Shown piece by piece: positions 1 through 64,000 of a DNA stretch of 64,000 nucleotides (its first letter is position 1; the number at the start of each line of letters is the position of its first letter). The DNA lies in NCBI GenBank assembly GCA_903857665.1, contig CAIOFV010000037.1, forward strand, positions 1 through 64,000. Reading direction: 5' to 3'. The notes under the pieces were generated by a model. The model had not been told where the DNA came from. It saw only the letters and a list, made by a program, of their open reading frames with translations, and ran no database searches. The stretch comes from an uncultured Myxococcales bacterium. Lineage in GTDB: Bacteria; Myxococcota_A; UBA9042; DTJE01. The position numbers and the translations under genes are program-made.

Positions 1-2
1 CC

Positions 3-389
3 ACGACGGCCTCGGCGCCGGCCGCCGAACCGCCTGTCCCGGCGCCCCCCGTGGCAGCCGCGCCGACCCCGTCGCCGCACCCCGCGAAGGACGCTGGCGC
101 GCCGGCTGCCGCCCCGGTCAAGGCGTCACCGGTGAAGGCCGCCGCCGCGCCCGGCACCTGGGCGGTGCAGGCGCGGGCATTCCGGGACGAGGCGGGGGCC
201 AAGGAGTATGTTGTTGCGTTGAAGGGCCGGGGCTACACGGCCCGCGTCGTTCCTTTCACGGATGCATCCGGGACCACGTGGTTCCGGATCCGCCTGGGAC
301 GTTTCCAGGCCTTGGCAGCGGCACAGTCGTTCGCCGCCAGGTTCAACCTGCGCGAGCACGAAAACGCCATTGCGGTGGAGGTACCATGA
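3..389 (+). CDS. SPOR-domain protein, C-terminal part (5' end outside window)
   Basis: C-terminal 'GTWAVQARAFRDEAGAKEYVVALKGRGYTARVV...FRIRLGRF' matches a SPOR repeat; preceded by an Ala/Pro linker; frame open to the window edge; stop overlaps next ATG (ATGA). Confidence 0.75.
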   Translation, partial: TTASAPAAEPPVPAPPVAAAPTPSPHPAKDAGAPAAAPVKASPVKAAAAPGTWAVQARAFRDEAGAKEYVVALKGRGYTARVVPFTDASGTTWFRIRLGRFQALAAAQSFAARFNLREHENAIAVEVP

Positions 390-763
390 TCCCGCTGACG
401 ACCCCCCGACGCATCGACAAACCCTGGGGCTACGAACTGATCCTGGCTCACACGGACCGGTACGTGGGCAAGATCCTGCACATCGACCGAGGCCACCTCC
501 TTTCCCGGCAGTTCCACCGCGTCAAGGATGAAACGGTGTACGTGCTGAACGGGACGCTGATCCTCGAGATCGGCCCGGCCGAGGCGGTGGAGCGCGTCGA
601 AGTGACCGCCGGCCAAGGCTACCGGACCATCCCGGGGACCATCCACCGGTACATCGCCCCCGACGACGGGGACGTGGACATCATCGAAACATCGACGCCG
701 GAACTGGAGGACGTCGTCCGCCTGGAGGACGTCTACGGCCGCACGGGCACCAGCGAACCCTGA
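386..763 (+). CDS. cupin-fold protein, mannose-6-phosphate isomerase-like
   Basis: 'KPWGYELILAHTDRYVGKILHIDRGHLLSRQFHRVKDETVYVLNGTLILEIG' type II mannose-6-P isomerase cupin; ATGA overlap with upstream gene. Confidence 0.85.
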   Translation: MIPLTTPRRIDKPWGYELILAHTDRYVGKILHIDRGHLLSRQFHRVKDETVYVLNGTLILEIGPAEAVERVEVTAGQGYRTIPGTIHRYIAPDDGDVDIIETSTPELEDVVRLEDVYGRTGTSEP

Positions 764-810
764 GGTTCGCCGTGCCGGGCCGAACCCAACCCGAACCATG
801 GAGCCGCATC

Positions 811-1203
811 ATGCCCAGCCTCACGTTCGTCGATACCGCAGCCGCCCCCAAGGCCATCGGGCCCTACGCCCAGGCCGTCGAATGCCGGCCCGCCCGGATG
901 CTGTTCCTGTCGGGGCAGTTGGGCCTGGATCCCGACACCGGCGGCATGGTCCCCGGCGGCGTCGAGGCCGAGGCGCGACGCGCCCTGCAGAACCTGGACG
1001 GCGTTCTGACCGCGGGCGGGATGGACCGTTGGAACGTCGCGCGGACCACGATCTTCCTGGTCGATCTGGCCGATTTCGGGGTCGTCAACGCGGTCTACGC
1101 CGAGTTCTTCGGCGAGCACCGGCCGGCCCGCGCCACCGTGCAGATCGCCGCGCTGCCGCGCGGGGGCCGCGTGGAAATCGACGCGATCGCCGTCGCGGAT
1201 TGA
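811..1203 (+). CDS. RidA family reactive intermediate/imine deaminase
   Basis: 'AIGPYAQAVE...LFLSGQLGLDPDTGGMV...ALQNLDGVLTAGGM' plus C-terminal 'RPARATVQIAALPRGGRVEIDAIA'. Confidence 0.9.
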   Translation: MPSLTFVDTAAAPKAIGPYAQAVECRPARMLFLSGQLGLDPDTGGMVPGGVEAEARRALQNLDGVLTAGGMDRWNVARTTIFLVDLADFGVVNAVYAEFFGEHRPARATVQIAALPRGGRVEIDAIAVAD

Positions 1204-1232
1204 CCGCGTGACTCCCCGGCGGCCGCAGTGCA

Positions 1233-4172
1233 TCAGGGCTTGAGGATCGCCTCGTAGTACTGGCGAACCAGGTCTGCGAACGCATCGGGAATCGGCGCTG
1301 CCAGATGCCCGCGAACCGCCCGCTCCAGGTCGTCGGACGCCCGCCGGGACGGCGGTGGAGGCAGCGTCAGTTCCTCCGGATCGTCCCGGTCCGTGAGGCG
1401 GCGCGCAAGTTCCATCGACCCGCGTTCCAGCAAGTGCCGAAGGCGGTTCAGATCCTGGATCGCCTGGCGCTGGTGGGCTTCTGCCGCCGCCGGGTTCCAC
1501 TCGGCCAGGCGCCGGGACGCCTCTTCCATGTTGCGCCGTGCCGACACGGCCACGCCCGCCGCCTCGCCCGCTTCCCCCCCCGCAGCACGCCGCATGGCCT
1601 CGGCCACGCGGGTCGCCGCCGCGAGCGCCCGCTCCTGGACCTTCTTCTGATCCAGGAGATCCGAACGATCCCCGGATTCGATCAAGGCCGAACGATCCCG
1701 CCGCCAGGCCGACAGCGTCCTTGCGACCTCGGCCAGGGGCGGGGCGGCATGCGCCATCCGGGAGGACACCGCCCGCAGCGCGCCGGGGTCCCCCGGGGTG
1801 TCGTCCCGGAACGACGCTTCCTCCCGCAGGTCACCGGCCAGCCGCGCCGCCCCGGCCGCGGCGTCCTCGGCGACCCTGGCCGCGGTTTCCAGGTCGCGCC
1901 CGGCGAGCAGATCCGCAAGGTTCGCCACGTCGGTCATCAACCGGACCACGTCCTCGGCATCGTATCGATCCAGGCGACCCACTTCGGGCCTTCCCAGCAG
2001 CTCACGGGCCTCATCGACGCGGCTCTCCATCGCCCGGATGTCGGGCGCCCGCGCCTGGGCAAGGGCATCGGCCCGCCGCTTCAGCACGAACGCCGATTGG
2101 GCCGTCCGATCCATCACCTCGCGCTGCAGGCGCCCCGCCAGCCGAAGGTTGGAACCCACCTCGGCCGGCAGCACCGCATCGCGGGTGCCGGCCAGCGATT
2201 GCTGATCCATCGCGGAACGCCAGGAAGCGACCACTTTCGCCAGCGCTTCGGCCGCTGACCGCAGGGCCGCCGGCGGCGCCCAGCCCGACACGCGGCTGGA
2301 CTCGGCCGTCAGGACCGCGTCCCGGGCCAGGATGGCCGTCTCACCGAGCCGCCGCGGAGCCAGCCTGGCCGAACCGCCCTCCAGCGTGGCGCTGGCCTCC
2401 ATCTGGCGCCAGGCCCCGTCCACCAGGCGCAGGGCCCGCCGGGCGCGGATCAGCAACCGCGAGGCTTCCTCGGCCGCGCCCGAGGTTCCGGGCCCCGCCG
2501 AGATCTCCCGCAGCCTGACCGACCAGCGTTCGATGTCCGACAGCCACCCCGACAGCAGCGCCCGGCGCTCCCGCGCAACGCCGTCGTCCAGGGCCAGGAC
2601 GGCCTGTTCCACCTGCTTCAGGGCCAGGTCGCGCGGAATCGAGACGCCCTGCCCCGCCTCCTCCAGCGCGCCGGCGGCCTGCTCCAGCAAGGGTCGCATC
2701 GCGGCCGAGTCGCTGTCGATGGTTGCAGCCGTCGCTGCCTTGCGCACCTGGTCCGCCAGGTTCCGGAGGGTCTGGAGGGACGCCGTGGGAATCCCGGGAT
2801 TTCCGGGCCCCGGAAGGTCCAACAGGTCGCCCAGCAGCGTCACCGCCGTGCCGTCCAGCCGCTCCCAGCCTTCCACCTGGACCAGCCGGCGCACGGACGG
2901 GACATCGACGAAGAAGCGCACGGGCCCACTGCGCCCGGTGCCGTCGGGCCGACGGGACAGGCGCCCGAAGCCCTCGATGGCGACGTCGACCCGGCCCCCC
3001 AGGTCCAGGGCATCGGACGGCATCAGGAACACCAGTTCGCCCGAGGCCTGCCGCAATCCAGGTGCGACGTCCCGCTGGTGGACGCGAAGCAGCGGGCGGT
3101 CGGGTTCCAGCGGGAAGTTGTACACCGCATCGACGCCCGCGATGCCGTTCGGGGAATCGACCAGCCAGCGCAGGACCGCCGATTCCCCCGGCGCGATGCC
3201 CAGGCGCGACGGCGCGACCACCGTCACCACCGGGGGATCCGGGTCCGCGACGACCAGACGGCGCCGCGCCTCCTCGTCCAGCACCAGGCCCGGAGGAACC
3301 ACCACCGACAGGTGCCAACGGCCCGAAGCCCGCACGGGGAACGTCGCCGTGAAGGCCCCGTCCGGGGCCAGTTCCAGCGGCACCCGGGTTTCGCGATCGG
3401 CGGACAGGACGACCAGATGCCCGGTCGAGGCCGGTCGGAACAGGCGTCCCGAGACCTCGACGGAAACCCCGACCGGAGCGGTGATGTCGCCGCTTTCGTC
3501 GCCGGGAACGCGCTCGGGCTCGCCGGAGGGCGAAGGGAGGAGCACCGTCGTCCGAAGGTCGTACGCGAGCACGCCCACCGACGTCGGAGGCCCGACCAGC
3601 CACGACACGGGGAAGCGCCCGGACAGTCCCAGGAGGTTCCTGACGCCGCGAGCCGTGAACCAGGGCACGGCGCTCATCGCCAGGAGGGCCAGCACCGCCA
3701 CGACCACGGCCCACGCCATGCGCTGGCGGGCCCGGCCCGGAGGACACAGGACGGCAGGCGAGGCCGCCGCCAGGAGGGCGGTCAGCCGGCGCGCCTCGGC
3801 GGCCAGGAGATCCGGCGAAAACGACTCCCCGTCGTCCATCCGGGGACGCAGGCCCGCGACCGCCTCGATGCCGAATCCCACCTCGGGAACGCGCCGTCGC
3901 AACACCCAGCCGAGCCGCTCGGGATGCGCCAGCCGGCGGGGAAGGTCCACCAGGAGGTGTGCCGCCATCCCGATCGCGCCGGCCAGGAGGCCCACGAGCA
4001 GCGCGAGGCGCAGGGGGCCCGCGTCGGGCGTGACCGCCGCCAGGCCCACGGCGGAGGCCATGCAGGTCGATCCCACGATGGCCGCCACGGCCCCCAGGTC
4101 GCGCGCACGTTCGCGGATCAGCATCCGCCGGGCGGAAGCGAGGCTGAAGTCGAGGGCGTCGAACGGATCCAT
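1233..4172 (-). CDS. large membrane/coiled-coil protein, DUF4175-like
   Basis: 979 aa; N-terminal TM helices, Ig-like middle, long Ala/Arg/Glu helical C-terminus as in DUF4175 proteins. Confidence 0.65.
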   Translation of the reverse strand: MDPFDALDFSLASARRMLIRERARDLGAVAAIVGSTCMASAVGLAAVTPDAGPLRLALLVGLLAGAIGMAAHLLVDLPRRLAHPERLGWVLRRRVPEVGFGIEAVAGLRPRMDDGESFSPDLLAAEARRLTALLAAASPAVLCPPGRARQRMAWAVVVAVLALLAMSAVPWFTARGVRNLLGLSGRFPVSWLVGPPTSVGVLAYDLRTTVLLPSPSGEPERVPGDESGDITAPVGVSVEVSGRLFRPASTGHLVVLSADRETRVPLELAPDGAFTATFPVRASGRWHLSVVVPPGLVLDEEARRRLVVADPDPPVVTVVAPSRLGIAPGESAVLRWLVDSPNGIAGVDAVYNFPLEPDRPLLRVHQRDVAPGLRQASGELVFLMPSDALDLGGRVDVAIEGFGRLSRRPDGTGRSGPVRFFVDVPSVRRLVQVEGWERLDGTAVTLLGDLLDLPGPGNPGIPTASLQTLRNLADQVRKAATAATIDSDSAAMRPLLEQAAGALEEAGQGVSIPRDLALKQVEQAVLALDDGVARERRALLSGWLSDIERWSVRLREISAGPGTSGAAEEASRLLIRARRALRLVDGAWRQMEASATLEGGSARLAPRRLGETAILARDAVLTAESSRVSGWAPPAALRSAAEALAKVVASWRSAMDQQSLAGTRDAVLPAEVGSNLRLAGRLQREVMDRTAQSAFVLKRRADALAQARAPDIRAMESRVDEARELLGRPEVGRLDRYDAEDVVRLMTDVANLADLLAGRDLETAARVAEDAAAGAARLAGDLREEASFRDDTPGDPGALRAVSSRMAHAAPPLAEVARTLSAWRRDRSALIESGDRSDLLDQKKVQERALAAATRVAEAMRRAAGGEAGEAAGVAVSARRNMEEASRRLAEWNPAAAEAHQRQAIQDLNRLRHLLERGSMELARRLTDRDDPEELTLPPPPSRRASDDLERAVRGHLAAPIPDAFADLVRQYYEAILKP

Positions 4173-4209
4173 GGCGGAAGTCTAGCCTCTTTTCAGGCCC
4201 GTGGACGAA

Positions 4210-4863
4210 TCACGTGCCGCCGGCCAGGCCGAACGGGCACGAATCCCGCAGGCGGCACTCCGGGCAGCGCGGATTCCGGGCCGTGCAGAAGGAGCGCCCG
4301 AACCACGTCACCCGGTGGCTGAAGACGGTCCACTCCGACCGGGGGAGCAGGTCGCACAGGTCGGATTCGACCTTGTCGGCGTCCTCCTCGACGGTCAACT
4401 CCCACCGCTTCGACAGGCGCAGGACATGCGTGTCCACCACCATGCCGGGCACCCCGAAGCAGTTGCCCAGCACGACGTTCGCGGTCTTGCGCCCCACGCC
4501 GGCCAGCGCGGTCAGTTCCTCCATCGTCCGGGGCACCTCGCCGCCGTGAAGATCCACCAGTTGCCGGCAGCATGCCTGCACGGAGCGGGCCTTGGCGCGG
4601 AAGAAGCCCGTCGTCCGGATGATGGATTCGACCTCCTCGGACGGAGCCGAAGCCAGCGCCCGCGCGTCCGGGAACCGCGCCAGCAGGTTCGGCATGACCA
4701 GGTTCACCGTGTCGTCCCGCGCCTGGGCGGCCAGGATCGTGGCCAGCAGCAGTTCGAGGGGCTGGCGCCAGTTCAGGGGTGTGCCCGTCGAGCCCGGGTA
4801 CCATTCCGCCAGCGTCGTTGCGATGGTCGCAGCCCGCTCCTTCCTGCGCTTCAACGATTCCAC
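4210..4863 (-). CDS. nth: endonuclease III
   Basis: HhH 'LTALAGVGRKTANVVLGNCFGVPGMVVDTHV' and 4Fe-4S loop 'CTARNPRCPECRLRDSCPF'; GTG start. Confidence 0.92.
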   Translation of the reverse strand: MESLKRRKERAATIATTLAEWYPGSTGTPLNWRQPLELLLATILAAQARDDTVNLVMPNLLARFPDARALASAPSEEVESIIRTTGFFRAKARSVQACCRQLVDLHGGEVPRTMEELTALAGVGRKTANVVLGNCFGVPGMVVDTHVLRLSKRWELTVEEDADKVESDLCDLLPRSEWTVFSHRVTWFGRSFCTARNPRCPECRLRDSCPFGLAGGT

Positions 4864-4898
4864 GTCGCCTCCTCGCCGCTCCCTCCCCGGGAGGCCGG

Positions 4899-5672
4899 CT
4901 ACACCTGCGGTCGGCGGTGCACCCGGGTGAACGCCGCCTGGTCCCGGGGCTTCACGATGATCTCGTCGATGTTCACGTGGTCCGGCAGCGACAGCACCCA
5001 GCGGATGCATTCGGCGATGTCCTCGGCCCGCAGGGGCGTCATCCCGCGGTACACCGCGTCGGCCTTGTCCTTGCTGCCATAGCGGACCACGCTGAACTCG
5101 GTTTCCACCATCCCCGGGTCCACGGTGCTGACCCGGATGGGTTCGCCGCACAGTTCCAGGCGCAGGGTTTCGCAGAACGCCTTGACCGCGTGCTTGGTGC
5201 CGCAATAGGCCGAGCCGCCGTCGTACACGCCGTGGCTGGCCGTGCTGCCCAGGAACACCACGTGCCCCCATCCCGCAGCCCGCACATACGGCAGCGTGGC
5301 CTGGGTCACCCGCAGCACGCCATCGACGTTGGTGTCGAACATCTCGCGCCAGACCGACTCCGGCACGGTCGCCATCGGATCGACGCCCCGGGCAAGGCCC
5401 GCGTTGTTCACCACCATGTGGATCGCCCCCAGCGAAGCCGCTGCGGCATCGACGAAGGTCTTCACGGACCCGGTCGAACGGACGTCCAGGGCGCTCGCAA
5501 AGGTCCGGATGCCGTGCTCGGCGCCCAGTTCCTCGGCCAGGGTTCGGACCTCCGCGACGCGGCGGGCCCCCAGGGCAAGGTGGTATCCCTCGGACGCAAG
5601 GGCGCGTGCCGTTGCAGCCCCGATGCCAGTGGATGCCCCCGTGATCAGGGCGACGGGATGCTTCGGTCGCAT
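4899..5672 (-). CDS. SDR family oxidoreductase
   Basis: 'ALITGASTGIGAATARALASEG', 'NNAG', 'YCGTKHAVKAF'. Confidence 0.9.
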   Translation of the reverse strand: MRPKHPVALITGASTGIGAATARALASEGYHLALGARRVAEVRTLAEELGAEHGIRTFASALDVRSTGSVKTFVDAAAASLGAIHMVVNNAGLARGVDPMATVPESVWREMFDTNVDGVLRVTQATLPYVRAAGWGHVVFLGSTASHGVYDGGSAYCGTKHAVKAFCETLRLELCGEPIRVSTVDPGMVETEFSVVRYGSKDKADAVYRGMTPLRAEDIAECIRWVLSLPDHVNIDEIIVKPRDQAAFTRVHRRPQV

Positions 5673-5804
5673 GGGAGCCCTCCCGGTTCCGACGGATGGG
5701 AATTCTACACCGGGCCGACCCGCGGGATCCGCCCCGTCAATCGACACGAGCAATCCTGAGGGACAGGCGGGAGTGGCGCAGGTTTCCAGCGGACCGCCGG
5801 GGCG

Positions 5805-6173
5805 TCAGTTGGCCGTCGGCGGGGTCGCCGGCGGCAGGTCGCGAGTCGCCAGGATGAACCGAAGCACGCTTTCGCGCTGCTCGTCTTCCAGCTTCGCGTT
5901 CCTGGCCATCTTGATGATGATGTGGTTCCACTGCTCCACGGTCCGGCTCTTCGGCGTCGGCAGCTTGTGGCAGAAACCGCCCCTCCCGCACGACGCCACG
6001 AACAGGTCATGCCCGTGCTGCAGCGACGCCTGCGTCGCGTCGGGCCACTTGGACTGGCCGATGCGCACCAGGTCGGGCGACACGTCGGGGGCGATGAACG
6101 CCGCGCCGCATGCCACCAGGATTGCCGCCGCCGACAGGCCGGCGACCAGGGACCACGTCTTCCGGAACGTCAT
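5805..6173 (-). CDS. c-type cytochrome-like lipoprotein with atypical CX5CH
   Basis: lipobox 'ILVAC'; 'HDLFVASCGRGGFCHKLPTPKSRTVEQWNHIIIKMARNAKLEDEQRESVLRFILATR' cytochrome-like layout. Confidence 0.6.
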   Translation of the reverse strand: MTFRKTWSLVAGLSAAAILVACGAAFIAPDVSPDLVRIGQSKWPDATQASLQHGHDLFVASCGRGGFCHKLPTPKSRTVEQWNHIIIKMARNAKLEDEQRESVLRFILATRDLPPATPPTAN

Positions 6174-6324
6174 GGCTGCTACCTCCTCGGGACCCACAGG
6201 CTTCATTGGACGACGCCCCCCCTTCGAAGTCAACGAGAGGAGGGGCCCCTGGCTTGCAGGCACAAGGACTTCCGGTGCAGATGCCCGGTCGGGCGATCCT
6301 CCATCGACAGCAAGCCGTCCGCCA

Positions 6325-7047
6325 TCACCGCACCCCGGGTTCCTTCAGGCTTCGCTCCAGCGCAGCCCCCAGGACCTTCGAGGCCGACGCCTCGCGAACC
6401 TTCAGGCGGATCATGGCCTGTTCGCCCGGGGTGGGCGCGCCGCACACGACGACCAGGAAGGATATCGGGCCGCGGCCGTACACCCCGCCCCACGGGGACC
6501 TGCAGTGCTGCGGCATTTCCGCCTCCCCGAGGCCCCGCAGACGGTCCCAGCCCAGGTCGGCCAGGGCCCTTTCGTAGTAGCCGGAAACATTGCGGGCGCC
6601 GTCCTTCGACAGCAGGACGAATTCCATCGCGCCACCCGCGGCTTCCTTCTTGTCGAGGTCGGCCCCCGGGTAGACGAGGGTCTTGAACGGCTTCAACGCG
6701 CCGCCCAGGCCCAGCCGGCACAACGCGAGGTGGGCCGCGACCGCGACGCCCGGATGGCGGTCCTGGGAGTGCGCCTGCAGGAGATCGGCGGCCCACCGGG
6801 CCTGCAGGTCCCCCAGCCGCTGGGCCGCCGCCATGCGCCACGGGGCATCGACGTGACGCAGGGCCTCCCGCAGGAAGGGCTGCTCGTCCGCCCCGGCCTC
6901 GCCCAGGTGGACGAAGGCCTCCTTGTCGTTGTTCCGGAGGGCCCGTCCCCAGTCCTTCGGCTCGCCGGCCTGTGGCGCGGCCTGGGACAGGCCCGGGAGG
7001 CTCGCGGCGACAGCGACGACGGTCCACGTCGACGGAATCCGGCGCAT
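6325..7047 (-). CDS. secreted protein of unknown function with HEAT-like helices
   Basis: signal peptide 'MRRIPSTWTVVAVAASLPGLSQAAPQA' followed by Ala/Leu-rich helical repeats. Confidence 0.5.
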   Translation of the reverse strand: MRRIPSTWTVVAVAASLPGLSQAAPQAGEPKDWGRALRNNDKEAFVHLGEAGADEQPFLREALRHVDAPWRMAAAQRLGDLQARWAADLLQAHSQDRHPGVAVAAHLALCRLGLGGALKPFKTLVYPGADLDKKEAAGGAMEFVLLSKDGARNVSGYYERALADLGWDRLRGLGEAEMPQHCRSPWGGVYGRGPISFLVVVCGAPTPGEQAMIRLKVREASASKVLGAALERSLKEPGVR

Positions 7048-7152
7048 GGGAACCTCCGGGCATGGGTGCGTCGCCGGAATGCTATCACGCCTGCCGCGGC
7101 GCATCATAACCGGCGCTGTGCCTTGTCCATGGTGGCCGGGCCGCGCGAAACC

Positions 7153-7180
7153 TTGACCCCCCGGTCGCGTGTGCTAGAAG
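7153..7180 (+). promoter_or_regulatory. possible sigma70-like promoter of pckA
   Basis: TTGACC-16 bp-TAGAAG upstream of 7209. Confidence 0.35.
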
Positions 7181-7208
7181 CAGGATTCCACCTCATTGGA
7201 GGAACGGC

Positions 7209-8861
7209 ATGTCACCTGCGGACGTCGTTCGACGCTTCCTCGAAACCTCCCAGGCCTCGGTCCGGAGCGATCCGCCTCGGCAGGATCTCATCCAGGACGT
7301 CATCTCCCGCCGTGAGGCGTTCGTGTCGGCCTGCGGCGCCCTGGCAACCTGGGCCCCCCCCGCTTCCACGGGACGCAGCCCCAAGGACACCGTCACGGTC
7401 CGGCGCCCCGAAAGCGAGGCCGGGATCGACTGGGACTCGCCGAACAACGTCGCGATCGAACCCACCACGTTCGACATGCTGTTCTCCGACGCCCTCGCCA
7501 TGCTGCGAAAAAGCGGCGCCATCTGGGTGACCCATCGCGTCCTGGGAGCGGATCCCTCGTGGGCCCTCCCGGTGACCACCGTGACGGATCGGGCGTTGAC
7601 CGCGCTGTTCACGGACAACATGTTCCGCCCGCTCCCGCCGGACCTTTCCAGAAGCTGCTTCGCCGATCAGCCGTTCACGATCCTTGCGCTGCCGTGGGAC
7701 AGGCTGGATCCGGACCGGTACGCAGGGCGCCTGCGCGTCGATCCGGCGACCGGGCGCACGTCCCGCATGGCCGTGGCCTTCGACTACGACCGTCGCATGG
7801 GGATCGTCATTGGCTCGGCCTACCTGGGCAGCGTGAAGAAGATGGCCTTCACGGCGATGGACTACTACCTGCCGGCCCGGGGCGTCCTGCCGATGCACTG
7901 CTCGGCCAACGAGGGCAAGGACGGTCACACGGCGCTGATGCTGGGCCTTTCCGGCACGGGCAAGACCACCCTGTCGGCCGACCCGCTCCGCGCCCTGCTC
8001 GGCGACGACGAGCACGGCTGGGGCCCGAACGGCGTCGCCAATTTCGAATACGGCTGCTATGCCAAACTGATCCACCTGGACCCGGAGAGAGAGCCGGCGA
8101 TCCACCACGCGGTGTTCCACCAGGCCGATCCCCTGCGGCACGGCTCGATCGTCGAAAACGCCCTGATGTATCCGTCCGGGCATTTCGATCTGGACGACGA
8201 GCGCCTGACGCCGAACTCGCGCGCCTCGTACCCGTTGTCGGCCCTGCCTAGCATCAAGGAAAGCGGCGCCGGCGGGCATCCGAGCACGATCCTGTTCCTG
8301 ACGGCCGACGCCAACGGCGTGCTTCCCCCGGTGTCCCGCCTGACTCGATCCCAGGCCATGCTCTGGTTCCTGATGGGGTACACCAGCAAGCTGGCCGGCA
8401 CCGAAACGGGCGTGTCCGAGCCGGGGTCCACGTTCAGCCGATTCTTCGGCGAGCCCTTCATGCCGCGGCTGCCGTCCGTGTATGCCTCGATGCTGGGGGA
8501 GCGCCTCGACCGCCACGGCACGGACGTGTACCTCGTCAACACGGGCTGGGGCGGAGGCCCCTACGGCATCGGGCGTCGGATGGACATCCGCCTGACGCGC
8601 AGCATGGTGAACGCGGCCCTGTCGGGCGCCCTGAAGAACGTGGCCTACGAGGAGGACCGCCGGTTCCACCTCCAGATTCCGCTGGCCTGCCCGGGCGTCC
8701 CGGACCTGTCCGTGCTGCGCCCGCGATCCACGTGGTCCGACCCTCGAGCCTACGATGCCTGGGCCGATCGACTGGCCGCCGAGTTCGCTGCCCACTTCAA
8801 GCGGGCCTACGCCAACAAGGGCCTGGCCGTCGAGATCGCCGAGCAGTGCCCCGGCATGTGA
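7209..8861 (+). CDS. pckA: phosphoenolpyruvate carboxykinase (ATP)
   Basis: 'LMLGLSGTGKTTLSADP' kinase-1 loop, 'YLVNTGWGGGPYGIGRRMDIRLTR', 'FLTADANGVLPPVSRL'. Confidence 0.95.
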   Translation: MSPADVVRRFLETSQASVRSDPPRQDLIQDVISRREAFVSACGALATWAPPASTGRSPKDTVTVRRPESEAGIDWDSPNNVAIEPTTFDMLFSDALAMLRKSGAIWVTHRVLGADPSWALPVTTVTDRALTALFTDNMFRPLPPDLSRSCFADQPFTILALPWDRLDPDRYAGRLRVDPATGRTSRMAVAFDYDRRMGIVIGSAYLGSVKKMAFTAMDYYLPARGVLPMHCSANEGKDGHTALMLGLSGTGKTTLSADPLRALLGDDEHGWGPNGVANFEYGCYAKLIHLDPEREPAIHHAVFHQADPLRHGSIVENALMYPSGHFDLDDERLTPNSRASYPLSALPSIKESGAGGHPSTILFLTADANGVLPPVSRLTRSQAMLWFLMGYTSKLAGTETGVSEPGSTFSRFFGEPFMPRLPSVYASMLGERLDRHGTDVYLVNTGWGGGPYGIGRRMDIRLTRSMVNAALSGALKNVAYEEDRRFHLQIPLACPGVPDLSVLRPRSTWSDPRAYDAWADRLAAEFAAHFKRAYANKGLAVEIAEQCPGM

Positions 8862-8995
8862 CCCGTCGCCCGGTACACTTGAACAGAAAAGAGGGGGTTG
8901 CGCCTCCTTGCCCACATGCGGCAGGATCGCTCCGTTCCCCCGGGTCGTCCTCCTGCATGCCTTGCGGTGAGGTCCCGCCCCGGCCAGGAGGCGCG

Positions 8996-9901
8996 ATGCC
9001 CGACCCTGGACAGACGCAACCGACCCCGCGACCCGCCATCGCGACGCCGATCCTCGCGTCCACGGTGGTGGTCCTCAGGCCGCGCCCGGCGGGTCCCGAG
9101 GTGCTGCTGATCCGGCGACCGCCCGGCGGCCATGTCCCCGGGGACTGGGCCTTCCCCGGTGGACGGGTGGATCCCGAGGACATGACGGCCCCGAGCGGTT
9201 CGCTGGCGGCGTACGAATGTGGCCGGACCCTCGGGCTGGAGGACACCGCGGTCGCCCGGGGGGCCTGCCTGGCCGCCGTGCGCGAACTTTCCGAGGAAAC
9301 GGGCCTGCTGCTGGCCCGTGACCGCGCCGGACGCATGGCCGACGCCGAAGCCGCGGCAGCCGTGGCCGAGGCATCCCGGCACGGGGCCGCTTCCTGGCAT
9401 GCGGCGCTGGCGACGCGAGGCCTGGTGCCGGCGATCGACGCCCTCGCGCCCTTCGCCCACTGGGTCACCCCGGAGGGCCTTCCGAAGCGCTTCGACACAT
9501 GGTTCTTCGCGACCCGGTCCCCGGACGGCCAGGAGGCCGCGCCGAACAACGAAACGACGGGCCTCCGTTGGATCCGCCCTCGGGATGCCGTCGCGAACAA
9601 CGCGCCGGGCGGCGAAGTCACGCTGCCGCCGCCCACGCTGGACGCCCTGTTGCGACTGGCCGCGGTCTTCGATGCCGGCACCGCCGGCGACAATGCGGGG
9701 ATCGACGGCCTGCTGGCCGCCTGGGCGCGCCGCGGCCCGCCGCGAGTCCAGCACCCCGTGATGCTGGTGGACGCCGCTGACGGGCCGATGGTGGTCCTGC
9801 CGGGCGACCCGCTGCACCCCGAAACCCCGAATGCCAGGCCCACGACCCGCTATCGCTTCGTCCTTCGGGAAGGTCGCTTCCACAGGATCCGGAACGACTG
9901 A
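8996..9901 (+). CDS. NUDIX hydrolase family protein
   Basis: 'VVVLRPRPAGPEVLLIRRPPGGHVPGDWAFPGGRVDPED...AAVRELSEETGLLL' Nudix box, interrupted by an insertion. Confidence 0.8.
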   Translation: MPDPGQTQPTPRPAIATPILASTVVVLRPRPAGPEVLLIRRPPGGHVPGDWAFPGGRVDPEDMTAPSGSLAAYECGRTLGLEDTAVARGACLAAVRELSEETGLLLARDRAGRMADAEAAAAVAEASRHGAASWHAALATRGLVPAIDALAPFAHWVTPEGLPKRFDTWFFATRSPDGQEAAPNNETTGLRWIRPRDAVANNAPGGEVTLPPPTLDALLRLAAVFDAGTAGDNAGIDGLLAAWARRGPPRVQHPVMLVDAADGPMVVLPGDPLHPETPNARPTTRYRFVLREGRFHRIRND

Positions 9902-9932
9902 AGGGCGCCACCGAATACCTGCGCACCCTGCC

Positions 9933-10979
9933 TCAGGCCCGCCGCACAGCCGCCTGGATCACCGATCCGGCGCCGCGGCGCAGCTTGAGGGGTTTCCGCG
10001 GAACCAGGCCCGCGTCCCGTTGCCACGCGGCGATCTGGTCGGCGCTCCACGCCCCCGAAACGCTGGTCATGCCGAAGTAGAGGTCCATCAGGGCCGAGGT
10101 CTGGCCCTTGCCGCCCGGCACGTCGGGACGGCTGAAGTCGATCACGGCGAACACCCCCCCGACCTTCAGCGAACGCGCCACGCGGCGGGCCAGCGAGGCG
10201 CATTCCTCCGCCGTGAAGTGGTGGACCACGCTGGAGGTCACGACCACGTCCCAGCAGGCCTCGCCGAGGTCGTCCGCCAGCGCATCCCCAGCGCGGTGGA
10301 CCACGCGATCCCCCATGCCCTCCTCGGCCAGCAGCGGCGCCGACGCCTGCACCGCCTCGGGCAGTTCCAGCACCACCGCCTTGAGGCCCGCGTGGCGGCG
10401 ACAGAAGGCGACCGACAGGAACCCGTGCGCGCCGCCGATGTCCAGCATCGTCGATGCGCCTCGGGGGAAGGGCGTCCGGGCGGCAATCTCGGTCGCTCCC
10501 AGGCGGGCCAGCCCACGCATGGCCCGCTGGTAGGTGTCCCAGCCCTGCTCGTCCAGTTCCGGCCTGCCCAGCATGCACGAACCCGTGCGAACGTGGTCTT
10601 CCAGCCTGGACACCCACTCCCACTCGTAGTACCGCCACAGGAGGTAGTCGCGAACCGAATCCGGACTCCCGGCCAGCAGCCAGCGGCGGGCGGCAGGCGT
10701 CAGCGCATAGGCGTCGCCCTCCCGAACGAGGTAGCGCTGCGACGCCACGACGTCCAGGAGGCGCCGGGTCGGCATCGGCGCGGTCCCGGCCCTGCGGGCG
10801 ACCTCCTCCGAGGACAGGGGCCCATCCGCCAGGACGTCCAGGAGCCCCAGGCGGCACACCGCCATCAGGGATCGGACCGCCAGCAGGCCGTTGAACGTTT
10901 CCAGGACAGGCGTCGGGACCTCCCCCGACCACAAGCCCATCTGCTCGAACGCAGACTCCGGGATCAAGCCGACTCGCAT
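9933..10979 (-). CDS. SAM-dependent methyltransferase (O-methyltransferase family 2-like)
   Basis: N-terminal winged helix; 'MLDIGGAHGFLSVAFCRRHAGLKAVVLELPEAV' SAM motif; 'VVTSSVVHHF'. Confidence 0.85.
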   Translation of the reverse strand: MRVGLIPESAFEQMGLWSGEVPTPVLETFNGLLAVRSLMAVCRLGLLDVLADGPLSSEEVARRAGTAPMPTRRLLDVVASQRYLVREGDAYALTPAARRWLLAGSPDSVRDYLLWRYYEWEWVSRLEDHVRTGSCMLGRPELDEQGWDTYQRAMRGLARLGATEIAARTPFPRGASTMLDIGGAHGFLSVAFCRRHAGLKAVVLELPEAVQASAPLLAEEGMGDRVVHRAGDALADDLGEACWDVVVTSSVVHHFTAEECASLARRVARSLKVGGVFAVIDFSRPDVPGGKGQTSALMDLYFGMTSVSGAWSADQIAAWQRDAGLVPRKPLKLRRGAGSVIQAAVRRA

Positions 10980-11115
10980 GGCGCCTCCGGATGCAACGGT
11001 GCGATCTTCGCGGACGGGTGTGTCCTGTCAACCGGAATGAGGAGGTGCCGCGCTTGCGCGGGCCTTCAACGCTTCCCATGATGACGATGCGGCAGGGTGG
11101 CAAAGGGGGTGCCGA

Positions 11116-11583
11116 ATGGACGAAGGACGGAAGGATGGCGGCCCGGCCGATGCCGTTCCCGCGGCGAACGTGTTCCGGGTGCTTCGGAACGGGCCCCTCC
11201 TCGCGCGGGGCGACCTGGTGTTCGCGGACGAGGCGGGCGCAGTGCTTCGGCGCGAAACCGCCGCGGCGCTCTGCCGGTGCGGCCATTCCGGCAACAAGCC
11301 GTTCTGCGACGGAAGCCATCGGCAAGTCGGGTTCACGGAGGGTGAGGCGGCCGCCCCGGGAGACAGGCTCCAGCCCATCGCCGACGGCGCGGCGGGTTCG
11401 GGCCCGGTCACGGTGATCTTGAAGCCGACGGGGTCCATGCGCCTCCTGGGTCCCTTGAAGATCATCGACGCAGACGGACGGGAGCACGCCGGCGGCCGGG
11501 CCTCGCTGTGCCGCTGCGGGGCCTCCCGGACGAAGCCCTGGTGCGACAACGCGCACCGCGACATCGAGTTCCGGGTGGATTGA
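11116..11583 (+). CDS. CDGSH iron-sulfur domain protein (two CDGSH motifs)
   Basis: 'CRCGHSGNKPFCDGSH' and 'CRCGASRTKPWCDNAH'. Confidence 0.92.
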   Translation: MDEGRKDGGPADAVPAANVFRVLRNGPLLARGDLVFADEAGAVLRRETAAALCRCGHSGNKPFCDGSHRQVGFTEGEAAAPGDRLQPIADGAAGSGPVTVILKPTGSMRLLGPLKIIDADGREHAGGRASLCRCGASRTKPWCDNAHRDIEFRVD

Positions 11584-11595
11584 TTCGCGCAACCC

Positions 11596-12570
11596 TCAGG
11601 GCAGGGAACACCGGAATCGCGACACCCGGTCGGCAGCCGCTTCCAGCCGATCCCGGGGCAGCGACCCGTCCCGGACGCCCCGCTCGAGCGCCTCGGCCAG
11701 CACCCGTCCCTCCCCCTTGGCCCCGCACTGAAGGAACAGGTCGATGCCCGCCCGCAACCCCCGCTCCAGGATTTGGGCAGGCTCGAACCGGTCGGCGATC
11801 GCCTTCATCCCGAGGTCGTCCGTGATCACGCATCCCTCGAAGCCCAGTCGGCCGCGCAGCCGGCCATCGACGATCCCCGGGGACAGGGTCGCGGGCACGT
11901 CCGGGTCGAGGTTCGGGTAGAGGCAGTGGGCCGTCATGATCATGCGGATTCCCGCGCGAACCGCCGCCTCGAAGGTCCAGGCTTCCCGGGTGTCCAGCAC
12001 GCCCGCCTCGGCGGGAATGACCGGCAGTTCCAGGTGGCTGTCGGCAGACGCGTCGCCGTGCCCGGGGAAATGCTTGCCGCACCCGGCCACCCCGACGGAC
12101 TCCAGGCCCTCCAGGAACGCCAGCGCCCCCGCAGCGGCCGACACCGGATCCCGCCCGAACGCCCGGTCGCCGATGATCGGGTTCGCCGGGTTGGTATCGA
12201 CATCCAGCACCGGCGCGAAATCGAGGTTGAATCCAAGGTCCCGGAGATCCCGCCCGATCGCGAGGCCGGCCTCGCGGCACGCCGACGCCCCCGCGGCGCC
12301 CAGTTCGGCGGCGGTCGGCCGTTGCGGGCACAGGCGGCGCAGGCGCTGTACGCGCCCCCCTTCCTGGTCCACCGAGATGATGGGCGGCGGCAGCCCGCGG
12401 GCCGCCTCGCGCACCTGGCGACAAAGGTCGCGAACCTGCTCCGCATCGACGAGGTTGCGGGCGAACAATGCGACCCCTCCCAGGCCTCGGGCCAGGAGGT
12501 CCGCTTCCTCGGTCGGCAGGGTCGGTCCGTCGAATCCCAGGATGATCAGGGAGAGGAAGGGGCCGGTCAC
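11596..12570 (-). CDS. nagZ: beta-N-acetylhexosaminidase (GH3, NagZ-type)
   Basis: 'ISVDQEGGRVQRL', 'GCGKHFPGHGDASADSHLELP', 'ITDDLGMKAI'. Confidence 0.92.
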   Translation of the reverse strand: MTGPFLSLIILGFDGPTLPTEEADLLARGLGGVALFARNLVDAEQVRDLCRQVREAARGLPPPIISVDQEGGRVQRLRRLCPQRPTAAELGAAGASACREAGLAIGRDLRDLGFNLDFAPVLDVDTNPANPIIGDRAFGRDPVSAAAGALAFLEGLESVGVAGCGKHFPGHGDASADSHLELPVIPAEAGVLDTREAWTFEAAVRAGIRMIMTAHCLYPNLDPDVPATLSPGIVDGRLRGRLGFEGCVITDDLGMKAIADRFEPAQILERGLRAGIDLFLQCGAKGEGRVLAEALERGVRDGSLPRDRLEAAADRVSRFRCSLP

Positions 12571-13289
12571 TTCGACGATCCGCCCGGTACGTCCTTCGAA
12601 GCGGCGGCGGGAGCCGCGGCAGGGCGAGGGGCCCCGATCGAACCCGGGTTGACCGCGGCGGGGGGCACCAGGACCGTCCGCGGCTGGACCAGCACATCGT
12701 CCTCGGCCACGTACAGTTTGTAGTAGGCAAAACCGAGGCCCGCGGCCAGCAGTACCAGGACCAGCAGCAGCACGATCCGGCCCGCCGTGCGCTTCATGGA
12801 CGGGGGATCATCCTCGTCGTTGAAATCCGAGCGCCAGCCCAGCTTCGCGACTTCCTCCATTTCCTGGAGGGTCATCATCGCGAAGTCGTTCGACGTGTCG
12901 ATCGGCGGTTCCGCCACGGTCACCGCGCGCATTCCCACGGCGGTCGCATGGCGCGACGGTTCGGCAGGCGACTCGGGCGCCGTGTCGGACAGCGCCGAGT
13001 CCGGCGCGAGGACCTTCAGGCGATAGTCGCCGGCCAGGAACACATCCCCGGGCCGGATTTCCACCTCGTGGGGAAGCCGCTCGCCATCCAGGCGGATGCC
13101 GTATCGCGAACCGGCATCGGACAGGAGCAGGCGACCATCCGCGACCCGGATGCACGCATGGTGACGCGACACGTTCCGGTCCGGCAGGACCAGCGTGTTG
13201 TCCGGCGCGCGACCGATCGTGACGGTGCCTTCCCCGAGGGGCACGACCCGCACGTTGCCCGTATCGTCTTCTATATACAGCCGCATCAT
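12567..13289 (-). CDS. FHA domain protein with C-terminal TM segment
   Basis: 'GTVTIGRAPDNTLVLPDRNVSRHHACIRVADGRLLLSDAGSRYGIRLDG'; 4-bp overlap with nagZ start. Confidence 0.85.
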   Translation of the reverse strand: MMRLYIEDDTGNVRVVPLGEGTVTIGRAPDNTLVLPDRNVSRHHACIRVADGRLLLSDAGSRYGIRLDGERLPHEVEIRPGDVFLAGDYRLKVLAPDSALSDTAPESPAEPSRHATAVGMRAVTVAEPPIDTSNDFAMMTLQEMEEVAKLGWRSDFNDEDDPPSMKRTAGRIVLLLVLVLLAAGLGFAYYKLYVAEDDVLVQPRTVLVPPAAVNPGSIGAPRPAAAPAAASKDVPGGSSK

Positions 13290-13307
13290 GTTTCCGTTCC
13301 CCGCGGC

Positions 13308-13335
13308 AGTATAGCACGGGGCCAAGGGTCGTCAA
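13308..13335 (-). promoter_or_regulatory. sigma70-like promoter for the FHA gene
   Basis: minus strand TTGACG-16 bp-TATACT, just upstream of ATG at 13289. Confidence 0.55.
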
Positions 13336-13336
13336 A

Positions 13337-15217
13337 TCAGTGGCGGACATGGATCCGTGGGCCCCCGCGCAGGCTTCCGGGCCGCAACCGGGGCGCGGCC
13401 TGATCGGGCTCGGAGCCGGCGGTGGGATCGGGCGCCGCCCCTGCACCCCCCGGCCCCGGGGTGGCGGCGTCCGACTCGGGGCCCGCGAGGTCCGCCGGCG
13501 CGTCGCCGCTGGCAGCCCGACGCAGCAGCACGATCTCGGGGTCGATGTCCCACGGGGAGATCTTCGCGCCGAGGGCCGCTTCCCAGGCCCGCAGCCACCA
13601 CCGGTGGGTCCCCGGGCCGAGGTCCGGCTCGCACTGGGACAGGGACCGGGCCGTCATGGGGTCCGGCGCGTCCAGCCCTCGCCGCCGGAAGGCTTCCGCC
13701 CACCATTCGCCAGGGGAGCGATCCTTGTGGGTGCGCCACCAGCCCCGCCAGGCCGCCGCCACTGCCGCCGGGTCGGGCGCCTCGGCGTCGGGGTTCGCGC
13801 CCGTCAGGTCCTGCAGCGCCGATACGGCCGCCTGCGCCGGCAGGGCCCCGTCGGCCAGGGCCTCCACGAGCAACCGGACCGCTGCCAGGGTCGGCAGCCT
13901 TTCCACGGCGTCCACGGCCCAGTCCCGGACGGTCCGGCGGATCTCGAACACCCCCAGGTCGATGACCCACGTTCGATCGATGCGCAACAGCGAGGCCAGG
14001 AGGGACGGCCGCCGCCATCGATCCGCATGGCGATCCAGCGCCATCAGCAACGACTCGGCAACGGCCGGATCGGACTCGCGGGCCAGCCGCCGAACCAGTT
14101 CCTCCTCGATCCCGCTCACGCCCCCGTCCACCAGGGATGCGGCCGCCGCACGTCGGACGCCGGCGTCACCGTCATCCAGCCGGCGAAGCACCTCGCGCAG
14201 CGCGTCGGGCGTCCCGATCCGCCCCAGCACCGTGGCCGCGGCGGCTCGCAGGGCCGCGTCGTCCGAGCGGGCCGCCTGCGTCAACCCCGCGACCCTCTCC
14301 GCGATCCGGAAGGTCGGGTCGCGGAACCAGGAACGCTGGCTCCCGGTATCGCGACAACCCTCCAGGACGTCGTCAGCGGGACAGCCGATCCGCACGTGGA
14401 GATGGTCGTTGTGGGGCTTCGAGCGGGCCGGCTGCGCCAGGGCCTCCTCGGCCACGCGGATCAGCGCCGCCGGTTCCTTCGACTTGCGCGCATGTTCCAG
14501 CAGCATGCGTTTCAGGGACCGCGACACGAACAGCCACTGGGTCGAAATCGAGGGGTTCTTCAGGAAGGATTTCACCAGCAGCCAGTTCCGGACGGTATCG
14601 AACCGGACCGGCACCCCGTCGGCATCCCCCTTCCCCGCCCGGTCCAGGGGCACCAGCGTCTTCGGCAGGAACGCCTTCCCGTCCGGCCCCAGCAGGTAGA
14701 AGCCGACGTCGGCGTCGCGCCCCGAATGGTGCGACACGCTCCACGGGATCGGGCCGCCACCGATGCGCCCCAGGTTCCCGACCGCAAGGCGCGACCCGGG
14801 CCTCGCCGTGTCCACATCGGCCCCTGCGGTCAGCAGGGCATCCACGAGGTCATCGGTCGCACACGCCGTGCCTCGATGCGAGTGCTCCTCCAGGATCACG
14901 TGGTGGGGGCCCTCGGCCGGGAGGGTTCGGCAGGCAACGACGAAACCGGTGGTGGCGCCCCCGATGGAAAGGGATCCGTGCCCCTTCAGACGCCCGATCG
15001 CCGGGTGCCCGCGGACGATCCCGACCAGGGGCAACGCATCCAGCCGCGGCTCCAGGGCCCGCCGCGGGGAGGCCGCCGCGCCCTCGACGTCTCGTGACGG
15101 CACGACCTCACAGGGGACGCCCGGCGGGCACCCGCCCTCGACCCTCCGATCCGCGGTCCCGCTGCAGCCCGTCCCGACGACGAGGGCGACGAATGCCAGA
15201 AGGTGCGATCGAGTCAT
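13337..15217 (-). CDS. MepA-like penicillin-insensitive murein endopeptidase fused to HEAT repeats
   Basis: 'SVSHHSGRDADVGFYLL' and 'HNDHLHVRIGCP' MepA metal ligands; C-terminal 'ALRAAAATVLGRIGTPDALREVLRRLDDGDAGVRRAAAASLVD' HEAT repeats; lipobox 'GTGC'. Confidence 0.85.
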   Translation of the reverse strand: MTRSHLLAFVALVVGTGCSGTADRRVEGGCPPGVPCEVVPSRDVEGAAASPRRALEPRLDALPLVGIVRGHPAIGRLKGHGSLSIGGATTGFVVACRTLPAEGPHHVILEEHSHRGTACATDDLVDALLTAGADVDTARPGSRLAVGNLGRIGGGPIPWSVSHHSGRDADVGFYLLGPDGKAFLPKTLVPLDRAGKGDADGVPVRFDTVRNWLLVKSFLKNPSISTQWLFVSRSLKRMLLEHARKSKEPAALIRVAEEALAQPARSKPHNDHLHVRIGCPADDVLEGCRDTGSQRSWFRDPTFRIAERVAGLTQAARSDDAALRAAAATVLGRIGTPDALREVLRRLDDGDAGVRRAAAASLVDGGVSGIEEELVRRLARESDPAVAESLLMALDRHADRWRRPSLLASLLRIDRTWVIDLGVFEIRRTVRDWAVDAVERLPTLAAVRLLVEALADGALPAQAAVSALQDLTGANPDAEAPDPAAVAAAWRGWWRTHKDRSPGEWWAEAFRRRGLDAPDPMTARSLSQCEPDLGPGTHRWWLRAWEAALGAKISPWDIDPEIVLLRRAASGDAPADLAGPESDAATPGPGGAGAAPDPTAGSEPDQAAPRLRPGSLRGGPRIHVRH

Positions 15218-15325
15218 GTCGTCCGGGAGCCGCGAGGACAGGACCGATTCTAGGGACCGGGCCGCGCGAGTCAAACTTCCGCACCGCAGCCGGCTTCCAG
15301 CAGGCCCGGATGCACCCGGTACGGC

Positions 15326-15354
15326 TTGACATGCGCCCCGGCAGGGCGCTATTG
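15326..15354 (+). promoter_or_regulatory. possible sigma70-like promoter of the Clp-like gene
   Basis: TTGACA-17 bp-CTATTG upstream of 15401. Confidence 0.4.
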
Positions 15355-15400
15355 CTGGCGAAGGAGGGACTCCTCTGACATCACCTGACGCGAGCCCGAC

Positions 15401-17959
15401 GTGATCGACGAGATCCCGTTTTCACGGGAAGCAAAGTTCGTGTTCGCAGAAGCCGCCGACATCGCACGGCGATCCCAGCAGCCGATCGATTCCGTCCACC
15501 TGGTGCTCGGCCTTTTCGCGGTCCGTTGCGAGGCCCAGTCCATCCTGCTGGAAAAGCGGGTCGATTACGACCGGATCCTCGAGGTCCTCACCCGGATCCC
15601 TCCCGAGCCCCCGGAAACCCTCTCGATGGTGTACTCCGCGACGGCGCGCATCGCCGCCAATGTCGGGTCGCACCACGCGACCTCGGTCCACCTTCTGATG
15701 GCCATCTCGCGCATCACGACGTCCCGGGCAGCACGTGCGCTGGAAGCCGTGGGACTCCCGATGTTCGCGCTGCGAACACAGGCGATGGCCCACCTGACGG
15801 ACCCGCGCCTGCGCCGTTCCGCCTCCGAGCGCATCGAGGCGGTGGGCGCAGCACGCGGGCTTCCAGGCTCGTCGAACGCTTCCATGCCGCCGCAGCCGCA
15901 CCCTGGCGGGGCGGCTCCCGGGGGGCCGCCGGGCCCGCCGCCGCGGATGGCCCTGCCGGGCACCGCCGCGGCCGCTTCCCCGCTGCGGGCGGCGCCCCGC
16001 TCGGTGGTGTGCGACGACGATATCCCGGTGGTCTTCGAGGAACTGGGCGACGACCTCGACGCCCCGGCTCCGATCGAGGAGGAAGCCCCCGAGCCCGTGA
16101 CGGCCCAGACGGCCTCGCGGGTCCGCACCCGCCCCGGACGCTACGACCTGGACCCCGAGCGCTTCCCGACCCTGACCGCGCTGGGCCGGAACCTGAACGC
16201 CGAGGCGGTGGCGGGTCGGGTGGACCCCCTGGTGGGACGCGACGACGAACTGGACGCGGTGGTCGATATCCTGTGCAAGCGGCGCTCCAACAATCCGCTG
16301 CTGCTGGGCGACCCGGGCGTGGGCAAGACCGCCCTGGTCGAAGGCCTGGCCGCGCTGGTGGTGGCCCGCGGAGATGGCGTACCCGGACTGTCGGACCGCG
16401 TGATCGTGTCCGTGTCGGTCGCGGACCTGGTCGCGGGCACCGTGATGCGCGGGTCCTTCGCGGCCCGCCTGCGGGCGCTGAAGGACGAAGTTCTGGCGTC
16501 CGACGGCCGGATCATCCTGTTCATCGACGAAATCCACACCCTGATCGGGGCGGGGGCCGGCGACGGCGGCATGGACGCGGCCAACGACCTGAAGAGCGCG
16601 CTGGCGCGAGGCGAACTGCCCTGCATCGGCGCGACCACCTTCGGGGAGTACAAGCGGCACATCCTCACGGACCCCGCCCTGAAGCGCCGCTTCGAGCCGG
16701 TGTTCCTGCGCGAACCGTCCCTCGACGACGCGGAGCGGATCCTCGCCGGCGTTGCGCCCCGCTACGCCTCGTACCATGGCGTCCGATTCTCCGCTGACGC
16801 GCTCCGGGCCTCGGTGCGCCTCACGGACCGCCTGATCCCGGATCGCAGCCTGCCGGCCAAGGCCATCGACGTGCTGGACCGGGCCGGCGCCCGCGTCCGG
16901 CGCGAGGGTCGCGACGAGGTCGGCCGCGAGGACGTGGTGCGCGTGCTTTCCGCGCTGGTGGACCTGCCCCGCGAATACCTCGCGCTGTCCCCCACGGAAC
17001 GCCTCCGCGAAATGGAGCGCTTCCTTTCCGAGCGGGTCTTCGGCCACGACGACGCCCTCGCGGTCGTGGTCCGCACCCTTGCCCAGAACTGGTCGCGATT
17101 CGGTTCCAGGCGTCCCCTGGGGTCCTTCGTCCTCGCGGGTCCCACGGGATCCGGCCGCCGCACGCTGGCGGCGTCCATCGCCGAATTCCTGTTCGGCTCG
17201 GCCCAGGCGCTCCTCGAGGTCGATCTGACCGACTACGCCGAGTCCCACGCCCTGTCGCACCTGATCGGGTCGCCTCCGGGGTACGTGGGCCACGAGGAGG
17301 GCGGACTCCTGGCCGACACCCTGATCCGGCGTCCATTCCTGGTCGTCCTGTGGCATCACCCCGAGCAGGCGCACACGTCGATCCAGGGACTGCTGGCCCA
17401 GATCCTGGCGGAAGGGACCGTGACCGATCGCCGAGGCCGGCGCATGGACTTTCGCAACACCGTCCACATCCTGGCGCCAGGCGCCGATGACGCGACCGGA
17501 TCGTCCGCTCGTCCGGTCGGCTTCGACCCGATCCATGATCCGGATGCGCGTGCCGCGGCCCTGGTGGCGCGCCTGCGCAAGATCCTGCCGTCGGACCTGC
17601 TGTCCGCCGCGGATGCGGTGCTGCCCTTCCCGCGGCCCGGAGCCGACGTCCGCGAACGCCTGCTCGGCCGGATCCTGCGGGAGGCCATGGCGTCCTTCCG
17701 GGACGAGCACGGCGTCCCGCTCGTCGTGGATCCCGATGCCGCAGCGCTCCTCGCGTGCCAGGTCGGCTCCGACGAGGCCCCTGGCGCCGCGCTGGAAGCC
17801 ATCGTATCGCGAACGATCCTGCGTCCCGCCGCCGACTGTGCCTTCGAATCCCCGGTCCCGTCCGGGTCGTTCCTCCGGGTCAGTGCGACGCCGGGGGATG
17901 GCGATCGCTTCCGCGTGACGATCGAGGCCACGTCTGGTGCAACCGGCACAATGCCTTGA
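15401..17959 (+). CDS. ClpA/ClpC-like AAA+ unfoldase with degenerate D2
   Basis: Clp_N repeats; D1 Walker A 'GDPGVGKTAL', Walker B 'ILFIDEIHTLIGAG'; D2 'LIGSPPGYVGHEEGG' with altered catalytic residues. Confidence 0.9.
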   Translation: MIDEIPFSREAKFVFAEAADIARRSQQPIDSVHLVLGLFAVRCEAQSILLEKRVDYDRILEVLTRIPPEPPETLSMVYSATARIAANVGSHHATSVHLLMAISRITTSRAARALEAVGLPMFALRTQAMAHLTDPRLRRSASERIEAVGAARGLPGSSNASMPPQPHPGGAAPGGPPGPPPRMALPGTAAAASPLRAAPRSVVCDDDIPVVFEELGDDLDAPAPIEEEAPEPVTAQTASRVRTRPGRYDLDPERFPTLTALGRNLNAEAVAGRVDPLVGRDDELDAVVDILCKRRSNNPLLLGDPGVGKTALVEGLAALVVARGDGVPGLSDRVIVSVSVADLVAGTVMRGSFAARLRALKDEVLASDGRIILFIDEIHTLIGAGAGDGGMDAANDLKSALARGELPCIGATTFGEYKRHILTDPALKRRFEPVFLREPSLDDAERILAGVAPRYASYHGVRFSADALRASVRLTDRLIPDRSLPAKAIDVLDRAGARVRREGRDEVGREDVVRVLSALVDLPREYLALSPTERLREMERFLSERVFGHDDALAVVVRTLAQNWSRFGSRRPLGSFVLAGPTGSGRRTLAASIAEFLFGSAQALLEVDLTDYAESHALSHLIGSPPGYVGHEEGGLLADTLIRRPFLVVLWHHPEQAHTSIQGLLAQILAEGTVTDRRGRRMDFRNTVHILAPGADDATGSSARPVGFDPIHDPDARAAALVARLRKILPSDLLSAADAVLPFPRPGADVRERLLGRILREAMASFRDEHGVPLVVDPDAAALLACQVGSDEAPGAALEAIVSRTILRPAADCAFESPVPSGSFLRVSATPGDGDRFRVTIEATSGATGTMP

Positions 17960-17981
17960 GGTTTCGCAGCGAAGTTCACGC

Positions 17982-18010
17982 TTGACGCAGCATGGACCCC
18001 TCGATATAGT
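17982..18010 (+). promoter_or_regulatory. sigma70-like promoter
   Basis: TTGACG-17 bp-TATAGT, about 80 bp upstream of the ORF at 18090. Confidence 0.6.
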
Positions 18011-18089
18011 CCGGCCTGCCCAGCCGGGCACCCCCCATTTCGGGCCGGCTTTGGGCGTGATCGCCGCGCGGCAAGGACGGGTGAGGCAG

Positions 18090-19109
18090 ATGAGCGAACC
18101 GAACGAAGACAAACTTCCGAAGGACGTGCACGAACTGCTGCTGAACCGGGAAGAGGAAGGGGGACACACGCACGCGGCCCAGGACGTCATCACCGACGCC
18201 CGCAGGCCGAAGCGTGAGAAGTACCTCACCGTCCCGGTGATCGTCATCCTCGTGTCCCTCGCCCTGACGGCGGTAGGGCTGGGGGTGATCTTCTCCAGCG
18301 CCGTGCTGTCCGAACAGTTCTCCGCCATGCTTTCGGGCGATCTCGGCAAATACAAGGAGCAACTGCGCAAGGTCCGCGAGGACAAGGTGCGCGAGATCGA
18401 AAGCGTCACGGGCAACCGGTACGGCAGCCTGTCGCTGTTCTATTCGCCCCGCACTGCCCGCGTGACCATCACGGAATACAAGTACAAGCTCGACTGCTCG
18501 AAGGCGTCCGGCGACGACGAGACCCTCGCCTGCCTCCGCAAGAAGGTCGACTACAGCCAGAAGCCCGAGGTCCGGCAGATCGACAACCCGTCGCTCAAGC
18601 TCAAGGACAAGGAAATCGTCGATCAGATCCCGTTGAACGACATCCCGATCAAGGAAGCGTCGGACGATCGCAAGACGTTGTTCTTCTATGACATGACGGT
18701 CGTGATCGAAACGGACGGCTACTACCCCCGCAAGTTCTTCCTCACCGGCGACAAGGAACACGGCCGGGGCGAGGAGGGCTGGGAATCGCTGTTCTGGGAG
18801 CAGAAGGGCCCGCAGGTGTGGATGGTCGATTTCCGCGGCGCGGACCTCCTGCCGAAGCCGGAAACAGCCCGCGAAAACTACAAGAAGGCCCTGAACGACT
18901 GGGAGTGCATCAAGCGCGAGATCGACGGCAAGCGCAAGGCCGGCAAGTCTGTTTCGGGCGACACCGAGAACGGCCTGTTCATCGAGATCCTGAACCGGAA
19001 CGGGTTCAAGACCTTCGAAGAGTTCAACGTCATCGACGTGGAACTCCGCAAGGACGACAAGTTCGCGAAGTCCTTCGACGCCGACCTCAAGAAGGTCGTG
19101 TGCAAGTAG
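18090..19109 (+). CDS. single-pass membrane protein of unknown function
   Basis: N-terminal soluble segment then TM 'YLTVPVIVILVSLALTAVGLGVIF'; RBS-like 'gaggcag' before ATG; good -35/-10 upstream. Confidence 0.8.
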   Translation: MSEPNEDKLPKDVHELLLNREEEGGHTHAAQDVITDARRPKREKYLTVPVIVILVSLALTAVGLGVIFSSAVLSEQFSAMLSGDLGKYKEQLRKVREDKVREIESVTGNRYGSLSLFYSPRTARVTITEYKYKLDCSKASGDDETLACLRKKVDYSQKPEVRQIDNPSLKLKDKEIVDQIPLNDIPIKEASDDRKTLFFYDMTVVIETDGYYPRKFFLTGDKEHGRGEEGWESLFWEQKGPQVWMVDFRGADLLPKPETARENYKKALNDWECIKREIDGKRKAGKSVSGDTENGLFIEILNRNGFKTFEEFNVIDVELRKDDKFAKSFDADLKKVVCK

Positions 19110-19174
19110 CCCGCCGCACGCCCACCCCCCAGCGCACCCCTTCCAGCCGATCGTGATGTCTTCGGGGAAGTCGC

Positions 19175-19627
19175 CTAGCAACGCCGAGAAACACTGTCCA
19201 GCTGGATCGTGACCGGACCGTCGTTGACCAGGCTCACCGCCATCATCGCCTGGAACTCGCCGAACACGCAGGGCAGGCCCGTCGCCAGGAACCGCCGCTC
19301 GACGATGGGCCAGAAGGCGCGCGCCTCCTCGACCGGCATGGCCTCGGTCCAGGAGGGGCGGTTCCCCTTCCGGCAGTCGCCGTAGAGCGTGAACTGGCTG
19401 ATGATGCACAGCCCGCCGGCGACCTCGCCGACCGACAGGTTCATCTTGCCCTCGGGATCCTCGAACACCCGCAACCGGGACACCTTGCCGGCCACCCAGT
19501 CGAGGTCCTCGATCGTGTCCCCGCTCCGCAGCCCCACGAACACCAGCAGGCCCCGGCCAAGTGTCGCGACGGGGCGGCCGTCAACCGTCACCCGGGCCTC
19601 GGAAACCCGCTGGATCACGCAGCGCAT
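19175..19627 (-). CDS. dtd: D-aminoacyl-tRNA deacylase
   Basis: 'MRCVIQRVSEARVTVDGRPVATLGRGLLVFVGL', 'ISQFTLYGDCRKGNRPSW'. Confidence 0.95.
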   Translation of the reverse strand: MRCVIQRVSEARVTVDGRPVATLGRGLLVFVGLRSGDTIEDLDWVAGKVSRLRVFEDPEGKMNLSVGEVAGGLCIISQFTLYGDCRKGNRPSWTEAMPVEEARAFWPIVERRFLATGLPCVFGEFQAMMAVSLVNDGPVTIQLDSVSRRC

Positions 19628-19649
19628 CGCGGGTCCCTCCGGGCGAGTT

Positions 19650-22052
19650 TCAGGCGCATGTGATGGGCAGGCAGGCCTTCACGCTGCCCGATGGCGACGA
19701 ATCCAACGGAGCCGCCGTCGATGTGCAGATCGAGCCGTCCGCCTGTCCCACGCAATCGGCATCGACGTCGCAGGGCGCCACGCACCGGTAGTCCCTCAGG
19801 TAGGGAACCGACGAGGCGTCGGCGCACCTCAGACCGGGACCGCAGTCCTCGTCGACCCGGCACTGCACGCACGAGGTCACCTGTCGGCAGATCGGGATGC
19901 TCAGGGAAGCGGTCGGATCGGACCGGGGCACGACGACGCGCGGGGCGCAGACCGCCCCCCAGCCTGCCACGAGGCCACAATCGGCGTCCGTCCGGCAACC
20001 CAGGGAGCAGAAGCCCACGCCCGACAGGGCCGAGGGTTCGCACAGGCCCGTGGCGCAATCGGATCCATCCTTCGATGGGGTGCAGGGCTGCCCCGGCGCG
20101 GCGCCGCCGGTCGGCTTGACGCAGAACCAGCGAACCTCGTCGATGCCGCCCGGGACGCCGGTTCGCACCGCCGCCCGGCAGTACTCGTCGAGGTTCGCGC
20201 AGACCGGGGTGTCGTCGCAGGGAGCCAGGCTGCTGTCGCCGGGCACCGGCACGCACCAGGATGCCCACAGGTCGTCGGTGTTCACGCGAGTGCCGGCGGC
20301 GGAAAACGGCAGGGCTTCGCAGGTCCACCGGACCGTCGAGCTCCCGAAGGAGGACGAGTCGGGACAGTCGGCCCGCGTCCGACAGGGTTCCGAGCAGATC
20401 CCCGGCACGCCGTCGGTGGCGTCCTCGAGCAGGCAGGCCCGCGAACGGCACGTCGCCCCGAAGGCGGCTGCGCCACAGGCGGTCCCGACCGGCTGGGCAT
20501 CGGTGGGCGGCGCCATGCAGAGCAGGTCCACCCGCGTCGGGTCCGCGGTGGCGGGGACATAGGCCGTGCAGGCCGCATCCGCGGCGCAGTCCGAAGCGAC
20601 CAGGCAGGCCGGCGCCGGGTCGCCCGACGTCAGGCACAGGGGAACCCGCAGGTTCACGTCGATCTTCCCGTCGCCATTGGCGTCGGTGGGGAACTCCCGG
20701 AGGCCGCACCGCTGGCCCGCCCCGCAGTCGGCATCCTCCGTGCACAGGGCGCCGCAACGACCGTCGAAGCAGTAGGCCTCGTTCGAGCAGGGAACGACCG
20801 GTCGACCGTCGCCCGCGGCCGTGTTGCAGGGCTGGCCCTCGCCGGCGCCCCCCGCCAGGCGTCGCTGGCATCGGCCGGGAGGGTCGCCGGCCGCTGACGC
20901 GATCATCTGCGCGACGTCGGCAAGGCAATAGAAGGCTGGATCCCGGCAGTCCTGGTCGATGCGGCACGCCTTGGGTGCGCAGGCGGCGTACAGCCCGGAA
21001 GGGTCGGCGATCAACACGCCGGTCGAGCACGACCAGGCGCTGCAATCCGCATCGGTCGCGCAGGACGCCCCGCCGTCCCGGCACGTGCCGGAGGCCGAAT
21101 CACACTGGACAGCGTCCGTGACGCAGGCCCCGTCGTTCGCGCAGGGCGCCGAGCATCCCCGGGTCGAGCAGTTCCACGCAAGGCACCGCCTCGCCTGCCC
21201 CAGCCCCGGATCCCAGCCACAGGGGTCTGCCAGCAGGCCTCCCCCCGGGGTCGCAGCCAGGCACCGGGCCTCCCGGTTGCCGCGCACCTTCACGTATCCG
21301 CAGGCCTCGCCCGACGGACAGGGGGTCCCGTCGTCGCAGGGGGTGAAGGAGGAGCGCGGAAGGCAGCGGCCCCGAGCTCCTCCGGGGCCTGCGGCCAGTT
21401 CCTCCTCGACACAGGCCCACGCCCCGGGGAACCGGTCGGCCAGCGCCCCTTGGCAATCCCCGGCTGGGGCGTCGTCATCATCGATCCCATCGGTTCCCGG
21501 GATGCCCGTGCCGTTCTGCACGATGTCCCGCGTCAGCGAGCACCAGCGCGAGCAGACGCCGGATACGCATGGCCCCTCGCGACACTGGTCGTCCTGGCAG
21601 CCGGGCCAGGACGGGTTCGCGACGCCCGACCCGGGCAGCCAGGAAATCGCGACGGTCGGGGAACAGTCCTCGGTCGGGCCACAGCCCCCCCCGAAGGCGA
21701 TCTGCACGGACATCAGCAGGCACTGGGATCCGTCGGTGGCGCACTGGGTGCCCGATGGGCAGGTCCCGCAGGAGCCGCCGCAACCGTCGTCGCCGCAGGG
21801 ATGGCCGTAGCACTGCGTAACGCAACCCGGGTCGTGGAACGAATCCTGGCCGGGGTCCGCGGGAAGGTCGGCGTCGTGCCCACCCGAATCCCGATGATCG
21901 GATCCGGGGTCCGCCACGTCCGCCACGTCCGGGAACCATCCGGGATCGGTCACCTCGACATCTGCAGGCTGCGACGGGATGTGGAACAGCGACCGGCACC
22001 CCGCGGGGGCCAGGACGACCATCGCGACCAGCAGCGACGAGCCTCGTCGCAC
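19650..22052 (-). CDS. large Cys-rich lipoprotein
   Basis: lipobox 'LAPAGC'; Asp/Ala/Val linker; dozens of 'CxxDxDC'-type repeats. Confidence 0.8.
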   Translation of the reverse strand: MRRGSSLLVAMVVLAPAGCRSLFHIPSQPADVEVTDPGWFPDVADVADPGSDHRDSGGHDADLPADPGQDSFHDPGCVTQCYGHPCGDDGCGGSCGTCPSGTQCATDGSQCLLMSVQIAFGGGCGPTEDCSPTVAISWLPGSGVANPSWPGCQDDQCREGPCVSGVCSRWCSLTRDIVQNGTGIPGTDGIDDDDAPAGDCQGALADRFPGAWACVEEELAAGPGGARGRCLPRSSFTPCDDGTPCPSGEACGYVKVRGNREARCLAATPGGGLLADPCGWDPGLGQARRCLAWNCSTRGCSAPCANDGACVTDAVQCDSASGTCRDGGASCATDADCSAWSCSTGVLIADPSGLYAACAPKACRIDQDCRDPAFYCLADVAQMIASAAGDPPGRCQRRLAGGAGEGQPCNTAAGDGRPVVPCSNEAYCFDGRCGALCTEDADCGAGQRCGLREFPTDANGDGKIDVNLRVPLCLTSGDPAPACLVASDCAADAACTAYVPATADPTRVDLLCMAPPTDAQPVGTACGAAAFGATCRSRACLLEDATDGVPGICSEPCRTRADCPDSSSFGSSTVRWTCEALPFSAAGTRVNTDDLWASWCVPVPGDSSLAPCDDTPVCANLDEYCRAAVRTGVPGGIDEVRWFCVKPTGGAAPGQPCTPSKDGSDCATGLCEPSALSGVGFCSLGCRTDADCGLVAGWGAVCAPRVVVPRSDPTASLSIPICRQVTSCVQCRVDEDCGPGLRCADASSVPYLRDYRCVAPCDVDADCVGQADGSICTSTAAPLDSSPSGSVKACLPITCA

Positions 22053-22121
22053 GCGGACACCCCCCGGAGAACCTCCAGAACACTACCCGTTTCAACGCCC
22101 GCGAGCAACCGGAGGACGCCG

Positions 22122-23294
22122 TCAGCGGCCCGCACCAGGCTCGCGCCGGAGCCACTTCGCCCAGCGATCGGCGACCGTATCCCACGACAGGTCCGCGACC
22201 GCGGCCATCGCGCCGCGGGACAGGCTCGCCCTGAGTTCGTGGTCCTCCAGCACCGCACGGATCGCCCGACGCAGATCCGCCGCGTCGCCGGGAACGGCCA
22301 GCAGCCCTCCGCCGTGGCGGAACACGGCCTCACCGGCGCCGCCAGCCGACGTGGTGACGACCGGCAGGCCGCACGACCACGCTTCCGGGATCACCCGGGG
22401 CATCCCCTCGGCCCGTCCCAGGAAGCCGACGCGGGAAGGAACGACCAGCAGGTCCGCTCTCGCCATCGCGCGCCGCGCGTCCTCCCGATCCACTTCGCCC
22501 TCGAACCGCGCGCGGACCCCCAGGTCGGCCGCCAGTCGGCGCAGCGCCGGGCCTTCCGGGCCGTCCCCGACCACCGTCAGCGCCACGTTCGACAACCCGG
22601 CCACGGCCCGCAGCAGCACGTCCACGCCCTTCTGCGGCACCAGTCGACCCACGAACAGCAACCGCTTGACGGTGGCGTGCCCCGACGGCGGTCCCACGAC
22701 GGTCCGAAGGTCCACGCCGAGGGGAATCGTGACCAGCCGGGCATGATCGCCGACGGCCTTCCGAACCTCCTGCTCGACCGTCGCCGAAACGCATGCCACG
22801 GACGTCGCCGAACGCACCGCTTCGCGAATCAGGAGGGACAGCGGGGGAAGGCGCGCAGCGACGGGCGGCCCCGAGTGGGCGACCACGAACAACGGCCGAC
22901 CCGAGACCCGGGCCACCGCGGCCCCGACCGCGCCCATCGGCAACAACCAATGCGCCACGATGGCGTCGCACACCGCCGCGCGCGCGGCGGCCTCGATGGC
23001 GAAGGCGGTCAGGAAACGGGGCAACCCCAGGGCCTCCGTCGGGTGCCGCCGCAGGTTCGATTCAAGCCCCGAGCCGTGGAACGCGCGCGATTGCGCCGGA
23101 AGGAAGGAGGGCAGCCACTCCACCCGCACCGGGTCCGTCGAATCGGGGGCCGGCACGTCATCCGGGGGCCGCGGCGCGGCCACCAGGATGTCGAACCCCC
23201 GTCGCGCAAGGAAATCGCACCAGTCCTTCACGAAGCCGCCCCGGGCGTCGCCGGGGCGAAGAGGCCACGAACTGGTGAGTACCAGCAGGCGCAT
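22122..23294 (-). CDS. glycosyltransferase family 4
   Basis: 'LLFVGRLVPQKGVDVLLRAVAGL', 'VVPSRVGFLGRAEGMPRVIPEAWSCGLPVVTTSAGGAGEAV'. Confidence 0.9.
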   Translation of the reverse strand: MRLLVLTSSWPLRPGDARGGFVKDWCDFLARRGFDILVAAPRPPDDVPAPDSTDPVRVEWLPSFLPAQSRAFHGSGLESNLRRHPTEALGLPRFLTAFAIEAAARAAVCDAIVAHWLLPMGAVGAAVARVSGRPLFVVAHSGPPVAARLPPLSLLIREAVRSATSVACVSATVEQEVRKAVGDHARLVTIPLGVDLRTVVGPPSGHATVKRLLFVGRLVPQKGVDVLLRAVAGLSNVALTVVGDGPEGPALRRLAADLGVRARFEGEVDREDARRAMARADLLVVPSRVGFLGRAEGMPRVIPEAWSCGLPVVTTSAGGAGEAVFRHGGGLLAVPGDAADLRRAIRAVLEDHELRASLSRGAMAAVADLSWDTVADRWAKWLRREPGAGR

Positions 23295-23351
23295 GATCGT
23301 TCAATGCCCTCCGGTCGGCCTCGTCGGCCGCAAACGGGTTCGGGCCGGATC

Positions 23352-24113
23352 CTACCCCGCAGCGCGCGCCGCCGCACGGGTCGGCCCGGATGCAGCCGTT
23401 CCGATCCGCCGACGCGCCAACCCTTTCACCAGGAACCCCCTCAGCAGCACCAGTGGGTACACGATCGCAGCCAGGGCCGGCCGGATCCCCGACGGCTCGC
23501 CCCGGTACACCGGGGCCACCGTCACCTGCGCCACCGGCAGTCCGGCGCCGGCCAGCGCCGCCAGCAGGTCGTTCGGGAAACCGTATCGGGGGTACAGCCA
23601 CTCCAGCGGCAGGCGATCCAGCGCGTCCAACCGCAAGGCCGTGTATCCGCATTGGGAGTCCATCAGGCCCGTCAGCCCGGTCACCCGGCGCGTCAGCCAG
23701 GTCAGGCAGCAGTTCCCGGCAAACCTCGTCAACGGCATGACCCTGGGACAGTCGGGATGCGACAGGCGATCGCCCTTGCTGTAGGCCGCCTGGCGCTGCA
23801 GCACGGGAGCCAGCAGCGCGGGCAGGTCCGCCGGATCCATCTGGCCGTCGGCCGCCATCACCACCGCGACATCCGCTCCCAGGCGACGCGCTTCCGCGTA
23901 CCCGGTCAGGATGGCCGCCCCGACGCCCCGATTCCGGTCATGGCGAACCCAGGCCACGCGCGCCTCGGTAGCCGCCTCCGCCCTCGGATGCGACCCGTCG
24001 TCCACCACCACGAATTCATCGACGAAGGAGGGGACCGCCAGCAGGACGGACTTCAGCCGACCGCCCGCGTTGAAGGCCGGGATCACGACCGCGACTCGCT
24101 GGCCTTGCAGCAT
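23352..24113 (-). CDS. glycosyltransferase family 2
   Basis: 'VAVVIPAFNAGGRLKSVL...DEFVVVDDGSHPRAEAATEAR...VVMAADGQMDP'. Confidence 0.9.
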   Translation of the reverse strand: MLQGQRVAVVIPAFNAGGRLKSVLLAVPSFVDEFVVVDDGSHPRAEAATEARVAWVRHDRNRGVGAAILTGYAEARRLGADVAVVMAADGQMDPADLPALLAPVLQRQAAYSKGDRLSHPDCPRVMPLTRFAGNCCLTWLTRRVTGLTGLMDSQCGYTALRLDALDRLPLEWLYPRYGFPNDLLAALAGAGLPVAQVTVAPVYRGEPSGIRPALAAIVYPLVLLRGFLVKGLARRRIGTAASGPTRAAARAAG

Positions 24114-24119
24114 CGGGCG

Positions 24120-24836
24120 TCAGAATTCGAAGGCGATTCCCGCCACGAAGTTGCGGGACGACAGATTCATGGACGTCTTCGAACCGAAGTCGTCGATCCA
24201 GTTCCAGGTGTACTCGGCGAACAGGTAGGTGTTGTTGACACCCATCTCGTCGTCGAGGGTCTGGGCCATCATGGGGGCCAGCGAGTCCAGTTGGAACATG
24301 AGCCCCACCGACGCGTGCCCGCCGAACGTCAAGCCGCGACCGCGGGTCCCGTCCGCGGCCTTGGACACCGAGCCGACCCCGTTGGTGACCCACCAGAAGT
24401 AGCCGTCCAGGCCGCCCTTCACGACCGGCACGAACGGGAACTTGAAGCGATGCGCCAGGTAGTCGAAGCGGTAGATCAACGACAGCGACAGCGGCAGGAG
24501 GTGCATCTTGGTGGGGTCGGTGGACTTCGCACCACTCTCCAGCAAGCCGTGGCCCTTGGCCTGGGTGTACCCGATGGATCCGCCAACGGCCAGGACACCG
24601 ACCTGCTTGAAGAATTCCCAGTCGAACTCCACCTGGCTCGTCAGGAAATACCCGCCGCCGAACGTGTCGTTCCACGGCTTCTTGGTCGTGAATTCCTTGT
24701 CCACGTCCGGCCTCCAGGGCCCGAACTTCAGTTCGGCTATGAAGTTGCGCGGGGACTCGGCCCGGGCGGGAAGGCTCGCGCCCACCACCACCAGCGCCGC
24801 CAGTACCGCCAGAGGCAACGAAATCGCAGTCCGCAT
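24120..24836 (-). CDS. outer-membrane beta-barrel protein (MXAN_2562-like)
   Basis: signal peptide, 'FIAELKFGPWRPDVDKEF', alternating strands ending in 'FVAGIAFEF' (terminal F); 1-bp overlap with upstream gene. Confidence 0.7.
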   Translation of the reverse strand: MRTAISLPLAVLAALVVVGASLPARAESPRNFIAELKFGPWRPDVDKEFTTKKPWNDTFGGGYFLTSQVEFDWEFFKQVGVLAVGGSIGYTQAKGHGLLESGAKSTDPTKMHLLPLSLSLIYRFDYLAHRFKFPFVPVVKGGLDGYFWWVTNGVGSVSKAADGTRGRGLTFGGHASVGLMFQLDSLAPMMAQTLDDEMGVNNTYLFAEYTWNWIDDFGSKTSMNLSSRNFVAGIAFEF

Positions 24837-26116
24837 CACGACCGCCTCCTTGCGCGGACTACGGCCAGCGTCGCAAACCCGGCCGCGAACATCACCAGGA
24901 TCAGGCACAGCGGCACGACGAAGCCCCATCCGGACGGCAGCGCCGTCGCCAGGCCGGCCATCGTGACCAGGGGCCACAGCATCACGCGGGCCGTGGCGCG
25001 CAGCCCTTCACTGCCTGCGATGAAGTCCGCAAGGGGCGGGCTGAGGGCGTAGTACGTCGCCACCAGGCCGCGACCCGGCCCCCACGTCATCAGGAAGCGG
25101 TCCCGGAAGGCCCGCAGCGTCCAGACCTCGTCGGCCATGTACGACCCGTAGGCGGCCGTGGCGATGAAGCAGTATCCGCCCTTGTCGTGCCCGACCTCGG
25201 GGCTCGACCGGTAGGCCTCGAAGAAATCGTAGACCGGCACGGGCATGGCCGTGCTGACGGCGGACAGGGGGCCTTCGTTCCCGTTCTCGTCCACGGCCGC
25301 CACGGCATAGTAGTACATGACGTTGTTGTCGAGCCCCGTGACCTGGTGGGTGTGCGAACTGATGGACCCATCGCGCTTGGCCAGGGTGAGCGTGGTGCCG
25401 TCGAACGTTTCCTTGCTCGTATAGACGGCATACGTGAGCCCCGTCTCATCCGTGTTGTCCGGATCGGTCCACTTCACCGTGATGTTCGAATCCCCCTCGT
25501 TGGGTTCCCCCAGCACGGGCGCCGCCGGAGGCTTCAGGTCGAACCGGAAGGGGATCGCCTCGCCATCGACCCAGGCCGCCGTGGTCAGGACCGCGGGCGC
25601 CGACACGATGACGTACAGGTTCGTCGTCTTGTCCGTTCCCGATTGGCAGTCCGTGGTGGTCAATGCGTTGTCGGCTGCCACGTCGCTGACGACCTGGACC
25701 TGCAACGAAACCGTCGTGGCAGAGGCCGTGGAGGGGAAATCCTGGGCGGGATAGAACATCCCGGTGTGACAGGAGGCATCATCGACCGTGTTGGTGGCGG
25801 TTTGCGCGCAGGTCCCGTTCGGAAGGCTCAGCTTGGCATACCACTGCCACTCCGACGTCGTCTCGTTGTTCAACATCCACTTGACCTTGAGGTAGCAGGC
25901 GTTCTTCCTGAGGTCCAGGCAGTCGGCGAGGTTGACGACGTGCTTCGTATCCAGGGAAGTCTTCCCGATACGAGCGTCCAGGCTGCAGCCGGTGCCCACG
26001 GCCTCGAGGCCCTGGAACGAATAGTTGGTGATGGTCGCCCCGGCCCGGATCGGGGCCAGCGTCGTCGCAACCAGTACCGCCAGTGCCAGGGACACGATGC
26101 GTGCGTTCGTTTTCAT
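24836..26116 (-). CDS. fibronectin-III/CFI-box protein with C-terminal membrane sorting-like tail
   Basis: Fn3-like 'PAAPVLGEPNEGDSNITVKWTDPDNTDETGLTYAVY'; 'CFIATAAYGS'; C-terminal TM plus 'RARRRS'. Confidence 0.8.
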   Translation of the reverse strand: MKTNARIVSLALAVLVATTLAPIRAGATITNYSFQGLEAVGTGCSLDARIGKTSLDTKHVVNLADCLDLRKNACYLKVKWMLNNETTSEWQWYAKLSLPNGTCAQTATNTVDDASCHTGMFYPAQDFPSTASATTVSLQVQVVSDVAADNALTTTDCQSGTDKTTNLYVIVSAPAVLTTAAWVDGEAIPFRFDLKPPAAPVLGEPNEGDSNITVKWTDPDNTDETGLTYAVYTSKETFDGTTLTLAKRDGSISSHTHQVTGLDNNVMYYYAVAAVDENGNEGPLSAVSTAMPVPVYDFFEAYRSSPEVGHDKGGYCFIATAAYGSYMADEVWTLRAFRDRFLMTWGPGRGLVATYYALSPPLADFIAGSEGLRATARVMLWPLVTMAGLATALPSGWGFVVPLCLILVMFAAGFATLAVVRARRRS

Positions 26117-26258
26117 GGCGCTACATCCAAGCAAACCTCGTGCCATCCGGCACCCGCTGCAAATCCACCCCGCAAGGGCTTCGGAACCGGCCCGCGGGGA
26201 GCCTGGCGTGCCAATTTGTCAACCCGCCCGCCACAACGACGCCAGGGTTGACACAGGG

Positions 26259-26296
26259 GGCACCCGAGGCGGCTTCGCGCCCGGGCGGAAACCATC
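26259..26296 (+). repeat. possible truncated dispersed repeat copy E
   Basis: 'ggcacccgaggcggcttcgcgcccgggcggaaacc' shares the 5' core only. Confidence 0.4.
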
Positions 26297-27355
26297 CTAC
26301 TCTTCCTCGGCCGGTTCCTGCCGGGCTTCGGCGAACACCGGCGTCACGCCCAGGAGGTACTCCGCGATGTGGACCGCGTTCAGGGCGGCCCCCTTGCGGA
26401 TGTTGTCCGAAGACAGCCAGAGGTTCAGGCCCCGATCCACGGTCGGGTCCCGCCGGATGCGGCCCACCAGCACGTCGTCGCGTCCCGTGGCGTCCAGGGG
26501 CATCGGGTACTCCCCGTTTGCCGGGTCATCCACGACCACGACGCTCGGCGCGCCGGCCAGTACCTTCCGAGCCTCGTCGGCGGTGACCGGCGAATCGAAC
26601 TCGACGTTGATCGATTCGGAATGGCCGTTCAGCACGGGCACCCGGACCGCCGTCGCGGTGATCCGCAGGTCCGGCAGGCCCAGGATCTTGCGGGACTCGT
26701 TGACGATCTTGGTTTCTTCCGTCGTGTAGCCTTCGTCCTCCGGCCGGAAGATTTCGACCTGTGGCACGACGTTGAAGGCGATCTGGTGCGGGAAGGCCTG
26801 GATTTCAAGGGGCCGCCGGTTCAGCATCGCCACGCACTGTCCCACCAGTTCGTCGCCGCCCTTCCGCCCCGCGCCGCTGACCGCCTGGTAGGTGGACACA
26901 ATGACGCGCTTCAGGCCGAACGCCTTGTGCAGGGGAGCCAGCACCAGCGTCAGCGGGATGCTGCTGCAGTTCGGGCTGCTGATGATGCCCTTATGGCCGC
27001 GGGCCGCCTCCCCGTTCACTTCCGGGACCACCAGCGGCACGTCCGGATCCATCCGGTACGCGCTGGACTTGTCGATCACCACGGCGCCGGCAGCCACGGC
27101 CCGCGGCGCGAAATCGCGGCTGACCGAGGCGCCCGGCGCGGAAAGGATCACGTCGATTCCCGCGAAATCGGCGCCGGCGAGGTTTTCGACGGTGACCTGC
27201 GTGCCGCCGAACGCGACCGTCGTCCCGGCGCTCCGTCCAGACGCGAACAGGCGAAGGCGCCCCACCGGGAACCCTCGCTCCTCCAGCAGTTCGATCGCCT
27301 CGCGGCCCACCATCCCGGTGGCGCCCACCACCGCGACGTTGAATGTCTTCGCCAT
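26297..27355 (-). CDS. asd: aspartate-semialdehyde dehydrogenase
   Basis: 'VAVVGATGMVGREAIELLEERGFP', 'ISSPNCSSIPL', 'GHSESINVEF'. Confidence 0.93.
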   Translation of the reverse strand: MAKTFNVAVVGATGMVGREAIELLEERGFPVGRLRLFASGRSAGTTVAFGGTQVTVENLAGADFAGIDVILSAPGASVSRDFAPRAVAAGAVVIDKSSAYRMDPDVPLVVPEVNGEAARGHKGIISSPNCSSIPLTLVLAPLHKAFGLKRVIVSTYQAVSGAGRKGGDELVGQCVAMLNRRPLEIQAFPHQIAFNVVPQVEIFRPEDEGYTTEETKIVNESRKILGLPDLRITATAVRVPVLNGHSESINVEFDSPVTADEARKVLAGAPSVVVVDDPANGEYPMPLDATGRDDVLVGRIRRDPTVDRGLNLWLSSDNIRKGAALNAVHIAEYLLGVTPVFAEARQEPAEEE

Positions 27356-27453
27356 CGATCCCTCCAGAGTCCGGATGATTCAGGGCGTCCGGTGCGTCCC
27401 TGTCTTCGGGCTGCCCCAGGCGCCGGAATCATACACCCGACCGACCGGGGGAG

Positions 27454-28002
27454 TCAGGCCGGTGGCGTCAGGAAACGTGCAGATGCGACGGCCGCGAGGA
27501 TCTTGAGCGCGTCGAAGGGCAGGAACGGCAGGGAACCCAGGACCAGCGCTCGATCGGGCGGAAGCCCGAGCATCATCCCCAGCACGGACACCCCGGCCAC
27601 GTGGATCGCCACGACGCCCAGGAGCGCCGCCCAGATCGGCGCAATCCGGGCCCGGGCAACGGCCACGACGGGCGCGGCAACCACGAATCCCGCCAGGTAT
27701 CCCGCGCTCAGCCAGCCGGCTCCGGCCGGGACGGACATCCACCCGGCGAACCACGGCACACCCAGAAGTCCCGCCCCGACATAAATCGCCTGTGACAGGA
27801 AGGCCTGCCGGGGCGACAGGAGCAGGCCGGTCAGCAGCACCGCGAACACCTGGAGCGTGAACGGCACGGGCGTGAAGGGCACGCGGATCGCCACCTGTGC
27901 CCCGAGCGCGGTCGCGATTGTCATCGCCGCCATGCAGGCGGCAGGCGCGGCGCGCTCCCCCATCGCGATCCAGTGACCAGAGGAACGGAGTATCGCAGCC
28001 AT
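27454..28002 (-). CDS. bioY: BioY biotin transporter S component
   Basis: 'VPFTPVPFTLQVFAVLLTGLLLSPRQAFLSQAIYVGAGLLGVPWFAG'. Confidence 0.93.
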   Translation of the reverse strand: MAAILRSSGHWIAMGERAAPAACMAAMTIATALGAQVAIRVPFTPVPFTLQVFAVLLTGLLLSPRQAFLSQAIYVGAGLLGVPWFAGWMSVPAGAGWLSAGYLAGFVVAAPVVAVARARIAPIWAALLGVVAIHVAGVSVLGMMLGLPPDRALVLGSLPFLPFDALKILAAVASARFLTPPA

Positions 28003-28344
28003 CGAGCCTCCTGGGCCTCGGACGCAGGCGCGATCGTGCCCGACCCCGGGCGCGGCGCCAAGGGGGGCGACCCGGAGGGCGCGCCCGCGCTGGGCCGAGG
28101 CCGGTTCGACGCCGTGCGCCCCGCAGGGCAAGGCGGCAGATCGCCCCGGGTCGAAACGCCAGGACTGGAGGTCTGAGGGATCCCTGGACGCAAGCCGGGC
28201 AAGGCACGGCACGCGACAGGCACGTCGAGGAGGACCGGGACGAACGGACCGGGGGCACCTCCCCCGGCCCATCCAGGGCCCGGCAGAGGCGACCTCGAAT
28301 ACCGTCAACGCGCAGGCGACCTCAGGCCGCCGTGCCCGTCATCG

Positions 28345-28761
28345 TCACTTCTTGGCGACAGGCTTCGCCTTGGCCGGGGCCACCTTCTTGGCGGGCGCCT
28401 TGACCGGGGCAGCCTTCTTCGCCGGGGCGACCTTCTTCGCCGGGGCCTTGACCGGGGCGACCTTCTTCGCCGGGGCCTTGACCGGGGCGACCTTCTTCGC
28501 CGGGGCCTTGACCGGGGCGACCTTCTTCGCCGGGGCCTTGACCGGGGCGACCTTCTTCGCGGGCGCCTTCACCGGGGCGACCTTCTTCGCCGGGGCCTTG
28601 ACCGGGGCGACCTTCTTCGCGGGCGCCTTCACCGGGGCCGCGACGGGGGCAGGCTTCGCGACGGGCTTCGCCGCCTTCACGGGGGCAGCCTTCACCGTCT
28701 TCACGGGAGCCTTCGCCGCAACCTTCGGAGCCGCCTTCTTGATGACCTTCTTGACCGCCAT
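28345..28761 (-). CDS. histone H1-like Lys/Ala/Pro-rich protein
   Basis: 'MAVKKVIKKAAPKVAAKAPVK...' with tandem 'APVKAPAKKV' decapeptides. Confidence 0.85.
   Translation of the reverse strand: MAVKKVIKKAAPKVAAKAPVKTVKAAPVKAAKPVAKPAPVAAPVKAPAKKVAPVKAPAKKVAPVKAPAKKVAPVKAPAKKVAPVKAPAKKVAPVKAPAKKVAPVKAPAKKVAPAKKAAPVKAPAKKVAPAKAKPVAKK
28394..28640. repeat. tandem 30-bp repeat inside the H1-like gene
   Basis: near-identical units of 'gccttgaccggggcgaccttcttcgccggg' and variants. Confidence 0.9.
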
Positions 28762-28799
28762 GATGACCTCCAAACGAGTTATGCCCGGGGGGCAAAGCG

Positions 28800-28828
28800 A
28801 AAATAAATCCCATCCGTGTGGAAGTCAA
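28800..28828 (-). promoter_or_regulatory. sigma70-like promoter for the H1-like gene
   Basis: minus strand TTGACT-17 bp-TATTTT. Confidence 0.5.
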
Positions 28829-29114
28829 AGAAACGACATGGCGATCGCTGAACAATGCTCCCGCGTTCCCGGGGATTCGACGCTTTCCCTCCCCCCCGAA
28901 GATGCGTGTCCATGTCACGAACGCCGCATCCTGACTGGTGCAAATCAGATCCGGGGGTTGTGCCGGACGCCATTGCCTGGAGAGGTGCGGGCCCATCATC
29001 GCCGCAGCCGCCACCCTCGCCCACGGGATCGCCGCGCCGACCGGACCGTTTCGACACCGAAAATTTTCCTGAACCGGATTCGCGCCAGCTCCGTCTGTCC
29101 GCAACGACCTTCGA

Positions 29115-29741
29115 ATGGGGGCGATCATGCGGGACCAGGCAGGACGACGAACGGAACGCGATCCGGTGCGGGACGCGGTGGTGCAGTCGCTGGACAAGCT
29201 CTACGGGGCGGCCATGCGATTGACCCGCAACAAGGCCGACGCCGAGGACCTGGTGCAGGAAACGGTGCTGCGAGCCCTGGAGGTCGCGCCGCGCCTGGAC
29301 CCGGGAGGCAACATCCCCGCCTACCTGTGCCGAACCCTCGGCAACCTGTTCATCAACGGGCACCGGCATCGAAAGGTCGCCCGCCGGGTGGGGGAAGAGG
29401 CCTGGTACGGGCTCCTCGACGGCACGACCTATTCGTCCGAAAGCCGCCTCATCTGGGCCGACCCTCCCACCCATCACCGACACACCACGATGGCGAAGGA
29501 TCTGGAGGCCGCGATCGAGGCCCTGCCGGAACGGTTCCGGGCCGTGCTCATCCTGGCCGATCTGCTCGACTGGACCTACGCCGAGATCGCAACGGAACTG
29601 GCGATTCCCATCGGGACCGTGATGTCCCGCCTGTGGAGGGCACGCCACACCACCCGGGCGCGGCTCGACGCGGCCCGGGCCAGCGACCCGACCTCACCCC
29701 TCGACCAGGACGTCGCTTCGGCCGGGAATCGCGCCGGTTGA
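29115..29741 (+). CDS. sigma-70 family (ECF-like) RNA polymerase sigma factor
   Basis: 'LYGAAMRLTRNKADAEDLVQETVLRALE' region 2; 'ALPERFRAVLILADLLDWTYAEIATELAIPIGTVMSRLWRAR' region 4. Confidence 0.92.
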   Translation: MGAIMRDQAGRRTERDPVRDAVVQSLDKLYGAAMRLTRNKADAEDLVQETVLRALEVAPRLDPGGNIPAYLCRTLGNLFINGHRHRKVARRVGEEAWYGLLDGTTYSSESRLIWADPPTHHRHTTMAKDLEAAIEALPERFRAVLILADLLDWTYAEIATELAIPIGTVMSRLWRARHTTRARLDAARASDPTSPLDQDVASAGNRAG

Positions 29742-29813
29742 CGGGATGGACCGGCTCCCGAAACGATCGGGCCGTCGCTTCGATACCTCCCAGCCTTGTG
29801 AAAGGAGGGCTGG

Positions 29814-31364
29814 ATGAACCCCGCACGAACCCGGGTCGAACGAACGCTGGCGACGGTGCTGCTCGCGGGATTCCTGGCCTGCACGACCGCGTGCGGCAAC
29901 GATGGGCCGCTTCCGGCCCGGCCGGACGACAGGGGACGCCCGGACGAGGCCGATGTGGCGGTGGAGGATGCGTGGGACCTCCCGCAGGACCCTGCGCGTT
30001 CCAGCGACCCGGGAGTCGATGCGGACGCCCTGTCCCGCCCCGGTCCCGCGCACGACACGCCGGAACCCGACGCCCGACCGGGCGACCTGCCCGACGCGGC
30101 GCCACCGGGCGCGGACACTTCGGCGGACGCACTGCCGCAGGAGTGCCCCCCGGCAGGCACGGTGTTCATCACCGAGTTGCTCCCGGACCCCGCCGCCGTA
30201 CCCGACGTGACGGGTGAATACGTCGAGGTCTACAACCCGGGCGAAACGGGCGTGGATCTCCGTGGCTTCGACCTGCGAAGCGGGCGCGAGTCCCACCGCA
30301 TCCATGGCGATTCACCCGTCCGCGTGCCGGCCCACGGGTTCCTGCTGATGGCGGTGTCCGCGAACCCGGACGACAACGGCGGGCTGGCGCCCGGGTATGT
30401 CTACGACTCGGTACGACTGTCGAACGGGGCGGACGACGTCGGTCTGTATTGCAGCGATGCCATCATCGACCGCGTATCGTGGAGCGCCTCGTCATTCGGG
30501 CTCAAGGCCGGCTTTTCACTGTCCCTGGACCGGACCGGGTTCGATGCCACGAAGAACGACGATGCCGGCTACTGGTGCCGGGGAGTCGCACCCTACGGAG
30601 CCGGTGACCACGGCACGCCCGGGGAGGACAATCCGTCCTGCGGCACCGGGTCCTGCGGCGATGGACGGCTCCAGCACTGGGAGGAATGCGATGACGGGAA
30701 CCGCATGAACGGGGACGGCTGCTCGGCATCCTGCCAGGGAGAGTCCTTCGAGGCGGGATCGATCATCGTCACGGAAGTCCTGGTCCAGCCCGTCGGCACG
30801 GGGAAGACGGTAGGGGAGTGGGTGGAACTGCACAACCCCACCCCGCGACCGATCGACATCGACGGGTGGACGCTCGGCGACGACGCGGGCACCCCGGTCC
30901 GGATCCAGCCATCGAGCGGCTCCCTGGTGGTGCCGTCGCTGGGATACGTGGTCCTGGGCCGAAGCGCGGATTCCGACGTCAACGGCGGCGTGAGCGTGGA
31001 CTGGTCCTACGGCGATGCCTTCGCGCTGGGGAGCCCTGCGGGCCAGGTCATCGTGACCTGGAACGGCAGCGTCATCGACAAGGTGGTCTATGCCCTGGGA
31101 ACCACCTTCCCCGAGGCGCCGGGGAGGTCGCTCCAACTGGATCCCGCCTTCCTCGACGGGGAACTGAACGACTGGAGCGAAGCCTGGTGCGCCGCTCCGG
31201 ACAGCGCCGTCCTGCCGGACGGGGACCACGGGTCGCCGGGAACGGGAAATCCACCATGCCAGTGGAACCCCACGCGAACCCGGGAGCCTGCGCCACCTTC
31301 CCGGCCTGATGTAGAATACGTTCGCCGCCTGGCGCCCTCGGATGGGCGGGACTGGAGGCGGTGA
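29814..31364 (+). CDS. lipoprotein with two lamin-tail (LTD) domains and a Cys-rich repeat
   Basis: 'VFITELLPDP...GEYVEVYNPGETGVDLRGFDL' and 'IIVTEVLVQPVGTGKTVGEWVELHNPTPRPIDIDGWTL'; 'CGDGRLQHWEECDDGNRMNGDGCSASC'. Confidence 0.85.
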   Translation: MNPARTRVERTLATVLLAGFLACTTACGNDGPLPARPDDRGRPDEADVAVEDAWDLPQDPARSSDPGVDADALSRPGPAHDTPEPDARPGDLPDAAPPGADTSADALPQECPPAGTVFITELLPDPAAVPDVTGEYVEVYNPGETGVDLRGFDLRSGRESHRIHGDSPVRVPAHGFLLMAVSANPDDNGGLAPGYVYDSVRLSNGADDVGLYCSDAIIDRVSWSASSFGLKAGFSLSLDRTGFDATKNDDAGYWCRGVAPYGAGDHGTPGEDNPSCGTGSCGDGRLQHWEECDDGNRMNGDGCSASCQGESFEAGSIIVTEVLVQPVGTGKTVGEWVELHNPTPRPIDIDGWTLGDDAGTPVRIQPSSGSLVVPSLGYVVLGRSADSDVNGGVSVDWSYGDAFALGSPAGQVIVTWNGSVIDKVVYALGTTFPEAPGRSLQLDPAFLDGELNDWSEAWCAAPDSAVLPDGDHGSPGTGNPPCQWNPTRTREPAPPSRPDVEYVRRLAPSDGRDWRR

Positions 31365-31385
31365 ATGACAGGCACAGGAGGACAG

Positions 31386-32297
31386 ATGAACGCCGTTCCG
31401 GACGACAATCGAGATGCGACGCAGAAGTCGCCGGGCCGTTGCCTGGCGCAGCCCCTCGCGGGTGCCGTGCTGGTTGGCAGCCTGCTGGCCCTGGTGATGA
31501 TTCCCGCCACGTACCACGCCTTGCTCGATGTCGCCGGCGGGCAGGCGGCCTCGGAGGATCGAAGGGCCCTGGCGGTGGCTCGGCGCATGACCGTGAACGG
31601 GCCGAACGAAACGACCCTTTTCGAAACGCTCCGCACGGTGAGAAGTTGCTCTTCGGGCCTTACTGCCGGGTTCGTCCGAACGGCAGGCGGTGCCGTAGAG
31701 TCCGGCTCCGAGATGCCGGTGCGCCTGCTGGCCATCGGGCCCAACGGCATCCCCGTGGTGCTGCCGGACGAACTGTCAGGCCCCATCGACACTGCGGCGG
31801 CCCAGGCCGTGTCTTCGCAAGGCAAGGACGCCACCGGGTCCGCCTGCATCGATGGGGGGGAAGAGGCGCCCCTCCTGTGCGTGGTGGCGCTGCCCAGCGG
31901 GGCGCTGGCGGGCGTGGTGGCCGGTCGGACGAAAATGCTGGCCCCCTACGGATTGCCCGCAGCGGGTTCGGTGGTGGGCGCACTGCTGTTCCTCCTCGCG
32001 GCATGGTGGAAGCCGTCCTGGCGCCTGCAGTTCCCGGCAGCCGTCACGGCAGTCCTGGTCAGCAGTGTCGTGGCGACCCTGGTGGTCGTGGGCGCACGCA
32101 CAATCATCTCGAACGCGGCTTCGGCAGAAGCGTCCCTGGCAGGCATCCTGGGTCCCCTGGGAGGTCCCGTCACGCCGGATCCGCAGGGCCCGGGCCTGGC
32201 CTTCGTGCTGGCAACGGTCCTGGCCTCCACGGCCCTGGCTACCGGTGGCGCATGGGCCCTGGGGCGCATCTTTTCGCTCCTCCGCGGTCCGCGGTGA
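31386..32297 (+). CDS. membrane protein of unknown function
   Basis: N-terminal TM, extracytoplasmic domain, C-terminal TM segments. Confidence 0.65.
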   Translation: MNAVPDDNRDATQKSPGRCLAQPLAGAVLVGSLLALVMIPATYHALLDVAGGQAASEDRRALAVARRMTVNGPNETTLFETLRTVRSCSSGLTAGFVRTAGGAVESGSEMPVRLLAIGPNGIPVVLPDELSGPIDTAAAQAVSSQGKDATGSACIDGGEEAPLLCVVALPSGALAGVVAGRTKMLAPYGLPAAGSVVGALLFLLAAWWKPSWRLQFPAAVTAVLVSSVVATLVVVGARTIISNAASAEASLAGILGPLGGPVTPDPQGPGLAFVLATVLASTALATGGAWALGRIFSLLRGPR

Positions 32298-32411
32298 ATC
32301 CCGGCCTCCGGACGCTTCCATTCCCCACGGCCACCCCGCCCCTCATGTTCCCGCGGCCTGAATCCCCGTGAAGCGCCTCGCGTCCCCCTCTCGGACCCTA
32401 CCGACGCACGA

Positions 32412-32466
32412 CGGTCCTTGCAGGAAGCTCTCGCCGGAGATGAAGCCGCCTCGGGTGCATCCATGA
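32412..32466 (-). repeat. dispersed repeat copy C
   Basis: minus strand 'gatgcacccgaggcggcttcatctccggcgagagcttcctgcaaggaccgtcg'. Confidence 0.65.
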
Positions 32467-32499
32467 TAGAATATTGGCCCGGTCGGGGAACGTGGCTCG

Positions 32500-34431
32500 G
32501 TGGAAGGAACACGGCAAATCTTCGGTCGATACGAGATCGTACGGCCGTTCGGCGCGGGGGGGATGGGCGAAATCCTCCTGGCGCGCCAGCCTGGCCTGCC
32601 CGGGGTCGAACGCCTGGTCATCATCAAGAAGATCCTGCCCCACCTGGCCCAGGAACCCGGCTTCCTGGAGCGGTTCCTCGACGAGACACGCGTGGCGGCG
32701 AGCCTGAGCCACGGCAACATCGTCCAGGTGTTCGAGGTCGGCGAAGTCGATGGCGAATACTTCATGGCCATGGAATTCGTCGATGGGATGGATCTCAAGG
32801 AGGCCTTCCACCGCCTGAGGGCGACGACCCGGCGCATGCCCGAGGACCTCGCGGTATTCGTGCTGGTCGAGGTCGCCAAGGCCCTGTCGTATGCCCACGA
32901 AAAGCGCGGCCCCGATGGCAAGCCACTGGGCATCGTCCACCGGGACGTGAGCCCGGCCAACCTTCTTCTGTCGATGGACGGGCAGGTCAAACTGACGGAC
33001 TTCGGGGTGGCCAAGGCCGCCCTGCGCCTGTCGCTCACCATCCCGGGGACGCTGCACGGCAAGGTCTACTACATGTCGCCCGAACAGGTGTCGGGCGAGG
33101 AATGCGACCCGCGATCCGACGTGTTCAGCCTGGGCGTCGTGGCCTACGAAATGCTGGCAGGACGACGCCCGTTCGAGGGGACCAGCGAGGTGGCGGTGCT
33201 GGACAAGGTGCGCCGGTGCGACCCGCCACCGCTGGCCGAAGTGGCACCGTGGGTGCCGGGTTCCCTCGCCGCAATCGTCGCTCGCGCGCTGGCCTGCGAC
33301 CCGGCGGACCGCTATCCGACGATGGATGCCTTCCGCCAGGCCTTGTCCACGTACATGATGGAAGCCCACACCATGGTTTCGGCGCGGGCGCTGGCGGAAT
33401 TCCTCACGGAACTCCGCTCCATCGCGCCCGAGCGACTGCCGATGGCGGCCGTGCCGACCCCCATCCGCACCGCGACGCCCCGGACCCTGGACGACGTCGC
33501 TGCGGCCCTCCTGGGACAGGGGCCGGAGGGCCTGAAGACCCCGGCGCCGATCCCCGAGACCGCCGGTTCTCCTCACACCCGGACCCTGGCGTCGGCGGAA
33601 GGGGACGCATCGCGAACCCGCAGGCGGCGCGAACGGCTCCGCAGCATCGTGGCGAGGATCGCGTTCGTGGTGGGCTTGATCGGGCTGGGAACGGGCCTGT
33701 GGGCCTGGAACCTGATCAACAACCTGTCACGCGACGGGCGGACCGAGGTTTCCGCGATCACGGAGGCGGCGCCGGCTGCTGCTCCGTCGCCCGTGGCCGA
33801 CCCCCGCCCGGCAACGCCGACGACACCGGCTTCCTCCGAGGCCGCGACTTCGATCGCCGTGGTCCCCGCGCCCGCACCCGTCCCCGCCGAAGCCCGCCGC
33901 ACCGCGGCCGCATCCCCGGGGCCGTCCTCGACCGCGGCCGAGTCCCCCAGCTCCCGCAAGATCCTGCTGAAATCCGCTCCCGAAGGTGCGCGGGTCATGT
34001 CCGGCGAACGGGAACTGGGCATGACTCCCCTGGACGTGACGGTTCCGGCCGGCGGCAGCCTGCGCCTGGACCTCCTTGCCGAGGGTCACGGTCCGAAGCA
34101 GGTGATCCTGACGTCCACATCGGCGTCGCCGCTCCACGTGGTCCTTCCCGCGGAACCCGGGCGGGTGAAATTCCGTTTCTTCCCTGCCGATGCCGAAGTA
34201 CGGATCGACGGTCGGACCATCGAAACGACGGGGAACCTGGTGGACCTGGAACTGGCCTCCGGGGCCCACGTGCTCAGACTGACGACGCGGAATGGCGAAC
34301 GGTCGCACGACACCCCCTTCGACGTGGTTCCCGGCAGGGCCCGGGCACTTGGAACCGTGGAACTGGGCGAGGGCGGCCGATCCGAGACGGGCGCCACGAC
34401 CTCCCTTCCTCCCCCGACGGAGGCCCCATGA
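32500..34431 (+). CDS. Ser/Thr protein kinase with TM segment and PEGA-like C-terminal region
   Basis: 'FGAGGMGEILLARQ', 'GIVHRDVSPANLLLS', 'LTDFGVAKA'; PEGA-like 'LKSAPEGARVMSGERELGMTPLDVTVPAGG'; GTG start. Confidence 0.93.
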   Translation: MEGTRQIFGRYEIVRPFGAGGMGEILLARQPGLPGVERLVIIKKILPHLAQEPGFLERFLDETRVAASLSHGNIVQVFEVGEVDGEYFMAMEFVDGMDLKEAFHRLRATTRRMPEDLAVFVLVEVAKALSYAHEKRGPDGKPLGIVHRDVSPANLLLSMDGQVKLTDFGVAKAALRLSLTIPGTLHGKVYYMSPEQVSGEECDPRSDVFSLGVVAYEMLAGRRPFEGTSEVAVLDKVRRCDPPPLAEVAPWVPGSLAAIVARALACDPADRYPTMDAFRQALSTYMMEAHTMVSARALAEFLTELRSIAPERLPMAAVPTPIRTATPRTLDDVAAALLGQGPEGLKTPAPIPETAGSPHTRTLASAEGDASRTRRRRERLRSIVARIAFVVGLIGLGTGLWAWNLINNLSRDGRTEVSAITEAAPAAAPSPVADPRPATPTTPASSEAATSIAVVPAPAPVPAEARRTAAASPGPSSTAAESPSSRKILLKSAPEGARVMSGERELGMTPLDVTVPAGGSLRLDLLAEGHGPKQVILTSTSASPLHVVLPAEPGRVKFRFFPADAEVRIDGRTIETTGNLVDLELASGAHVLRLTTRNGERSHDTPFDVVPGRARALGTVELGEGGRSETGATTSLPPPTEAP

Positions 34432-35816
34432 GCGATCTGGACCAGACCCTCACCGTCCATCTCGACGTGCCGGTCGACTACCTCACGCTGTGCAAGTACA
34501 CGCTGAAGGTCATCGAGGGGCCGGACAAGGGCCTGGAAAAGTCGTTCGAGCGGCGCCAGATCGACATCGGGACCGCGCCGGACTGCCACTTCATGCTGTC
34601 CGATCCCACCGTATCGCGAAACCATGCCCGCATCGAGCACGACGGCCAGGGCTACAAGGTGTCCGACGCGGGCAGCAAGAACGGCGTCCGAATCGGCGAC
34701 CTGAAGGTCCTGTCGGCGTACCTGCCCGGCGAGGAACGCCTGATCCTGGGCGAAACCGTCATCCTGTTCCGGCTGGGCACCGAAACCATCGACATCAGCA
34801 TCGCCCGCGAAACGCGCTTCGGAAAGCTGCTGGGAAAATCGGTCGAGATGCGCGAGGTGTTCGCCATCCTCAAGCGCGTGGCGCCCACCGATGTGACGGT
34901 CCTGATCGAGGGCGAAAGCGGCACCGGCAAGGAGGTGGTGGCGGAGTCGCTGCATGCCGCCGGGCCACGCCGGGCGAAGCCGTTCGTCGTGTTCGACTGC
35001 TCGGCGATCCCCAGGGACCTGATGGAAAGCGAACTGTTCGGTCACGTCCGCGGCGCCTTCACCGGGGCGGTCCGCGACCGGTCGGGGGCCATGGCGGAAG
35101 CCAACGGCGGCACGCTGTTCCTGGACGAGGTCGGGGAACTTCCGCTGGAACTGCAGCCCAAGCTGCTGCGGGCCCTGGAAAAGCGCGAGGTCAAGCCCGT
35201 GGGTGGCAACCGGCACGCCACGCTGGACGTGCGGATCATGGCCGCCACGAATCGCCGCCTGGACGACGAGGTACGCGCCGGCAACTTCCGCGAGGACCTG
35301 TTCTGGCGCCTGGGCGTCATCCGGATCGGGCTGCCGCCGGTACGCAAGCGCCCCGAGGACATCCCGCTGCTGGCCGACCATTTCCTGGCGGAAATCGCGG
35401 GTCGGACGGGCGTTCCCGCGCCGCGGCTTTCGTATGACACGATGGAAAAGCTGAAGGAATACGCCTGGCCGGGCAACGTCCGCGAACTGCGGAACTTCCT
35501 GGAACGCTCGGTGATCCTGTCCGGTGCGCTGTCCGGGGCGCCGCTGCCGCTGGACCTGCCTCCCCCGACGCAGACCTCGCTGCGGCGGGATCAGGACGAC
35601 CAGGACGAGGTCCTGCGCGTGAACTTCGACGAGCCCTTCAAGGACGTGAAGGACGGGCTGGTGTCGGAATTCGAGCGCCGGTATTTCAGCCGGCTGCTGA
35701 AGCGGACCGAGGGGAACGTGTCCAAGGCGGCCCGGTTGGCGGGAATCCACCGCAAGAGCCTGGAGTACCTGCTGCGGCAGATCGACCTGCCCCGGTCGGG
35801 GAACGAGGGAGGCTGA
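34428..35816 (+). CDS. FHA-domain sigma54-dependent transcriptional activator
   Basis: FHA 'IDIGTAPDCHFMLSDPTVSRNHARIEHDGQGYKVSDAGSKNGVRIG'; AAA+ 'GESGTGKEVVAESLH', 'GAFTGAVRDRSG'; Fis-type HTH; ATGA overlap with the kinase. Confidence 0.95.
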   Translation: MSDLDQTLTVHLDVPVDYLTLCKYTLKVIEGPDKGLEKSFERRQIDIGTAPDCHFMLSDPTVSRNHARIEHDGQGYKVSDAGSKNGVRIGDLKVLSAYLPGEERLILGETVILFRLGTETIDISIARETRFGKLLGKSVEMREVFAILKRVAPTDVTVLIEGESGTGKEVVAESLHAAGPRRAKPFVVFDCSAIPRDLMESELFGHVRGAFTGAVRDRSGAMAEANGGTLFLDEVGELPLELQPKLLRALEKREVKPVGGNRHATLDVRIMAATNRRLDDEVRAGNFREDLFWRLGVIRIGLPPVRKRPEDIPLLADHFLAEIAGRTGVPAPRLSYDTMEKLKEYAWPGNVRELRNFLERSVILSGALSGAPLPLDLPPPTQTSLRRDQDDQDEVLRVNFDEPFKDVKDGLVSEFERRYFSRLLKRTEGNVSKAARLAGIHRKSLEYLLRQIDLPRSGNEGG

Positions 35817-35923
35817 CCGGACCCATCGTTATTGTTGACGTCTGTCGTGAATTTGGCAGATTGATGCAGTCCGTGCGAGGATCCTGAGTCCCGGAAGGGA
35901 ACTTGCAGATTCGGAGGAGATCG

Positions 35924-36214
35924 ATGGAACGCAAGACGAAGACCCAGACGACGACGAAGACCCTGACGCTGACCCGTGCCGACGTGCGCACGTCGATCGC
36001 GAAGGGCGCATTGACCGAGGAAGAAGAGCGCTACGTGCGGATGCGTTTCGGGATTACCGAGCCGCTGACCGCCGCGCTGACGCGTCGTGGCATCGACTTC
36101 CCGGAAACGCACGCGTTCCTGAACCAACTGGAAGCCGACATGGTCCTGGGCGGTTCCCCGAAGTCCGGCAACCCCGTGAAGGACCGCATCATCAACAGCC
36201 TGCGCCGCTCGTAG
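35924..36214 (+). CDS. small conserved-looking protein of unknown function (96 aa)
   Basis: 'MERKTKTQTTTKTLTLTRADVRTSIAKGALTEEEERYVRMRFGI...'; RBS-like 'ggaggag' upstream. Confidence 0.7.
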   Translation: MERKTKTQTTTKTLTLTRADVRTSIAKGALTEEEERYVRMRFGITEPLTAALTRRGIDFPETHAFLNQLEADMVLGGSPKSGNPVKDRIINSLRRS

Positions 36215-36299
36215 ATCCCCGCAGGCCCCCCTTTGCGACACGCAGAAACCCACCCGAAGGGCAGACACGACCCATCGAACCCCTGATTCGCCGGGAGAA

Positions 36300-36382
36300 T
36301 GTCCTGAGCCAGGCACGAAGGCGGAGGCGAGGATCTCGGATGGAATCTCTTGCCGCAGCCGGAGTCGCCTCGGGCGCGCCTA
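36300..36382 (-). repeat. dispersed repeat copy B
   Basis: minus strand 'gcgcccgaggcgactccggctgcggcaagagattccatccgagatcctcgcctccgccttcgtgcctggctcag'. Confidence 0.6.
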
Positions 36383-37072
36383 TCGGGCTGCGGCCTTGGC
36401 GCGGGCTCGACCCGACGGCCCCAGGCCGGCACGGGTGCGGGCATCCAGGAGCAGGCGGACCACCGCCTCGGGCAGCGCCTTCGCCGGGCCGATGCGGTCG
36501 GTGACCAGCAGGATCTGTGCGGCCTCTTCGCAATGCTCGATCTGGCGGAGCGCCGTCGCGGGATCCGGCCCCCACGCCAGCACGCCATGGCTGCCCAGGA
36601 GGACCACGTCGTAGGGTTCGAGGAACGGCTGCAGCGCCCCGCTGAGGGCCTCGCTGCCCGGCAACGCGAAGGGCACGACCGGCACCACGCCGCCGGTGCC
36701 GACGATGAACTCGGGCAGGAACATCGCCTCGACCGGCCGGCCCACGACCGCGAAGGCGGTGCAGGCGGGCGGGTGGGCGTGCACGACGGCGCCGACGTCC
36801 GGCCGGGTCCCATAGACCGAAAGGTGCATCGGGAGCTCGCCGAAGGGATTGCGGGCGCCCTGCAGTTTGCGGCCCGCGCGGTCCAGCAGCAGGAGGTCGG
36901 TTTCCCGGACGTCGCCCTTCGACATCGCGGTAGGCGTCGCCACCACCTTGCCGTCGGCGGTCAGCGCCGTGACGTTCCCCTCGTGGTTCGCCACCCATCC
37001 GCGGGCATGGAGGGCGTGGCTGACCCGCACGATTTCGCGCTGGAGCCCCGGCAGCGTGACGGACGCGTTCAT
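36380..37072 (-). CDS. class II aldolase/adducin family protein (fuculose-phosphate aldolase-like)
   Basis: 'GRKLQGARNPFGELPMHLSVYGTRPDVGAVVHAHPPACTAFAV', 'LLGSHGVLAWGPDPATAL'. Confidence 0.88.
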   Translation of the reverse strand: MNASVTLPGLQREIVRVSHALHARGWVANHEGNVTALTADGKVVATPTAMSKGDVRETDLLLLDRAGRKLQGARNPFGELPMHLSVYGTRPDVGAVVHAHPPACTAFAVVGRPVEAMFLPEFIVGTGGVVPVVPFALPGSEALSGALQPFLEPYDVVLLGSHGVLAWGPDPATALRQIEHCEEAAQILLVTDRIGPAKALPEAVVRLLLDARTRAGLGPSGRARAKAAAR

Positions 37073-37383
37073 GCGTCACCCCGCGCGACAGCGCCTTCGG
37101 GCAGGCCGGCCGGGATCCGCGCGTCCACGGCATCGACGATGCCGACCACCAGCGAGCGGATGGGCAGCATCTTTTCCTTGAGGATCTGCCGCGCGCCGTT
37201 GCCTTCCGAATTGACCAGCACGAGGTCGCCCGGCCCCGCCTGCACGGTATCGACGGCCAGGAAGGACGGTTCCGCAGGCCGATCCTGCTCATCGACCGGC
37301 TGGACCACGTACAGTTTGAGTCCCTTGTAGGTCGGGTGCTTGACCGTCGAAACGACGGTGCCGAGGACACGACACAGCGTCAC
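37069..37383 (-). CDS. EutN/CcmL family microcompartment vertex protein
   Basis: '[29 protein letters not shown]...[23 protein letters not shown]...[11 protein letters not shown]'; GTG start. Confidence 0.9.
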
Positions 37384-37655
37384 GGCCGACCCTCCACGTC
37401 CACGGAATCCACGATCCCGACGATGGCCGCATCCACCGGCACGAACCACACCGGAAGGGCCAGGGCGGCCTCGCGACTGCTGACAAGGTGCACCACGTCG
37501 CCCGGGCCCGCCTGCACGGCGTCCACGGCGACCAGCACGTTGCCGCGAGGGGTGAGATCCGTATTGAGGGGTTGGACGACCATCAGCCGGACGCCTTCCA
37601 GCCCTTCGGCCTTCTGGGACGCCACGACCGTGCCCACGACCTTGCCCAGGTACAT
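37380..37655 (-). CDS. EutN/CcmL family microcompartment vertex protein
   Basis: '[30 protein letters not shown]...[22 protein letters not shown]...[10 protein letters not shown]'. Confidence 0.92.
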
Positions 37656-37807
37656 CCGGGGACTCCGGGAATCGCCGAACGTATATAGACCCGCCGGACG
37701 GACCCTGTCAACGGACGCCAGTCCGTGCCTTGGCCTTCGCGATCTGTCCTTCCTGCTCCCACCCTGCGGCGCTACACTTCGTTGCGTCGCGCGGAGTGGC
37801 CGGGACG

Positions 37808-39805
37808 ATGCCAGTAGACTCCAATCCAGGCTTCCCCGCGACCGCGCCGGCCGCGGACCTTCTTTTCGCGCTGCACCGCGTGTTTCCCCACTACGGCAGT
37901 TCCTTTTACGCCAAGGCCAAGCTGGTCAAGCGGACCCCGCCGCCGAGTCCGCCGACCATCGTCATCGACCTGATCCAGCAGTGCTCGCTCGGGTGCGCCT
38001 TCTGCTTCGCGGCGGATACACGGCGGCGCGGCGCGTTCCTGGAGGACCCTGCTCTGGACGCGCTGCTGGAGGCCGCCCGCGGGGTGGCTCGCATCGTCGT
38101 GGTCGGCGGTGAACCGTTCGAGCACCCCGGCATCGAGGGGGTGCTGGAACGCCTCTGCCGCACGGTGACGGACGAGGTCGAGGTCTTCACAAACGGCGCC
38201 GCGATTCCGGAGGATCCGGACGCCGCCTTGGCATGGGCCGGCCGGCTCGCATCCCGGGCGTCGGGCCGCGCGCTGCGCCTGACGCTTGCGGCGGACCCGT
38301 GGCACCGTGACCGGCTGGGCGCCGACCGGTTCGAAGCCGCCGTTCAAGCGCTGATCGCGGCCGAGGCCGTGCCCGGCATCCATGCGATGTTCAACGTGAC
38401 CGACAGACGTCTCGACTCGGAAGACTACCTCGACCTGCCGGTAATCCGCGAGGTCCTCAACGCCCTATCGCCCGTCCTCTGGGAGCGTTTCCGACGGCTG
38501 TTGCCGGGCGGCCGCATCGACGACTCGTTCTACATGAATCCCCTGGTGATCCAGGGCAGCCAGGGCGAATGCGAGGACGCTGAGCGGTTGCGCTCCGTCG
38601 ACTTCCTGTTCCACCCCGAGGTCGTCGCGACGCCGCGTGACGGGCGCCTCCTGGTGGTGGGTGCCCTGAACGCCGCCTGGATGAGCGATCCGCCGCCGGC
38701 CCTGATCCTCGGACACCTTCCGGAGCGCGAACTCGCGGACGTGATCCTGACGGACGTGGCGGGCCGGGCGCTTGACTTTCCGTCAGCCGCCTGGCTTCGC
38801 CCGGCCTTCGTCGCCCTCGCCAGCGGACGGGTTGATCGCCCCGCGCTCCTTGCGGACGCGCGAGCCCTTCACGAGGCTCACGGCAGCACAGACCCCTTGC
38901 TCGAGCCGCTGCTGGCCTGCCTGGCGGCCGGGGACGACGACGGCGCCGCCCAGTGCTTCGAGGCGTCCATCCGGTTCGCGGACCTCGCTCGGTTCGGCCG
39001 AGACCCGGATGCCTGGTTCGGCGCTCTTGCCAACCGCCTCCTGGAATTCGCCGACCGGGCACCGGCAGGGCTTTCCATCGACCTGTCGGGTCGCCGGGAT
39101 TTCGACAAGATCCGCCTTCCCGTCCTGCAGCAGGCGCTGGTGCGCCTGGCGGATCGGCGGGAAACGGACGTGTACCAGGCCCCCGTTTCGCTTTGGGGGC
39201 GGCTCGCGGCAGGCGGCGGACAGGAGGTCCCGGTGCTGCTGGCGACCGAACAGACCATCGGCCGGCTGCCCGAGCCGTCCCTTCTGGTCCTGCCCCTGAC
39301 CGGCACCGCGATCGATACCGGCTTCGGGGCCTGGCCCACGGACGCGCCGTATCTCGTCCGGCCCGGCCTCCGCGTAGGTCCGCAGGGCGCGGTGCACGCC
39401 GGGATCGTCGGCGTCACGACCCGGTCGCTCCCCGGCGGCGCCGACCGCGCCGAGAGCGAGGCACGTCGTCTCCTGGAGTACCTCGACCTTCTCTTCGGAC
39501 CTCTGGCCCTGGCGCTCCGGTCCCGGCTTCATGGCCTGGTCGATGACCCCTGGGGGCGTCGCCTGGACGCCCTGCTCGCCCGGCCCCCGAACGACTCCAT
39601 CGCAACCGAAGCCATGCCCCTGCTGGCGGACCCGGGCACCGTCTTCGAGTACGTCACGTTCGACCCGAACCGCAATGCTCCGGCGTTCCACAACAAAGTG
39701 CTGCTGGCGTCCATCTTTGACAGGCTCGACCTGGGCCGGTACGATGTCGGCCGCACGACTCGATTCCGTGCGGCATTGTCGTTCTGGCGGGGAGTTCCCA
39801 AGTGA
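37808..39805 (+). CDS. radical SAM protein with long uncharacterised C-terminal region
   Basis: 'IDLIQQCSLGCAFCFAA' CX3CX2C; 'VVVGGEPFEHPGIEGVLERLC' GGE motif; about 400 aa C-terminal region not recognised. Confidence 0.85.
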   Translation: MPVDSNPGFPATAPAADLLFALHRVFPHYGSSFYAKAKLVKRTPPPSPPTIVIDLIQQCSLGCAFCFAADTRRRGAFLEDPALDALLEAARGVARIVVVGGEPFEHPGIEGVLERLCRTVTDEVEVFTNGAAIPEDPDAALAWAGRLASRASGRALRLTLAADPWHRDRLGADRFEAAVQALIAAEAVPGIHAMFNVTDRRLDSEDYLDLPVIREVLNALSPVLWERFRRLLPGGRIDDSFYMNPLVIQGSQGECEDAERLRSVDFLFHPEVVATPRDGRLLVVGALNAAWMSDPPPALILGHLPERELADVILTDVAGRALDFPSAAWLRPAFVALASGRVDRPALLADARALHEAHGSTDPLLEPLLACLAAGDDDGAAQCFEASIRFADLARFGRDPDAWFGALANRLLEFADRAPAGLSIDLSGRRDFDKIRLPVLQQALVRLADRRETDVYQAPVSLWGRLAAGGGQEVPVLLATEQTIGRLPEPSLLVLPLTGTAIDTGFGAWPTDAPYLVRPGLRVGPQGAVHAGIVGVTTRSLPGGADRAESEARRLLEYLDLLFGPLALALRSRLHGLVDDPWGRRLDALLARPPNDSIATEAMPLLADPGTVFEYVTFDPNRNAPAFHNKVLLASIFDRLDLGRYDVGRTTRFRAALSFWRGVPK

Positions 39806-42000
39806 CCTTCCCCGGTACCTTCCCCATCAGCCTCGTGGAATCCGGCACCGGGACCCCGGGCGGCATCGCGGTCTGCGGCGCTCCGGCCTCGATTGCCACG
39901 CTGTCGGCCCGTCTCGACGAGGCGGTCGCGCAGGGGTTCCACGACGTCACCTTCATCGACTTCGAGCTCCTCGCCCACCCGGACCGCAAGGCGCTGGTGC
40001 GCGCGGTCGTCGCGCGCGGGCTGACGTTCGGCATGGCGACCCATGGCCGCGGATTGCGCCGGGAAGTCGCGGCCGGGCTGCGTCGCACCGGCCTGCGCCG
40101 CGTCGAGGTCACCCTGCACGGCGGCTCGGCCTATCCCTACTACCTGGCTACTCAGATCCATGGCTGGGGCGAGGCCCTTTCGGGGATCGAAACCGCGGCG
40201 CGGGCCGGCCTGGCGGTCGATGTCGTCGTCCCCGTCAACCGGTTCAGCCGAGGCAGCCTGCGGAACGCCGTGGTCGCGATGGAGCAGATGCCTCCCGGCG
40301 TTTCGCTGCGTTTCGAGCCGGACGGCCTGGCCGACTACGCCGCCGAAATCCAGGACGGGACGGCCTACCGTGCCCTGCTGCGGGGCGAATCGGACCCGAC
40401 CGTGCCGTCCGGCGGGCGGTTCGTTCCCACGGGCCAGAGCGTGGACGTCGATCTGGCGGCCTGTCCGTACCGGCGCAGCGGGTCCCTCGCCGAGGATCCG
40501 CTGCGGCACATGCTGGTGCGCTCCGCGGAAGGCTCGTTCCAGGTATACCGCCTGTCGGACCCGATGCCCGATTCCGTGGTTCGCGTCGCCAAGAACGTGC
40601 GCGGGCTGGTGTTCGCGGGGGGGGATCCGGCGCGGCGCCTTGCGCTGGAGTCGGAGTGCAGGACGTGCCGTCAGTTGACGGATTGTCATGCGGCGTTCTT
40701 CGACCTGGGCACCCCGGCACCCCGACCGACCCTGGCCGCGGCCGACGTCGCGGTCGACCTCGTGTCATCGACGGCCTCCGCCGGCATGCGTCACTTGCGG
40801 TCCGCAATGGCCGACCTTCCCGCCGGCAAGCGCCTGAGGGTGGCCGGCCGCGTGCCGTGCCTGGCGATCGGGGCGGACGCCCCCGAACCGAAGCCCTTGC
40901 CCGACATCGGGATCGGCGTGATCGCCGATCTCGCGCAGTCTCACGGCCTGTCGATCGTCGACTATCACCTGCCGCACGAAACCGCGGGAGGCGACTTCGA
41001 CGCCGTCTTCGAGCGCCGCGATTCGCGGGTTTCCGAACGCCGCTCCGAGCGCACGGCCGTCCTCATGGTCTCCTCGGCCTGCGTCGGGAACTGCGTGATG
41101 TGCTCGATGCCCCAGACGTTCGCAGGCCACGCAGTGCCGTTGCCGCGGGCGCTGCCGCTCCTCGAGGAGGTCAAGCTCTGCGGGTTCACCGCCGTCGATA
41201 TCTTCGGCGGCGAAATCATGCTGCGCCTCGACCTGCCGGTCCTGATCGAACTGGCCAAAAGGCTCAACCTGTACGTCATGATCATTTCGACCGGCTACGG
41301 CATCGACGAAGCGTCGCTGGGCCGCATGGTGGAAGCCGGGCTCGACAAGATCGAAATCGCCATCGACGCACCGAATGCCGAGTTGCACGATTTCATCAAG
41401 GGCCGGCGCGGCCTGTTCGACCACGCCGTGCGCGCCGTCCGTGCGGCTCGCGAAAACCCGAGGGTCTATGTCGAGGTCAACACCGTCGTGCTCCCCGAGA
41501 ACTTCCGGTACCTTCCTCAACTGCATCGGTTCATCGCCTCCGAACTGCACGGGCACCGCCAGCACCTGTTCTACGTGACGCACCCACCGAGTTCCCTGGT
41601 CCGGCCGCGGTGGCTCGACGAGGCCCAGGCACGCGAGTACTTCGAGGTCGTGAAGCCCGAACTCGAGCGCATCGAGGCCGAACTGGGAACGCATATCGAT
41701 TTCTGCCCGTCGGTGGAGCCGGGCGACTTCGCGTCACCCGAGGCGTTGTACAAGAACTTCAGTCGCGGCTGCTACCTCGGGGAATCCAGGCGGTGCGCGG
41801 CGCCCGAGCAGGACCTGATGGTGCTGCCGGACGGCGAGGTGTACGCCTGCAACAGCCCCATGGTGATCCACAGCCAGACCGCGATCGGCAACATGGCAAC
41901 GCACCGGCTGATCGACTGCCTTTCGGGCGGCCCGATGGCGCGCTGGCTGCGCGAAGCCGGCACGTGGCCGGAGTGCGAAAGCTGCATTGCCCGAAGGTAG
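39802..42000 (+). CDS. two-domain radical SAM protein with SPASM-like C-terminus; N-terminal barrel lacks CX3CX2C
   Basis: 'SSACVGNCVMCSMPQ' CX3CX2C; C-terminal 'CYLGESRRCAAPEQDLMVLPDGEVYACNSP...ECESC'; ATGA overlap with upstream radical-SAM gene. Confidence 0.85.
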   Translation: MTFPGTFPISLVESGTGTPGGIAVCGAPASIATLSARLDEAVAQGFHDVTFIDFELLAHPDRKALVRAVVARGLTFGMATHGRGLRREVAAGLRRTGLRRVEVTLHGGSAYPYYLATQIHGWGEALSGIETAARAGLAVDVVVPVNRFSRGSLRNAVVAMEQMPPGVSLRFEPDGLADYAAEIQDGTAYRALLRGESDPTVPSGGRFVPTGQSVDVDLAACPYRRSGSLAEDPLRHMLVRSAEGSFQVYRLSDPMPDSVVRVAKNVRGLVFAGGDPARRLALESECRTCRQLTDCHAAFFDLGTPAPRPTLAAADVAVDLVSSTASAGMRHLRSAMADLPAGKRLRVAGRVPCLAIGADAPEPKPLPDIGIGVIADLAQSHGLSIVDYHLPHETAGGDFDAVFERRDSRVSERRSERTAVLMVSSACVGNCVMCSMPQTFAGHAVPLPRALPLLEEVKLCGFTAVDIFGGEIMLRLDLPVLIELAKRLNLYVMIISTGYGIDEASLGRMVEAGLDKIEIAIDAPNAELHDFIKGRRGLFDHAVRAVRAARENPRVYVEVNTVVLPENFRYLPQLHRFIASELHGHRQHLFYVTHPPSSLVRPRWLDEAQAREYFEVVKPELERIEAELGTHIDFCPSVEPGDFASPEALYKNFSRGCYLGESRRCAAPEQDLMVLPDGEVYACNSPMVIHSQTAIGNMATHRLIDCLSGGPMARWLREAGTWPECESCIARR

Positions 42001-42025
42001 GCCCCCGATCCTGCAGGAGGCGAAC

Positions 42026-43180
42026 GTGAAGGAACCCGGTCCGAAGGCACGATTCAGCCTGTCGCTCCCATGGATGATCTTGCTTTCCGTGCTGGTGATC
42101 CTGCTGGAGGCCTGGTCCCGCTATGCCGCGGACCCCGATTTCTGGCTCCCCGACCCGTTCCCGTTCCTGGTGATCTGGGTCATGGGGGTCTTCCTTGCCA
42201 CCGGGTTCATCCAGTCCTCCTATCGACGCTCCATGTCGCGGATGCTGCTGGCGATCGTCCCCGTTGCCTTGCTGCTGGCCTTCGAACCCTGGGCCGCCTT
42301 CCGCGACGTCCAGGCGCTGGGCCAGATCGAACGAACGTCCGACCCGCTCCTTCGGTACCACTACCGGCCGGGGGCCTTCGGCGGGCTCGGCGAGGGGCCC
42401 GTGAATTCGCAGGGCCTGCGGGATCACGAGTACGCGCGTCCGAAGCCGCCGGGCACGTGGCGGGTCGTGCTGCTGGGGGACTCGGTTCCGAACGACGGTT
42501 CGATCCCGTTCGACCTGCGGTTCAAGTCGGTACTGGAGCAGCGCCTCCGCGAAGTCGCGCCGCCGGGGCTCACCGTGGAGGTCGTCAACGTGTCCTGCGA
42601 GGGGTACAACACCCTGCAGGAGGTCCGCCTGCTGGAGCAGGTCGGCCTGGGATACCAGCCGGACCTGGTGGTGCTGGCCTACGTCGTCAACGACCCGTAC
42701 CTGCAGGACGGCTCGGCCCGGCGCATGGGCAGCAGTTTCTTCTTGTTCCGGTTCGTGCCGCTGGTCTATTCCTGGTTCGGGGCCGACTGCAAGGTGTTCG
42801 AACCCATGCACCGGAGTTACGGGTTCCACCTGGCGGTCACCGAGCCGATGGAGCGGCTGCGCATGAAGTCGCTGGCTCACGGGTTCGAGGTGGTGGTCGC
42901 GACGCTGCCGCTCGTCACGGCATTCGATGACCCGGTCTGCGGCGCGATCTACGACCAGGTGGGCGACCTGGTCCGGCGGCTGGGGTTCACGTTCGTCCGG
43001 GTCGTCGATGCCTTCCAGGGAGAAGACCCTCGCGACTTCCTCAAGCCGGGCCAGTCGATGGACAATGTCCACCCGAATGCCGCCGGACACGCCCGGATCG
43101 CGGACGTCCTGTTCAAGGTCCTCCGGACCCGCATGCCATCGGCTGCGCCGGCAGCGCCCGCCTCGGCAGCAGTGCCCTGA
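42026..43180 (+). CDS. membrane-anchored SGNH/GDSL hydrolase family protein
   Basis: N-terminal TM segments; 'VVLLGDSVPND' block I and 'DNVHPNAAGHARIAD' block V; GTG start with 'aggagg' upstream. Confidence 0.82.
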   Translation: MKEPGPKARFSLSLPWMILLSVLVILLEAWSRYAADPDFWLPDPFPFLVIWVMGVFLATGFIQSSYRRSMSRMLLAIVPVALLLAFEPWAAFRDVQALGQIERTSDPLLRYHYRPGAFGGLGEGPVNSQGLRDHEYARPKPPGTWRVVLLGDSVPNDGSIPFDLRFKSVLEQRLREVAPPGLTVEVVNVSCEGYNTLQEVRLLEQVGLGYQPDLVVLAYVVNDPYLQDGSARRMGSSFFLFRFVPLVYSWFGADCKVFEPMHRSYGFHLAVTEPMERLRMKSLAHGFEVVVATLPLVTAFDDPVCGAIYDQVGDLVRRLGFTFVRVVDAFQGEDPRDFLKPGQSMDNVHPNAAGHARIADVLFKVLRTRMPSAAPAAPASAAVP

Positions 43181-43309
43181 AGGCGGGGCCCGGCCCGGGC
43201 TGGTCCTGACGGCCCTCCCGCAGTCCCCGAAGCCACCGGATTCAAGACCGCGGCCGAACCCGGGCCGCAGGGCGGCGACTCGCCGGGAGGACACCGGGTC
43301 CCTGGGGAA

Positions 43310-45697
43310 CTACGCGCCTGCTCGCAGTTCCGGATCGGCAGGACGACCCGACGGTACGGCGACCGGCAGGCCCGGGATCGAGGAGCGAGCCAGGTACAGG
43401 CTGTTCAGCACCACCGTCACGCTGCTGAAGGCCATCGCCGACGCGGCCAGCGCGGGGTTCAGTTCGCGAATCCAGTGCGGCAGGCCCTTGAAAGGCGCAA
43501 GGACGCCCGCGGCGATGGGGATCAGCGCCACGTTGTACGCGAACGCCCAGAAGAGGTTCTGCCGGATCGTGCGCATCGTCCCCCGGGACAACGCGATCGC
43601 CCGGGCCACGCCGGCAGGATCGCCGCCCACCAGGGTCACGTCCGCCGCCTCCACGGCCACGTCCGCCCCAGTGCCGATAGCGATGCCCACGTCGGCCGCG
43701 GCCAGCGCCGGGGCATCGTTGATCCCGTCGCCGACCATCGCGACGGACACGCCCTCCGCCCGTGCGGCTCGCACCGCGTCCGCCTTTCCCTCCGGAAGGA
43801 CGCCCGCCAGCACCCGGTCGATCCCCAGGCGCGATGCCGTGGCCTGGGCCGCGAGCATGCCGTCCCCGGTGATCATCGTGGTCCGCAGCCCCAGCCGATG
43901 CAGCGCCTCCACGGACGCCGCGGCACCGATCTTTTCCACGTCCCGGAACGCGAGCGCCCCGAAGGCCCTGCCGTCCACGGCGACAACCACCGTCGTCGCC
44001 CCACCGACCGCCAACTGCATCACCTGCTCCGCGACGTCCGCCGCGCCCTGGACGTCATCCGCGAACGCCCATCCCGGCTTTCCCACGCGCACGTTGCGCC
44101 CGCCGACCATGGCCGCCACACCCTGTCCGGGGACGACGCTCGCCTCGTCCGGCACGACGATCGCCAGGCCTCGGTCCCTCGCCGCCTGGACCACCGCCGC
44201 ACCCAGCGGATGCCCCGATGCCGATTCGGCGCCCGCGGCAAGTGCCAGCATCTCGTCCGGATCCACCCCCTCCAGGGCCCGCACCTCGTCCAGGGCCGGC
44301 CGGCCGGCCGTCAGGGTCCCCGTCTTGTCCAGCAGGACCGTCCCGACCCGCGACAGGGCCTCCAGCGCCTCGGGCCCCCGGAACAGCAACCCCATCCGCG
44401 CCCCGCGCCCGGTACCGACCAGGATCGCGGTGGGTGTCGCAAGCCCCAGGGCGCAGGGACACGCGATGACCAGCACGGCCACCATCCGGACCATGGCGGC
44501 TACGGGATCGCCGCCGATCGCCCACCATGCGACGAACGTCACGGCGGCCAGCGCGGCCACGGTCGGGACGAACACCGCCGATACCCGGTCGGCCATGCGC
44601 TGCACCGGCGCCCGACCCGCCTGGGCCTCGCGCACCAGGCGAACGATCCGGGCCAGAGCGGTGGCTTCGCCGGCACCGGTGACCCGCATCACCAGCAGGC
44701 CTTCGCCGTTGATCGTCGCCCCGAACACCCGGTCTTCCGGCGCCTTGTCGACCGGCATCGACTCGCCGGTCAGCAGGCTTTCGTCCACGGACGACCTCCC
44801 CGTGACGATCTCGCCGTCCGCCGGCACCCGCTCGCCGGGGCGCACGGCAACCAGGTCTCCGGGCCGCAGTGCGGCGGCGGGGACGTCCCGCTCAATCGAC
44901 GCATTGATTGTGCCCGAGGCGGCTTCGGCCCCGGCGAGAGTTTCCTGCTCAAACCCATCCCTTCGCCCTGGGGCTCGGCCACCTTCGCGCTCGGGCGAAG
45001 CCGTCCGCAGGTGCGCGACGGAAGGCGCCAGTTCCATCAGCGAGCGCAGGGCCCGGGACGCACGGCCGCGCGCACGCCCCTCCAGCATCTTGCCCAACTG
45101 GACCAGCGTGACGATCAACGCCGCGGTTTCGAACATTGGGTGGCCCTTCACACCGAACAGGACCACGGCCGCAGACCAGCACCACGCCACCAGGGACCCC
45201 AGGGCGACCAGGACGTCCATGTTGGCCATGCGCGCCCTCAACGCCCGCAGGGCCCCGGACAGGAATCCCCACCCCGAGTAGAACTGGACTGGCGTCGCCA
45301 GCGCCAGCATCAGCCAGGGAAGCCAGGCACCCCCGTCCAGGATGCCGGCGTCCGACGCCATCGACAGGATCACCAGGGGCAGGGTGAAGGCGGCACCCAC
45401 GACGAATCGCCGCCACCGCAGGGACTCGTCAGCCGCGCGGGCCGCCTGCTCGTCCTTGCCGTCGTCGCGCGCCGGCACGGCCCGGAAGCCGGCGGCCTCC
45501 ACGGCCCGCAGCATGGCCTCGACGGTGGCCACCGCGGGATCGAAATGCACCGCGCAGGATTGATCCGCCAGGTTGACGTCCGCCGACGCGACGCCATCGA
45601 CCCTGGACACGGCCCGCTCGACCGCCTTGGCGCAGTTGGCGCAGGACATCCCGATGATCGCGAGGTCCGTTCGCTGGTTCGACAAGGCCGGCACTCC
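43310..45697 (-). CDS. copA: Cu+-type P1B ATPase (start uncertain; GTG 45697 or TTG 45685)
   Basis: HMA '[12 protein letters not shown]', '[11 protein letters not shown]', 'DKTGTLT', 'LLTGES', '[12 protein letters not shown]'. Confidence 0.92.
44909..45005 (+). repeat. dispersed repeat copy D, inside copA
   Basis: 'tgtgcccgaggcggcttcggccccggcgagagtttcctgctcaaacccatcccttcgccctggggctcgg'. Confidence 0.65.
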
Positions 45698-45787
45698 GAG
45701 ACGCCCGCTGAAGGGTGGGGTCTCCGGGCGCCTTGCGCAAGGAGGGCGGTGGAGCGGCACTGCCGCAGGCACGAGGGATGCGGAAGC

Positions 45788-46306
45788 CTACTCGGCCTCC
45801 AACTGGAACTCGGGGACGTCGAACCAGAATCCCAGCCCCGTCACGGAATCGATCTCGGCCTGGACGATCGCCGCGTGGCCTTCCTCGATTTCCAGGAACC
45901 GGGCGAACAGGGCTTTTTCGGTCGCTCCGGGCAGGTCTTCCACGACCCTGCGGTACCAGGCCGCCGTCGTCCGTTCGGCCGCCTCGGCCTTGCGCAGCGT
46001 GGCCAGCGCCGACGCCCGCTCCTCCTGGGTCATCGCCATCCTTTGGTCCAGGTTCTTCCCCGCCGCCAGAAGCCGATCCAGCGAAGGAACCATCGTCACC
46101 AGGATCTCCAGGCGGACCTTGCCGGTCGCCGTCCACTCCCTCATCCGGGCGATCAGGTAGTCCAGGTGCCCCTGCTCCTCCCGTGACAGCAGCGTCAGCA
46201 CCCGGGCCGCCACCGGGTCCGCTGCCTGGGTCGCGGCCTCGGCATACACGTCCCGAACCCTGGCCTCGTACTCCATGGCCGTCCGAATGGCCTCCTCGAC
46301 CGTCAT
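45788..46306 (-). CDS. rubrerythrin/ferritin-like di-iron protein
   Basis: 'AIRTAMEYEARVRDVYAEAA...LLSREEQGHLDYL...FLEIEEGHAAIVQAEID'. Confidence 0.82.
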   Translation of the reverse strand: MTVEEAIRTAMEYEARVRDVYAEAATQAADPVAARVLTLLSREEQGHLDYLIARMREWTATGKVRLEILVTMVPSLDRLLAAGKNLDQRMAMTQEERASALATLRKAEAAERTTAAWYRRVVEDLPGATEKALFARFLEIEEGHAAIVQAEIDSVTGLGFWFDVPEFQLEAE

Positions 46307-46336
46307 GGCACCCTCCCTCCGGGCCCGACACCGGCC

Positions 46337-47500
46337 CTATGCCGGCCTGTACGGGCGTCCGGTCATCGACGAAACCACCAGCGCCTTCCGTTCCTCCAGG
46401 CCCCCGATCAGCACGGCTCCGACCACCCGCCCCGCGGCGTCCATCCGGACGCGCCGGTATGCGTCTCCCTCCCGGAACGACTCTTCCCGGGCGAACGGCG
46501 CAAAGAGATCCCCGATGCTGAACACCGCCACGTCCGTGATCTTCAAGGTCGTCTGTCGCACCGATCCGGAATACGCGATCGGCGCGCCCGCCAGGGACGC
46601 CCCGGCCGCCTTTCCCTGCTCACCCCCGGCGCTCCAGAAGCCGTACAGGCCGGTCCGATGTTCGGCGCAGTCGCCCGCAGCCCAGATCCCGGCGGCCGAG
46701 GTCCGCAGGCCGTCGTCCACCCGGATCCCCTTGTCGATGGCCAGCCCGGAATCCCGCGCCAGCGTCGTGTCGGGGCGCACGCCCGCGGACACCACCACGA
46801 GGTCCGCCGGCAGGCTTTCGCCCCCCTTCAGGGACACCCGAACCGCCGCCCCCTGCCCGGCCTCGATCCCCTCGACACCGGACGCCAGCCGGAAGGAAAC
46901 GCCGCGCCGTTCCAGGATCCCCTGGAGCACCGCGCCCCCCTCGGCATCCACCTGTCGCGGCAACAGCCACGGGGCCGCCTCGACCACGGTCACGGACATG
47001 CCGGTCCCGGCCAGCGACGCCGCCAGTTCCAGCCCGAGCAGCCCGCCGCCCACCACCACGCATCGCCCGCCATGACCCGCCCGCGCCTTCAGGTCCAGCG
47101 CGTCGTCCATCCGGCGAAGGATGGTCACCGACGGAAGCGACGCCCCCGGGAACGGCGGCACGAAGGGTTTCGCGCCCACCGCCAGCAACAGGCCGTCATA
47201 CGGGATCCATTCGCCGCCACCGACGTGGATCCGCGCCGCCGTTGGGTCGATCCCCTCGACACGCGCCCCGCGTCGCAGCTCGATGCGCTGCTCGTCGTAC
47301 CAGGCATCCAGGCGCAGGAACAGGCCAGCCGGCGCGATCCGGCCGTCCAACACCTCGCCGATACGGATGCGCGAGTAGTAGGGCCAGCGCTCGTCGGTCA
47401 GTACCAGGATCCGGGCGTCCGCGTCCTTCGCCCGGATCGCGGTGGCGCCCTCGATGCCCGACACGCCGCCGCCCACGACGACATGGGTTCGAACGCTCAT
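46337..47500 (-). CDS. FAD-dependent NAD(P)-disulfide-type oxidoreductase (rubredoxin/nitrite reductase-like)
   Basis: '[31 protein letters not shown]', '[28 protein letters not shown]', '[10 protein letters not shown]'. Confidence 0.9.
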
Positions 47501-47679
47501 GCCGGGGCCCCCGGCTGCGAGTCCTCGGGTTCGAACATTTCCTTGGCCGCACCGCATTCGGGGCATACCCACCCGTCGGGGAGATCCTCGAAGGCGGTGC
47601 CGGCCGGGATTGCGGCCACCGGGTCGCCCGTGGCCGGGTCGTACGTGAAGCCGCACACGATGCAGACGTGCCTCGTCAT
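47497..47679 (-). CDS. rubredoxin
   Basis: '[47 protein letters not shown]' two CXXC; ATGA overlap. Confidence 0.95.
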
Positions 47680-47743
47680 GGCCGATCCTCCCTCTGCGGG
47701 CCGCTTCGCCGATGCCCCACGGCCCGGCGAGGCGATGTCCCTG

Positions 47744-48751
47744 TCACAGGAATCGCAACAACCGGACGGCCTCGGGGACCACCCGGAACTCCACGCTTTC
47801 CCGCATGCCCGCCACGTCCCCCGCCACCTGGAACGGCACGGGCTGCGAGTACTCCAACCGGACCTCGGAGGCATAGAAATCGAACAATCCCTCGGCCGCG
47901 AACGTCCCGTCCCACACGTGGCGGATCTGCAGAAGGCTCCAGGTCAGCGGGACGTTTGAAATCCTCAACTGGAAGAACCCGGCGTTGCGATCGGCCCACG
48001 GCAGCAGGCGCATCCCGTAGCCATACGTGGGCGTCGTCCCGGCGATCGTCACCAGCGCAGGCCCGTCGTACAGGACCTCGCCGGAGCGATACAGCCGCCC
48101 CCGGGCGCCTTCCGCCCCGATCCGCCAGGCCTCCGCACCCAGGTTGGTGATGCGGACCGTCAGGTTGCGCCCCTCGACGAACCCCTTGATGTGCCGCGGG
48201 GCGGTGGCCCCGAAGAACGCCGCGAAGTACCCGCCGACATTCTGGAACAGGGGCTTGATGCGCCCGGCCCCGAACCTGTTCTTGAAATCCACGTAGTCAG
48301 ACAGGATTTCAGCGTCTGCGCCCAGGCTTGCGAACGGGAACAGCCGCCCTTCGACGTCCACCAGCGAGATCGTCCAGGTGTCCAGCGACGGGTTGGTGAC
48401 GTAGGTCTTCAGATCCTGGATGGGGCTGCCCGACGACACCAGCAGCGAAAGCGCGTTGCCGGTGCCCAGCGACAGCACGCCCAGCGCCGGCAGCGGCGGC
48501 CGTTCGGGACGGGCCAGGGACGCGCGCCAGAGGCAGTTGATGAGTTGGACGACCGTCCCGTCGCCTCCGCCCGTGAAGACGGTGGGATAGCGGCGATCCA
48601 GGATGCTCCGGGCGAACTGGTCGCCGTCCTCGGGCGTCGAGGCGAAGAAGATGTCGTCGGGCGGCACCAGTTCCTCGATCTGCCCCACCACGTCCGGGGA
48701 GACCCGGCGCGCGTTGGCGTTCAGATAGATGGCGAACGGCCCGATCGGCAC
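47744..48751 (-). CDS. diacylglycerol kinase catalytic domain (lipid kinase) protein
   Basis: '[24 protein letters not shown]', '[16 protein letters not shown]', 'LGTGNALS'. Confidence 0.85.
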
Positions 48752-48921
48752 CCTGGTCCATCCCCCCGGCCCATCGAGGGCCGACTTCCGGCAGGAAAAA
48801 AGTGTACCACACCCGCCCTGCGGCACCGCCGGCGCGGTTCGCGGGACCTTCCCCCGGGCCATCGCGGAGTGGCGACGCGGTCGAAACCGTACCTGCTGCC
48901 CGTCCATTCCCGGGTTCCCCT

Positions 48922-48960
48922 GGGCGCACCCGAGGCGGCCCCGTCGTGGGTACCAGGGAA
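48922..48960 (+). repeat. possible diverged dispersed repeat copy F
   Basis: 'gcgcacccgaggcggccccgtcg...' shares the 5' core only. Confidence 0.35.
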
Positions 48961-49093
48961 TTCCAGGTGCACCGCGGCGTTCTGGCTGTTGGATTCAAGG
49001 CCCCGCGCGGCGGCGGATCGGCACGGGACGGGCGTTTCCTTGAAGTGGGGGATCCCGTGTGCTAGCGTGTTCCATTGGACTCGGAGGTTCTCC

Positions 49094-50950
49094 GTGAGGT
49101 TCCGCACCTTGACAGCAACGGCCCTGGGAGTCCTCTTCGCGACGTTCGCATGGGGGGGGTGCTCGGAGGCCGCCCCGGCCGCGCCGGTGGAACCCTCGTC
49201 GATCCGGCTGGCCTCGCGGCAGCCCATTGCCGTATCGACCCCTGCGCCGCCGACCGAAAAGATGGGCGACGACGTCGATGACGCCGAGGAAAAGGACTAC
49301 TGGGAAGGCGTGGACTTCGGTCCGGACGACTTCGCGGAGGTCCGGCGCTTCGTGAAGTTCTTCTACATCGACCCGGGCTACGACAAGCACCTGGCCTGGC
49401 TGACCGCCGCCAGTTTCGCGCTGCGGACGATGGACCCCTCGCGCGAGGCGGTCCCCGAGGACTGGTGGCGCCGCAAGCACGCCGACGTGAAGGAGCACAA
49501 GCGCTGGGAAGGCGAGCCCGAACGCCTCCGGAAGGGCGACCTGTTCCTGGTGGCCCGGCTGGCCAAGGACGGTCTGGACCTGCCGAAGGGCACGCTGACC
49601 CCGAACCAGATCCGCGCCCGGAAAGCCGAGTACCGGCAGCGCCTGGCCGACCTGGACCACGCCTGGGCCCGCGTCCCGTTCACCGAGGCCGACTTCGACC
49701 GGGTGATGGACTGGATCAAGGCGCAGCAGGGATCCAAGCCGGACTTCAAGCCCAGCAAGTTCTACGTGGCCGCGGCCCAGGGCTACCTGGCGTCCCTGGA
49801 CCCGCACTCCACGATCGTGTCCGCGAAGGCGTGGGACGAAAGCACCCGGACGACCACGGACGGCTCGTTCGAAGGCATCGGCGCGGTTCTGATGAAGCGC
49901 GGCGACGACATCCTGGTCGAGAACCCGATGGAGGGCCAGCCGGCCTTCAAGGCAGGCCTGCGGGCCGGCGACGTCGTGGTTTCCGTTGACGGAAAGGCCG
50001 TGGGCGGCCTGGAACTGCAGAAGGTCGTCAAGCGCATCCGCGGGTCCAAGGGTTCCACGGTGGTGCTGGCGGTGCGGCGCCTGGGCGAACCGCGCGACCT
50101 GACCTTCGAGATCGTCCGCGATCACATCGAAATCAAGAACGTCCAGTCCCACATGCTGGATCGGCACCCCGATGTCGGCTACGTCAAGGTCACGGGCTTC
50201 GTGCCCTCGACCCGCGAATCGGTCCAGCAGGCCATCGAAAACCTGAAGTCCCAGACGAAGGGCGGGCGCCTGCGCGGGCTGGTGCTGGACATGCGCAACA
50301 ACTCGGGCGGCTTGCTGCAGGAATCGGTCGATATGGCCGACGATTTCCTGGAGGACGGCGTCATCGTCAGCGTCAAGAACCCCAGCGATCGGGACGAGGT
50401 GTTCAAGGCCGAGCCCGGTTCCTGGAAGTTCCCGACCGTGGTGCTGGTCAACGACGGCAGCGCCTCCGCGGCCGAGATCCTGGCCAGCGCGCTGCAGGAA
50501 AACCACCGCGCGCTGGTGGTCGGCGACCGGACCTTCGGCAAGGCGTCGGTGCAGACGCTGCTGAACCCACTGCTGCGCCGCGACTACTACATCAAGCTGA
50601 CGGTGGCCCGGTACTACGCGCCTTCGGGCCGCACGATCCAGGTCACCGGGGTGGTCCCGGACATCACCGTGCCGCCCGCCCCGGGCGAACAGCCGCCCGT
50701 GGGCTTCCGCGAGGAGGACCTGCACCACCACCTGTCGCGCCTGTCCGGCGAGTACAAGTCCCCGAACCTGCTGGTGGCGAAGAAGGTACTGGCGTGCGAC
50801 AAGCGCACGGGCGTCGGCGACCAGATCGCGAAGGCCGACCCCCACCCCCAGGTCAAGCCCGACTATCCCCTGCTGAAGGCCGCGGATTACCTGGAGTGCG
50901 TGGCGTCGTTCGAGGACGGGAACCCGTCGGATACCGCCGGCACCCGCTAG
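49094..50950 (+). CDS. S41 family C-terminal processing peptidase with PDZ domain, lipoprotein
   Basis: lipobox 'AWGGC'; PDZ 'GMEGQPAFKAGLRAGDVVVSVDGKAV'-like region; 'LRGLVLDMRNNSGGLL', 'VLVNDGSASAAEILASALQ...VVGDRTFGKASVQ'. Confidence 0.92.
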   Translation: MRFRTLTATALGVLFATFAWGGCSEAAPAAPVEPSSIRLASRQPIAVSTPAPPTEKMGDDVDDAEEKDYWEGVDFGPDDFAEVRRFVKFFYIDPGYDKHLAWLTAASFALRTMDPSREAVPEDWWRRKHADVKEHKRWEGEPERLRKGDLFLVARLAKDGLDLPKGTLTPNQIRARKAEYRQRLADLDHAWARVPFTEADFDRVMDWIKAQQGSKPDFKPSKFYVAAAQGYLASLDPHSTIVSAKAWDESTRTTTDGSFEGIGAVLMKRGDDILVENPMEGQPAFKAGLRAGDVVVSVDGKAVGGLELQKVVKRIRGSKGSTVVLAVRRLGEPRDLTFEIVRDHIEIKNVQSHMLDRHPDVGYVKVTGFVPSTRESVQQAIENLKSQTKGGRLRGLVLDMRNNSGGLLQESVDMADDFLEDGVIVSVKNPSDRDEVFKAEPGSWKFPTVVLVNDGSASAAEILASALQENHRALVVGDRTFGKASVQTLLNPLLRRDYYIKLTVARYYAPSGRTIQVTGVVPDITVPPAPGEQPPVGFREEDLHHHLSRLSGEYKSPNLLVAKKVLACDKRTGVGDQIAKADPHPQVKPDYPLLKAADYLECVASFEDGNPSDTAGTR

Positions 50951-50977
50951 CGCCTGACCCGGGCGACAGGCAGCACG

Positions 50978-52966
<1,989 letters not shown>

Positions 52967-53002
52967 GGGGTCCTCCTGTGGGAGCGGGGCACGGGCCGCG
53001 GG

Positions 53003-54550
<1,548 letters not shown>

Positions 54551-54777
54551 GGTTGGATCCTCCACGGGTTGCTCGCGCCGGACCCCTTCGGGCCGGCGAG
54601 GGCCGCAGCATCGCGCAGGCCGGCCTTTTTTTCAACCCGCGCGCGGGCGGCAGAGCGGGCCGGAAGTCGTGCGACCCTGGCCGGGCAGGTTCGGGCTGCG
54701 ATTGGGGTGTCGGTGGGATGGATGCGCCGGTCACCGGGAGCACCTGGAAGTTCGTTCCGTGAGGAACTTCGGACCGA

Positions 54778-56031
54778 TCAGTAGGACGTCAACTGCACCA
54801 GGTCCAGGCGGACCCGGTTCTGGTACTCGGAGTTCCCATCGTTCCCGTTCTGCATCCGGACCTGGATGCGAAGGTCGGTCATCGCGGTGATCGCCCCGAG
54901 GTCGAACGAACTCTTCCCCCAGGCCAGCTCCGTCCCGGTGGGGAACGTCTCGAGCGTCTGCAGGAGGTTCCCCGACTGGTCCAGCAGCTCGACCCAGGCG
55001 GCCGAGGGCCACACAACGCTCATGCTGGCGTCCCGCCAGTACGACAGCCTGGTGCGCGCCGTCGCGATCGTGAAGTCGCGGTACTCCCAACCTTCCCAGT
55101 TCGCGGTCGTACGGTCGCACATGACCAGGGAATTCGCGCCCTCGTAGCCGGTCCCCATCGCGGCGCCCGGCCCTGGGGTCGTATACGGGCAGTCGTAGTC
55201 CGCGCGACCGCTGACCGCCCAGCCCGCCAGGTTGGACAGCTCGCCCCCGGTCCCTTCGAAGTCGTCCAGCGTGACGACGGTCCCCGAGCACGCGTCCGTG
55301 AGCGGCGCCCACTGGCACAGCCCGAGCGTCCCGCAATAATCCTGCGTGCAGGCGTTCTGGTCATCGCACTTCGCGACATGGGCGCACTCGCCGGCCGGCT
55401 CGGTGCAGGAGTCGTTCGTGCACGCGCTGTCGTCGTTGCAATCCACCGGGGTGACCTGACACTCGCCGCTGACGCAGTGATCCCCGACCGTGCAGCCCAG
55501 CCCGTCCGAGCAGGCGGACTGGTCGGGCAGCGACGACCAATCGACGGTGCTCATGTCCGGCAGGCAGGCGCGGCACGTGCCGCCCGGGTCGAGCGTCCCG
55601 GACTCGACGCACACCCCGTCGATGACGCAGTACCCGGCCTGGACGACGTTCGAGCACCCGACGCCGTCGCGCGAGTCGTCGGTGCATGCGAGGCCGTCGT
55701 CGCACGAAGCGGGCGTGTCCTCGTCGGCCTGTCCGCCGCAGTCGGTGTCCACGCCGTCGCAGGTGTCGGGGGCGGTCTCCGGCACGTCGGTCGCGTCTGA
55801 GCCGGTCTCCGGCACGTCGGTCGCGTCTGAGCCGGTCTCCGGCACGTCGGCCGCGTCGGAGGCGTCCGAGGCGTCGGCCGTGCCATCCGGGTCCGCGGAC
55901 GCCTGGTCCACCGCGAGTTCATCGCCCGTGACGTCGTTGGCATCCGCCCCGTTTCCCGCACCCGAGGTGCACGCCCAGCAGGCGCTGATCACGCAACACG
56001 CCACACCCACTCCAATACGCCGCGTCCACAT
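54778..56031 (-). CDS. Cys-rich lipoprotein with Asp/Ala-rich linker
   Basis: 'ISACWAC' lipobox-like; 'CDGVDTDCGGQADEDTPASCDDGLACTDDS' repeats; C-terminal beta-rich domain. Confidence 0.8.
   Translation of the reverse strand: MWTRRIGVGVACCVISACWACTSGAGNGADANDVTGDELAVDQASADPDGTADASDASDAADVPETGSDATDVPETGSDATDVPETAPDTCDGVDTDCGGQADEDTPASCDDGLACTDDSRDGVGCSNVVQAGYCVIDGVCVESGTLDPGGTCRACLPDMSTVDWSSLPDQSACSDGLGCTVGDHCVSGECQVTPVDCNDDSACTNDSCTEPAGECAHVAKCDDQNACTQDYCGTLGLCQWAPLTDACSGTVVTLDDFEGTGGELSNLAGWAVSGRADYDCPYTTPGPGAAMGTGYEGANSLVMCDRTTANWEGWEYRDFTIATARTRLSYWRDASMSVVWPSAAWVELLDQSGNLLQTLETFPTGTELAWGKSSFDLGAITAMTDLRIQVRMQNGNDGNSEYQNRVRLDLVQLTSY
55771..55860. repeat. three tandem 30-bp units in the linker of the Cys-rich lipoprotein
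   Basis: 'g(g/c)cggtctccggcacgtcggtcgcgtctga' repeated, encoding ETGSDATDVP. Confidence 0.92.
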
Positions 56032-56343
56032 CGGTCTGTTCTCCTGCCATACGACGTAGAGGAGGGTACCGGACGAAGGGGGCGAGGACAATGCGCCGCG
56101 GTCCTCCTCCCATGGAGGAAGAAGGCCGTGGAAGGGCTTCAGCCCCGCGCCCCATGACACACTGCGAGTTCGGGCTCACTCCTCGAGCGATCGTGGTCAG
56201 GGGTGCACGTCACTGTTCCGATACGAAATCGCATCGCCCGATCATTTGACCGGCTGCATGCGGGATCCGGGCGTTGTCGATCGCGGTTGCTTCCTCCCGG
56301 GTGCTATGCTGATTCCCGGCTTCACAACAAACCGGTGATAGCG

Positions 56344-57549
56344 ATGCGCCGACAGGACCGTCCCTGGGTGTTGACTCGCTCCCCGTGCGGCCCGGTGCTG
56401 CTCGGCCTGGCCTGGGCCCTGGGCGGCTGCGGCGGCGCGCGCCTCGCGGACCTGGGGCAGGCCCCCGACGCGGTGGACGTGTTCGAAACGGCCACCTCCG
56501 ATCAACCGGACACGCCGGTCCAGACGGACGCGTCCGACCTGCCGGACATCCCCGTCCAACCGGACGCGTCCGACCTGCCGCAACCCGACCTGCCCGATGC
56601 CCCGGACGCGCAGGACCTCGATCCCACCGGCGAGATCGCATGCCCGCTGTGCGCGTTCACGATGCGCATGGACCAGGACGCGACGCTGGCCGTGGTGCCC
56701 GCCGGCGCCCAGATCGCGCCGATGTACGGGACCGTCGGCCTCCGCTTCACGGACGACTCCTACGTTCCCGCGCTGGGAACCGCCGGGATCCGTTCCCGCA
56801 CCTGGGGCGTCACCGGTCCGAGCGTCGCAACATCGACCTTCACCCCCGACCATTCCTCGGCCCAGGTCCAGTTCCTGCCGATGCTCGTGGGCGACCACAC
56901 CTTCGCGCTGTCGGTCGAAAACGCCGCCGGCTGCTCCGAATCGTGCATGCAGACCGTCCACACCGTCCCGCTGCCGGGATGCATGGTCGAACTGACCTGG
57001 AACACCCCCGCCGACCCCGACCCGACCGATACGTGCGGCCAGAGCGGCGTCAACAAGGACTGCGGCACGGACCTGGACCTGCACGTGCTGGACCCGCGCG
57101 CCACCGGGGCCGTCCTCAATCCCCAGGGGCTTCCCTACGGGTACTTCGACGAGGCCTACGACTGCTACTGGATGAACGCCAACCCCAAGGCCTGGGACGC
57201 CGCGCACCCGAACGACCCCGCCTTCCAGCCCCACCTGGTACGCGACGACACGGACGGCGCGGGCCCGGAGGTCTTCCACCTTGCCCTGCCGCCGTCGGAC
57301 ACCTGCTACCGGGTGGGCGTTCACTATTTTGACGACCATGGGTTCGGCAAGACGTACCCGACGCTCCGGGTGTACCTGGATGATCCCGCGCCGGTCTACG
57401 AAAAGACGCTGACCCTGGCGTTGCACACGTCGGACATGTGGGATGCCGGCACGGTGTGCTGCGGGAACCCGTTGCAGCCGTTCGTGGAGTTCAAGGCGGC
57501 GAACGGGCAGGATCCGGTCATCATCCCGAACTACGCGGCGCCCTTCTAG
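56344..57549 (+). CDS. lipoprotein with Asp/Pro-rich repeat linker
   Basis: lipobox 'ALGGC'; 'TPVQTDASDLPDIPVQPDASDLPQPD'; C-terminal 'DLDLHVLDPRATG...' domain. Confidence 0.78.
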   Translation: MRRQDRPWVLTRSPCGPVLLGLAWALGGCGGARLADLGQAPDAVDVFETATSDQPDTPVQTDASDLPDIPVQPDASDLPQPDLPDAPDAQDLDPTGEIACPLCAFTMRMDQDATLAVVPAGAQIAPMYGTVGLRFTDDSYVPALGTAGIRSRTWGVTGPSVATSTFTPDHSSAQVQFLPMLVGDHTFALSVENAAGCSESCMQTVHTVPLPGCMVELTWNTPADPDPTDTCGQSGVNKDCGTDLDLHVLDPRATGAVLNPQGLPYGYFDEAYDCYWMNANPKAWDAAHPNDPAFQPHLVRDDTDGAGPEVFHLALPPSDTCYRVGVHYFDDHGFGKTYPTLRVYLDDPAPVYEKTLTLALHTSDMWDAGTVCCGNPLQPFVEFKAANGQDPVIIPNYAAPF

Positions 57550-57618
57550 GCCGCGGGGCGGCTCGGCCCACCACGCCACGAGCCCGCCGGGCCTGCTCCG
57601 CCGCCAGGGTGCCCGGGA

Positions 57619-57900
57619 CTACCGACCGAACCGCAGGCGGTACACGTCCATGTCCACGACGGCATCCTCGGCCATGCAGTCGCCGCAGTGATCGACCTTC
57701 AGCACGATGCCCCGGACATCCTCGAATTCGTAGCCGTTTTCGGCCAGGAAGGCGCGGGCCGTCCCCGGGTTCAGGGTCAGGCGCTTGTGGCAGGTGCGGC
57801 AGAAGAGCGTCGTTTCCAGCGGATCGCCGCAGTCGCTGCAGATGAAGTTGTCCGGCGATTTGCCGGCCTTCCCGCAGACGACGCAGTGTCCCACCTTCAC
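57619..57900 (-). CDS. small multi-Cys zinc-ribbon-like protein
   Basis: 'MKVGHCVVCGKAGKSPDNFICSDCGDPLETTLFCRTCHKRL...HCGDC'. Confidence 0.75.
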   Translation of the reverse strand: MKVGHCVVCGKAGKSPDNFICSDCGDPLETTLFCRTCHKRLTLNPGTARAFLAENGYEFEDVRGIVLKVDHCGDCMAEDAVVDMDVYRLRFGR

Positions 57901-57944
57901 GGTTCCCTCGGCTCGGGAGGCGGCTGGCGTGCGTCCCTTCCCCC

Positions 57945-58018
57945 CCGTACGGGCCGGCGCAGGCGACGTGTTTCCGCAGGAAACTCGCGCCGGAGCCGTG
58001 GCCGACTCGGGGCATCCA
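57945..58018 (-). repeat. dispersed repeat copy A
   Basis: minus strand 'gccccgagtcggccacggctccggcgcgagtttcctgcggaaacacgtcgcctgcgccgg'. Confidence 0.65.
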
Positions 58019-58149
58019 ACGAAAGCGAGGATACGGCGGCCCGCGTGGGAACGCCAAGTTCCTGCGGATACAGGTATTCGTCACCCGCTTGGTCCCCTTC
58101 GTCAGGCCCGCCTACACTCGGGTGGGGCTGCCCGAGCGGGAGGTTCACC

Positions 58150-59580
58150 ATGGCGCCGACGATCGAGGGAGTCCGGAAGGTCCACGTGATGGGCGTGGGC
58201 GGCACGGCGATGTCGGCGGTGGCCGGCCTCTTCCGCGAGGCGGGTTGCGAGGTCCGCGGTTCCGAGGGCGCCGCGCCCTACCCGCCGGTCAGCCTGCTGC
58301 TGGAGCGCCTGGGCATCCCGGTGATGCACCCGTATGCGCCCGAAAACCTCGCCTGGGGCCCGGACCTGGTCATCGTCGGCAACGTGATCCGCCGGGTGAA
58401 CCCCGAGGCCGTCGCGGTGGTCGAGTCGGGGCGCGCGCACCTGTCGTTCCCGCAGGCGATGAACCGGCACTTCCTGGCCGGGCGCACCTCGCTGGTCGTG
58501 GCGGGCACGCACGGCAAGACCACCACCACGTCGCTGATCTGCCACCTGCTGCACGCGCAGGGGTTCGACCCGTCGTTCCTGGTCGGCGGCGTGCCGCTGG
58601 ACTTCGGCGTCAACTACCGGCTGGGCGCCGGCCCCCACTTCGTCATCGAGGGCGACGAGTACGACACCGCCTTCTTCGACAAGGGACCGAAGTTCCTGCA
58701 CTACGCGCCGAAGGCCGCCATCATCAACAACGTGGAATTCGACCACGCGGACATCTTCAAGGACCTGGACGCGGTGATCGCGGCGTTCGCAAGGTTCGCG
58801 GCGCTGGTGCCGGCCGGCGCGCCGCTGCTGGTCCCGGACGGCGATCCGAACGTTCCGCGCGTGCTGGCGGATGCGGGCGCGACGGGCATCATGTTCGGGC
58901 TGGACCGGGGGCAGTGGCAGGCCACCGACGTGTCGCGGGCCGCGGGCCGGACCCGGTTCACGCTGCGCCGGGACGGGCACGAGGCCGGCGTCTTCGAAAC
59001 GCCGCTGATCGGCGATCACAACCTGAAGAACACCGTGGCTGCGCTGGCCTTGCTGCACGAGGTCGGCGCGGTGACGGCGGGACTGCCCGCGGCGCTGGCG
59101 TCGTTCCAGGGCATCAAGAAGCGCCAGGAAGTGAAGGGCACCGTCGGCGGGGTGACGGTGATCGACGACTTCGCCCACCACCCGACCGCGGTCCGCGAAA
59201 CGATGAAGGCGGTGCGGCAGGCCTACCCGGGCGCGCGCCTGATCGCGCTGTTCGAGCCCGAGTCCAACACGTCGCGCCGCCGCGTGTTCCAGGCCGAGTA
59301 CGCCGAGGCGTTCGCCGAGGCCGACGTGATGCTGTTCTACAAGCCGTTCGAAAAGCCCGACAACCTGGCCCCCGAGGAGCGCATCGACATGGACCGGCTG
59401 GTGGCGGACATCGCGGCCCGGGGCACGCCGTCGCGGATGATCCCCGACATCGACGCGCTGGCCGCCGAGGCCGCCCGACTGGCGAAGCCGGGCGACGTCA
59501 TCCTGGGCATGAGCGGCCGCGACTTCCAGGGCGTTCACGCGCGGGTGCTGGCGGCGCTGAAGGCGGCGACCCCAGGCTGA
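58150..59580 (+). CDS. mpl: UDP-N-acetylmuramate:L-Ala-gamma-D-Glu-meso-DAP ligase
   Basis: 'VHVMGVGGTAMSAVAGLFREAG', 'VVAGTHGKTTTTSLI', 'VIDDFAHHPTAV'. Confidence 0.93.
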   Translation: MAPTIEGVRKVHVMGVGGTAMSAVAGLFREAGCEVRGSEGAAPYPPVSLLLERLGIPVMHPYAPENLAWGPDLVIVGNVIRRVNPEAVAVVESGRAHLSFPQAMNRHFLAGRTSLVVAGTHGKTTTTSLICHLLHAQGFDPSFLVGGVPLDFGVNYRLGAGPHFVIEGDEYDTAFFDKGPKFLHYAPKAAIINNVEFDHADIFKDLDAVIAAFARFAALVPAGAPLLVPDGDPNVPRVLADAGATGIMFGLDRGQWQATDVSRAAGRTRFTLRRDGHEAGVFETPLIGDHNLKNTVAALALLHEVGAVTAGLPAALASFQGIKKRQEVKGTVGGVTVIDDFAHHPTAVRETMKAVRQAYPGARLIALFEPESNTSRRRVFQAEYAEAFAEADVMLFYKPFEKPDNLAPEERIDMDRLVADIAARGTPSRMIPDIDALAAEAARLAKPGDVILGMSGRDFQGVHARVLAALKAATPG

Positions 59581-59608
59581 GGGCCGGGACGGGGAACGCG
59601 GTGCCCGG

Positions 59609-61666
59609 TCAGTTGCGGATTCCCCAGAACGTCGCGTACGGCGAGTAGTTGAAGCCGCCCACGGTGAACAGGGCATCCCAGACGCACTGCTGGTCGACCG
59701 GCTGCTTGCCCAGATCGTCGATCTTCATGTCGCCGTTGGTGTCGATGATGGCGCACGGCTGATCCGCCAGGTACCTCAAGCCATCGGCCACCGGCGTACC
59801 GACCGTGAAGGTGCTGGTCGGTGTGTCCAGGTCCAGCAGGAACTTGCGGATGTACGGCCCGCCGCTGGTGACCAGCGAGTCGCAGGCCCCTTCGACCAGG
59901 TTCACCGTCAGCGCGCCGTTCGACTGGGCGATCAGGTGGGTCGCGAAGTCGTTACAACAACTGCCGGTGTTCAGGCACTGCTTGCCGGCCAGCAGCACCG
60001 CGATCATCGCCTCGAACGAATCCACCGGAGGCAGGCCGTCGGAACCGTCGCCGAGCAGCTTCGGCATCAGGAACTTCTCGATCACGTGGTCGATCAGGGC
60101 GCCGTACTTCAGGCCTACCGCGTGCCGGGTGATGGCCAGCTTCGTGTTCTGGTCCACCATGCGGGCCTCGATGTCCGCGGTGATCGCAGCCTCCATGCCG
60201 GCCATCGAGGCCAGCGGCAGCAGCACGGCGCCGCACGATGGGGTGGTGGGCGGCCAGCAGGTCGTCCCGGGCATCCAGTGGACGACGGCGGTGTGCCACG
60301 CCTCCTTGCACCCGCCCATCGCGACGAGGCCGCTGGCGTCCGGCTCCTTCAAGCAGGTCATCGTTGACAGCACCTGGAACGTCCGGAAGATGTCGCCGAC
60401 GTCGTGCCCGTAGTCGTACACGACGTCGCCGCAGGCCCACGGGTTGGCCGGGTCCCAGCACAGGATGCCCTTCACGTACGCGTCGATGATCCCGCGAGTC
60501 TCCTCGCCGATGGTGGTGAGGTTGGCGATGTCGGGCTGGCTGGGGTCGGTGAATACGTACCCGCACATCGCCTGGAGCGCCCCACCGTTCGTCCCCTGGA
60601 TCGCCGGTTCGCACATCATCTTGAGGATTCCGGCGGTCGGGCTGTTCAGAAGGTCGATGACGAAGTTGAGCACCATCGCCACCTGGGGCGGCAGGCCCGA
60701 CTGCAGGTTCAGCGTCGTGGTGATGTCCCAGCCGCCGACGATCTTCGGTGGGATGTCGTTCAACGGGCACACGACGCACTGCTTCTTGCCCCATTCGACC
60801 GTGACGTCGTCCACGCAGCCCCACGCCTTCACGATGTCCGTGGAACCGGGTTCGGTTGCGGTGCAGACCAGCGTGTACGTCTGCGTCAACTCGGTTTCGA
60901 GGCCCGGCATCGTCGTGAACGTGGCATCGGAAGTGATGTCGATCGGGCCCATTCCCATCGTCGCGGTGGGCAGGGCATTCGCCTTGAGGCTGGAGCACGG
61001 GAACTGGTCGGGCGAAGTCTGCTTGAACAGCTTCACCTTGCCCAGGCTGAGTTGCGGGAACGCCCCCTCGTAGGTCCCGAACGCGACGTTCAGCGGGCCC
61101 GGGCCGTAGGAGTCCACCGACACCTGGAACTGGACGCACGTGCCGGGGGCCGCGCACGCCTCGATCGTGCACGCGCCGGCTCCAAGGCACTGGTTCACGG
61201 ACAGGCCGTTGACCACCGAGGCGACCACGACGGACACCATCCCGTCCTCGTCAACCGGGCCTTCGGCCAGGTCGAGGTGGCACATGTCGCCGACGTCCTT
61301 CACGATCGTGAAGGTGACGTCCCGACCCGTCGCTGGTGCGCCGCAGGCGGTCACCTTGACCCGCATGTCCCGATGGTCGTGCCACGTCATCTGCAGGTTC
61401 ACCAGGTGGACGGGATCGTCCATCGGGTCCGCGAACTCCATCACCAGCGGGCAGGCCGTGCCGTCGGGCACGTCGAGGACGTCGCTGGTCGCCGGAACGT
61501 CGCCGGGAACGTCCCCGGCCGAAGCAGGCGAATCCGGCGCGTCGCCCGCCGCGTCGGCGACCACGCCATCGGCAGCCGACGTGCTGGCGGAACACCCGGG
61601 AAGCGCGGCGCACGCGCAGACGCCGACCACGAAGGACACAAGGCGCGTCCAGCGTCGGATTCCCAT
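59609..61666 (-). CDS. large lipoprotein of unknown function
   Basis: lipobox 'ALPGC'; Asp/Ala/Val/Pro linker; scattered Cys pairs. Confidence 0.75.
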   Translation of the reverse strand: MGIRRWTRLVSFVVGVCACAALPGCSASTSAADGVVADAAGDAPDSPASAGDVPGDVPATSDVLDVPDGTACPLVMEFADPMDDPVHLVNLQMTWHDHRDMRVKVTACGAPATGRDVTFTIVKDVGDMCHLDLAEGPVDEDGMVSVVVASVVNGLSVNQCLGAGACTIEACAAPGTCVQFQVSVDSYGPGPLNVAFGTYEGAFPQLSLGKVKLFKQTSPDQFPCSSLKANALPTATMGMGPIDITSDATFTTMPGLETELTQTYTLVCTATEPGSTDIVKAWGCVDDVTVEWGKKQCVVCPLNDIPPKIVGGWDITTTLNLQSGLPPQVAMVLNFVIDLLNSPTAGILKMMCEPAIQGTNGGALQAMCGYVFTDPSQPDIANLTTIGEETRGIIDAYVKGILCWDPANPWACGDVVYDYGHDVGDIFRTFQVLSTMTCLKEPDASGLVAMGGCKEAWHTAVVHWMPGTTCWPPTTPSCGAVLLPLASMAGMEAAITADIEARMVDQNTKLAITRHAVGLKYGALIDHVIEKFLMPKLLGDGSDGLPPVDSFEAMIAVLLAGKQCLNTGSCCNDFATHLIAQSNGALTVNLVEGACDSLVTSGGPYIRKFLLDLDTPTSTFTVGTPVADGLRYLADQPCAIIDTNGDMKIDDLGKQPVDQQCVWDALFTVGGFNYSPYATFWGIRN

Positions 61667-61778
61667 TCCCCCCCCCATCGGTTCGATGCGGTGGAATTCT
61701 ATCATTCGCCTGCGATGGATGCCGGCACCAACCCCGGTTCGCCCGGCATCTGATCGGAAAGCGCAGGATTTCGCCCGC

Positions 61779-62423
61779 CTACCGCCCCTTCGGCCCCGGG
61801 GCGATGCCGCGGCTTTCCAGGTATCGTCGCCGCGCCTGGTCCATCAGGGAATCGACGCGGTCGCTGACGGCCTTCAGCGCCGGCGCCATGGGGTCCAGGT
61901 CCGGGTGGAACCGCACGCGCTTCGCCTGCCCGTCGGGCGCGAACGTCCATCGCACCAGCGCGCCCGGGTCCTCGGTCTTCAGGTGCAGCGGCGCCTCCGA
62001 CGGCAGGACCAGCACGCCGCTGCTCCGGATCAGGGCCCGAAGCCCCTCGACGTCCTCTGGAGTCAGGCTGAACGCCTCGCGGGCCCATTGCGGGTGCCCC
62101 TCGTGGAGGAGGATCTTGCCTGTCACGTTGTCCACCGTCGCCAGCCGGTCGGTATACGACCACCAGGACCCGTCCTCCTGGATCCGGAAGCCGTCGGGGT
62201 CGTCGCCGGGCATCTCCAGCCAGAACTCAACCAGCACGGCGTCCCCCGCCCGAGGCGGCGAGGCCTTGTCCGGGACGGGCGGGTTCGGGGCGGCCGGGGC
62301 CGTCGGACAGGCGAGCGAGGCCAGCAGCAGCACCGGGGCCACCCATGGCAAGCCGCCCATACCGCTCGCCATCCGGGGGACCCGCGACCACCGTCCTTCC
62401 GTTCCCTGCGAAACGTCCGTCAT
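61779..62423 (-). CDS. lipoprotein/secreted protein of unknown function
   Basis: 'LLLASLAC' lipobox; no recognised domain; start uncertain. Confidence 0.6.
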   Translation of the reverse strand: MTDVSQGTEGRWSRVPRMASGMGGLPWVAPVLLLASLACPTAPAAPNPPVPDKASPPRAGDAVLVEFWLEMPGDDPDGFRIQEDGSWWSYTDRLATVDNVTGKILLHEGHPQWAREAFSLTPEDVEGLRALIRSSGVLVLPSEAPLHLKTEDPGALVRWTFAPDGQAKRVRFHPDLDPMAPALKAVSDRVDSLMDQARRRYLESRGIAPGPKGR

Positions 62424-62658
62424 GGCCCAAGTCTACCGCGATCCGCCGCCGGGGGAACACGCGCCTGCCCCGGGGGGAATCGGTGCCCGCTGTCGGGGGA
62501 ACCCGTGCTCGCCGCCTTCGGAGGTCCCCTTCGGGACCCGCCGGATCCGGCCCGTCGAGGATTCATCTGGTCCACGTTAGCGTTTCAGATCGGGTCGTTC
62601 TTCCCCTTCCGTCGCCGGTTGTGCTAGGTTTCGCCGGTTCCCTGCGGCGAGGCATGCG

Positions 62659-63984
62659 ATGGCTGACAGAGTCCTTCCGGTGCAGGCGTTCCGGTACGAT
62701 CCCGAAGTGGTCGGCAGCCTCGGCGACGTGCTGGCGCCCCCGTACGACGTCATTTCTCCCGAGCACCAGCAGGACCTGTACGCACGGCACCCTGCCAACG
62801 TGGTGCGCCTGATCCTCGGCCAGCAGTACCCGACCGACACCGACGACGACAATCGCTACACGCGCTCCCGGGCGGACCTGAAGGCCTTCCTGGCCAGCGG
62901 CGCGATCAAGCGGGACGCGGGCCCCGCCTTCTACGTGTACGAGCAGTCCTTCCGGATCGAAAGCGGCCGCACCGTCACCCGACGCGGCGTCGTCGGGCGC
63001 TGGCGCATCCAGGAACAGGGCGGCCTGCTGGCCCACGAGCGCACCCTCGACGGTCCCAAGCAGGACCGCTTCCGCCTGTTCCGGGCCACCAGCGTGGTCT
63101 GCTCCCAGGTGTTCACGTTCTACTCGGACCCCCGGCGCCAGGTCGATGCGATCCTGGCCGAGCCCGGCGTGATGCAGCCCGCGACCGAGTTCCCCTGTGC
63201 GGACGGCGTGGTCCACCGCCTGTCGCTGGTGACCCGCCCCGATGCGGTCGAGCGCCTGTCGATGGTCCTGTCCGGGTTCACGCAGTTCATCGCCGACGGC
63301 CACCACCGCTTCGAAACCACCAAGAAGTACCGCACCCTCCGTCGCGCCGAGGTCGGTCAGCCGACCGGCGAGGAGCCGTTCAACTTCGCCAGCGTCTACA
63401 TGGCCAACACGCACCAGGACGGCCTGGTGATCCTGCCCATTTATCGACTGCTGCACGGCGTGCCCGGGTTCGAGCCGGCTGCGTTCCTGCGGATGGTGGC
63501 CGCGGAGTGCGACGTGATCCCCGCGGGCGCGGACATCCGCGAGGCGTCGCAGGCCCTGGCTGGTTCCGGCGAAACGGGGCCGTCCGTGGCCTTCTGGCTG
63601 GCCGATGGCGTGTGGCGGATCCTGCGCGTCCGACCCGAGGCCCACGAGGCCTTCGTGCGCGACTGCGGCCTGCACCCGGCGGTCGCCGCGCTGGACGTGT
63701 CGTGGCTGCACCGGCGGGTGCTGAGGGGCCTGCTGGGCATCACCCCGGAGGCCCAGGCGGCCCAGACCAACGTGGATTATCGTCACTCGCTGGACGACGT
63801 GGCCGAGGCCTTGGCGCAGGACCCTGAACGGTACCAGGCCGCGGTGCTGCTGAACCCGGTAAAGGTCGAGCAGATCGAGGCCGTGGCCGCCGCGGGCGAA
63901 CGCATGCCCCAGAAGTCCACGTTCTTCTACCCGAAGATCATTTCCGGCCTGGTGATCCACCCCCTCGAGGACGAGGTGCCGTGA
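62659..63984 (+). CDS. DUF1015 family protein
   Basis: 'VQAFRYDPEVVGSLGDVLAPPYDVISPEHQQDLYARHPANVVRLILG', 'FIADGHHRFET'. Confidence 0.92.
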   Translation: MADRVLPVQAFRYDPEVVGSLGDVLAPPYDVISPEHQQDLYARHPANVVRLILGQQYPTDTDDDNRYTRSRADLKAFLASGAIKRDAGPAFYVYEQSFRIESGRTVTRRGVVGRWRIQEQGGLLAHERTLDGPKQDRFRLFRATSVVCSQVFTFYSDPRRQVDAILAEPGVMQPATEFPCADGVVHRLSLVTRPDAVERLSMVLSGFTQFIADGHHRFETTKKYRTLRRAEVGQPTGEEPFNFASVYMANTHQDGLVILPIYRLLHGVPGFEPAAFLRMVAAECDVIPAGADIREASQALAGSGETGPSVAFWLADGVWRILRVRPEAHEAFVRDCGLHPAVAALDVSWLHRRVLRGLLGITPEAQAAQTNVDYRHSLDDVAEALAQDPERYQAAVLLNPVKVEQIEAVAAAGERMPQKSTFFYPKIISGLVIHPLEDEVP

Positions 63985-64000
63985 GTTCGTCCAGCCCCGA

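Follow-up and report, generated by a model that had tools for sequence, protein, structure and literature searches.

Three co-directional genes lie on the forward strand of the window, the whole 64,000-nt stretch of an uncultured Myxococcales contig analysed here, and the sequence bears out the positions at which a preliminary description had placed them. The first two encode radical-SAM proteins, termed P1 and P2 below, and the third encodes an SGNH/GDSL hydrolase, P0003. The reading frames of P1 and P2 overlap at 39802–39805 as had been described, although the overlapping sequence is GTGA rather than ATGA, and the SGNH gene does follow 25 bp 3′ of P2 with its own AGGAGG. A search of positions 37000–44000 against Rfam gave no match. 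The features discussed below are as follows.

37808–39805, + strand: P1, ATG start, 665-aa radical-SAM protein
37982–38005, + strand: CX3CX2C motif of P1, CSLGCAFC, residues 59–66, invariant in 11/11 aligned homologues
38825–39802, + strand: C-terminal region of P1, approximately residues 340–665 (about 330 aa), assigned to no family; predicted to be helical apart from a small beta region at 473–540
39802–42000, + strand: P2, GTG start, 732-aa internally duplicated radical-SAM protein
39904–40224, + strand: degenerate N-terminal radical-SAM half of P2, residues 35–141 (Pfam Radical_SAM, E 1.8e-8)
40462–40686, + strand: middle Cys module of P2, C221 ... C286-X2-C289-X5-C295, invariant in 14/14 aligned homologues
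41068–41535, + strand: canonical radical-SAM core of P2, residues 423–578, with CVGNCVMC at 427–434 and GGE at 469–471 in invariant columns (Pfam, E 2.4e-28)
41794–41985, + strand: truncated SPASM region of P2 (PF13186), C665, C683, C725 and C728, invariant in 14/14
42015–42020, + strand: AGGAGG ribosome-binding site of the SGNH gene, from the sequence
42026–43180, + strand: SGNH/GDSL hydrolase P0003, GTG start, 384 aa, predicted to be membrane-anchored (PF13472)
37726–43356, no strand: insertion block, delimited by blastn against G065; it contains P1, P2 and the SGNH gene only

Anatomy of the two radical-SAM proteins

Both P1 and P2 match the Pfam Radical_SAM family (PF04055) over Pfam's own cut-off, with 34.4 and 99.8 bits, respectively, and the canonical CX3CX2C motif that the preliminary description had recognized in each of them falls inside that domain. 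Besides the CX3CX2C motif, the 11 aligned P1 homologues share an invariant GGEP and further invariant core residues, and the same alignment contains no further invariant cysteine. The C-terminal part of P1 had no Pfam match at E ≤ 10. A structure model of P1 was obtained with a pLDDT of 78.8 and a pTM of 0.80, and a fold search with P1, the C-terminal region included, returned radical-SAM enzymes as its only significant PDB matches.

P2 contains a feature that had been overlooked, in that its N-terminal half is, by Pfam, a second radical-SAM domain devoid of the cluster motif. The Radical_SAM match of this half begins only at profile position 34 and thus leaves out the cluster-binding start; aligned with intact N halves, this half shows neither CX3CX2C nor GGE. 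Comparison of the N-half profile with the C-half profile (hhalign probability 99.5, E 3e-22) indicates an internal duplication. The Cys region at the end of P2 had been called SPASM-like, and residues 665–728 indeed score 26.6 bits against PF13186 (cut-off 21.5); the region is truncated, however, as the layout C665-X12-G-X4-C683 ... C725-X2-C728 is followed directly by the end of the protein. Compared with the seven-Cys SPASM pattern (CX9-15GX4C ... CX2CX5CX3C ... C), P2 thus carries four C-terminal cysteines and a separate four-Cys set in the middle of the protein. From these patterns we infer that C221/C286/C289/C295 and C665/C683/C725/C728 constitute two putative auxiliary Fe–S sites, 1 and 2. 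The structure model of P2 (pLDDT 85.8, pTM 0.88) confidently covers the cluster-less N half, and its PDB fold matches are led by BlsE, followed by SuiB, DesII, SkfB and PqqE.

The N half of P2 varies widely among homologues. It is intact in loci L040 and L044 and forms a separate ORF in L078 and, judged by the same frame pattern, in L077; three homologues lack its cluster cysteines, and in five (L045–L049) it is not recognizable at all. In L043, its three cysteines have gone (SNNRNSFQ in place of CNNRCLFC) with GGEP kept. The middle Cys module is invariant throughout the 14 aligned sequences, even in those homologues that lack the N-terminal radical-SAM half. These variants amount to an unusual natural experiment within one family: the first barrel of P2 may look active, be encoded separately, lack its cysteines or be absent altogether, and the adjoining auxiliary Cys module stays constant throughout. 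They allow direct tests of what a 'dead' radical-SAM barrel and auxiliary clusters contribute. Separately, further radical-SAM ORFs are clustered upstream of the split P2 of the groundwater locus L077 (139–4473).

Linkage, distribution and transfer of the pair

A profile search (E ≤ 1e-20) detected P1 in 11 of the 379 sampled genomes of the phylum, presumably Myxococcota, with P2 adjoining it in every case (11/11), and two groundwater genomes supply further P1–P2 loci, in one of which (L077) the two genes are approximately 3.3 kb apart. The linkage recurs across families and classes, in agreement with the earlier proposal of a dedicated system. P1 precedes P2 in the window and in G003, which belongs to another family, and P2 comes first in all others; the G003 copies are fused, with one continuous frame of 1385 aa covering both. 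P1 and P2 have diverged in step, as judged from the correlation of their pairwise distances (r 0.93, Mantel p 2e-4). All-versus-all comparison of the neighbourhoods (frames of at least 60 aa) found no further gene common to different genera. The P1–P2 duo is therefore conserved as a system, and the P1–P2–SGNH trio is not. When the linkage is followed into relatives, as the preliminary description had proposed, its P1–P2 part holds, its SGNH part fails, and genomes of the same genus lack the pair.

P2 occurs with no detected P1 in three genomes of the host family, all of them draft assemblies, and P2 alone may work in some hosts. At the P2-only loci L041 and L043 of the host family, small lipoproteins that resemble each other are encoded directly downstream of P2 (in L043, CG and then DDTGNGNDVFIYVDYGDGDDTS). 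A scan of the genome collection with the P1 profile yielded at least 8 strong loci, followed by a gap down to core-only matches, and all of these strong loci are recorded as Deltaproteobacteria or Myxococcales MAGs; a pattern scan of the collection with the single P2 sequence gave no hit. The pair has so far been found only in uncultured Myxococcota-like bacteria.

The history of the locus in the window can be read from its relatives. In G065, a genome of the same genus, the sequence corresponding to 37726–43356 is replaced by approximately 18 bp, that is, an empty site: by blastn, window positions 32464–37725 align with 1191–6459 of the G065 locus (L192) and 43357–51046 with 6477–14000, each at about 84% identity. 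The sequence absent from G065 amounts to 5.63 kb and holds exactly P1, P2 and the SGNH gene. The corresponding site of G040, a genome of the same family, is also without the block, and G040 carries a pair of its own on another contig. In both the P1 and the P2 trees, which contain long branches, the copies from the window cluster with those from G003 with support of 100/99, and a clade uniting the copies of the host family is rejected with p-AU values of 1e-45 (P1) and 1.7e-4 (P2). Because vertical descent within the host family is rejected and the site is empty in a close relative, the simplest reading is that transfer explains the gain of the pair in the window lineage. The block borders revealed no flanking or terminal repeats, insertion-sequence ends or target duplication, the GC content (69.2%, against 68.9% and 69.8% in the flanks) provided no compositional signal, and a search for plasmid and phage carriage of the pair gave no match.

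Other parts of the window were noted in passing. On the minus strand at 36380–37655, tandem EutN/CcmL vertex genes (37069–37449 and 37380–37655) lie beside a class II aldolase gene; microcompartment shell genes are found on other contigs of the same genome (C14, C152 and C122), so this region resembles a microcompartment satellite. The minus strand at 28345–28773 encodes a repetitive protein rich in Lys, Ala and Pro (KKVAPVKAPAKKVAPVKAP), with a histone-H1-like composition and no Pfam match. Several Asp/Ala-rich predicted lipoproteins, some of them repeat-bearing, are encoded at 54778–57549 and 59609–61705, with no or very weak Pfam matches.

The SGNH hydrolase gene

P0003 scores 42.8 bits against Lipase_GDSL_2 (PF13472; cut-off 32.9) and contains the blocks GDS, VND and DNVH, which correspond to the GDS, ND and DxxH blocks of SGNH/GDSL hydrolases; hydrophobic stretches at its N terminus were read from the sequence. 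The preliminary description treated the three genes as one operon, perhaps finishing at the membrane. A three-gene pathway of this kind, in which the pair would make or alter an envelope component and the hydrolase would finish it at the membrane by deacylation or acyl transfer, is suggested by the co-directional position of the SGNH gene 25 bp downstream with its own ribosome-binding site, by the single indel that it shares with the pair, and by an unrelated gene run in another genome (G234), where a tandem radical-SAM gene, another radical-SAM gene and an SGNH gene lie together. Wider comparison makes such a pathway improbable, as no relative of P0003 occurs at any other pair locus and the operon is accordingly not conserved as a trio. 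Its closest homologues (48–51% identity, in three genomes) are stand-alone genes beside housekeeping genes, with no radical-SAM gene apparent; among their neighbours, named from reading of the sequences, are a MATE-type transporter gene in three and a phosphatidyltransferase-like gene in two. Likewise, within 1.5 kb of approximately 30 SGNH loci, no reading frame was seen that combined CX3CX2C with a GGEP or GAEP after it.

We do not count the SGNH gene in the conserved system, because it is absent from the other pair loci and its homologues stand alone, and its lack of a conserved link to the pair leaves the idea of a final step at the membrane unsupported. Since it lies inside the inserted block, it probably arrived along with the pair, or disappeared with it elsewhere; we regard it as a passenger in the window lineage, and at most as an optional tailoring enzyme. 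As for the run in G234 (L197, G234:C24, 1015–6120, minus strand), it consists of a tandem radical-SAM gene, a further radical-SAM-like gene and an SGNH hydrolase gene, and the halves of its tandem protein resemble those of P2, which suggests that tandem radical-SAM proteins are commoner in the group.

A candidate two-component enzyme, its substrate and known systems

The preliminary description could name no pathway for these genes and proposed an HMM search against radical-SAM subgroups. That search, run against NCBIfam, returned shared-core matches only, and every equivalog score was far below its cut-off, in keeping with the failure to name a pathway. The radical-SAM pair matched no curated family model above cut-off, and the literature searched, which left most subscription journals outside, contained no account of a P1–P2 pair. 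P1 scores 22.8 bits with the NCBIfam viperin model, whose cut-off is 180, and a defence role was rejected on the viperin and pVip model scores. An antiviral enzyme akin to the prokaryotic viperins might be read from the weak similarity to PADLOC pVip models (27 bits for P1, 40 bits for P2) and from the patchy, mobile occurrence of the pair, yet we consider it scarcely credible given that viperin score, the confinement of the similarity to the shared radical-SAM core, the lack of recognized defence genes among the scanned neighbours and the lack of matches in plasmids and phages.

On balance, and with moderate confidence, we favour, from sequence comparison, the interpretation that P1 and P2 are the two components of a single radical-SAM enzyme whose genes are passed on together, by descent and by transfer. 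The two proteins would act inside one complex, in which the second half of P2, together with its auxiliary clusters, would perform oxidative radical chemistry and P1 would contribute a second SAM-cleaving site. The dead N half of P2 could serve as a scaffold or substrate-binding domain. The substrate of the enzyme would most likely be a host-made protein, cofactor or metabolite, given that no precursor gene accompanies the cassette and that it has no conserved companion; a cassette transferred in this way points to a substrate general among hosts, an unusual situation if true. More tentatively, and with doubt prevailing, the pair might represent a new two-component, three-barrel class, with an active barrel in P1 and two barrels in P2, of which one is active and the other dead or active, spreading horizontally as a stand-alone cassette that introduces an undescribed radical modification on a common host molecule.

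Two other substrates were weighed. A RiPP maturase pair like TrnC/TrnD, with its precursor encoded elsewhere or too short to recognize, is compatible with the relatives of P2 by profile and fold, which include SuiB, SkfB and a sactipeptide maturase, with the many NCBIfam maturase models that match P2 below cut-off, and with the precedent of TrnC and TrnD, which shows that two radical-SAM proteins can make one maturase (PMC12093266). We nevertheless judge it unlikely. Pfam searches of P1 and P2 found no RRE or PqqD-like leader-binding domain, although the C-terminal region of P1, which belongs to no family, might contain a divergent one; the neighbourhoods offered no conserved extra gene among frames of at least 60 aa, and a scan for short ORFs found no adequate precursor in the inserted block. 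A precursor gene was thus seen neither in the block nor in the neighbourhoods; the preliminary description, too, had seen no RiPP precursor or transporter nearby, and the block holds no transporter and no plausible precursor. The second candidate substrate is an envelope lipoprotein rich in Asp or Cys, of a kind whose genes are frequent neighbours. Such genes lie near the pair in L042, L045, L046, L048 and L078 and near the P2-only loci L041 and L043, and P2 resembles TIGR04133, a lipoprotein-named radical SAM/SPASM model, at a score far below cut-off. This enrichment was sought post hoc with related loci counted repeatedly, and it depends on the filter (5 near versus 1 elsewhere under the strict one, p 0.03–0.09 under looser ones); as the window pair also has no gene of this kind next to it, we hold modification of a lipoprotein to be very unlikely.

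The two-component arrangement that we favour is feasible, because published two-protein radical-SAM enzymes exist. In the thuricin CD sactisynthase, TrnC and TrnD form a tight complex in which only the TrnC cluster is strictly essential (PMC12093266). TrnC/TrnD are two different radical-SAM proteins that work as one unit, as is proposed for P1–P2 from their linkage, fusion and correlated divergence, but the substrates of TrnC/TrnD are the precursor peptides TrnA and TrnB, whereas no precursor was found for P1–P2; they further differ in that P1 is without SPASM and P2 is internally duplicated. LipS1 and LipS2, the two-protein lipoyl synthase, act successively on one protein-bound chain (PMC9585515) and so jointly modify a pre-existing host substrate, as is proposed for P1–P2. 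Unlike P1, which has no conserved cysteines for one, both LipS proteins bear an auxiliary cluster, and no lipoyl or biotin synthase model is among the matches of P1 and P2.

Other relatives share parts of the architecture. FbiC carries two radical-SAM domains in one chain (PMC11917521), and the FO synthase FbiC/CofG–CofH occurs as one chain or two proteins depending on the organism, much like the P2 variants; both of its domains are active, however, whereas the N domain of P2 is degenerate or lost in most members, and no FbiC model is among the P1 and P2 matches listed. The cytosylglucuronate decarboxylase BlsE (PDB 7vob) is the best match of the second half of P2 in both sequence and fold, but it is a single-domain enzyme with no tandem architecture, and P2 reaches only 72.9 bits against the BlsE equivalog cut-off of 400 (TIGR04466). 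The radical SAM/SPASM peptide enzymes SuiB, SkfB and PqqE have a core fold similar to that of P2 and differ in that no RRE or precursor was found for P1–P2 and the SPASM region of P2 is truncated. By analogy with these systems, our best reading is that P1–P2 would work like LipS1/LipS2 or TrnC/TrnD while belonging to neither family.
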